A DNA stretch of 38,202 nt. Source: Pseudomonadota bacterium (GTDB taxonomy: Bacteria > Pseudomonadota > Gammaproteobacteria > JAKAQQ01). Every line of letters starts with the position of its first letter. Positions within the stretch are counted from its first letter, which is position 1. A program made the translations under genes and the position numbers. Shown one piece after another: positions 1 through 38,202 of this stretch. Location of the stretch: contig JAJZYM010000017.1 in NCBI GenBank assembly GCA_021798115.1, positions 1-38,202 of the forward strand, written 5' to 3'. The notes beneath the pieces were generated by a model, which saw only the letters and a list, made by a program, of their open reading frames with translations, searched no databases and was not told where the DNA came from.

Positions 1-33
1 GCCGAAGGCGGCAGACTGCGCGACGCCTTCGGC
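1..33. repeat. Perfect 10-bp inverted repeat at the window edge
   Basis: Bases 1-10 (GCCGAAGGCG) are the exact reverse complement of 24-33, separated by 13 bases. It could be the stem of a terminator for a gene that ends left of the window, but no T-run follows on the plus strand. It is reported only as a hairpin. Confidence 0.5.
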
Positions 34-78
34 GTCGCAAGCAGGAGACCCGATAGATGTAGAATTCACGATCAAGAG

Positions 79-107
79 TTGAAGACAGAACCGTTACCGT
101 GTTTAAT
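79..107 (+). promoter_or_regulatory. Candidate sigma70 promoter of the MerT-like gene
   Basis: TTGAAG at 79-84 (four of six matches to TTGACA) is followed by a 17-base spacer and TTTAAT at 102-107 (five of six to TATAAT). This would start transcription near 114, giving a leader of about 43 bases with a strong AGGAGG at 142-147. No operator was recognised. Confidence 0.5.
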
Positions 108-156
108 CAACTCAGCAGGGTCGTCCACTTAGCAGCCTCAGAGGAGGGTTATGCCG

Positions 157-708
157 ATGAGCGAGGACGTACGATTCGCACGCAGGCGACTGATTCTGCA
201 GACTTCGCTCGCCGTCGTGGCGGGATGGCTCTGCTGCATCACGCCGCTTCTCCTGGTCCTGCTCGGCGCGGCCTCGATCTCGACGGCGGCGAGCCTGGAT
301 CACGTGCTCAATGGCGAGTATGACTGGGTGTTTCGCGGTGCCGCGCTCGTATTCCTCGGCGTTGCGGTTTGGGTGTATTTCAGGCGCCGTGGCGTCTGCA
401 CGCTGGATCAGGCACGGCGGCAGCGCAATCGCATCCTCAATACCGCATTTCTGGCGCTGCTCTTCGCGGTCGGTGGGTATTTGGCGCTGTGGTATCTACT
501 CTCGTATTGGGGCGCCGCAGTCGGGCTACCCTGGAGACCCGAGCGTTGGGAGCTGATTTCGTCCGGGGCTCTTCTCGGTACTGCAGTTCTGCTATTGCTT
601 GGACTCCTGTTGCGCCGTACGCGGGGGCAATCCGACCCGCGGGTCCTGGATAGCTGCTCCGATCCCGTTCGAGAGTGCAATGCACCGGAGACCCGCTCCG
701 GCTCTTGA
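157..708 (+). CDS. MerT-like four-helix membrane protein, putative metal transporter
   Basis: This is a 183-residue integral membrane protein with about four hydrophobic segments and a short polar C-terminal tail. The first helix carries an adjacent Cys pair in WLCCITPLLLVLLGAAS, closely resembling the Cys-Cys motif of the first helix of MerT mercuric transporters. A further Cys lies in the loop after helix 2 (RRGVCTLDQ), where MerT also has Cys residues, though MerT has two. The ATG at 157 is preferred because AGGAGG at 142-147 is 9 bases upstream; the ATG at 151 is only 3 bases away. The gene faces convergently an ArsM-like unit, which supports a metal or metalloid role. No merR, merP or merA is present, so the substrate is unknown. 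Confidence 0.5.
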   Translation: MSEDVRFARRRLILQTSLAVVAGWLCCITPLLLVLLGAASISTAASLDHVLNGEYDWVFRGAALVFLGVAVWVYFRRRGVCTLDQARRQRNRILNTAFLALLFAVGGYLALWYLLSYWGAAVGLPWRPERWELISSGALLGTAVLLLLGLLLRRTRGQSDPRVLDSCSDPVRECNAPETRSGS

Positions 709-812
709 GCCATCGCGTGCTCGGCAGCTTGGCGATTGTCACGGGGGATGCGAACTTCACCCTCATGCCGACTGGCGATCGGTGCCGTACAGACGACTGC
801 TGATGACGCGCA

Positions 813-1559
813 TCACGGTCGGCTCGCTTTGAACATGGCGCCGATCGTCGAGGCGGCGGTCTTGTAACCGGTAAATCCAACGAGTTGTGCCTCGATAAAC
901 CCCGCGGCCCGGAGCATCTTGAGATACCGTTCGGGTTCGACCGTGCCCGCGACGCAGCTCGCCCAGGACTCGCAGCTGACCGAATCGCTTACCCTGGCGC
1001 GAACCATGTCTGCAAATTGAAGCCGGCCACCGGGTTTCAGAATCCGGAATGCCTCCTGGAACACGCACGGCTTGTGCGCCGAGAGGTTGATGGCACCGTT
1101 TGAAATGACGACATCCGCACAGGCGTCCGGAAGGCCGGTCGCCTCGATGCTGGCGACGTGCACTTCAATATTGCTCAGGCCGGCGAGTGCGGCGTTCTCT
1201 CGCGCCTTTTCCACCATCGTCGGGGTGACGTCGATGCCGATTGCGCGACCGGTCGTCCCGATCATCTGGGCGGCGATACATAAATCCGCTCCTGCTCCGC
1301 ATCCGAGGTCGACCAGCACCTCGCCCGGTCGAAGGGGACCGAGGCTCAACGGATTCCCGACGCTGGCGGCGGATTCCCACGCCCGCTCCGGCAGACCATC
1401 CAGCCAATGCGCAGCGTATCCCAAAACTCGAGCGTTCTCCCGGCCCGTGCCCCAACCGAAATCCTTATCCGGGTGCAGCGCGAGGTCCGTGTAAAGCGCA
1501 TGGATTGCTTCGCTTGCGTTCGTGTTGCTCACGGATCGGTTCCCGGACGAGTTGACCAA
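813..1559 (-). CDS. ArsM-like class I SAM-dependent methyltransferase
   Basis: The protein has 248 residues with a clear Rossmann SAM site: motif I VDLGCGAGADL near residues 83-93, an acidic residue in GID near 110, and the post-motif LKPGGRL near 174-180. The overall pattern is that of arsenite methyltransferases. Of the ArsM cysteines, only Cys202 in SCVAGT is clearly matched. The usual NCV motif reads SNGAINLS, with Gly155 in place of Cys, and the C-terminal Cys is absent. Arsenic methylation is therefore doubtful, and another metalloid or small-molecule substrate is possible. The likely start is TTG at 1559, with GAGG 7 bases upstream; GTG at 1532 is the alternative. It follows the SHOCT gene by 9 bases and is probably the last gene of a three-gene unit. 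Confidence 0.65.
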   Translation of the reverse strand: MVNSSGNRSVSNTNASEAIHALYTDLALHPDKDFGWGTGRENARVLGYAAHWLDGLPERAWESAASVGNPLSLGPLRPGEVLVDLGCGAGADLCIAAQMIGTTGRAIGIDVTPTMVEKARENAALAGLSNIEVHVASIEATGLPDACADVVISNGAINLSAHKPCVFQEAFRILKPGGRLQFADMVRARVSDSVSCESWASCVAGTVEPERYLKMLRAAGFIEAQLVGFTGYKTAASTIGAMFKASRP

Positions 1560-1568
1560 AGGCTCGCC

Positions 1569-1841
1569 TCAGCGTGACAAGAGACGCTTTTTCTCCTCGA
1601 ACTCCTCCTTGTCGATCTCGCCTCGGGCGAAGCGCTCCTCGAGGATCTCCAGTGCCCGCCCGCGTGATTCTCGACCGGAATGGTCTCGATGGTGCCACCA
1701 GGGCGGTCCCAAGCCGAACGCGCGCAGCAGCGCCAGCCCGATCAGGACTGCGATCACCAGGAACACGATCATCATGAGCGGGCCGAAGATCATTCCGAAC
1801 CACGGCATGGGCCACCAGTTTTGCGGCATTGTCATCTCCAT
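1569..1841 (-). CDS. SHOCT-domain small membrane protein
   Basis: This 90-residue protein has an N-terminal amphipathic stretch rich in Trp, Met and Pro, a single membrane helix at about residues 16-40, and a linker with a WWHHRDH cluster that could bind metal. It ends in a canonical SHOCT domain (ALEILEERFARGEIDKEEFEE), a short helix-turn-helix-like module often found at the end of small membrane proteins of unknown function. Its ATG shares one base with the stop of the upstream gene (TGATG), so the two are probably translationally coupled. The role is unknown, but the Met/His/Trp composition beside a Met-rich neighbour suggests metal or envelope stress. Confidence 0.75.
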   Translation of the reverse strand: MEMTMPQNWWPMPWFGMIFGPLMMIVFLVIAVLIGLALLRAFGLGPPWWHHRDHSGRESRGRALEILEERFARGEIDKEEFEEKKRLLSR

Positions 1842-2287
1842 CAGGTACGGGCTTTCGCCCTCAGCGTGACCTGACCCGCGGTAGCGAGCCGATAGAGCAG
1901 GTAATTCGCGCTGGCCTCGGTCACGCCCAGAGCGCTCGCGAGCGCCGCGCCATCCGTCTCACCTTTGGCAATCATTTGTCCCGCCTTCGCCTCCAGACCC
2001 TCGAGCCAGTCCGTGAAGATCTGGTCGAGCTCCGGCGTGACGTGGACGGCGAGGATATTCGTTTCCCGGATCGCCTTCAGCATCTCCGAGCACATTCCCA
2101 TCATCTTTTCCATCGGGGAATTTCCCCCACCCTGACTCATCTGGGCCATCATCTTGTGCATCATCTCGGGCGGGCCGCCTCTTCCCGGGGCCCTCTGTCC
2201 CATCATCTTCTTAGCCATGCTCTTCGGCATTGGGCCACTTTCGCCGGTTCCCTGCGGCTTGACTTTGGATCGTTTGTTTTCACTCAT
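1841..2287 (-). CDS. Met-rich protein with winged-helix-like C-terminus, function unknown
   Basis: The protein has 148 residues. The first 70 contain 15 Met residues in MM and MxxMM clusters (EMMHKMMAQM, MEKMMGMCSEM), together with Lys, Gly and one Cys at 66. This resembles soft-metal-binding Met-rich segments. From about residue 75 it becomes helical, and residues 110-143 (DGAALASALGVTEASANYLL then a LATAGQVTL wing) read like a winged helix-turn-helix. No signal peptide or membrane helix is visible, so it is probably cytosolic. It is the first gene of the unit with SHOCT and ArsM-like genes and overlaps SHOCT by one base. A metal-responsive regulator or metal buffer are both reasonable guesses; neither is shown. 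Confidence 0.55.
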   Translation of the reverse strand: MSENKRSKVKPQGTGESGPMPKSMAKKMMGQRAPGRGGPPEMMHKMMAQMSQGGGNSPMEKMMGMCSEMLKAIRETNILAVHVTPELDQIFTDWLEGLEAKAGQMIAKGETDGAALASALGVTEASANYLLYRLATAGQVTLRAKART

Positions 2288-2298
2288 ATACGCTCTCC

Positions 2299-2786
2299 TT
2301 ACTCTGCGTGAGACGGTACACGGGATTTCTCGAACACCGCGCCATAGTGGTACGGGGGGAGCTCGACCGTCCGGTTGTGACGAAGATCCGTCGGCGCGAA
2401 GAAACCTTGCATTTCCTCGGGGCTCATCCGCATCTCGGTTCGGGGTCCGCGGGGCTCACCGAGAACGACCGTCTCCTCGCGCGGCCTCTGGTGCCAGTTG
2501 ACAATGGCAAACTGCCCGCTGGGCCGGAGAATCGTAGCAATGGCTCGCACGAGACGCTCTTGTCCGGCACCCCGTGGAAGGTGTTGGCCATCAGCACGAA
2601 ATCAACCGATCCAGGCACGTTGGTCGCGACCGCGTAGGCGTCCGCTCGGAGGAATTCGCAGTTCGTGGCGCCGACGGCGGCCACTGCCTGCCTCGCCTGC
2701 GCGAGCATCCGCGCATCGATGTCGATCGCGTAGACGTGTCGCGCGAGGGACGCAAGCGGCGCGGTGAACCAACCGTCGCCGCAGCG
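2299..2786 (-). pseudogene. Truncated, frameshifted class I methyltransferase
   Basis: The minus strand encodes a methyltransferase from motif I onward: RCGDGWFTAPLAS, then HVYAIDIDARML, then ANTFHGVPD in one frame (down to about 2560). The family continues as ERLVRAIATILRP and FAIVNWHQRPRE in the next frame down to the stop at 2299. The two halves join if one base is restored near 2556-2562, so a single-base deletion (or a read error) splits the gene. The N-terminus before motif I is missing because the sequence runs straight into integrase sequence near 2786. Its stop lies 12 bases before the Met-rich gene start, so it may once have headed that unit. Confidence 0.7.
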
Positions 2787-3472
2787 TCGATCGCCGCCTC
2801 AAGCCTCGGGAGTTCAGTGAGTTCGAGGCGAACGGTGCGTGGTCGTTCGGGGTAGAGCCGCGCACCCCAGCAGGGGTTACGCACGTCGGCTCGGCTGTCC
2901 GGCCGGTCATCGCTCTGGGCAAGTCGCCATTGGAAGGCGGCTTTGAGGTATTGCAAAGCGCGGTTTGCTTGTATGGGGATATGGGCGAGGGAGCTGTACC
3001 ACTCGCGGATCTCGCTGCGTCTGATGTCATCGGTCTGACGAGCGCCGAACCTCGGATTGATGTACAGCTGCGCGAGCCGGCGAGGGTAATCCGCGGCCCT
3101 CATCGGCCGGCGTGGATCGTGGACTCGTGCTTCGACGTAGGCGTCGAACATCGCCTGCACGGTGCCCGTGCGGGCGGCGCTGGCCGCTTTCCGCTTCTCG
3201 ATCAAGGGGTCGGCTTGTTCGCTCTCGACCGCATGCAGCGCGTGGCGAGCCGCCTGGCGTGCCTGCTCCAGGATCAGCACGCCATAGTCGCCCAGCGACA
3301 TGAGTCGCTTGACACCGTTCACGCGATAGCTGAGCACGAAAGCCTTGCGCTCGCCGCCAGGATAAACGTGAAGACCGAATCCGCGCGGGTTGTCGTCCCA
3401 GCGAACGTCGCGAGAATTGCCCGTGCCCTGGTACACGGCGGAGTCGATTAATCTCTTGGTCAGATGAGCCAT
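2787..3472 (-). pseudogene. N-terminal remnant of a P4-type tyrosine integrase
   Basis: About 228 residues start at the ATG at 3472 (MAHLTKRLID). They match the arm-DNA-binding domain of DUF4102 integrases (GFGLHVYPGGERKAFVLSYR, then LMSLGDYGVLILEQARQAAR), followed by the helical core-binding domain ending at LTELPRLEAAIDA. The catalytic domain with Arg, His-x-x-Arg and Tyr is absent. The reading frame runs instead into a methyltransferase gene in a different frame. Such integrases move genomic islands into tRNA genes, but no tRNA is adjacent here, so this is a displaced, inactive fragment. The IS256 element lies 41 bases upstream of its start. Confidence 0.85.
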
Positions 3473-3513
3473 TTGAGTCACCACAGAGTCACCAAATTCA
3501 CGGGAAATCGGTA

Positions 3514-3537
3514 GTGTACGGACTTATGTGCAAATTC
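3514..3537 (+). repeat. Left terminal inverted repeat of the IS256 element
   Basis: GTGT at 3514-3517 and GTGCAAATTC at 3528-3537 match the reverse complement of the right end. The ten bases in between are poorly conserved. Confidence 0.7.
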
Positions 3538-3608
3538 TTGGACTGTTGAAGCGGTCATGGTATGAGGGAGATTAGATCAACCCCGTGTCCTACAGGAGGG
3601 ACTATACC

Positions 3609-4806
3609 ATGACCGTGAAGAAGCATAGCACCAACTCGATCGACTCCAAAGCCCTCGTGGCGGAAGACCGTGACCTGATGAAGTCCTTGATGAAAGAGGC
3701 CCTCCAGGAGGTCTTGGAGGCCGAGATGACCGAGCTCCTGGGGGCCGGCCCCCACGAACGCCAGGAAGGCCGCCAAGGCTACCGGGCCGGCCATTACGAA
3801 CGTGGCCTGGTGACCCGCATCGGCAAGCTCGAGCTCCGGGTCCCCCGGGACCGTAACGGCCAGTTCCAGACCGCCCTCTTTGAGCGCTACCAGCGCTCGG
3901 AGAAGGCGTTCGTGGCCGCCTTGGCGGAGATGTACGTGCAAGGCGTCTCCACCCGCAAAGTCAAAGCGATCGCCGAGGAGCTCTGTGGGCCAGAGTTTCT
4001 CGGCCTCCAGCATCAGCGTCCTCAACAAGGGGCTTGATGAGGCCCTCACGGCTTTTGCCGAGCGGCGTCTGGAAGAGCCGTATCCCTACCTGATTCTCGA
4101 TGCCCGCTACGAGAAGGCCCGTGAGGAGGGTGTCATTCGGTCCCGGGCGGTCTTGATCGCGATCGGTATCCATGAGGGCGGACGCCGGGAAGTCTTGGGC
4201 GTCGATCTCGCCCCGCGTGAGAGTCAGTCGTCCTGGAAAGACTTCCTTGTACGCCTGAAGGATCGGGGCCTCCACGGCGTTGAGTTCGTCGTCTCCGACG
4301 ATCACGCGGGGCTCAAAAAAGCCCTCACCGAGGTGTTGAACGATGCCGCCGGACAACGGTGCTATGTCCACTTCCTTCACAACGCGCTGGATGACCTGCC
4401 CCGCAAGGCCGATGACGACTGCCTCCAGGAGCTGCGCCGACTGTACGACCGGCGGGATCTCGCGGAGGCCCAGCGCGATCTGGCGGCGTGGCTGACGAAG
4501 TGGTCGACGAAAGACCCCAAGCTCACGGACCGGGTCGAGGATCCTATCGGTGAGACGCTGACCTTTGACCGGCTCCCCCGGGCCCACCACAAGCATTTGA
4601 AGAGCACGAACATGCTGGAGCGTTTGAACGAGGAGATCAAGCGCCGGACCCGGGTGGTGCGGATCTTCCCCCATGCCGAGTCCTGTCTGCGTCTGGTGCG
4701 GGCTCTCTGTGTCGAGATCCATGAGGCCTGGCTTGAGGACAATCGTTACCTCAACATGGATCTCTTGAAAGAGCAGCGCCGCGAGCGGCTGCGGGCGGCG
4801 GCCTAA
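3609..4806 (+). pseudogene. IS256-family (mutator type) transposase, frameshifted
   Basis: Start ATG at 3609 follows an AGGAGG about 10 bases upstream. The first frame covers the N-terminal DNA-binding part (ALVAEDRDLMKSLMKEAL, ERGLVTRIGKLELRVPRDRN) and is lost at the GGG run 3987-3989. The rest (GQSFSASSISVLNKGLDEAL onward) is in another frame up to the stop at 4806. Removing one G would restore about 398 residues, the normal family size. All three catalytic acids are visible: Asp in LILDARYEK, Asp in VVSDDHAGL and Glu in STNMLERLNEEIKRR. IS256 transposases are not normally made by programmed frameshifting, so this copy is inactive unless the extra base is a sequencing error. Confidence 0.85.
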
Positions 4807-4831
4807 TGAAAACCTCCCTCATGCCCCAAAG

Positions 4832-4855
4832 GAATTTGCACAACTTGACAGACAC
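4832..4855 (-). repeat. Right terminal inverted repeat of the IS256 element
   Basis: Read on the minus strand, the sequence begins GTGTCTGTCAAG and continues GTGCAAATTC, matching the left end at both the tip and the inner ten bases. It lies 25 bases beyond the transposase stop. Confidence 0.75.
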
Positions 4856-5281
4856 AACCCCGGACCGCCTCCCTCACCGGGGGAGTGTCAAGGTTTCCGA
4901 TCTTATGACGAAGGCGGCGGTTCGTGACTGTCGAGGGCGGTTTTCGCCCCCCGTCTTGCGCATCGGGTCGCGATAACCCGCGATAACCTTTGTCAGGGTG
5001 AGAGCGGGCCGAAAATCTTGCCGGCGACGTTCTTCGACGCCATACCGGGCCACCCGTTCGTCAGGGAACCTTTGAGGCGCTCGTCAGCGCCTCAAGGCCT
5101 TGTCATTCTTCGCCCACCCACAGGGTCCTGTACGAGCGTGTATCCCTCCCTTGCCGCCGTCAAAGAGATCGGGTCAGGACTATCCAAACGTCGCCCTGGT
5201 GATCCCCCCTCGAATTGAAAGCGCGCGGGAAACGGGTACGCACCGAGCCCCACCGCCGCATCCGGTGAGAGCTCCCTGAGA
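4856..5281. other. Intergenic stretch without a supported gene
   Basis: These 426 bases separate the IS256 end from the permease stop. A short open frame at 5018-5218 has no recognisable features. The stretch holds a GCGATAAC near-tandem repeat (about 4965-4986) and a strong hairpin at 5072-5095. Nothing else was recognised. Confidence 0.6.
5072..5095. repeat. Perfect 10-bp hairpin, 4-base loop
   Basis: TTGAGGCGCT at 5072-5081 pairs exactly with 5086-5095 across a CGTC loop. It lies about 190 bases past the permease stop on the minus strand. There is no clear T-run on either side, so it is at most a weak terminator. Confidence 0.5.
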
Positions 5282-6721
5282 TCAAGATCCGCCCGTCGAT
5301 CCTCCGGCCGCTTCGGCGAGCGTGCTCCTTCTCCGTCCGTAACCGAGATAGAGGACGAAACCCACGATCATCCAGACGACGAAGAGAAGATCGGTGAGCG
5401 GCGGAAGACCGGCGATCAGGGCGAGCGAAAAAAGGATCCCGACGGCGGGAAGGTAGGGGACGAGCGGCGTGCGGAAACTCCGCGGCAGCTCGGGCTGACG
5501 CCGACGAAGGACAACGACCGCCGAGCAGACGACGATGAAGACGACAAGCATGCCGATGTTGACGAGCCGGGCGACGGCCGTGATCGGGAAGAGTCCGGCC
5601 ACCACGGCAATGAGGCCTCCGAGGAGAACCGTGGCGTGCTGCGGCGTTCCGCGCCGGGGATGCACGCCCGCAAACCACCCAGGAAGGAAGCCGTCGCGGG
5701 CCAGTGCGAAGGCGATGCGGGCGGCGGCCAGAAGGAAGGCGAAGAGCACACTCGTGATCCCGGCGATCGCGGCCACGGCGACCACCACCATCGCCCAGTG
5801 CACGCCGATCTCGCCGAAGGCGTTGGCGACCGGCGCGTTGTTGTTGAGGAGCCCGTAGGGCACCATCCCGGTGAGGACGAGGCACATGGCGATGTAGAGG
5901 ACCATCGAGATGGCCAGCGAGAGGACGACCGCACGCGGGAGGTCGCGTTGCGGGTCGCGCGCCTCCTCGGCGGCCGTCGTGAGTGTGTCGTAGCCGAAGA
6001 CCGCAAAGAACACGACCGCCGCTCCGGCGAGCACCCCCGAGAAGCCGAAGGGCATGAAGGGATGCCAGTGCGCCGGATGCACGTAGAACGCCCCGACGAC
6101 GATCACGAGGAGGACCCCGAGAACCTTGATCGCCACCACCGTGCTGTTGAAACGCGCGCCCCACTCGGTGCGGAGGCTCAGGAGCGCGGTGATGAGAAGG
6201 GCGACCGCGGCCGCGATCACGTCGAAGCGATGCCCCGGTGCGCTCCCCCAGGCCCCCTGCGCCCAGAGCGGAAGGTGCACCCCCGCCGTGGTGAGGAGCG
6301 CCCGCACGTACCCCGACCAACCGCCGGCCACGACCGCGACGATGAGGGCGTAGGCGAGAAGGAGATCCCAGCCGATGAGCCACGCCGGGAGTTCCCCGAG
6401 GACCGCGTAGCTGTACGTGTAGGCGCTCCCGCTCACCGGGATGAGCCCCGAGAACTCGGCGTAACAGAGAGCCGAGGCGCCGCTCGCGATCCCGGCGATG
6501 ACGAAGGAGAGCGCCACCGCCGGCCCGGCCATGGTGGCGGCGACGTGCCCGGTGAGGACGAAGATCCCGACGCCGATGATGCCCCCGATGCCGATCGCGG
6601 TGAGATGCCCGAGCCCGAGGACACGGCGCAGACCTCCGCGGTCCCCGACTTCGCGGAGAAGTTCGGCGACGGGCTTGCGGCGGAAAAGGCTGGAGGTGGG
6701 TCCTCGCCGGGGGTGGGTCAT
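5282..6721 (-). CDS. APC-superfamily amino-acid permease
   Basis: The 479-residue protein has about twelve membrane helices. Helix 1 carries the APC signature GIGGIIGVGIFVLTG (about residues 44-58), the unwound substrate-binding stretch. The conserved segments SFVIAGIASGASALCYAEF (helix 2) and VFFAVFGYDTLTTAAEEARDPQRDLPRA (helix 6 and following loop) are typical of the cationic amino acid transporter/YfnA group. It is predicted to bring amino acids across the inner membrane by proton coupling; the substrate cannot be told. The start ATG at 6721 faces the Sel1-P4H gene divergently across 117 bases. No partner enzymes lie beside it. Confidence 0.85.
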   Translation of the reverse strand: MTHPRRGPTSSLFRRKPVAELLREVGDRGGLRRVLGLGHLTAIGIGGIIGVGIFVLTGHVAATMAGPAVALSFVIAGIASGASALCYAEFSGLIPVSGSAYTYSYAVLGELPAWLIGWDLLLAYALIVAVVAGGWSGYVRALLTTAGVHLPLWAQGAWGSAPGHRFDVIAAAVALLITALLSLRTEWGARFNSTVVAIKVLGVLLVIVVGAFYVHPAHWHPFMPFGFSGVLAGAAVVFFAVFGYDTLTTAAEEARDPQRDLPRAVVLSLAISMVLYIAMCLVLTGMVPYGLLNNNAPVANAFGEIGVHWAMVVVAVAAIAGITSVLFAFLLAAARIAFALARDGFLPGWFAGVHPRRGTPQHATVLLGGLIAVVAGLFPITAVARLVNIGMLVVFIVVCSAVVVLRRRQPELPRSFRTPLVPYLPAVGILFSLALIAGLPPLTDLLFVVWMIVGFVLYLGYGRRRSTLAEAAGGSTGGS

Positions 6722-6838
6722 GGGATCGTCTCGGACAAACGGGGGCCGACCCCCTCTTGCGGAATCTTACACAAGTCGCGCGCGCCGCGAGGCACCCCCT
6801 GTGGCATCATGCGGAGGACTCCGTAACCGCCTCCCGCC

Positions 6839-8332
6839 GTGCCCGCCTCCGATTCCCCTCAGGAACAGAAACGCGAGAACGCCCTCGCCACCCTCCGGCA
6901 GAGTCGGTACGCCGAGCCCGCGTTCGCCGAGGCGCTCGGCTCCCTTCGCGCCCTGGCCGAAGAAGGCGACGCCCTCGCCGCCCTTCATGTGGCCGACCTC
7001 CACGCCCAGATCGTGGCTCTCCCCGACCGCTGGCGGGAGGCCGCCCGCTACTACGCGCTGGCCGCCCGGGGCGGACACCCGGCGGCGCGCGACCGGCTCG
7101 GGGACCTCCACCTTCTCGGGCTCGGAGTGGAGCGCTCCGCCCGTCGCGCCCTCGAGTGCTGGCTCGAGACCGCCCGGAGCGGCTACCCCATCGGTTTCGG
7201 CCATCTCGCCTACGCCTTCGAATACGGTCTCGGGACCCCTCCCGACCCGCTGGCCGCGGACCGGGCGCTCCTCTGGGCCGCGGCCTTTGCCTCCCCCTAC
7301 GGCTTCCTCCGCCTCGGTTGGCGCTGGGCGGGGCACGGCGGGAGCCTGACCCGCCCCGATCTCGCCTGGGCCTGCGCGCGGGTTGCCGCCGACTTCCGTT
7401 ATCCGCACGGGACCACACTCCTCGAAGAGATCGACGGCACGATCGAGGACGACGCGCGGCAGCGGGGAGAGAGCGCCTACCGCCTCCTGGCCGGATACGC
7501 CACGGATCTCGAACGGGCCGTCGCCGAACTCGAGCGGCGGGATCCCGCTCTTCTCGCGGACGGCGGGCGTTTCCACAGCTGGATCGCCGAGCGTTTCGCG
7601 CCCGTCGGGCACACGCTCGGGCTTCGTCTCGAACCCGTCTCTCTTCCGCCCGTCGGCAGCGGAGGCGGTTCGTGGGAACTCGAGGAGCGGGCGGCCCTCG
7701 ATCTCCCTCCCGTCCGTCTCCTCGATCCCGAGGGGCTCGTCGCCGAAACCCCCACCTTTGCGTCTCTTCCCGACTGCGCGCACGTGATGGAACTCGTCTA
7801 CCACGAACTTCGGCCGAGCGGTGCGCTCGTGGGCGAACTCGGTGAGGAGAGCTCGCACGAACACGAGAGTTTCGACGGCTTCTCGGCGCTTCTCGATTTC
7901 ACCCGCGCCGACGTCGTCGTCCACGGCCTGCGCGCACGCCTGCGCGCGCTCCTCGATGTTCCGGAAGAGCGCATCGAGCCGTTCTCCGTCCTCCGCTATC
8001 TCCCCGGGAACCGCTACCGTCCGCACGTCGACGCCCTCGACGAGACCAGGCTCGCTGAAGCCCGCCGCCGCGGCGATCACGGCGGCCAGCGCCTCCTCAC
8101 GTTCCTCGTCACGCTCTCCGCCGCCCGCCGGGGGGGCGAGACCCTCTACCCGCGCCTGGGGCTCACGGTTCCGGGGCGGACCCAGGGGGCGGTCTGGCAC
8201 CGCAACGCGGACGCTCAGGGTCGCCGCGACGAACGTCTCCTCCACGAAGGCCGGCCGATCCTCGAGGGCGAGAAGTGGCTGCTGCGAACCTCCATCCGCG
8301 CGCGGGCCCTCTCTTCGGGCGCGGAGGGGTAG
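6839..8332 (+). CDS. Sel1-repeat protein fused to a 2-oxoglutarate/Fe(II) prolyl-4-hydroxylase domain
   Basis: The protein has 497 residues. Residues 20-160 are helical Sel1-like repeats (YYALAARGGHPAARDRLGDL, ALECWLETARSGYPIGFGHL), which bind protein partners. Residues 340-490 form a P4Hc-type dioxygenase domain: RIEPFSVLRYLPGNRYRPH with iron ligands His396 and Asp398, then RLLTFLVTLS and GGETLYPRLGL, and LLHEGRPILEGEKW with the third ligand His469 and the 2-oxoglutarate-binding Lys479. All catalytic residues are therefore present. No signal peptide is seen, so a cytosolic protein hydroxylase is likely. The predicted start is GTG at 6839 with a weak ribosome site; GGAGG lies more than 20 bases upstream. 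It stands alone, divergent from the permease. Confidence 0.8.
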   Translation: MPASDSPQEQKRENALATLRQSRYAEPAFAEALGSLRALAEEGDALAALHVADLHAQIVALPDRWREAARYYALAARGGHPAARDRLGDLHLLGLGVERSARRALECWLETARSGYPIGFGHLAYAFEYGLGTPPDPLAADRALLWAAAFASPYGFLRLGWRWAGHGGSLTRPDLAWACARVAADFRYPHGTTLLEEIDGTIEDDARQRGESAYRLLAGYATDLERAVAELERRDPALLADGGRFHSWIAERFAPVGHTLGLRLEPVSLPPVGSGGGSWELEERAALDLPPVRLLDPEGLVAETPTFASLPDCAHVMELVYHELRPSGALVGELGEESSHEHESFDGFSALLDFTRADVVVHGLRARLRALLDVPEERIEPFSVLRYLPGNRYRPHVDALDETRLAEARRRGDHGGQRLLTFLVTLSAARRGGETLYPRLGLTVPGRTQGAVWHRNADAQGRRDERLLHEGRPILEGEKWLLRTSIRARALSSGAEG

Positions 8333-8455
8333 GCCCGGCGCGGAAAGCGGCGAGGGCGTCCGCGCTTCCCCCACGACCAGGGAGTCCTCGCCCGAGCGGC
8401 GAGCGCGGGACCCGCGACGGAGCGCTCCCCACGGCCCGCCGCTTCACGAAGACCG

Positions 8456-9745
8456 TTATGTCGTCGCGGAAGCCGTTTGGGCCTCGAGCCTGCGGAACGC
8501 CCGCCAGTACCCCCAGATGTAGCTGCCTTGCAGGAGGGCGGCGATATAGAACGGAAGGACCAGGAGACCCGCGTCGAGGAAGTAGCCCCCGAGCGTCGGG
8601 CCGAGCGCTTGGGGGATGACGAAAGAAGCGGCATTCAGGCTCACGGCGAAGCCGCGCCGCTCGTCGTCCACGAGCGAGACGACGACCGCCTGTCTCGCGC
8701 CCACCGAACTTCGGTTCGCCGCCGAGCGGAGGATGTAGATCACCGCCGCGAGGGAGTACCAAGGAACGAGAGGAAGCAGAAGAAGGAGAACGAAGCCGAT
8801 GATTCTCAGGCGGACGACGGAGTTGACGAGCCCGATGCGGGCGCTCAGCCGTCCGGCGAGGAGCGAGGCCACGGCCGTGATGGCGAAGACCACCGCCATC
8901 GCCGGGGCGATCGCCGCCGGACCCACCCCAAAGCGGAGGTGGAACCAGTAGGGCATGAGCGGACCGATGAGGCCGATCGCGAAACCGTTCACGGCGTTGA
9001 GCGCCACGAGTCGCGCGAGGTGCCGGTTCTCGCGTCGGCGGCGCACGCGCGCGCGTTTCGAGTGGGGAGGCTCACGCCGCGCGCGCTCGGCCCGCTCGCG
9101 GCGGATCCGGGAGCGCGACGGCTCGTGGGTCCGGGCAAGGAGGAAGAGGTTGAAGGCGCTCCCGAGCGCGGGCACGAGGAAGAGCAGGCGGTAGCCCAGG
9201 AGGGGATCGGGAACCAGTCCGGGAAGCGCGGCGAGCAGCGCCCCCGTGCCCATGCCGAAGAAGCCCACGGCGACGTTGAGGCTGTAGACCCGTCCCCGAT
9301 CCTGCGGCGGGACGAGGAGCGCGAGCCACGCCTGTTCGGCCGGGGTGAACGGGCCGGCCGAACCGTTCGCGCCGCGTCCGAAGCTCGCGAGCACGATCGC
9401 CGGAACGAGGAGCATCGGCTCGCGGGTGAGAAAGGCGGTGAGCCCGCAAAGCACGGTGAGGATCTCGTTGCCGACGAGAAAGGGCCGCCGGCGGAGCCGG
9501 TCGCTCGCCGGCCCGACGAAGAGCGCGAGCGACCCGGCCAGGAGCCCACCGGCGGTGAGCACGCCCCCGATCATCACCCCGCTCCAGCCGAGACGCGCGA
9601 GGTAGAGGGCGAGATCGACCACCATCGCGCCCTGCCCGAAGCTGCGGGCCGCGCGCATCATGATGAGCCGCCGGGCTTCCGGCCGAAGCCGCCCGGGAGT
9701 GGAGCCGCCGTCTTCCGGTGCGGTGGGCGGCGTCTCTTCGCTCAC
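8456..9745 (-). CDS. Major facilitator superfamily transporter
   Basis: The protein has 429 residues and about twelve hydrophobic segments in two halves. They are separated by a very basic central loop ([20 protein letters not shown]). The loop after helix 2 reads [13 protein letters not shown], the typical MFS motif A (G-x-x-x-D-R-x-x-R-R). The GTG start at 9745 overlaps the stop of the urocanase homologue by four bases (GTGA), so translation is almost certainly coupled. This replaces a longer in-frame extension that would overlap the upstream gene. The substrate is unknown; the coupling suggests it handles a substrate or product of that enzyme, but this is inference. Confidence 0.85.
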
Positions 9746-11412
9746 GCCCCAAGCATCGGAAGGTCGAGCCCGAGACGGCGTGCGGTCTCGATCGCCTCCT
9801 CGTAGCCGGCGTCCGCGTGGCGCATGACGCCGGTCCCGGGATCGTTGGTGAGGGTGAGACGAAGCGCACGCTCGGCCCGCTCGGAGCCGTCGGCAACGAT
9901 GACCACCCCGGCGTGTTCGGCATACCCCATCCCGACCCCGCCCCCGTGATGCACGCTCACCCAGGAGGCGCCGCTCGCGGTGTTGAGAAGCGCATTCAGA
10001 ATCGGCCAATCGGCGACCGCATCCGAACCGTCGCGCATGGCCTCCGTCTCACGGTAGGGGGAGGCGACCGAGCCTCCGTCGAGGTGGTCGCGGCCGATCA
10101 CGATCGGGGCCTCGAGCTCGCCGCGGCGCACCATCTCGTTGAAGGCGAGCCCGAGGCGGTCGCGCTCACGGTAGCCGAGCCAGAGGATGCGCGCCGGAAG
10201 ACCCTGGAAGTGGATGCGTTGCTGGGCGAAATCGAGCCAGCGGTGCAGATGCGCATCGTCCGGGAACAGCTCGCGGGCCTTCGCGTCCGTGCGCCGGATG
10301 TCCTCGGGGTTGCCCGAGAGGGCCGCCCAGCGGAAGGGCCCGCGGCCGCGGCAGAAGAGCGGGCGCACGTAGAGGGGGACGAACCCCTGGAAATCGAAGG
10401 CGCGCTCGACGCCCGCCTCACGCGCCATGGCCCGGATGTTGTTCCCGTAATCGAACGTCGGCACCCCGGCGTCGTGAAAGGCGAGCATCGCCCGGACGTG
10501 ACGGGCGATCGAGGCGAGCGCCAGCGCGCGGTACCGGCCGGGGTCGTCGGCGCGGAGCGCGCGCGCCTGAGCGACGTCGTACCCGACCGGCACGTAACCG
10601 TAGAGCGGGTCGTGGGCCGAGGTCTGATCGGTGACGAGATCGGGTCGATACCCACCGCGGGCGATCGTCTCGAAGACTTCGGCGGCGTTGCCGAGGAGCC
10701 CGACGGTGGTCGGCCGGCCGCGGTCGGTCGCCTCGCGCATGAGCCCGAGGGCCTCGTCGAGATGGTTCGCCTCACGCTCCAGGTAGCCCGTCTCGAGACG
10801 GCGACGGATGCGTTCGGGATCGACCTCGACGGCGAGAAGACTCGTCCCGGCGGCAAGGGCCGCCAGGGGTTGGGCGCCGCCCATGCCGCCGAGCCCGCCG
10901 GTGAGGATCCACTTGCGCCCGGGATCGTCCTTCGGGTAGTGACGCCGGAGGGCCTCGGCGAAGGTCTCGTAAGTGCCCTGGACGATCCCCTGCGAGGCAA
11001 TGTAGATCCACGAGCCTGCGGTCATCTGGCCGAACATCATGAGGCCCTTGCGGTCGAGCTCGTCGAACTCTTCCCAGCTCGCCCAGCGGGCCACGAGGTT
11101 CGCGTTCGCGATGAGCACACGCGGGGCGAAGGCGTGGGTCTCGAAGACGCCGACGGGTTTTCCGGACTGAATGAGGAGCGTCTCGGTATCCCCGAGACGA
11201 CGGAGCGTGCGCACGATGGCGTCGAAACACTCCCAGTTGCGCGCGGCGCGGCCGCGTCCGCCGTAGACGACGAGCTCGCGCGGATTCTCGCCGACCTCCG
11301 GATCGAGATTGTTGTGGAGCATGCGGAGCGCGGCCTCCTGCACCCAGCCGCGGCAACTCAATTCGCGGCCGCGCGGGGCGCGGAGGGTCACGTCACGGTA
11401 GCGGGTCGTCAT
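9742..11412 (-). CDS. hutU: Urocanate hydratase homologue lacking the active-site cysteine
   Basis: The protein has 556 residues and is collinear with urocanase, which hydrates urocanate using tightly bound NAD+ in histidine breakdown. The NAD-binding [14 protein letters not shown] (171-184) is intact, as are [20 protein letters not shown] (440-459) and [10 protein letters not shown]. The family signature [10 protein letters not shown], whose Cys is the active-site residue (Cys410 in P. putida), here reads [10 protein letters not shown], so residue 410 is Leu. The codon is CTC, more than one base from TGC/TGT. No hutH, hutI or hutG is nearby. The ATG at 11412 follows GAGGAG and lies 20 bases inside purL. 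Either activity is altered or lost, or the reaction differs. Confidence 0.85.
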
Positions 11413-14400
11413 GATCGACTCTCCTCAGTGGGGAACGAATCATCGCGCCCCCCCGCCCGCCCTTCAGGTGATCACGGGCGTTACGGAAGAGCCAGAGCCA
11501 GGGGGCGTCCTCGCCCCACTGCGGGGGACGCCAGGAGTATTGGAGGGTGCGGAACGCCCGCTCGGGATGCGGCATGAGGATCAGGATACGCCCGTCCGCG
11601 TTGACCACACCCGCCGCCCCTGCGGGCGAGCCGTTCGGGTTGAGGGGGTAGCGCGTCGTCGGCACCCCCCGCGCGTCGGCGTAACGGAGGACGACCCGCG
11701 GATCGCGGGCGCCGTCCGCGTCCTTCCAGAGCGCGCGCCCCTCCCCATGCGCGACGGGGACGGGGAGAAGCGCGCCCTCGAGGCCCGCGAGCCACGGACT
11801 CTCGACCGCGGCCGGGTCCGGACGGACGGCGAGATTCACCCAGCGACTCTCGAAACGGCACGAAGCGTTGCCGACGAAGAGCGGCCATCCCCGGGCGCCC
11901 GGAACCAGCTCGTCCTCGTCCGCGCGGTTCAAGGCCGCGAGGGCTGCGAACATCTGGCAGCCGTTACAGATCCCGAGGGCGAGGGTTCCGGGATCGGCAA
12001 GAAAGCGGGCGAGCGTGCGACGAAGACGGCGGTCGCGGGCGAGGGCCAGCGCCCAGCCGCGTCCCGCGCCGAGCACATCGCCGTACGAGAAGCCCCCGCC
12101 GGCGGCCAGGACGTCCACACGGGCGAGGAGGGCCGGGCGACGATGCACTTCACTCATCGGAAGATCGACCGCCGCGAAACCCGCACGCGCAAAGGCCTCC
12201 GTGAGTTCGAGATGCCCGTTCGTCCCTTCCTCACGCAGAATGCCCACGCGCGGGCGCGGCCCACGCGCAGGCCTCGGCGCGGACCCGTCCGTCAGGGCCC
12301 GTGGCAGCCGTACGGCGAGACCCACGGCGGGAGCTTCGTGCACACCCTCGGCGTGGGCATTCACGCCGGCCGCTTCCGCCTCGCTCCGGTAGGCCTCCTC
12401 GGCGCTCTCCGGCGTGTCGCGAAGCGCCCGCATCCGCCACGAGAGGCGCGACCACGCGCGACGAAGATCGACCAGGCTCTCCTCGAGGAGAAGGCCCCCC
12501 CCGGCCTCGAGGAGACGCACGCGATCGTCCCCGCCGCTTCGGCCGAGAAGACAGGCGTAGAGGCCCGCGCGATGGGCGGCGCGAACAAGTCCGGCCGCGT
12601 CCCGCGGAGCGACCTCCACGACCGCCCCCGCCTCCTCCGCGAAGAGCTCGGCCCAGGGATCGGCCTTCCCCGGAAGAGTGATCTCGAACCCCCGCGCGGA
12701 GGCGAAGGCCATCTCGAGGAGTGTGATGACGAGCCCTCCGTCGGAGCGGTCGTGGTAAGCGCGGATCACGCCCCGGCGAGCGCCGCGACGGACGAGGGCG
12801 AAGAGGCGCGCGAGACGCTGCGGATCCTCCACGTCCGGCGGGGCTCCGAGCGAACCGAGCGTCCGCCCGGCCGTGTCCCCCTCCCCCCGGACCATCTCGA
12901 GAACCGAAGCTCCGAGTCGATGGGCGGGCCCCGGGGCGAGGAGGATGAGCGCCCCCTCCTCTTCGGGCCAGAGCGGGACGAGGGTGCGTCCGGCATCGCG
13001 GACGGGCGCGAATGCGGTCACGACCAGGCTCACGGGGGAACGCACGCACCGCTCACCCCCCGCGGGATCGTTCCAGACCGTCTCCATCGAGAGCGAATCC
13101 TTGCCCACCGGCACGGGAAGACCGAGGGCGGAGGCGAAAGCGCCGAGCGCCTCGACCGCGTGGAGAAGAGCCTGCTCCTCTTCCGGTGTCCCGCGTGCGG
13201 CCATCCAGTTGGCGGAGAGGGCCACCTCCGTGAGGGCGGGGACATCGGCCGCCGCAAGATTGAGAAGCGCCTCGGCCACCGCGAGCCGCGAGGCCGCGGC
13301 GGGGTCGAGGAGCGCGACGGGCGGCCGTTCCCCGAGGGCGAGGGCACGCCCGCGCCGTCCGCGGAGATCGTCGCACTGGACGGCGACGTCGGCCACCGCG
13401 ACCTGATGGGGACCCACCAGGGGATCACGGGCCGTCCGCCCACCCACGCTGCGGTCGGCGATGGTGACGAGAAACGACTTGTCGGCGACGGCCGGGGCAC
13501 GGAGGACGCGGCGGAGAAGATCGGGAAGTTCGGCGCGCGTGGGGAAAGCCACCTCGCGCGCCCCGCGCATCGCCGGGCGTGCCTCCGGCGCCGGGCGCGG
13601 GTCGGTGGCGGGCGGGGGAAAGAGCACATCGAGCGGGAGGTCGACGGCGCGCACGCCGGCGTGGTTGGCGAGAACGATCCGCCGCGGGTCCGTCACCGTC
13701 CCGAGGACCGCCCACGGACAACGCTCGCGGCGGGCGATCTCGGCAAGCCGCGGGAGATCGTCCTCGGCGATCGCGAGGACATAGCGCTCCTGCGCCTCGT
13801 TACACCAGAGTTCCAGCGGCGAGAGGCTCGGGTCGTCGCGGGGAATCGCGTCGCTGTCGATCTCCGCCCCACAGCCGCCGTCGGCGACGAGTTCGGTCAC
13901 GGCGTTCGCCAGTCCTCCGGCGCCCACGTCGTGGATGGCCACGATGGGGTTCGGGCCGTCGCCCCCGGCCAGGGTGTCGATGAGCTCCTGCACGCGGCGC
14001 TCCATCTCGGGGTTTCCCCGTTGCACCGAGGCGTAATCGAGATCCTCGTGCGCCTGTCCCGCCCCCTGGGACGAAAGGGCCCCGCCGCCCAGGCCGATGC
14101 GGTAGGACGGCCCCCCCAGGACGACGATCTTGAGGCCCGCACGCACCCGCCCCTTGCGGTAGGAGGCCTCGGTGACATAACCCGAGCCACCGGCGATCAT
14201 CACCGGCTTGTGGTACCCGCGGACGAGACGACCCGCGCCCTCGGGACGGGTTTCGAAGGTGCGGAAGAATCCGGCGAGGGTGGGCCGGCCGAACTCGTTG
14301 CCGTAGGCCGCCGCTCCGAGAGGGCCGCGGGTCATGATCTCGCGCGCGGAGGCAAAACGTCCGGGTGGCGGAAGGGCTCCTTCCTCCCACGGCTCACGGC

Positions 14401-15382
14401 CCTCCGGAAGATCGAGATGCGAGGTGAGGAAACCCGTGAACCCCATGCTCGGGCGGGCGCCACGGCCGGTCGCACTCTCGTCACGGATCTCTCCTCCCCC
14501 GCCCGTCGCGGCGCCCGCGAAGGGCTCGATGGCCGTCGGGTGGTTGTGGGTCTCGGCCTTGACGACGGCGTGACGCAGGATCGCCCGCGCCCGGTACACC
14601 CGCCCCGGACCCGGCGCGAAAGGCAAGCGGCCGGGGACACCGCGCAGAACGGCGGCGTTGTCGCGATAGGCGACAAGAACCGGACCGGGATGAGCGTCGT
14701 GGGTCGCCGTGATGTAGGAAAAGAGCGTCCGCACGCTCCCGTCGGGGAGGCGCCACGGGGTGCGAAAGTGTTTGTGCCGGCAGTGCTCGGAGTTGATCTG
14801 CGCGAAGGTCATGAGTTCCGCATCGGTGGGCGCCCGCGCGAGTCGCGTGTAGTGCTCCGTCAGCCACGCCCGCTCGTCGCGATCGAGGGTGAGGGCGAGA
14901 CGCGCGATGCCCTCGGCGACCGCGCGGGAGGGATCCTCGGCCGGGGCGAAGACGACGAGTCCCCCGGGGGGACGCGGGTGGAAGAGCCTCTCGAGATCTC
15001 GAGGGTCCTCGAGGATGTCCTCCGTCATGCGGTCGGTATGCGCGCGGACAAAATCCCGCCGTGCCGCAGCATCCCCGCTGCCGCCGACTTCCCAGCACCA
15101 GGCGCGTTCGAGACGATGGACGACCCCGAGGCCGACCCGCTGCGCAAGATCGGTCGCCTTCGACGACCAGGGGGAGACCGTCCCGCGGTGGGGAACGACG
15201 TAGAGCGCCGGGCGGTCGCGCCCGAGCGGCACTCTCTCGGCTCCGTCGAGGAGCCGGCGGAGCGCCTCTTCCTCCTCCGGGTCCGGAGGGCGCGCGACGA
15301 GGACCAGAAAGAGCGGCGACCGCCGGTACGGGCCTTGCGGAGGCTCCGCCGGACCGCGGTAAACCAGCAGAATCGGGGGCAT
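11393..15382 (-). CDS. purL: Phosphoribosylformylglycinamidine synthase, large single-chain form
   Basis: This is the fourth step of purine synthesis: FGAR, glutamine and ATP give FGAM. At 1329 residues it is the fused proteobacterial type. The order is an N-terminal PurS-like domain, a helical linker, and two AIRS-type ATP-binding halves ([54 protein letters not shown]). Last is a glutamine amidotransferase with nucleophile Cys1139 in [10 protein letters not shown] and partners His1272 and Glu1274 in LMPHPERAF. All key residues are present. A 23-residue C-terminal tail after FRNARDHLK extends into the start of the urocanase homologue. The ATG at 15382 has a palindrome 48 bases upstream. The unusual point is its polycistronic link to hutU and a transporter. 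Confidence 0.95.
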
Positions 15383-15429
15383 GTCAGGCGCCTCGGCGAA
15401 GGGAGGCGGCGCGAAAGCGCCTCGGGCCT

Positions 15430-15445
15430 GTCAATTGTAATTGAC
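15430..15445. promoter_or_regulatory. Operator-like palindrome upstream of purL
   Basis: GTCAATTGTAATTGAC is a perfect 7-bp inverted repeat with a 2-base centre. It is AT-rich in a very GC-rich setting, 48 bases before the purL start and 22 bases past the DLH stop. It does not resemble the E. coli PurR box. It also contains TTGACA-like and TACAAT-like sequences on the minus strand, so it could be a regulator site over a promoter. This is inference from symmetry and position. Confidence 0.4.
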
Positions 15446-15467
15446 GCGCCGCCGGAGCGGCCGGAGA

Positions 15468-16187
15468 TCAGGCGAGGGTGTTCGCGAGAAAAGACAGGAT
15501 GTCCCGCCAGGCATCCTGAGCCGCGCGGGGATGGTGACTCGGGCGCTCCTCGCAGAGAAACCCGTGCCCGGCTCCCGGGTAGACCGAGAGGAGATAGCGT
15601 TTGCCGAGCCCCGAGAGGGTCTCGGCGATGCGGGCATGCTCGGCCGGCGGGATCGAGGCATCGTCGGCACCGTAGCCGAGGAAAAGAGGAGCGGCGAGGG
15701 CCTTCGAGCGGCCGATCGGCGGCTCGCGTCCGAAGCGGTCGGGTCCCTCGGGGGCGATCCCTCCGCCGTAGAGGGCGAGGACCGCCCGCCACGCCTCGGG
15801 GCGGGCACACCCCCCGAGATACGCGAGCCGTCCGCCCATGCAGAAACCGAGGACGGCGATCCGCTCCGGATCGACCTCTTCCTGCGCGCCGAGCCACGCC
15901 CGCGCGCGGTCGAGATCCTCGAGGAGATCCCCATCGCGCAGGGTGGGAAGGAGCGCCAGGACCCGCTCGCGTTCGTCGTAACCGAGGACGGTCCCGCGGA
16001 AGAAGTCCGGGGCGAGGGCGAGATAGCCCGCCTGGGCAAGACGAAGGCAAACATTGCGGATGTGAGCGGTGATCCCGTAGGCCTCCATGAGGACCACCAC
16101 CGCGGGGACCCGACCGCCCGCCCGCGGCCGCTCGCAGTAGCCGTTGAGATCGGACCCGAGAGCAACGCTCGAGGCAGGGGTGGCCAT
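15468..16187 (-). CDS. Dienelactone hydrolase family protein
   Basis: The protein has 239 residues, normal for this alpha/beta-hydrolase family, which cleaves dienelactones and related esters or lactones in the cytosol. The Cys-His-Asp triad is visible: Cys116 in LGFCMGGR, Asp175/176 in GYGADDASIP and His208 in PGAGHGF. Glu35 in LMEAYGIT matches the conserved Glu that tunes the Cys. The region after the His (LCEERPSHHPRAAQDAW) is also typical. It lies 85 bases upstream of purL on the same strand, with the AT-rich palindrome between. Nothing suggests an aromatic-degradation pathway here, so the natural substrate is open. Confidence 0.85.
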   Translation of the reverse strand: MATPASSVALGSDLNGYCERPRAGGRVPAVVVLMEAYGITAHIRNVCLRLAQAGYLALAPDFFRGTVLGYDERERVLALLPTLRDGDLLEDLDRARAWLGAQEEVDPERIAVLGFCMGGRLAYLGGCARPEAWRAVLALYGGGIAPEGPDRFGREPPIGRSKALAAPLFLGYGADDASIPPAEHARIAETLSGLGKRYLLSVYPGAGHGFLCEERPSHHPRAAQDAWRDILSFLANTLA

Positions 16188-16259
16188 GCTCGGACTCCGG
16201 TGAGGAAAGCGCCTAGGTTACCGCAGAGGACGCGGGAGGCTCGACGAGACCGGTGCGAC

Positions 16260-16297
16260 TGTTAGCCCAAAACTGTCTCATGTCCCCTTTGTCCAAC
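16260..16297 (+). repeat. Direct repeat, left copy (38 bp)
   Basis: The run TGTTAGCCCAAAACTGTC then TCATGTCCCCTTTGTCCAAC recurs at 18066-18101 in the same orientation, with two substitutions and one 2-base gap. TGT at the outer edge suggests an insertion-sequence terminus, but its family was not identified. Confidence 0.75.
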
Positions 16298-16300
16298 GGC

Positions 16301-16388
16301 TGTATCTGTCAAGTTGCGCAAATTCCTTTCTGGTATGGGGGAAGATTTCATCAGGCCGCCGCCCGTAGCCGCTCGCGGCGCCGTTCTT
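16301..16388 (-). mobile_element. IS256-family right-end remnant, minus orientation
   Basis: Read on the minus strand it gives the transposase tail KERRRERLRAAA-stop. The stop is followed by the same trailer as the full IS256 copy and by the terminal repeat ending near 16302. About 60 bases match the inverted copy at 17971-18032 with few differences. Both share CTTTCTGGTATG, where the intact element has CTTTGGGGCATG, so the two remnants come from a sibling element. Confidence 0.75.
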
Positions 16389-16394
16389 TTGCGG

Positions 16395-16512
16395 CGGCTG
16401 ACCAGCCCGGCCGCCCCTCGCGCTGATACCGGCGCAACAGCCTGCGCACCTGCCGATCCGAAAGCGGCAACACCGCCGCGGCCTGCCGCTGACGGATCAA
16501 TCCTTGGCGGCG
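16395..16512 (-). pseudogene. Transposase N-terminal helix-turn-helix fragment
   Basis: One minus-strand frame reads IRRQGLIRQRQAAAVLPLSD then RQVRRLLRRYQREGRPGW. This pattern is typical of the N-terminal homeodomain-like HTH of ISNCY-type or related transposases (a Q-x-x-A-A-x-x-L-x-L-S-x-R-Q-V-R-R core). A stop precedes it, and it runs directly into the IS256 tail, so it is a scrap fused by rearrangement. Confidence 0.5.
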
Positions 16513-16612
16513 GATCTACAACGGAGTCCGTCCACACAGTCGGCCGGGCTACTCGCCACCCGCCTCAGCCTACTTCCTGGAACGCTTCCAGGAGCAACAA
16601 CAGGTGGTCTAA
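16505..16612 (+). pseudogene. C-terminal scrap of an integrase-core (rve) transposase
   Basis: The plus-strand frame WRRIYNGVRPHSRPGYSPPA and its tail FLERFQEQQQVV-stop match the end of IS3/IS481-type transposases, which typically finish YN-x-x-RPHSSLGY-x-PPA. Only about 35 codons remain. It overlaps the HTH scrap on the opposite strand by a few bases. Confidence 0.55.
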
Positions 16613-16690
16613 TATGGCGATAACTAAACCTCAACTTCGTCCGAAATTCCGGGGCCAGTCACGCCCGAGAGGATTGCGAAGAGATTCGTT

Positions 16691-17626
16691 ATGGCACGGT
16701 GGTTGAGATTGGGACTTGCGTTACTCTTCGAATCCATCCTATTAGGATTGTTGGGTATATGGCTGGGCAGGTGGATGACGCCCTTGCCGCGGACGGCATC
16801 ACTCGGTGTGGCGACCATTCATTGGATGCGACCGATCGTGCGGGCTCCCATAAAGACTCGGGTGCATGTACGTGCGATGCCGCGTCGGGTAGGGCGGGTA
16901 TCCCCACCTCGGATGCCTTCGCTGGCAGCATTCGAGACTCCCTCGGCTTGGGGTCGCGTCCTGCGTCTTCTGAGGAAATCGTTAAAACAGGGGAATGGGG
17001 TACACATTCCGGAAGTTCAGTCCGGAGCGGGTGGGTGGGGACATGTCGTACCGGTTCAAATCCCCATCCCCGGTGCGGGTGGGCTCTTCGCCACCGGGCT
17101 GCGCGTTATCCAAACGCATCTGTCGTGTCCACGCGTATTCGGATATATTGCGCATCTGCATCGGGAATATCAATGGATCGCCGGTCGGGTCAATACCTCA
17201 GGGCGGGTAATTTCGGTGAGGGATTTCCGCCGGGTCCGCGTAAGCAGGGCCACCGCCACTGCTTATCTAGCGTCGGTCCGAAAGTGGCGTTTCGCTCCGC
17301 TCCGGATCAATGGGCATCCAACATGGTTCCATATCGTAGCCGTCATCTGGTGGGTATCTAGTCGACCGGTAATACACTTACGCCATCCGCGCCATCCGCT
17401 CTTTCCCGGACCCCAAAGCCGTTGTTTTCGGGTTTCTTCCGATATTTACGGCGATGTCTTCTATAACAAGGTGCCCAATCGTGATCGGGTGATGCCGCAC
17501 TGGATACTGTATCCACTCAAGGGGCATCATCCGCTTGCTGTGCTCTTGGCCGCGGGTCCAGATCCAACACCGGGGATCGCCCAGGCAGTTGCTCTTTTTC
17601 TTCGGCAACTGCAAAACAAGCACTGA
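16691..17626 (+). CDS. TonB-like protein inside the IS island
   Basis: The protein has 311 residues. Residues 5-27 form one N-terminal membrane helix. A basic, moderately Pro-rich region follows, where TonB has its periplasmic spacer. Residues 160-220 read like a TonB C-terminal domain: YQWIAGRVNTSGRVISVRDF, then TAYLASVRKWRFAPLRING and a final beta strand. The core SVRKWRFAPLRINGHP matches the RxWRF-P-x-x-x-G hallmark. An unusual extension of about 90 residues follows the domain. TonB proteins pass inner-membrane proton-motive energy to outer-membrane receptors; no ExbB, ExbD or receptor lies nearby. Composition is less GC-rich than its neighbours, suggesting transfer. The start at 16691 has only a weak ribosome site. 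Confidence 0.55.
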   Translation: MARWLRLGLALLFESILLGLLGIWLGRWMTPLPRTASLGVATIHWMRPIVRAPIKTRVHVRAMPRRVGRVSPPRMPSLAAFETPSAWGRVLRLLRKSLKQGNGVHIPEVQSGAGGWGHVVPVQIPIPGAGGLFATGLRVIQTHLSCPRVFGYIAHLHREYQWIAGRVNTSGRVISVRDFRRVRVSRATATAYLASVRKWRFAPLRINGHPTWFHIVAVIWWVSSRPVIHLRHPRHPLFPGPQSRCFRVSSDIYGDVFYNKVPNRDRVMPHWILYPLKGHHPLAVLLAAGPDPTPGIAQAVALFLRQLQNKH

Positions 17627-17849
17627 GACATCGCATCGCGGGTTCAAGTGGGAAGTGCAACCGTGAGTGAAGTTCTGGTGTTGAAGCATGCCTCATCGGG
17701 GTTCGGAAGTAGGGTCTTGGACCCGGGCAGATCAGAGTCAATCATTGCGGAAACGAAGCAACAATATTGGGATGGCCATCAGTTCTCGCTTCCCTGCGCA
17801 TGCTGCCCTTACCGTGACCAATCCTGCTGGCCACACGGTTGTCACAAAA
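17627..17849. other. Unassigned sequence between TonB-like gene and IS256 tail
   Basis: No gene is supported here. Open frames are short and featureless. The sequence changes abruptly at about 17850, where IS256 homology begins (GCCGAGTCCTGC). Confidence 0.5.
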
Positions 17850-18032
17850 ATGCCGAGTCCTGCCTGCGTCTGGTGCGGGCTCTCTGTGTCGAGATCCATG
17901 AAGCCTGGCTTGAGGGCAACCGCGACCTCAACAGGAATCTCTTGGAAGAGCCGCGCCGCAAGCGCCTTCCGGCGGCGGCCTCATGAAATCCTCCCTCATA
18001 CCAGAAAGGAATTTGCACAACTTGAAAGACAC
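17850..18032 (+). mobile_element. IS256-family right-end remnant, plus orientation
   Basis: It encodes the last ~45 residues of the transposase (ESCLRLVRALCVEIHEAWLE, then RNLLEEPRRKRLPAAAS-stop at 17986), followed by the trailer and terminal repeat ending at 18032. It aligns with 4675-4855 of the intact element, with several substitutions, so it is an older or sibling copy. The transposase start is gone. Confidence 0.8.
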
Positions 18033-18065
18033 AACCACTTTTATGCAGCACTCGGGCACATTGAG

Positions 18066-18101
18066 TGTTGGCCCAAAGCTGTCATGTCCCCTTTGTCCAA
18101 C
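18066..18101 (+). repeat. Direct repeat, right copy (36 bp)
   Basis: TGTTGGCCCAAAGCTG then TCATGTCCCCTTTGTCCAAC matches 16260-16297 in the same orientation. The remaining 140 bases to the antiporter stop hold no recognised feature. Confidence 0.75.
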
Positions 18102-18242
18102 TCTGAAGGGAAGCCCGCACCCGATCACCCCTGGCGTCGTTCCCCCTCGGAAAAGCCAAACTCACCTGGCTCACCACACCTGCCTTGAGCCCCTGAACTC
18201 CTACACAAAAGGGGATCAGCTTGGGGAGAAAAGGGAGCATGT

Positions 18243-19457
18243 TTAGGATTGGGTTGACGCGAGCCCGGCGCGGCGCGCCAGGAACGGGACGAGGAGCGCG
18301 GCGAGCACGAGGGTCACGAGCACGCAGTCGGCGATGAGTGCCGCCGCCTCGCGCGCCCCGGCCACGGGGCTCGCGGCCAGAAAGGCGGCGAGGATCGCGG
18401 GGACGACCCCGGTCGGGCGCGAGGCGGCGAGAACGAGGCCTTCGCCGCGGCTCCAACGGGCGCGACGGTCGGGCAGGATCGAAAGGGCGACGGCGAGAGG
18501 ACGCGCCACGAGGACGAGGACGACGGGCACGGCGACGAGAGCGAGCGGCGGCAGCGCCAGAAACGCACGCGGGTCGAGCGACGCCCCGAGAAGAAAGAAG
18601 ACCACGACCCGCACGAGGGCGTTCGCCGCCTCGCTGAACCGTCGTCCGCCGGGCGCCGTTCCCCGCACGCCCGGACCCCGTTCGCGAAGCCCGATCCCGA
18701 GCACGAAGACCGCGATGAATCCGCTCCCCCCGGCGGCCACCCCAAGGGCGTAGGCCAGCGCGATCGCAAGGAGGACGAGCAGCGGGGCGTGGGGACGCCG
18801 CGCACCCCCTCCCCGCTCCAGGACAAGGCGTACGCCCACCCCGACGAGGAAGCCCACGACGACGCCGAGGAGCCCTTCACGAAGAAGCGCGAGCGCCAAC
18901 GGACCGAGCGGAAACCCCCGCGTCCCCCGCGCGCCCGCGAGAAGCCCAAGCCCGACGGTGACGAGCGCGAGGGACACCGCGTCGTTGAAGGCGGCCTCGC
19001 CAAGCAGAGCCGTGCGGATGCGCGGTGCGAGACGCCCCGCGCGAAGAAGCGCGGCCGTGGCGGCCGGGTCGGTGGCGGCCACCGCCGCACCGAAGAGGAG
19101 CGCGGCGGACCAGGGCAGAGCGGCGAAGAGCCGGGCGGCCAGGGCAACGACGAGGGCCGTGACCGCAACACCGAGCGTCGCGAGGAGGCCGACGCTGAGC
19201 GCCATCGGCGCCAACGCGCGTGGAGGAATGTCTTGCGTGCCTTCGAAGAGAAGAAGCGCGGCGCCGAGGACGAGGGCGTCACGCACCCAGGGTGTTGCGG
19301 CGCTGACGTGGAGGATCGCGGTGACACCGGGACCGGCGACGAAACCGAGCGCCAGGACCACGAGGAGTTCGGGAACCCAGCCGCGCGCCCCGATCTCGAG
19401 GGCCAGCCAGCCGGCGGCGAGGACGAGGGCGAGCAGGCCCATGAACGCAAGCGCCAT
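18243..19457 (-). CDS. Cation:proton antiporter, CPA1 family
   Basis: The protein has 404 residues and about twelve membrane helices. The diagnostic motifs are AAVAATDPAATAALL (CPA1 TDP motif, about residues 122-136) and EAAFNDAVSLALV (the family's E-x-x-F-N-D, with the ion-binding Asp). It should exchange Na+ or K+ for H+ across the inner membrane. There is no long cytosolic tail, so this is the short bacterial form. Its ATG at 19457 is one base past the dnaQ stop, making it the last gene of a yafS-like/rnhA/dnaQ/antiporter run. The run ends next to the IS island, so anything once following it may have been displaced. Confidence 0.85.
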   Translation of the reverse strand: MALAFMGLLALVLAAGWLALEIGARGWVPELLVVLALGFVAGPGVTAILHVSAATPWVRDALVLGAALLLFEGTQDIPPRALAPMALSVGLLATLGVAVTALVVALAARLFAALPWSAALLFGAAVAATDPAATAALLRAGRLAPRIRTALLGEAAFNDAVSLALVTVGLGLLAGARGTRGFPLGPLALALLREGLLGVVVGFLVGVGVRLVLERGGGARRPHAPLLVLLAIALAYALGVAAGGSGFIAVFVLGIGLRERGPGVRGTAPGGRRFSEAANALVRVVVFFLLGASLDPRAFLALPPLALVAVPVVLVLVARPLAVALSILPDRRARWSRGEGLVLAASRPTGVVPAILAAFLAASPVAGAREAAALIADCVLVTLVLAALLVPFLARRAGLASTQS

Positions 19458-19458
19458 T

Positions 19459-20190
19459 TCAGGGTTCCCCCTTCGTCACCTCGAGCTCTTTCAGCCAGAA
19501 GGGCGCAAGGCTCCCCGCTCGCGCGGCGATCGCACGCAACCGCTCGTGATGGGCGCGCCGCTCGGGCCCGGCGGCCCGACGGACGGGCAAGGGCAGGCTC
19601 GGACGCCGGAGCGCGGCGGGCGCCGTCTCGGCGGCCGCCTGGATCGCCTCCTCAAACCCCATGCCGACCTGGCCCGCGGTCATCCGGAGATAGACCTGGA
19701 CGAGGAGCTCGGCGTCGAGCCGCGCCCCGTGGTAACGGCGCGCGCTCAGATCGACGCCGTAGCGGCGGCAGAGAGCGTCGAGACTGTTGCTCACGCCCGG
19801 ATGAAGGCGCCGGGCCAGGCGGAGGGTGTCAACCACTTCGTGGCCGGAGGCGAGCGGCGGTGTCGCGCGGCCCGTGCGCGCGAACTCCGCGTCGAGGAAG
19901 GCGAGGTCGAACTCGGCGTTGTGGATGACGAGCTCCGCGTTCTCGAGGAAGGTGAGAAGTTCCTCGGCGATGTCCGCAAAGCGCGGTTTGCCGCGCAGGA
20001 CGTCGTCCCCGATCCCGTGGACGGCGAAGGCTCCGGGATCGACGGGACGCTCGGGATCGAGATAGGTCCAGAACACCCGCCCCGTCGGCTGGCGGTCGAC
20101 GAGCTCGAGGGCGGCGATCTCGATCACCCGGTGCCCCGCGGCGGGCTCGAGTCCGGTGGTCTCCGTATCGAGAACGAGCTCGCGGGTCAT
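19459..20190 (-). CDS. dnaQ: DNA polymerase III epsilon subunit, 3'-5' proofreading exonuclease
   Basis: The protein has 243 residues, the usual size. DEDDh exonuclease motifs are visible: Asp8 and Glu10 in VLDTETTG, Asp in [11 protein letters not shown], and the His/Asp pair in [11 protein letters not shown]. The C-terminal tail after about 190 is the less conserved part that contacts the alpha subunit. The ATG at 20190 overlaps the rnhA stop by four bases (ATGA), and no upstream start is needed. The rnhA-dnaQ neighbourhood is conserved in E. coli, where the two are divergent; here they are co-directional and overlapping. Confidence 0.95.
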
Positions 20191-20657
20191 CGCGGGGGTC
20201 CGCCGAGGGGACGGGCGGCCGCATCGCGGCAAGCGGCACGCGCGAGCGTGTCGACCCGCTCGTTTTCCGGGTCCCCGGTGTGACCGCGCACCCAGCGCCA
20301 CTGCACGTCGTGGGGCTCGAGCGCCCGGTGGAGTTCTTCCCAGAGTTCGCGGTTCCGCACCGCGCTGCCGGAGGCGGTGCGCCAACCCCGCGCCCGCCAG
20401 GTCGGGAGCCACTCGGTGATGCCCAGGCGCACGTACTCCGAATCGGTCGTCAGGACGACCCGCGCGGGGCGCCGCAGGGCCCGCAGGGCCTCAATCGCGG
20501 CCCGAAGCTCCATGCGGTTGTTGGTCGTGAGGGCCTCGCCGCCGCTGAGCTCGCGCTCGCGGTCCCCGGAGCGGAGGAGCACGGCCCACCCTCCGGGGCC
20601 GGGATTGCCCGAGCAGGCACCGTCCGTCCAGACGAGAACCTCGGGTTTCCCGTTCAC
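20187..20657 (-). CDS. rnhA: Ribonuclease HI
   Basis: The protein has 156 residues, the normal length for the enzyme that cuts RNA in RNA:DNA hybrids in the cytosol. All catalytic residues are present: Asp12 in [11 protein letters not shown], Glu50 in [13 protein letters not shown], Asp72 in LTTDSEYV, His126 in [10 protein letters not shown] and Asp136 in ERVDTLAR. The start codon is GTG at 20657, which overlaps the stop of the methyltransferase-like gene by four bases (GTGA). Its own stop overlaps dnaQ by four bases. This gives a tightly coupled chain. Confidence 0.95.
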
Positions 20658-21367
20658 GGTTGGAACCGCGATCCTTGGGGAAGCGAGCCCGAGAGACGGC
20701 GGGCGCTCCGCCCGGGGAGCAGAAGACCGGCGGGAGGCGGCGGACGACGGGCGACGACGATCCGGTCGAGAGGACGGATCCTGAGCACGGGCAGGCGTCG
20801 CGTCAAGGGCCCGTAGAGAACCGTGTCGGACTCGATCCTGAGACCCTGGGCGCGCACGAGCTTGGCGACCGGAAGAAACCGTCCGCCCCGCCGCCCGGGG
20901 GCGAGCGGATGTCGGACGACCGTCACCAATCGTCCCTGGAGAGCCAGAACGCGCACCGTCTCGACCAGCAGTGTCCGGGGATCGATGCCCTCATCCAGGA
21001 CATGGACCAGGAGAACGGCGTCGAACGACGCCGGAGGAAAGGGAAGAGGCCCCAAGGGCTCGCCGAGCCGCCAGGAGACGAGCCGCCAGCGCGTGAGCGC
21101 TCCCAGGGCGAGGGAACGGTCGTGGGGAGGGAGAACCACGAGTCCGAGATGCCCCGGGAGGCGGGTGAGGAGCGCCCTGAGAGCCTGCGCCTCGCGGCGG
21201 CGGGTCCCCGTGTCGCGGCGGGGAACTCCGCCGTCCGCACGCACATGAAACGGCCGGAGGGGCACTTCGTATCGAAGCATCCGCCGGGCCGACTCAGCAC
21301 ACGACACGACGGTCGCGCTCCCCGAGCGGGCAATCACGGTGTCCAAATCTCGCACGCACTCTCTCAT
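20654..21367 (-). CDS. YafS-like SAM methyltransferase homologue, divergent
   Basis: By position it matches E. coli yafS, a methyltransferase-family gene between gloB and rnhA. The C-terminal half fits: [20 protein letters not shown], then [20 protein letters not shown], the family's late motifs. The N-terminal half lacks a Gly-rich SAM motif I. The equivalent stretch reads [20 protein letters not shown], so cofactor binding is doubtful. The start is uncertain: ATG at 21367 gives 237 residues, the usual family size, but with a poor ribosome site; ATG at 21604 is also in frame. It is the first gene of the run and divergent from gloB. Confidence 0.6.
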
Positions 21368-21612
21368 TTCGTCTTCGTCGGGGAGGCCAAGGACCTCGAT
21401 CGGCGCGAGTTCCTCGAGGGTTGAACTCCCGGCGGAGACGACCTCGGACGAACCGCCCCCGGCTTCTTCTCCCGCCGAACGGCGCCCGACTCTATCTTTG
21501 CACACTCCCGGCCGCGCCGACGCCCACCGCCCCGCCCCCCAGCTTTCGGGGCGTGGCGACAGTTCTCCGGGACGGACGCGGCGCGGACGAGAGCCAGGGG
21601 ACATGCGGCGCC

Positions 21613-21618
21613 TACAAT
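21613..21618 (+). promoter_or_regulatory. Possible -10 element for gloB
   Basis: TACAAT lies 38 bases before the gloB ATG in a GC-rich divergent intergenic region. No convincing -35 element was found at the right spacing, so this is weak. Confidence 0.3.
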
Positions 21619-21656
21619 GGGTGTCGGGCCCGCCAGTTTTCCCCCCTCTCTGTTTC

Positions 21657-22448
21657 ATGGACACCGACATTGCGGCCGTCCCGGTCCTTCGCGACAACTA
21701 CGTCTGGATGATCCGCCGGGGCGAGACGGCGATCGCCATCGATCCCGGCGAAGCGGAGCCCGTGCGCCGCTGGCTCGAGGCGCACGCCCTCAGGCTCGCC
21801 GGCATCGCCGTCACCCACCATCACGCCGACCACACCGGGGGGGTACGCGCGCTCGCCCCGCTCCTCTCCCCCGAAGGGGTGATCGTGACAAGCGCCGAGG
21901 CGGGGATCCCGCACGGGCGTATCGGCCGTGCCGGCGAGATCGTCCGCTTCCCCGGTGGCGTCGAACTCGAGGTCCTCGCCGTTCCCGGACACACGCGCGA
22001 TCATCTCGCCTACGCCACGGCCGACGGCCATCTGTTTGCGGGCGACACCCTCTTCAGCATCGGTTGCGGCCGCCTGTTCGAGGGAACGGCGGCGGAGATG
22101 GTGGCCTCCCTCGCGCGCCTGCAAAAGCGCGATCCGGCCACCCTCGTTTACCCGGCCCACGAATACACGGCCGCCAACCTGGCCTTCGCCCTCGATCTCG
22201 AACCCGAGAACGACGCTCTCCTCCGCTACCGTGAGGAGGTGCAGGCTCTCCGCCAGCGGGGGCGGCCGACACTGCCCGTACGGCTCGGGCGAGAACGGGC
22301 ACTCAACCCCTTTCTTCGTCTCGAAGACCCCGCGATCCGAAGGGTGGTCCGGGCGCGGGGAGGACCCCCCGCCCACGATCCGGTCGCGATTTTTGCTAAT
22401 CTGAGATGCTGGAAGGACTGTTTCGTCGTCCGCGTAGAGAACCGGTAA
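21657..22448 (+). CDS. gloB: Hydroxyacylglutathione hydrolase (glyoxalase II)
   Basis: The protein has 263 residues, normal for glyoxalase II, which releases D-lactate and glutathione from S-lactoylglutathione in the cytosol. The metallo-beta-lactamase site THHHADHTGG supplies His54, His56, Asp58 and His59. Further ligands lie in VPGHTRDH, FAGDTLFSIGCGR and YPAHEYT, all present. The family C-terminal domain (NPFLRLEDPAIRR) follows. The ATG at 21657 is chosen because the conserved core begins at once (MDTDIAAVPVLRDNYVW). The gene overlaps no neighbour, and mltD starts 23 bases on. The gloB-mltD pairing matches E. coli. Confidence 0.95.
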   Translation: MDTDIAAVPVLRDNYVWMIRRGETAIAIDPGEAEPVRRWLEAHALRLAGIAVTHHHADHTGGVRALAPLLSPEGVIVTSAEAGIPHGRIGRAGEIVRFPGGVELEVLAVPGHTRDHLAYATADGHLFAGDTLFSIGCGRLFEGTAAEMVASLARLQKRDPATLVYPAHEYTAANLAFALDLEPENDALLRYREEVQALRQRGRPTLPVRLGRERALNPFLRLEDPAIRRVVRARGGPPAHDPVAIFANLRCWKDCFVVRVENR

Positions 22449-22471
22449 GCCCTGTTCGAGGGAGGAATGAC

Positions 22472-24703
22472 ATGAACACACCACCATCCGCGACCCCGGA
22501 CCGAGGACCCGTACGCGCGGGCGGCGGGCGGCGCGCGCGCCTCGCCGCCACCGTGGCTTTCGTCGCTCTCCTGGCCTCGGCCTGCAGCCTCTTGCCCTCG
22601 CGGCATCCTGCGGTCTCCTCACGGTCCGCCGCGTCTCTCCACCGCGGACTCCCGCAGAACGAACCGCTTCCGCCCGAGGCGGGGCTCCACGGCCCCCCGC
22701 TGATCCGCTGGCGGGACCTCGTTTACTCCCCGCACTCGCACGTCGCCAACCTGTGGAGCGTCATCCGTCGGGGGTTTCATCCACCCGATCTCCACAACGC
22801 CCGCATTCGCGTCGAGCGCGAGTGGTACACAGAGCATCCGGGCTACATGATCCGCACGGCCTACCGGGCCAAGCCTTACCTCTACTACATCGTCCACGCT
22901 CTCAAGAAACGGCATATGCCGACCGAGCTCGCTCTTCTTCCCATCGTCGAGAGCGCCTACGATCCCTTCGCCTACTCGTTCGGACGGGCGGCCGGTCTCT
23001 GGCAATTCATCCCGGGGACGGCGCGCCTCTTCGGCCTGCGCATGGACTGGTGGTACGACGGACGACGCGACGTCATCGCCTCGACACGCGCCGCCCTGGA
23101 TTACCTCGGCCAGCTTCACCAACGCTTCGGAAGCTGGCTTCTCGCCCTTGCGGCCTACAATTCGGGAGCCGTCACCGTCCAGCGGGCGATCGATTACAAC
23201 CGCGAACGAGGTCTCCCAACGGACTACTGGGCGCTCAATCTTCCGCCCGAGACCGAGGGCTACGTTCCCCGCCTCCTCGCTCTCCGCCAGATCGTCGCGC
23301 ACCCGAAGCGCTACGGCATCAAACTCCCGCCGATCCCGAACCGTCCCTACCTCGCGGTCGTCCACCTGAAGGCACAGATGAGCCTGGGCCTCGCCGCGCA
23401 CCTTCTCGGGATCAGCCTGCGAAAACTCTACCTCCTCAACCCCGGCTTCAACCGCTGGGCGACGGATCCGGCCGGCCCGAACCGCCTCGTCGTCCCCCGG
23501 AAACTCAAGACCGGGTTTGAAACCGCCCTCGCGCACCTCCCACGCCGGCGGATGGTGGCTTGGACCTTCTATCGGGTGCAGCCGGGCAATACGCTCGACG
23601 CCATCGCCAACCGCTACGGGATCCCCGTCCCGGTGCTCATGGCCCACAACGGCCTCCGCTCACCGCTCATCCGCATCGGTCAGCTCCTGAGCGTGCCGTC
23701 GCCGGGCGACGACTATTACGCCTACACGGTCAACCGCACGCCGGGCGTGGGGTCGATCCGGCGCGATCTCGTCCGCCTGCACCGCCTGATCGCCTACGTG
23801 ACGCCGGGCGACAGCCTGTGGACCATCGCCCAACGCTACGGGGTCAGCATCACCCAGCTTGCCCGTTGGAACGGCATCAACCCTCAAGCTTTTGTTTATC
23901 CGGGCCAGCGGCTCGTCGTCTGGTCGCGTCGCGCCCAGGACGAGATCCCAGAGGGATCCCTCTCGGGCACCCCGCCCGCGGTCTACACCGTCCAGCCTGG
24001 AGACAGCCTCTGGACCATCGCTCACCGTTACCGTCTCACCACCGCCGCCATCGCGCGCTGGAACCATCTCGGCCCGGACAGCCTGCTCCACCCCGGAGAA
24101 CGGCTCACGCTCCACGCCCCCTCCCCCGCGCCTGTTCTCGCCTCGATCGCGGGCTCCGCCGCAAGCGCCTCCACCGCCGTCACGGCCTACACGGTGCGAG
24201 CGGGCGACAGCCTCTGGTCCATCGCCCAGGCCTACCACGTCTCGGTGAACCGTCTCGCCCTCTGGAACCACCTCTCCCCGAACACGGCGCTCCAGATCGG
24301 CGAGCGCCTCGTGGTGCACCCCTCCTCCGCTCCCCTCGTCGCCTCCACCTCGAACGTCTACACGGTGCAACCCGGCGACAGCCTCTGGTCCATCGCGCAG
24401 ACCTACCACGTCTCGGTGAACCGTCTCGCCCTCTGGAACCACCTCTCCCCGAGCACGGCACTCCAGGTCGGTGAACGTCTCGTGGTGCAGCCCACGGCGG
24501 GAAGCCGGCTCCCCGTCAACCAACTCCAACGCATCGTCTACACGGTGCAGCCCGGCGACTCGCTTCTCGCCATTTCCCAGAGGTTCGGGGTGAGCGTGGG
24601 CAATCTCCGCCGCTGGAACGGGGTCGACGCGAACAACCTCATCTTCCCGGGCCAGCGTCTCACCCTGTACATCCCCACCCGCGACGAGGACCGGGGCTCA
24701 TGA
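22472..24703 (+). CDS. mltD: Membrane-bound lytic transglycosylase D with six LysM repeats
   Basis: The protein has 743 residues and cleaves peptidoglycan glycans, leaving 1,6-anhydro ends. The N-terminus has a basic region, a hydrophobic stretch and a lipobox ending in ASAC, so it is probably a lipoprotein. The SLT domain follows with catalytic Glu in PIVESAYDPFAYS, then AAGLWQFIPGTARLFGL and ALAAYNSGA. After a family-typical connector come six LysM repeats (V/A-YTV-x-PGDSLW-x-IA pattern), from about residue 365 to the end. E. coli MltD has two. Start ATG at 22472 follows GGGAGGAA; an upstream frame start lacks this. The stop overlaps fabI by four bases. Confidence 0.92.
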   Translation: MNTPPSATPDRGPVRAGGGRRARLAATVAFVALLASACSLLPSRHPAVSSRSAASLHRGLPQNEPLPPEAGLHGPPLIRWRDLVYSPHSHVANLWSVIRRGFHPPDLHNARIRVEREWYTEHPGYMIRTAYRAKPYLYYIVHALKKRHMPTELALLPIVESAYDPFAYSFGRAAGLWQFIPGTARLFGLRMDWWYDGRRDVIASTRAALDYLGQLHQRFGSWLLALAAYNSGAVTVQRAIDYNRERGLPTDYWALNLPPETEGYVPRLLALRQIVAHPKRYGIKLPPIPNRPYLAVVHLKAQMSLGLAAHLLGISLRKLYLLNPGFNRWATDPAGPNRLVVPRKLKTGFETALAHLPRRRMVAWTFYRVQPGNTLDAIANRYGIPVPVLMAHNGLRSPLIRIGQLLSVPSPGDDYYAYTVNRTPGVGSIRRDLVRLHRLIAYVTPGDSLWTIAQRYGVSITQLARWNGINPQAFVYPGQRLVVWSRRAQDEIPEGSLSGTPPAVYTVQPGDSLWTIAHRYRLTTAAIARWNHLGPDSLLHPGERLTLHAPSPAPVLASIAGSAASASTAVTAYTVRAGDSLWSIAQAYHVSVNRLALWNHLSPNTALQIGERLVVHPSSAPLVASTSNVYTVQPGDSLWSIAQTYHVSVNRLALWNHLSPSTALQVGERLVVQPTAGSRLPVNQLQRIVYTVQPGDSLLAISQRFGVSVGNLRRWNGVDANNLIFPGQRLTLYIPTRDEDRGS
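24188..24529 (+). repeat. Tandem 171-bp LysM-coding repeat
   Basis: LysM copies 4 and 5 of mltD are nearly identical at DNA level. Matching positions (TACACGGTGC at 24188 and 24359) are exactly 171 bases apart, and the first ~135 bases of each unit differ at few sites. The linkers between the modules differ. This is a recent in-frame duplication inside the gene. Confidence 0.85.
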
Positions 24704-25515
24704 GCCGCCCCGGTCTCGCCCAGGGCAAGAAGGCCCTGATTGCCGGAGTCGCGAGCGAGCGCTCGCTCGCCTGGGCCATCGCCCAAGCCCTCGCCCGCGA
24801 GGGGGCGGAGCTCGCCTTCTCGTATCAGGGAGAGCGTCTTGGGGAGCGCGTCCGTGCCCTCGCGTCCGAAACCGGCTCGACGATCGTCGAAGCCTGCGAC
24901 GTCGGCCGCGACGAGGACATCGAGAACCTGAGGCAGGCGGTCACCCGCCGCTGGGACCGGCTCGACATTCTTGTGCACGCGCTGGCGTTCGCGCCACGCG
25001 AGGCCCTCACCGAAGGGTTTACGGACAACACCGACCGTGAGGCTTTCCGCGTCGCGCACGACGTCAGCGCCTACAGTCTCATCGGCCTCGTTCGGGCGTT
25101 TCGCCCGCTGCTGGCGAAGGCCCGGGGCTCGGTCGTCACCCTGAGCTATCTCGGCGCCGAGCGGGCGCTGCCCAACTACAACGTCATGGGTCCCGCCAAG
25201 GCCAGCCTCGAGGCTTCGGTGCGCTTTCTCGCCTTCGATCTCGGGCCGGAAGGCATCCGTGTCAACGCGGTTTCGGCCGGACCGGTCAAGACTCTCGCGG
25301 CGGCCGGCATCCCCGGATTCCGCCGCATGCTCGACCACGTCCAGCGCACAGCCCCCCTCCGCCGGAGTATCACGGCCGAAGAGGTGGCAAACACGGCCCT
25401 TTTCCTCCTGACGGACCTCTCCTCCGGTGTCACCGGCGAAACTCTCTACGTCGACGCCGGCTACCACATCGTGGGGATGTCCTTTGAAGACGATCCCCCC
25501 GGCGGGGGAGGCTGA
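24700..25515 (+). CDS. fabI: Enoyl-[acyl-carrier-protein] reductase, FabI type
   Basis: The protein has 271 residues and catalyses the last reduction of fatty-acid elongation, with NADH or NADPH. Diagnostic features are GVASERSLAWAIAQAL (the FabI cofactor loop), Tyr150 in LSYLGAERALPNY, Tyr160 and Lys167 in NYNVMGPAKASLE (Y-x6-K). The C-terminal GETLYVDAGYHIVGM is also typical. Its ATG overlaps the mltD stop by four bases (ATGA), an unusual coupling of membrane lipid and cell-wall enzymes. The tail beyond GM is short and ends Gly-rich. Confidence 0.95.
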   Translation: MSRPGLAQGKKALIAGVASERSLAWAIAQALAREGAELAFSYQGERLGERVRALASETGSTIVEACDVGRDEDIENLRQAVTRRWDRLDILVHALAFAPREALTEGFTDNTDREAFRVAHDVSAYSLIGLVRAFRPLLAKARGSVVTLSYLGAERALPNYNVMGPAKASLEASVRFLAFDLGPEGIRVNAVSAGPVKTLAAAGIPGFRRMLDHVQRTAPLRRSITAEEVANTALFLLTDLSSGVTGETLYVDAGYHIVGMSFEDDPPGGGG

Positions 25516-25766
25516 GCCCCCGGGATCCTGGGGAGGGTCCGACTGACGGTGTGTGACGCCGCGGCATGCGGCCCTTCGGAGCTGGCCGGTTCCATGCCGC
25601 CGCGGCGTTGGTGATTCGATCGCCGCTCCCTTCGTTGTACGAACTGCGCGCGCCAACGCGTGCGGTGAACGTGCGGTCTACGCCCGGCACGGCAGACGGG
25701 TGCGGGTCGGCGGCGTCAAGCCGTAACCTGGGAGGGTGTCTCCCAGAGTCTGCGGCCCGGGAGCCC
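25516..25766. other. Convergent intergenic region between fabI and ppiD, with hairpins
   Basis: Tail-to-tail space of 251 bases. A strong inverted repeat (25556-25568 with 25593-25608, with a 3-base bulge) and a smaller one across the ppiD stop (25755-25762 with 25773-25780) may act as terminators from both sides. No T-runs follow, so the assignment is tentative. No gene is supported. Confidence 0.45.
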
Positions 25767-27686
25767 TCAGGGTCCCGGGCTTCCAGACCGAAGAAGGGCG
25801 TTGTTGACGCGGACGTGTGCGCGGGCGCGAAGCTCGTCGACCAGGAGCGAAAGCTCGAGCGCCTGTTGACGTTGGAGGACCGAGGCCACGTAGGCCTTCT
25901 GTCGGTCCGGCGAGAGCTTCCGGAAGTGAGGAAGGCGGCGGGCGAGCACCTGGAGAACGGCCGCCCCTTCACCCGGGATCGGGACGAGCTCAACCGCCGG
26001 CTTGTGCGGCCGGCTGAGCGGATCACGAAAGGCGGCAGCCAGAAGAGACGGAGCCAACCCCGCCGGAGGCTTGCGTTCGCTCACGAACGTCGTGGTCGTC
26101 CATCGCCACGGAGGAGGAAGAGGATGGCCCGCACGGGCCGCAGTGGCCAAGGCCTTCGCCCGGGCGAGCACACGCGCCCGCACCTCGCGGGCGCGGAGCA
26201 GCGCGACGATGCGCGTGCGGACGGCCGCAAGAGGAAGCTCGTGCCGCGGCACCCGAGCCACCACACGGAGAACCACGACCGCGTGCTTGCCGACACGCAC
26301 GGGCGCGGAATCGAATCCTTGGTCGAGCACGGACGGCGAAAAGGCCGTGGCGCGAACGGCGGGCGATGCGGCGATGCCCGTCCCCGCGCTTCGGCTCACC
26401 CCGCTCACACGGTGAATCTTGAGACCCAGGCTTTTCGCCACCGGTTCGAGATGGTGCGGGTGCTCGAAGGCGAGATTGGCCATGCGTTCTTCGAGCCGAC
26501 GAAACAGGCGCACCTCGGCACGCCGGAGGTAGAGCGCCTTGAGGGAGGCGCGCACCGAAGAAAACGGTTTGAGACGGCCGGGAACGACGGCGTTGACGCG
26601 AATGAGCGCCCAGCCGAACGGGGTCGAGAGCACCCGGGTGAGGCCGCCTTTGGGGAGTCCGGCGAGCGCGCGCACCGTCGCGTGCGGCAGTTCCTTCGGG
26701 CCCACCCATCCGAGCTCCCCGCCGTGCGTGGCCGTCGCCCGGTCGGTCGAATCCCGGCGGGCGAGAGCGGCGAAGCTCGCCCCCGCCGCGACCTTCACCC
26801 GCACGGCCTCGAGACGCTTGCGCGCGGCGGCGAGCGCGGCGGGCGTCTGGACTTTGGGATTGATCAGAATCTCGGAAAGATTCCAGCGCGGCGGGGTCGT
26901 GTAGCGCTTCTCGTGCTCGGCGTAGAGAACGAGGAGTTGCTTGCGCGTCGGGGACACCCGGGAACCGAGCGACCGTGCGGCAAGCCGCACGTACGCCAGG
27001 CTCAGGGTTTCGGGAGTCTGGAAGAGCGCGGGGTGGAGATTGTATTCGCGCAGCACCGCTTTTTCCGAAGGACGGACACGCGCGAGAGCCCGTGCGTTCG
27101 GGACGATCACATAACGGAAACGGCGCTCCTCGCGGAGGAGTCGGTAGCGCCAGGCCGCAAGACCCGGCGCAAGCACGGCGCCCGCCTCCAGCCCGTTGCG
27201 CAGGGCCTCGAGACGCAGGCCGTGGCGAACCGCGGCTTCGAACGTGGTGGGGCTGATCCCGTGCTGGGCCAGAACCGCCGTGTAGGCCTTGATCGAGAAA
27301 TGCCCGCCGTCGCGGAAGGCCGGAACCTTGCGGATGGCGGCGGCCACCTCCGCACGCGGGACGGCGATCCCGGCGTGACGGGACGTGATCTCGAGGAGCT
27401 TGCGTTCGATGAGGCTTTCGAGAATTTCACGCCGCAGCGCGGCCAGCTCGGCCGCGCTCGGGGTGAAGGCGGATCCGAATTCCTGGCTGAGCTGCGCGTA
27501 ACGCGTGTCGAAAGCGTGCTCGAGCGTCGAGGGACGTATCGCGTGGCCGTCGACGACCGCCACGTCGTTCTGCCCGGTCAGGGAGGGGTAATCCTGCACC
27601 CCCCAGAAGACAAAGGGCACGATGAGGATGGCGATGACCCCCCAAAGGATCCACTTGGCGTTGCGTTCACGGATCCAGCCGAGCAT
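25767..27686 (-). CDS. ppiD: Peptidyl-prolyl isomerase D, periplasmic folding chaperone
   Basis: The protein has 639 residues. A short cytosolic start (MLGWIRERNAKW) and one membrane helix (about 12-32) anchor it to the inner membrane, facing the periplasm. A SurA-like N-terminal chaperone region follows (ESLIERKLLEITSRHAGIAV, GHFSIKAYTAVLAQHGISPT). A parvulin-type domain lies at about 262-352 (WNLSEILI, GGELGWVGPKELPHATVRAL, TPFGWALIRV). A second, degenerate helical region ends the protein. It follows hupB and two tRNAs on the same strand, as in E. coli and Pseudomonas apart from the tRNAs. It assists outer-membrane proteins leaving the Sec channel. Confidence 0.92.
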   Translation of the reverse strand: MLGWIRERNAKWILWGVIAILIVPFVFWGVQDYPSLTGQNDVAVVDGHAIRPSTLEHAFDTRYAQLSQEFGSAFTPSAAELAALRREILESLIERKLLEITSRHAGIAVPRAEVAAAIRKVPAFRDGGHFSIKAYTAVLAQHGISPTTFEAAVRHGLRLEALRNGLEAGAVLAPGLAAWRYRLLREERRFRYVIVPNARALARVRPSEKAVLREYNLHPALFQTPETLSLAYVRLAARSLGSRVSPTRKQLLVLYAEHEKRYTTPPRWNLSEILINPKVQTPAALAAARKRLEAVRVKVAAGASFAALARRDSTDRATATHGGELGWVGPKELPHATVRALAGLPKGGLTRVLSTPFGWALIRVNAVVPGRLKPFSSVRASLKALYLRRAEVRLFRRLEERMANLAFEHPHHLEPVAKSLGLKIHRVSGVSRSAGTGIAASPAVRATAFSPSVLDQGFDSAPVRVGKHAVVVLRVVARVPRHELPLAAVRTRIVALLRAREVRARVLARAKALATAARAGHPLPPPWRWTTTTFVSERKPPAGLAPSLLAAAFRDPLSRPHKPAVELVPIPGEGAAVLQVLARRLPHFRKLSPDRQKAYVASVLQRQQALELSLLVDELRARAHVRVNNALLRSGSPGP

Positions 27687-27763
27687 GACGGTGACTCGCG
27701 ATGGGGTCCCTGGACGGCGTCCTCCACGTTCGGAAGACGTCCCCCGGACCCGGAGGAACGTAA

Positions 27764-27840
27764 TGGCGGAGTGGACGGGACTCGAACCCGCGACCCCCGG
27801 CGTGACAGGCCGGTATTCTAACCAGCTGAACTACCACTCC
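27764..27840 (-). tRNA. tRNA-Asp (GTC)
   Basis: 77 bases with encoded CCA. The acceptor stem GGAGTGG/CCACTCC has discriminator G. The anticodon loop CTGTCAC gives GTC, and the T arm GCGGGTTCGAGTCCCGT is intact. The D arm TTCAGCTGGTTAGAA is normal. Confidence 0.97.
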
Positions 27841-27848
27841 GCCGCGCT

Positions 27849-27924
27849 TGGTGGGTGCTGAGGGAGTCGAACCCCCGACTTTCGCCGTGTAAAGGCGACG
27901 CTCTGCCAACTGAGCTAAGCACCC
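27849..27924 (-). tRNA. tRNA-Val (TAC)
   Basis: 76 bases with encoded CCA. The acceptor GGGTGCT/AGCACCC has discriminator A. Anticodon stem TCGCC/GGCGA encloses TTTACAC, giving TAC. The T arm GGGGGTTCGACTCCCTC is intact. It lies 10 bases after the hupB stop and 8 bases before tRNA-Asp, so it is probably processed from the hupB transcript. Confidence 0.97.
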
Positions 27925-27934
27925 CGAAGGGCGT

Positions 27935-28207
27935 TCAGTTTAAAGCATCCTTGAGCGATTTGCCCACCTTGAACCCGGGGCTGCGGCTCGCCTGGATCGC
28001 GACGCTCTCGCCCGTGCGCGGGTTGCGTCCCATGCGTGCCGCCCGCTGTTTGACGTGGAAGGTCCCAAAGCCGGTCAAGGTGACGTCCTCCCCCTGACGG
28101 AGCGACTCGGTGATCGTCTCGAGGAGTCCGTCAAGGGCTTTCGAGGCATCGTTGCGGCTCAGGCCGCAGCGGGCCGCCAGGCGTTCGACGAGTTCGGTTT
28201 TGTTCAT
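27935..28207 (-). CDS. hupB: DNA-binding protein HU-beta
   Basis: The protein has 90 residues, exactly the HU size, and bends and compacts DNA as a dimer in the nucleoid. Typical features are MNKTELVERLAARCGLSRND, then ALDGLLETI. The DNA-contacting arm GFGTFHVKQRAARMGRNPRTGE has the Pro at its tip, and GFKVGKSLKDALN closes the protein. The ATG at 28207 fits the universal HU start; longer frames have none. It lies downstream of lon with its own promoter at 28330-28359. Two tRNAs follow on the same strand. Confidence 0.97.
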   Translation of the reverse strand: MNKTELVERLAARCGLSRNDASKALDGLLETITESLRQGEDVTLTGFGTFHVKQRAARMGRNPRTGESVAIQASRSPGFKVGKSLKDALN

Positions 28208-28329
28208 ACGAATGGCACTCCGGTCTGTGGTGGGGAGAGAAACAGGGCCACGGGGCAACCACTGTGAGGTCCACAACCCCACCCCCCCTTGCGGTCCCCG
28301 CCCCGGCGGGCCACGCCCACCGGCGGCCC

Positions 28330-28359
28330 TTTATAGCAACGGGAAGCAACCTCTGTCAA
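28330..28359 (-). promoter_or_regulatory. Sigma70 promoter of hupB
   Basis: On the minus strand TTGACA (28354-28359, perfect) is separated by 18 bases from TATAAA (28330-28335, five of six). It lies between the lon stop and hupB, giving a leader of about 115 bases. HU can therefore be made independently of heat-shock control of lon. Confidence 0.8.
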
Positions 28360-28374
28360 ATCCCCCCCTCGGCC

Positions 28375-30816
<2,442 letters not shown>

Positions 30817-30864
30817 GCGTTCCTCGGTGCGGGAGGGTCGATGCGCCCGTCCCTGTCTCGATTC

Positions 30865-30893
30865 TAAATGGGGGCGGGGGGCGCGATCTCAAG
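30865..30893 (-). promoter_or_regulatory. Sigma32 (RpoH) heat-shock promoter of lon
   Basis: On the minus strand CTTGAGA (30887-30893) is followed by 13 bases and CCCCATTTA (30865-30873). The sigma32 consensus is CTTGAAA-N13 to 14-CCCCATNT. The site lies 49 bases upstream of the lon ATG. E. coli lon is a known RpoH target, so heat-shock control is likely conserved. Confidence 0.75.
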
Positions 30894-30912
30894 GCGCCCG
30901 GAGCGGGCGCGG

Positions 30913-30930
30913 GCGCCCCGGGCGGGGCGC
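30913..30930 (-). terminator. Hairpin at the clpX stop, possible weak terminator
   Basis: GCGCCCC (30913-30919) pairs exactly with 30924-30930 across a 4-base loop, directly at the clpX stop codon. No T-run follows, so it may stabilise the clpPX mRNA end or attenuate rather than terminate. Confidence 0.35.
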
Positions 30931-32216
30931 TAGTCCTCGTGCGGACCGGAAATGGCCCGGGGCTCCTGACCGTAGACCACGTAGGGGTGCGTCTGTCCGC
31001 GCACCACCGCTTCGTCGACGATGACACGTTGCGCACCGGTGAGCGAGGGCAATTCGTACATCACGTCCAAAAGGGCATGCTCGACGATCGTCCGCAGGCC
31101 ACGCGCCCCGGTGCGCCGCTCGACGGCGAGCCGGGCCACGGCTTGCAGGGCGTCGGGACGGAACTCGAGTTCGACCCCTTCCATGGCGAAGAGGCTCTGG
31201 TACTGCTTGACGAGCGCGTGTTTGGGCTCGGTCAGGATGCGGACGAAGGCGGAGGCGTCAAGCTCCTCAAGGGTCGCCACGATCGGCAAGCGCCCGACGA
31301 ACTCCGGGATGAGACCATAACGGATGAGGTCCTCGGGTTCGACTTCGCGGAGCGTGCGCCCGATGGGCACGGACTGCGTGTCGGCGAGCGGCGCGGTGAA
31401 CCCGATGCCCCCCTGCCGGATACGGCGGGCGACGATTTTCTCGAGTCCGTCAAAAGCCCCACCGCAGATGAACAGGATGTTCCGTGTGTCGACCTGGAGG
31501 AACTCCTGCTGCGGATGCTTGCGCCCCCCCTGCGGCGGGACCGAGGCGATCGTGCCCTCGATGAGCTTGAGCAGACCCTGCTGCACCCCCTCCCCCGAGA
31601 CGTCGCGGGTGATCGAGGGGTTCTCGGATTTGCGCGAGATCTTGTCGATTTCGTCGATGTAGACAATCCCGGTCTGCGCCCGCTCGATATCGTAGTCGCA
31701 GCGCTGCAGAAGCTTCTGGATGATGTTCTCGACATCCTCGCCCACGTAGCCGGCCTCGGTGAGGGTGGTCGCGTCGGCAATGGCGAAGGGGACGTTGAGC
31801 AAACGCGCCAAGGTCTCGGCGAGATGCGTTTTGCCCGAACCCGTGGGGCCGAGAAGAAGAACGTTGCTCTTGGCGATCTCGACATCGCTCTTGCGTTGCC
31901 CGTGCTCGAGCCGCCGGTAGTGGTTATAGACGGCGACCGAGAGAACCTTCTTCGCATGCTCCTGCCCGATGACGTGCTGGTCGAGATAATCCTTGATCTC
32001 CTGGGGCTTGAGGAGATGGCTCTCGCCCGCCTCGCCCCCGCCGTCGGTCTCCTCGCGGATGATGTCGTTGCAAAGATCGACGCACTCGTCGCAGATGTAG
32101 ACCGAAGGGCCGGCGATGAGCTTGCGGACCTCGCTCTGGCTCTTGCCGCAGAAGGAACAGAAGAGGGGACGCCCCCCTTCTCCACCGCCGCGGCGCGTGC
32201 GTGTCTCGTTGCTCAT
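30930..32216 (-). CDS. clpX: ATP-dependent unfoldase ClpX
   Basis: The protein has 428 residues, the usual size. The N-terminal zinc-binding domain has Cys20, Cys23, Cys42 and Cys45 ([19 protein letters not shown]). The AAA+ module shows Walker [16 protein letters not shown], Walker [21 protein letters not shown], and [15 protein letters not shown]. ClpX recognises tagged substrates, unfolds them and feeds them to ClpP. The ATG at 32216 is the natural family start and lies 10 bases past the clpP stop, so tig, clpP and clpX form one operon. The C-terminal end [10 protein letters not shown] is short and acidic. Confidence 0.97.
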
Positions 32217-32226
32217 GGCGTCGTCC

Positions 32227-32880
32227 TCACGAGGGCTCCGCCTCCGGGGAGGGCGGCGCACGGCGCTGGAGCGCCGCGTCCACGATCCCGTAGGCGATCG
32301 CTTCTTCAGTCCCCATGAAATTATCACGTTCCGTGTCCCGGGCGATCTCGTCGATCGGGCGACCGGTGTGGCGTGACAGAATGGCGTTGAGCTGGTCACG
32401 GAGAAGCTTCATTTCACGGGCGTGGATGTCGATGTCCGTCACCTGCCCCTGAAACCCGCCCCAGGGCTGGTGGATCATCACCCGGGAGTGCGGCAGGATG
32501 TAGCGCTTGCCCTTCTCGCCGCCGGCCAGAAGGAGCGCCCCCATACTGGCCGCCTGGCCGACACAGATCGTGCTCACCGGTGCACGAACGAACTGCATCG
32601 TGTCGTAGATCGCCAACCCCGAGGTCACCGCACCGCCGGGCGAGTTGATGTAGATCGAAATATCCTTCTCCGGGTTCTCGGACTCGAGGAAGAGAAGCTG
32701 GGCGACGACGACGTTGGCCACGTGATCGTCGATCGCGCCCACGATGAAGACGATCCGTTCCTTGAGGAGACGCGAGTAGATGTCGTAGGCCCGCTCGCCG
32801 CGGGCGGTCTGCTCGACGACCATGGGGACGAGATCCAGCCCGTGGGCCGGAACGGACGGGGAAGAAGTCAGCGTGGTCAC
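32227..32880 (-). CDS. clpP: ATP-dependent Clp protease proteolytic subunit
   Basis: The protein has 217 residues and forms the double-heptamer proteolytic chamber. The catalytic triad is complete: Ser112 in [11 protein letters not shown], His137 in [10 protein letters not shown] and Asp186 in ERDNFMG. A short N-terminal stretch (before [20 protein letters not shown]) is probably the processed propeptide. The start is GTG at 32880, overlapping the tig stop by four bases (GTGA). Translation of clpP should therefore depend on tig. clpX follows at once. Confidence 0.97.
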
Positions 32881-34205
32881 GGCGCGGCGGCCTCGGGAGC
32901 AGGGGAAGGAGACACAAGATCCAGGAAGCGACGGAAGGAAACCTCTTCCTCGGTGAGGACGGCGTGTTCGATGATCCAGTCGAGGAGCTGCTCCTCGAGG
33001 GCCACTTCCTCGAAGCGGCGGACGAGCGTCTCATTCTCGTGAACACGGCGGGCGGCCGCGTCAACGTCGTCCGCGTCCTGGACGGCGGCGCGGATGGCCC
33101 GCTCGACACGCAGGGGATCGGGCACGAGGGACAGGCGCTCGAACAGCGCCGTGTAGATCAGCGAGAGCGCCAACCCACGGCGCACCGCCGGGGTCTCGCT
33201 TTCGCGGAACGCTTCACCCATGGGCGTCTCCTCCTGCATTCCGAGGGCGTGGAGACGCTCGTGGTAGCGGCGCCCGAGCTCCTGCTCGACGAGAACCTCG
33301 GGCACCGGGACCGGATTGTGTTCGAGAAGCGTCTCGTCGACCTGGGTGCGGAGACGGCGGCGGACCTCGGCCTCGGCTTCCCGTTCCATGCTCGCCCGGA
33401 CCTCGGCGTACCAGGCGGAAACGTCGTCGACACCGAAACGGGCGACAAACGCTTCGTCGATCTCCGGAAGGCGGCGGACGGCCACCTCCTTGACGGCCAC
33501 GTGGCAGGAGACGGAGCCACCGGCAAGCTTCTTGTCGAAATGTTCCTCGGGAATCCGGACCGGAACATCGGCCTCCTCGCCCGCGCGCATGCCGACGAGC
33601 GCCTCCTCGACCTCGGGCAGGAGAGCCCCCGAGCCAACCTCGAGCGCGTGCCCGCGGCGTTCCCCTCCCGGGAGGACATGCCCCTCCGTGTCGGTCACAC
33701 GGAAATCGAGGACGATGCGATCCCCCTTTTCCGCCGCGCGGTCGACCGTCTCCCAGCCCGCGTTCTGCACGCGCAGGCGTTCGACGACGCGAGAGATGTC
33801 TTCCTCGTCGATCGTGACCCGCGGGCGGGTGAGGGCCATCCCTTCGTAGTTGAGGACGGTGACCTCGGGGTAAATCTCGAAGGTGGCGCTCAGGCAGACC
33901 ACCGAGGCGTCGCCCGCCGCTTCCTCACGGAACATCGGCCGTCCCGCCGGAACGAGCCGATGCTGCTGGAGCCCCTCCCGATAACCCTCGTCGAGGAGGT
34001 CCTCGAGGACTTCTTCCCTGGCGCGGGCACCATAACGCTGGGCCACGAGCGCCACGGGCGCCTTGCCCGCACGGAAGCCGTTGAAGCGGGCGGTTTTCCC
34101 GATCTCGCTCAGCCGTTCCCGCACGCGCGTCTCGACTTCCTCGCGGGGGACGACGAGACGGAGACGCCGGGCGAGGCCCTCCAGGGGTTCCATTTCTATC
34201 TGCAT
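32877..34205 (-). CDS. tig: Trigger factor, ribosome-associated chaperone and prolyl isomerase
   Basis: The protein has 442 residues, the standard length. The N-terminal ribosome-binding domain has the signature [10 protein letters not shown] (the GFR-x-GK loop that docks at the tunnel exit). A central FKBP-type domain ([40 protein letters not shown]) and a long helical C-terminal chaperone domain (about 250-432) follow. It is the first gene of tig-clpP-clpX. The ATG at 34205 is preceded by GGTGAG. tRNA-Leu lies 157 bases upstream on the same strand, and no separate strong promoter was found, so read-through from the tRNA is possible. Confidence 0.97.
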
Positions 34206-34232
34206 GGTCTCACCGTGATCCCGATCCCGAAT

Positions 34233-34257
34233 GAAAACGAGGCGCCGAAGAAGGCGC
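34233..34257 (-). terminator. Possible terminator or attenuator between tRNA-Leu and tig
   Basis: On the minus strand GCGCC pairs with GGCGC across TTCTTC and is followed within a few bases by CGTTTTC. The stem has only 5 bp and the T-run is short. It could partly end the tRNA-Leu transcript before tig. Confidence 0.35.
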
Positions 34258-34362
34258 GAACCGGCCCGCCCGGATCTCTGGGGCCCGCCGCGGAGGGATC
34301 TCGAACCGCGCGGACCGCCGACGCTTCACGCCCCACAGGGGACCGATACGCGCCCACGTTCG

Positions 34363-34449
34363 TGGTGCGAAAGGAGAGACTCGAACTCTCATGGGGTCAC
34401 CCCCACTGGTACCTAAAACCAGCGCGTCTACCGGTTCCGCCACTTTCGC
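34363..34449 (-). tRNA. tRNA-Leu (TAG)
   Basis: 87 bases including encoded CCA, with a long variable arm (TGGGGGTGACCCCA) typical of leucine tRNAs. The acceptor is GCGAAAG/CTTTCGC. Anticodon stem CTGGT/ACCAG encloses TTTAGGT, giving TAG. The T arm AGAGTTCGAGTCTCT is intact. Confidence 0.97.
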
Positions 34450-34499
34450 ACGAGTGACCGGCCGTATCCGGCGACCCACCGACACAAAATGATTGCGCT

Positions 34500-34505
34500 A
34501 TTGTA
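34500..34505 (-). promoter_or_regulatory. Possible -10 element of tRNA-Leu
   Basis: TACAAT on the minus strand lies about 50 bases before the tRNA and is followed by a GC-rich start region (AGCGC) as in stable-RNA promoters. No good -35 element was found. Confidence 0.35.
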
Positions 34506-34586
34506 GCAAAGCGGGCGGTGGCGCCCCCCGAAACGGGGGGCGGCCAGCACCGCGGCCCACCCCCCCCACCGCCTTCGTCTGTCGTC

Positions 34587-34745
34587 ATGAAACTCCTCAT
34601 GTTCCTCCTCGCGACGATCCTCGGGACGCTGGGCTGGTACGCGGGCGAGGACCTCGGAGGGATCGGGGCCGCCCTCGTCCTCTCGGCACTCGGCTCGATC
34701 CTCGGCGTGTATCTCGCTTGGCGCCTCGAACAGCACTTCGACTGA
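34587..34745 (+). CDS. Small two-helix membrane protein, function unknown
   Basis: This 52-residue protein consists of a hydrophobic N-terminal segment (MKLLMFLLATILGTLGWYAG), a short acidic Gly turn (EDLGGIG), a second hydrophobic segment (LVLSALGSILGVYLAW) and a polar end. Similar tiny proteins are common in proteobacteria without a known job. The ATG at 34587 is chosen because it starts directly with the hydrophobic segment; the upstream in-frame extension is a Gly/Pro-rich artefact of GC-rich DNA. It is oriented opposite to its neighbours, between tRNA-Leu and the convergent GH27 gene. Confidence 0.6.
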   Translation: MKLLMFLLATILGTLGWYAGEDLGGIGAALVLSALGSILGVYLAWRLEQHFD

Positions 34746-34810
34746 GCGACCCGGAAGCGGGCCATCGGTCGCAGGCATTCCTAAGCCGACCCGGGCGCGC
34801 GCACTTCGGG

Positions 34811-36571
34811 CTAAGGCGCTCCGAGCGGCAGCGGCACGCTCCAGATCTGCGAAGCGGGGTTGTGCCCGCAGCGTTCAACCGCCAAGGGACCGTTCACCGG
34901 CCCGGTGAGACAGCGACGGGTGGCGCGGTTGACGAGGCGGCCGAGAATCGTGTAACGCCAACGCTCGAAGAGGCTCGCGGTGCAAGCCTGCAGCCGTGCG
35001 GCAGCGCCGATCTCGGCGAGACATTTGCCCCCGGACCGCAGAGCCCCGTCCGCGAGGACCCGCCAGCTCTGGGACGCTCCACCCGTGCAGTTCGCGACAC
35101 GGCCCGGTGCGGTCAGGCAGCGGGTGTACATCTCGGCCGTCCGTTGATTCCGCGCAAGGTGGGGGCGGATCCGCGTGATCACACCCACACGGGCCGGCGG
35201 GCCGCAGCGTCGGTCCGGCCGCACGGACCAGATCACCGTGTCGTGCACCCCGACCCGGGCGACGAGCGCCCGCGCGGCGCGGTGGCGCACCCCCGTCCAC
35301 AGGTCAACGGCATCCAGACGGCAGCCGGCACCGCCGAAGCCCAAACGCTCGGGGTGCACGCGCACGCGCAGGGGGCGCGAACCACGATTGAGCAGCGCGA
35401 TCGCGTACCGGCCGTTCACAAGGGGCTTGATCAGAAGGTCCTCGCTCGGGCTGCGCTCGAGCAAGGTCGCCATGCGCCCGAGGGGGTCCTGGTCCACCGC
35501 CAGAACGGCTCGGTTGCCGAGGATCCGAATGCTGGCCGCAGAGAGCCGCGCGACGTCGGACCCCAAAATCAGGGGGGCCGACATCATCGACCAGAGTGCG
35601 AGTTGACTCCGGGTCTCCGCCCGGGTCAGGCCCGGATCGCCGCCGATGATCATGTCCGGGTCGTCCCAGCGGCCAGGGGCTTGGAACCGCCCCAATTCCA
35701 GGTTGTAGTCATAATTCCACATCACACTCGCCCAACGCGACCGTCGCGGGTCGCGCGGATCGTACGTGGCGATGTCCGATCCCGTGCGCCAGAGTTCTCC
35801 GTAGCGGCGGACCCAGTTCAGGACGTCGTACCACTCGGGCGACCCCTGAAAGTAGGCAGGCGCAGATTCCTCGAAGATGATCGGACGCGCCACGTGCGCA
35901 AGCGCCCGGCTCGCCGCCCGATACGCCGTCCGGTAGGCGGCGGCGGGCGAGACACCCGGGGGGACAAAGACATGGCAGCCGTCGAGCTTGAGGTAATCGA
36001 CCCCCCAGGAGGCAAAGAGACGCGCGTCCGCAAGGAAATGTGCCCGGCCGCCGCCAGGGGGGGTTCCGCTGCCGGCCCCTCCCCCGCAGGTGGCATAGCC
36101 GGCGTCCTCGTAGATGCCGAATTTCAACCCGAGCCGGCGCACGCTCCGGGCGAGCGCCCGCATGCCCGCGGGAAACTTTCGCCGGTTCGCCCTGAGATCA
36201 CCCTCACGGTTACGGTGTTTGCGCATCCAGCAGTCGTCGACGACGACGAGTTTGTAGCCGCGCGCAGCCAGACCCGTTTTGACGAGGGCGCGTGCGTTGG
36301 CCAGAACCACCCGGGCGTCGACCCGGCACTGATAGTGCGCCCAGTCGTTCCAGCCCATCGGTGGAGGAACGGTGAGCGCCGCCCCCGCGCCCCCGCGCGG
36401 GGGGGTCGCGAGGGCACGCGGCGCAAGAATCGTGGTGAGAACCAGGATCCCAGCCGTCAGGGCCGCGACGACGATCGGGCGGTCTGACGGCTCGCGACAA
36501 GGGGGTTTTGTGTTCGGGGGCGTCGGCCCGTCGGCTTGCGCCATCCCGATTCCGCGCACCACGGGCGGCAT
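34811..36571 (-). CDS. GH27 family glycosidase (alpha-galactosidase type) with ricin-type lectin domain
   Basis: The protein has 586 residues. A hydrophobic stretch (32-50) followed by ALATPP suggests a signal peptide or anchor, so it is probably exported. Residues 65-365 are a GH27 catalytic domain: PPMGWNDWAHYQC, VVVDDCW, GIYEDAGYATC, nucleophile Asp197 in DYLKLDGCH and the acid/base in RWDDPDM (303-306). A beta-sandwich follows. Residues 480-580 form a ricin-B/CBM13-type trefoil: three units start RCLTAP, KCLAEI and RCLTGP and end QSWRV, ERWRY and QIWSV. It probably removes alpha-linked galactose or related sugars outside the cytoplasm. The ATG at 36571 has GGAGGGG upstream. Such an enzyme is unexpected here and may be acquired. 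Confidence 0.8.
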   Translation of the reverse strand: MPPVVRGIGMAQADGPTPPNTKPPCREPSDRPIVVAALTAGILVLTTILAPRALATPPRGGAGAALTVPPPMGWNDWAHYQCRVDARVVLANARALVKTGLAARGYKLVVVDDCWMRKHRNREGDLRANRRKFPAGMRALARSVRRLGLKFGIYEDAGYATCGGGAGSGTPPGGGRAHFLADARLFASWGVDYLKLDGCHVFVPPGVSPAAAYRTAYRAASRALAHVARPIIFEESAPAYFQGSPEWYDVLNWVRRYGELWRTGSDIATYDPRDPRRSRWASVMWNYDYNLELGRFQAPGRWDDPDMIIGGDPGLTRAETRSQLALWSMMSAPLILGSDVARLSAASIRILGNRAVLAVDQDPLGRMATLLERSPSEDLLIKPLVNGRYAIALLNRGSRPLRVRVHPERLGFGGAGCRLDAVDLWTGVRHRAARALVARVGVHDTVIWSVRPDRRCGPPARVGVITRIRPHLARNQRTAEMYTRCLTAPGRVANCTGGASQSWRVLADGALRSGGKCLAEIGAAARLQACTASLFERWRYTILGRLVNRATRRCLTGPVNGPLAVERCGHNPASQIWSVPLPLGAP

Positions 36572-36633
36572 GCCCCCCCTCCGCCCCTGACCGGAGCCGG
36601 TCCCCCGGGCGAGCCGTCGTGGCCGAATCGGAC

Positions 36634-36966
36634 TCACGACGCTCTTCGCGGACGGGCCACGAGAGCCCAGACGAGAAGCGCGATCCAGGCCACGACCGTC
36701 CAGCCGAGAAACACGTTGAGAAGAAAGATCGCAAGCGTGTTCTCCGCTCGTCTCGAGAAGGCCACGACCGTGGGAAGAACGAAAAGAGCCAGAACCAGTG
36801 CCAAGCCGGCCACCACGACGCCGAGCGGGGCCAGGACGGCCGCGAAACCGAGCACGAGCGCGAGACCGACGCCGCAGACGACGACAGCCCCCGCAAAAAC
36901 CGCAAGGGGCAGGACGAGAGGGCTTTTCGTGACGAGGGGTGAAGCAAGCATCACGACGCTGCGCAT
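36634..36966 (-). CDS. Superinfection-immunity-family membrane protein
   Basis: This 110-residue membrane protein has about three hydrophobic segments. Its end, LPTVVAFSRRAENTLAIFLL followed by NVFLGWTVVAWIALLVWAL, matches the short Imm_superinfect family. Phage T4 Imm gave the family its name, but most bacterial members are simply small membrane proteins. A true anti-phage role cannot be assumed. The start ATG at 36966 has a GAGGAG 11 bases upstream; a GTG ten codons earlier is the alternative. It lies 62 bases upstream of the GH27 gene on the same strand and may be co-transcribed. Confidence 0.7.
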   Translation of the reverse strand: MRSVVMLASPLVTKSPLVLPLAVFAGAVVVCGVGLALVLGFAAVLAPLGVVVAGLALVLALFVLPTVVAFSRRAENTLAIFLLNVFLGWTVVAWIALLVWALVARPRRAS

Positions 36967-37139
36967 CTCCGCCGATACTCCTCGGGAGTCTAGCACGCCC
37001 CGAAGAGTCGGGCACCACGACGAGCCTCACTCTCACCCGTGGAGCCGACCCGGAGCGCACGACCCTCCCTCATCACCCGAGTCCGGAGAGCCCATCCTCA
37101 AGATGGGGAGTGACGCGCCCGCAAAACCCGCTCATCCGG

Positions 37140-37496
37140 TCATGACGACCCTCGTCCATCCTCTCGGGGCTTCGAACGGTCTTCGGGTGCCCGGAGGACC
37201 TTCCGGTAACGCTCTTTTTCGAGCTTGAGCGATTCCCTCCGGGCGAGGAAGGCGATGAGCCCGAAGAAGAGCCAGACCCCGAGCCAGACGAGCAGGATCG
37301 CCCCGATGTGGTTCCCGAACCGGTGGAAGGCCCCAATGCCGAAGAACATGGCGATGGTTGCACTCGCCCAGAGCCGGAGAATGCCAGGGAGCACCGGACG
37401 GGGAGGCATTTTGAGCACGTTCCCGCAGAACCACGCGACGAGCACGTACGCGGCCATGGCGGGAGGAAGGGCGAGAAAGGGAAGAATGAGCAGCAT
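37140..37496 (-). CDS. Hypothetical membrane protein
   Basis: This 118-residue protein has three predicted membrane helices: LLILPFLALPPAMAAYVLVAW, ILRLWASATIAMFFGIGAF and IGAILLVWLGVWLFFGLIAF. A basic cytosolic tail with many Lys, Glu and Arg (RRESLKLEKERYRKVLRAPE) follows. No family was recognised. The ATG at 37496 has AGGAG seven bases upstream, which favours it over a start 14 codons earlier. It is on the same strand as the immunity-family and GH27 genes, 173 bases before the former. Confidence 0.6.
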   Translation of the reverse strand: MLLILPFLALPPAMAAYVLVAWFCGNVLKMPPRPVLPGILRLWASATIAMFFGIGAFHRFGNHIGAILLVWLGVWLFFGLIAFLARRESLKLEKERYRKVLRAPEDRSKPREDGRGSS

Positions 37497-38118
37497 GGGG
37501 GAACTCCTATGACGTGTACTCAGCTCTCGACGCTCCAACCTGAGGCCACCACCACGCTCCTTCCGGGCCGGCCTCCCACGAACAACGAGGAGTGGCAGGC
37601 CGCCCGTGCGCCCTTCAGACTGTCCTTCAACGGATCCGGGCGGCGCGGCGGGGAACCCCGGGCCTCAGCAGTATGCACTCTTTGCTGTCTCTCCACGACC
37701 CCCCTTTGAAGTCCGCCGCGTCATGCGTCCGGACGGCATCGGCAATGCTTGCCGTACCCGACCGCTGGATGCCGGTCGAGCCGCATGACCGCCTGATCCT
37801 CCTGAGTGGACTGCCTGTCGTCCGGCGTACCTCGTAGCTGCGCACCAGGCCTCGAGGTGAGTGCTACGACTGGAATCCGCCCGGCCTGCGTAAGATTCTC
37901 GAGGGATGCTGACCCACAGCGGATTTGACTTTCCTGTGTCGGTTCGAACGGGAAGGGCTCGAGAGCGCCGCGAACGGAAGATCCCGCCGGAGCCGCTCGG
38001 AGCCTGAGGTCGAAAGAGGAGGCCACAACCGAGGCGAGGCACAGGAATGAATCGCGTGGGGTTGCGGGCCCTCGACGGGTCCGCCGTCTCTCCACGTCCC
38101 GTACGTGCGGTGGTTCAG
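37497..38118. other. Intergenic stretch without a supported gene
   Basis: About 620 bases between the membrane-protein gene and tRNA-Lys. Open frames on both strands are short, lack ribosome sites and recognisable domains, and one simply runs out of the tRNA. No integrase, attachment-site repeat of the tRNA end or clear terminator was seen. Confidence 0.6.
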
Positions 38119-38194
<76 letters not shown>

Positions 38195-38202
38195 ACGGTC
38201 TC

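Follow-up and report, generated by a model that had tools for sequence, protein, structure and literature searches.

The window analysed here is a whole contig (C2) of 38,202 bases, from a genome of 1.88 Mb that is 97% complete. Between the genes of a dienelactone hydrolase family protein and a sodium/hydrogen exchanger (hereafter the hydrolase and the antiporter) it holds an island of about 1.84 kb, whose GC content is 0.577 compared with 0.716 and 0.696 in the 10-kb flanks (Table 1). The original prediction had described an IS-bracketed island with direct repeats in which a lower-GC gene remains intact among decayed scraps, and this description was borne out. The gene, here called B, is open over 311 codons and its GC content of 0.575 lies well below that of both flanks. 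Since 12 other genes of the B family have GC contents of 0.56-0.68, this lower value is no sign of foreign origin, and a foreign origin on the ground of low GC was dropped.

The direct repeats at the two ends of the island are imperfect. With the preceding three bases of each copy counted in, they agree at 36 of 39 aligned positions, with one 2-base gap, and the exact stretch is 20 bases. Allowing up to 2 mismatches, their 18-base core was found at just these two places in 1.88 Mb, and a reversed-pattern control gave 0. The left repeat is perhaps an IS-end remnant, as its sequence resembles the end of an ISNCY-like element in L012. Inside the repeats stand inverted IS256 tails, 86% complementary over 91 nt (16298-16388 and 17946-18036); the full right tail (17849-18036) has ten further places in the genome, matching over at least 138 bp at 84-91% identity. 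PF00872 was matched by a related full IS256 copy in the sister species and by a partial one in the window, and the tails correspond to IS256-type transposase gene ends.

Table 1. Features of the island and its flanking genes (window coordinates), with the sites of the TTGACA and G-run pattern in other fetched sequences (sequence:position).
Feature	Position	Strand	Basis or remark
Left flanking gene, dienelactone hydrolase family	15468..16187	-	PF01738
Left copy of imperfect direct repeat	16260..16297		sequence comparison
Inverted IS256 tail (transposase gene end and terminal region), end facing left	16298..16388	-	matches right tail
ISNCY-like transposase helix-turn-helix fragment	16409..16509 (approx.)	-	one other genome place, C16:269-370
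Last 103 bp of IS3-type transposase gene	16510..16612	+	much longer copy upstream of the sister species' second B
Gene B, divergent TonB-like protein (probable), 311 aa	16691..17626	+	open frame; family profile likeness
Hypervariable part of gene B	17123..17470	+	in-frame indels; 38 of 39 differing codon columns vs orthologue (gap columns included)
IS30-type element end, ~10 bp past gene B stop	17637..17709		4 further genome places, one only 28 bp
105-bp stretch, origin not assigned	17744..17848		also in sister-species island, 94%
IS256 tail (transposase gene end and terminal region)	17849..18036	+	genome matches
Right copy of imperfect direct repeat	18066..18101		missing from sister-species island
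Right flanking gene, sodium/hydrogen exchanger (antiporter)	18243..19457	-	PF00999
TTGACA + 6-15 G sites, first part	L041:280, L050:12356, L056:1531, L058:4368, L059:6630, L060:388		
TTGACA + 6-15 G sites, second part	L140:471, L141:3313, L143:3156, L144:3298, L145:3840, L146:3849		
TTGACA + 6-15 G sites, third part	L147:5617, L148:4849, L149:5461, L150:4033, L151:496		

The rest of the island consists largely of debris from other elements. The names ISNCY, IS3 and IS30 were assigned partly by likeness to known transposase sequences; Pfam backs IS256 (PF00872) and IS3 (rve_3), and backs IS30 only via a helix-turn-helix, and the ISNCY-like ORF at the sister locus had no Pfam match. A second ORF at 17648-17986 was not accepted as a gene, being composed of the IS30 end, the 105-bp stretch and the IS256 tail, with nothing significant in Pfam or NCBIfam. 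To the left of the island two long ORFs of 1329 and 1553 aa overlap on opposite strands (11393-15382, minus, and 11411-16072, plus), probably an effect of high GC.

Gene B and its likeness to TonB

The predicted B protein is made up of an N-terminal membrane helix, a linker, a TonB-like domain at about residues 139-215 and a lineage-specific C-terminal extension. In the window protein the extension runs from VMPHWILYPLKGHHPLAVLLA onward (about residues 228-311); it is common to 12 of the 14 aligned family members, and the other two, both from one genus, lack it or have it in truncated form. The linker, inspected by eye, has about 100 residues with scattered Pro and many Arg, and is less Pro-rich than in the TonBs of the lineage. 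On its own the window protein gave no significant family match in Pfam, NCBIfam, PHROGs or PADLOC, a Pfam match at 0.084 to a eukaryotic HU domain being taken as chance or too weak. An AlphaFold model from a 3-row alignment had a pLDDT of 35, the first 20 residues being the sole blocks above 70.

The TonB likeness claimed in the original prediction emerged instead at the level of the family. When the B family profile was compared with a profile of 11 lineage TonBs (11 of 26 TonB_C rows were taken for the alignment), the two matched over 73 columns with an E value of 1.5e-5 and a probability of 79.5, compared with a probability of 0.1 for the negative control, A1 against A2. Of the 14 B proteins, two matched PF03544 (TonB_C) at E<=0.1; the better of these, at 8.2e-5, fell under the family cut-off in one Pfam search and over it in the genome search. 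Five of the six weak matches in a PDB profile search with B were TonB chains (E 0.24-0.65). A hydrophobic N-terminal stretch is present in all 14 B proteins, and their membrane helix, like that of all 11 aligned lineage TonBs, contains one acidic residue, which is Glu in 23 and Asp in 2 of these 25 proteins. The genome's own ExbD-linked TonB has Glu in the helix too, as do two of four further proteins weakly matching TonB_C, the other two being without it. In receptor-linked and ExbD-linked TonBs of the lineage (L120-L131, L153, L154), the helix His is absent and Glu is found instead.

In PMC12204202, Ser-X-His-X-Leu-X-Ser in the TonB membrane helix is given as a motor-binding motif. The motif was absent here, with 0 of 14 B proteins and 0 of 11 aligned lineage TonBs having the helix His, and because His is absent in B and the local TonBs alike, this test does not separate the two.

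By likeness, B is probably a divergent TonB paralogue, not filed as a standard TonB. Similar to TonB (PF03544) and the TonB/TolA force transducers, it would combine a membrane helix and periplasmic linker with C-terminal TonB_C similarity in the family, and the acidic residue of its helix recurs in the 11 aligned lineage TonBs. It differs in having no Ser-X-His-X-Leu-X-Ser, in its C-terminal extension (12 of 14), in adjoining two other genes, A and C, rather than ExbB/ExbD or a receptor, and in a middle that is variable among the window-type copies. That the gene stands without ExbB/ExbD proved true locally but not genome-wide, as other contigs of the genome hold 3 ExbD, 3 TonB_C (1 over the family cut-off) and 5 Plug matches. 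With TonB, ExbD and receptor genes of its own elsewhere in the genome, the host has such a machine; ExbD matches were obtained in all nine family genomes searched.

Cassettes of A, B and C genes

B was matched in 8 of 56 relative genomes searched (own genome included), all 8 from the same family, which has 9 genomes in the list. The matches fall at 19 places, up to five in one genome, and full-length B was, among the genomes searched, confined to this bacterium's family. Over 369 genomes of the class the B profile matched 25, 4 of the family and 21 others; in the 21 the matches were weak (best E 7.8e-6) and lay mostly at positions 158-217, the TonB-like part. A was found in 4 of the 369, all of the same family.

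Setting aside the window copy and its orthologue, the 56-genome search left 17 B places, the loci of which were profile-searched. A lay within 3 kb at 13 of them, C at 12, and either or both at 15; two of the 17 have C without A. One of the two places with neither is about 400 bases from a contig end, with neither gene on its other side, and the second is a fragment adjoining an A fragment. One genus has the arrangement A-B-C and another A-C-B, and the link seen between A and B is one of gene order. Neither A nor C adjoins the window B or its orthologue, and profile searches found no A or C gene in the 38-kb window. The genome has only one B; its contig C5 carries an A-C pair, at which no B was found and which is followed by transposase remnants. 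Fourteen of the 19 B places were aligned, five fragments being left out, and 16 of 26 A match rows; further B fragments outside the 17 are L058:152-286 and two contig-end pieces of G004.

A, which has two invariant cysteines and a variable C-terminus, is probably a secreted protein, to judge by its signal-peptide-like start, and C, with its lipobox-like start, is probably a small lipoprotein. Searches of Pfam, PHROGs and PADLOC with the A and C proteins gave nothing significant; a Pfam match of one A to Fea1 (0.031) and matches of one C to DUF4156 and YbjQ (0.13-0.2) were dismissed as chance or too weak. The PDB profile search returned nothing for A and weak matches only, from E 0.065, for C, and a single-sequence AlphaFold model of A had a pLDDT of 37. 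In the literature on multigene, orphan, mobile and phase-variable TonB, nothing on the B family appeared among the matches listed (in one search, the best 10 of 551).

Upstream of A, the hexamer TTGACA is invariant in 19 of 19 aligned upstream regions, that of the C5 pair among them, and a run of 6-15 G comes after it at 17 of the 21 A genes. This pattern, framed after the alignment was seen, matched 17 times in the 392 kb of sequence fetched; every match lay 54-99 bp ahead of an A gene, with 0 elsewhere, and shuffled sequence gave 0.3. From TTGACA to the next TA there are 15-21 bases in 12 of the 17, these being the 12 with a clear TA. The length of the G run differs between loci, and the density of single-base runs of at least 8 is raised 4.5-fold around A, B and C (19 in 53 kb, compared with 27 in the other 339 kb, p 3e-6).

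Phase-variable promoters whose -35 and -10 elements are separated by a G run are known, for example at meningococcal porA. The A genes are alike in placing their G run directly after TTGACA, the layout of a slippage-switched promoter, which suggests that their promoters are phase-variable; with a -35-like TTGACA and a G run at most A genes, slippage should switch each cassette on and off. They differ from the porA type in standing upstream of a multi-copy cassette in uncultured bacteria and in being absent at the window copy. In the A-C pair of the genome itself (C5, L048:15020-16398) the G run is gone and the TTGACA, contributed by an IS256 end, is spaced 17 bases from TAAGCT, an arrangement that perhaps locks this pair on. 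For the window B, no promoter-like site was found on the plus strand between 16180 and 18300 (a weak test, shuffles giving 0.9 by chance on both strands), so the gene may not be expressed.

The sister species and a second site of B

A sister species in the same genus is represented by a MAG (YF3.bin4, G001), which aligns collinearly to the window over 4853-18036 at 98.5% and over 18097-21160 at 99.4%. It carries the same island at the same site, minus the right direct repeat and surrounding DNA (about 60 bp). About 16 kb away and inverted, it has a second B copy in the order A, IS3-type element, IS30, B and another IS30 end, so that the B unit has two sites in G001 and one in the genome studied here. 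The IS3-type element of the second locus is near-complete and seems whole in length, with its frames broken. In the window the IS3 tail runs straight into the B unit, whereas at the second locus IS30 sits in that junction.

The common IS3-tail/B junction indicates that both loci derive from one IS3-B arrangement, of which the window keeps the form that preceded IS30. These junctions are present in both species, and from the loci around them we infer the direction of the move and its agent: the second locus, having A and far more of the IS3-type element, would be the source, and the window site derived from it. Because the derived site is common to both species the move predates their split, and IS activity probably relocated B before then. 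The earlier idea of a movable gene was thus right in that B has moved, the sister species holding the same unit at two sites. It was not supported in making B the cargo of a movable element, as only transposase tails flank it and the same island occupies the same site in the one same-genus genome with that site assembled. Searches of plasmids, phages and IMG/VR (the last for close relatives) found no relative.

No empty hydrolase-antiporter site was obtained among the relatives searched. In the other same-genus genome (G002) the antiporter match covers residues 1-137 only and the hydrolase was not found, and in other genera the two matches lie on different contigs at 31-36% identity, or one is missing. 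Each genome of the family is spread over at least 30 contigs, and mixed strains could be concealed in the sister MAG. The place of the sister's A-IS-B locus is taken in the window (1-4859) by a methyltransferase gene at 813-1559, a fragment of an integrase carrying Arm-DNA-bind_3 at 2591-3484 and, at 3510-4859, an IS256 whose frame is split.

Variation in B and the explanations considered

The original prediction also suggested that the intact gene may be under selection, and here the direct evidence is mixed. Between species of the sister genus (62-66% identity) the dN/dS of B was 0.38, 0.37 and 0.29 in three pairs, and B genes across these species are under purifying selection. Among the window copy, its orthologue and the second copy of the sister species it was 1.5-2.5 in the same analysis and 1.3-2.5 with another alignment, which gives no sign of purifying selection on the window copy. 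The window copy and its orthologue are identical over the first 142 codons, and 38 of their 39 differing columns (gaps included) fall within columns 145-267, that is 123 of 318 (binomial p ~5e-15, for a region picked after the data were seen). Columns 143-256 hold 27.5 nonsynonymous and 2.5 synonymous differences (one-sided Fisher p 0.008, rounded counts); the same test gave p 0.10 and 0.05 for the two other pairs. The second copy of the sister differs from the window copy in 44 columns, of which only 28 are in the variable region. The frame contains no stop, and the indels among the three copies in the DNA alignment, read by eye, are multiples of 3 in 4 of 4 cases. We read this as rapid change in parts of the periplasmic domain under a frame that is maintained. 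The change may reflect diversifying selection, on three related copies only and with the alignment in variable stretches uncertain.

A diversity-generating retroelement was considered for this variation and dropped, since the variable stretches contain indels. A run of 10 G in the variable part of the sister's orthologous-site B (L051:5270-5279) may mark a place of slippage, or else be an artefact of assembly. Mosaics were observed elsewhere in the family: from the last part of B through C and beyond, contigs C25 and C9 of G005 are alike at 96% for 945 bp, with a mid-B match of 46 bp only, and the A genes of G005 C3 and C12 are alike at 96% for 853 bp and then diverge at the C-terminus. At L146/L147, L041/L055 and L140/L022, A and B likewise show near-identical blocks beside unrelated ones, above all at the A C-terminus.

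Taken together, these findings make it likely that the window B is a stranded TonB paralogue of the A-B-C cassette family, moved by IS elements and now working in trans or silent. Rather than a traveller that arrived with the IS elements, it is probably a piece of a resident family pulled out of place by them; the spot singled out earlier is real and unusual, and its direction was read wrongly. According to the mechanism we propose, a cassette would comprise a secreted A, a TonB-like B and a lipoprotein C, some genomes holding several diverging cassettes, each switched on and off by G-run slippage upstream of A. In the ancestor of the genus an IS3-type element would have inserted between A and B, and a segment consisting of the IS3 end, B and the IS30 end would then have been copied by IS activity to a site between the hydrolase and antiporter genes. 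The B helix would engage an ExbB/ExbD-type motor via its conserved acidic residue, while the periplasmic domain would pull on an outer-membrane partner, probably one linked to A or C. The window B would serve the A-C pair of C5 in trans or, no promoter-like site having been found on its strand, may be silent.

It is possible, rather than probable, that B is instead a neutral relic, which lost its promoter and partners on relocation and drifts, its frame intact merely through the recency of the move. The negative promoter search on its strand, the dN/dS above 1 among the window-type copies and the decay of the surrounding debris all fit such a history, but the frame does not fit it well: there is no stop and there are only in-frame indels, whereas 63, 78 and 86% of simulated copies gained a stop at 30, 45 and 60 random substitutions. 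A plain relic should also change evenly along its length, and the confinement of the changes, near complete against the orthologue and partial against the second copy, counts against it.

Gene conversion from silent donor cassettes is known from antigenic variation systems, and promoterless B copies might likewise store variant middles that are copied into an expressed B. Conserved B ends around a variable middle and the mosaic A and B paralogues elsewhere (G005 C25 and C9) would suit such a role. We nevertheless think it unlikely, as no two copies were seen to share segments in the manner of donor and recipient, the genome has one B only, and conversion from a distant paralogue would not be expected to leave so few synonymous differences in the variable part (2.5 versus 27.5 nonsynonymous).

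B might also be no TonB-like protein at all but a partner of A, of immunity or chaperone type, within a polymorphic secreted system; the conserved front and variable C-terminus of A, the variable middle of B and the failure of the window protein to match Pfam significantly are compatible with this. The resemblance to TonB_C would then have to be due to chance, which the profile match to lineage TonBs, the Pfam TonB_C matches in 2 of 14 members and the membrane-helix residue common to 14 B proteins and 11 aligned TonBs render improbable.

A composite IS transposon carrying a selected TonB-like cargo between genomes is disfavoured as very unlikely: the island resembles IS256 composite transposons in its inverted IS256 ends around a gene, and it has direct repeats and two copies in the sister species, but only tails of 91-188 bp remain with no functional transposase flanking, the repeats are 39 bp, imperfect and unlike a target duplication of normal length (the sister island has a possible 5-base CCAAC only), several other IS families are mixed in, the site is the same in two species, none was found in plasmids, phages or viral contigs (close relatives), and B is a chromosomal family gene that usually adjoins A or C.

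The window B differs from a phase-variable A-B-C cassette in standing without A, C and a G-run promoter. More tentatively, with doubts that outweigh our confidence, we suggest that the A-B-C cassettes form a phase-variable system, so far undescribed, for the cell surface or for secretion; its dedicated TonB paralogue, with loops that diversify, would power a secreted, C-terminally variable partner. Cassettes would diversify by recombination and IS activity, a stranded B being debris or a reservoir. As a mobile TonB, the gene would be a curiosity; the wider B family is the more interesting object. As a stranded piece from a multi-copy cassette family with a TonB paralogue and G-run promoters, it directs attention to contingency loci of uncultured bacteria, which pressure from phages or predators could be driving in place of a host immune system. 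A further addition is a candidate TonB paralogue that may have a secreted protein as its partner, in a lineage where the motor-binding helix His is an acidic residue even in receptor-linked TonBs (11 of 11 aligned).
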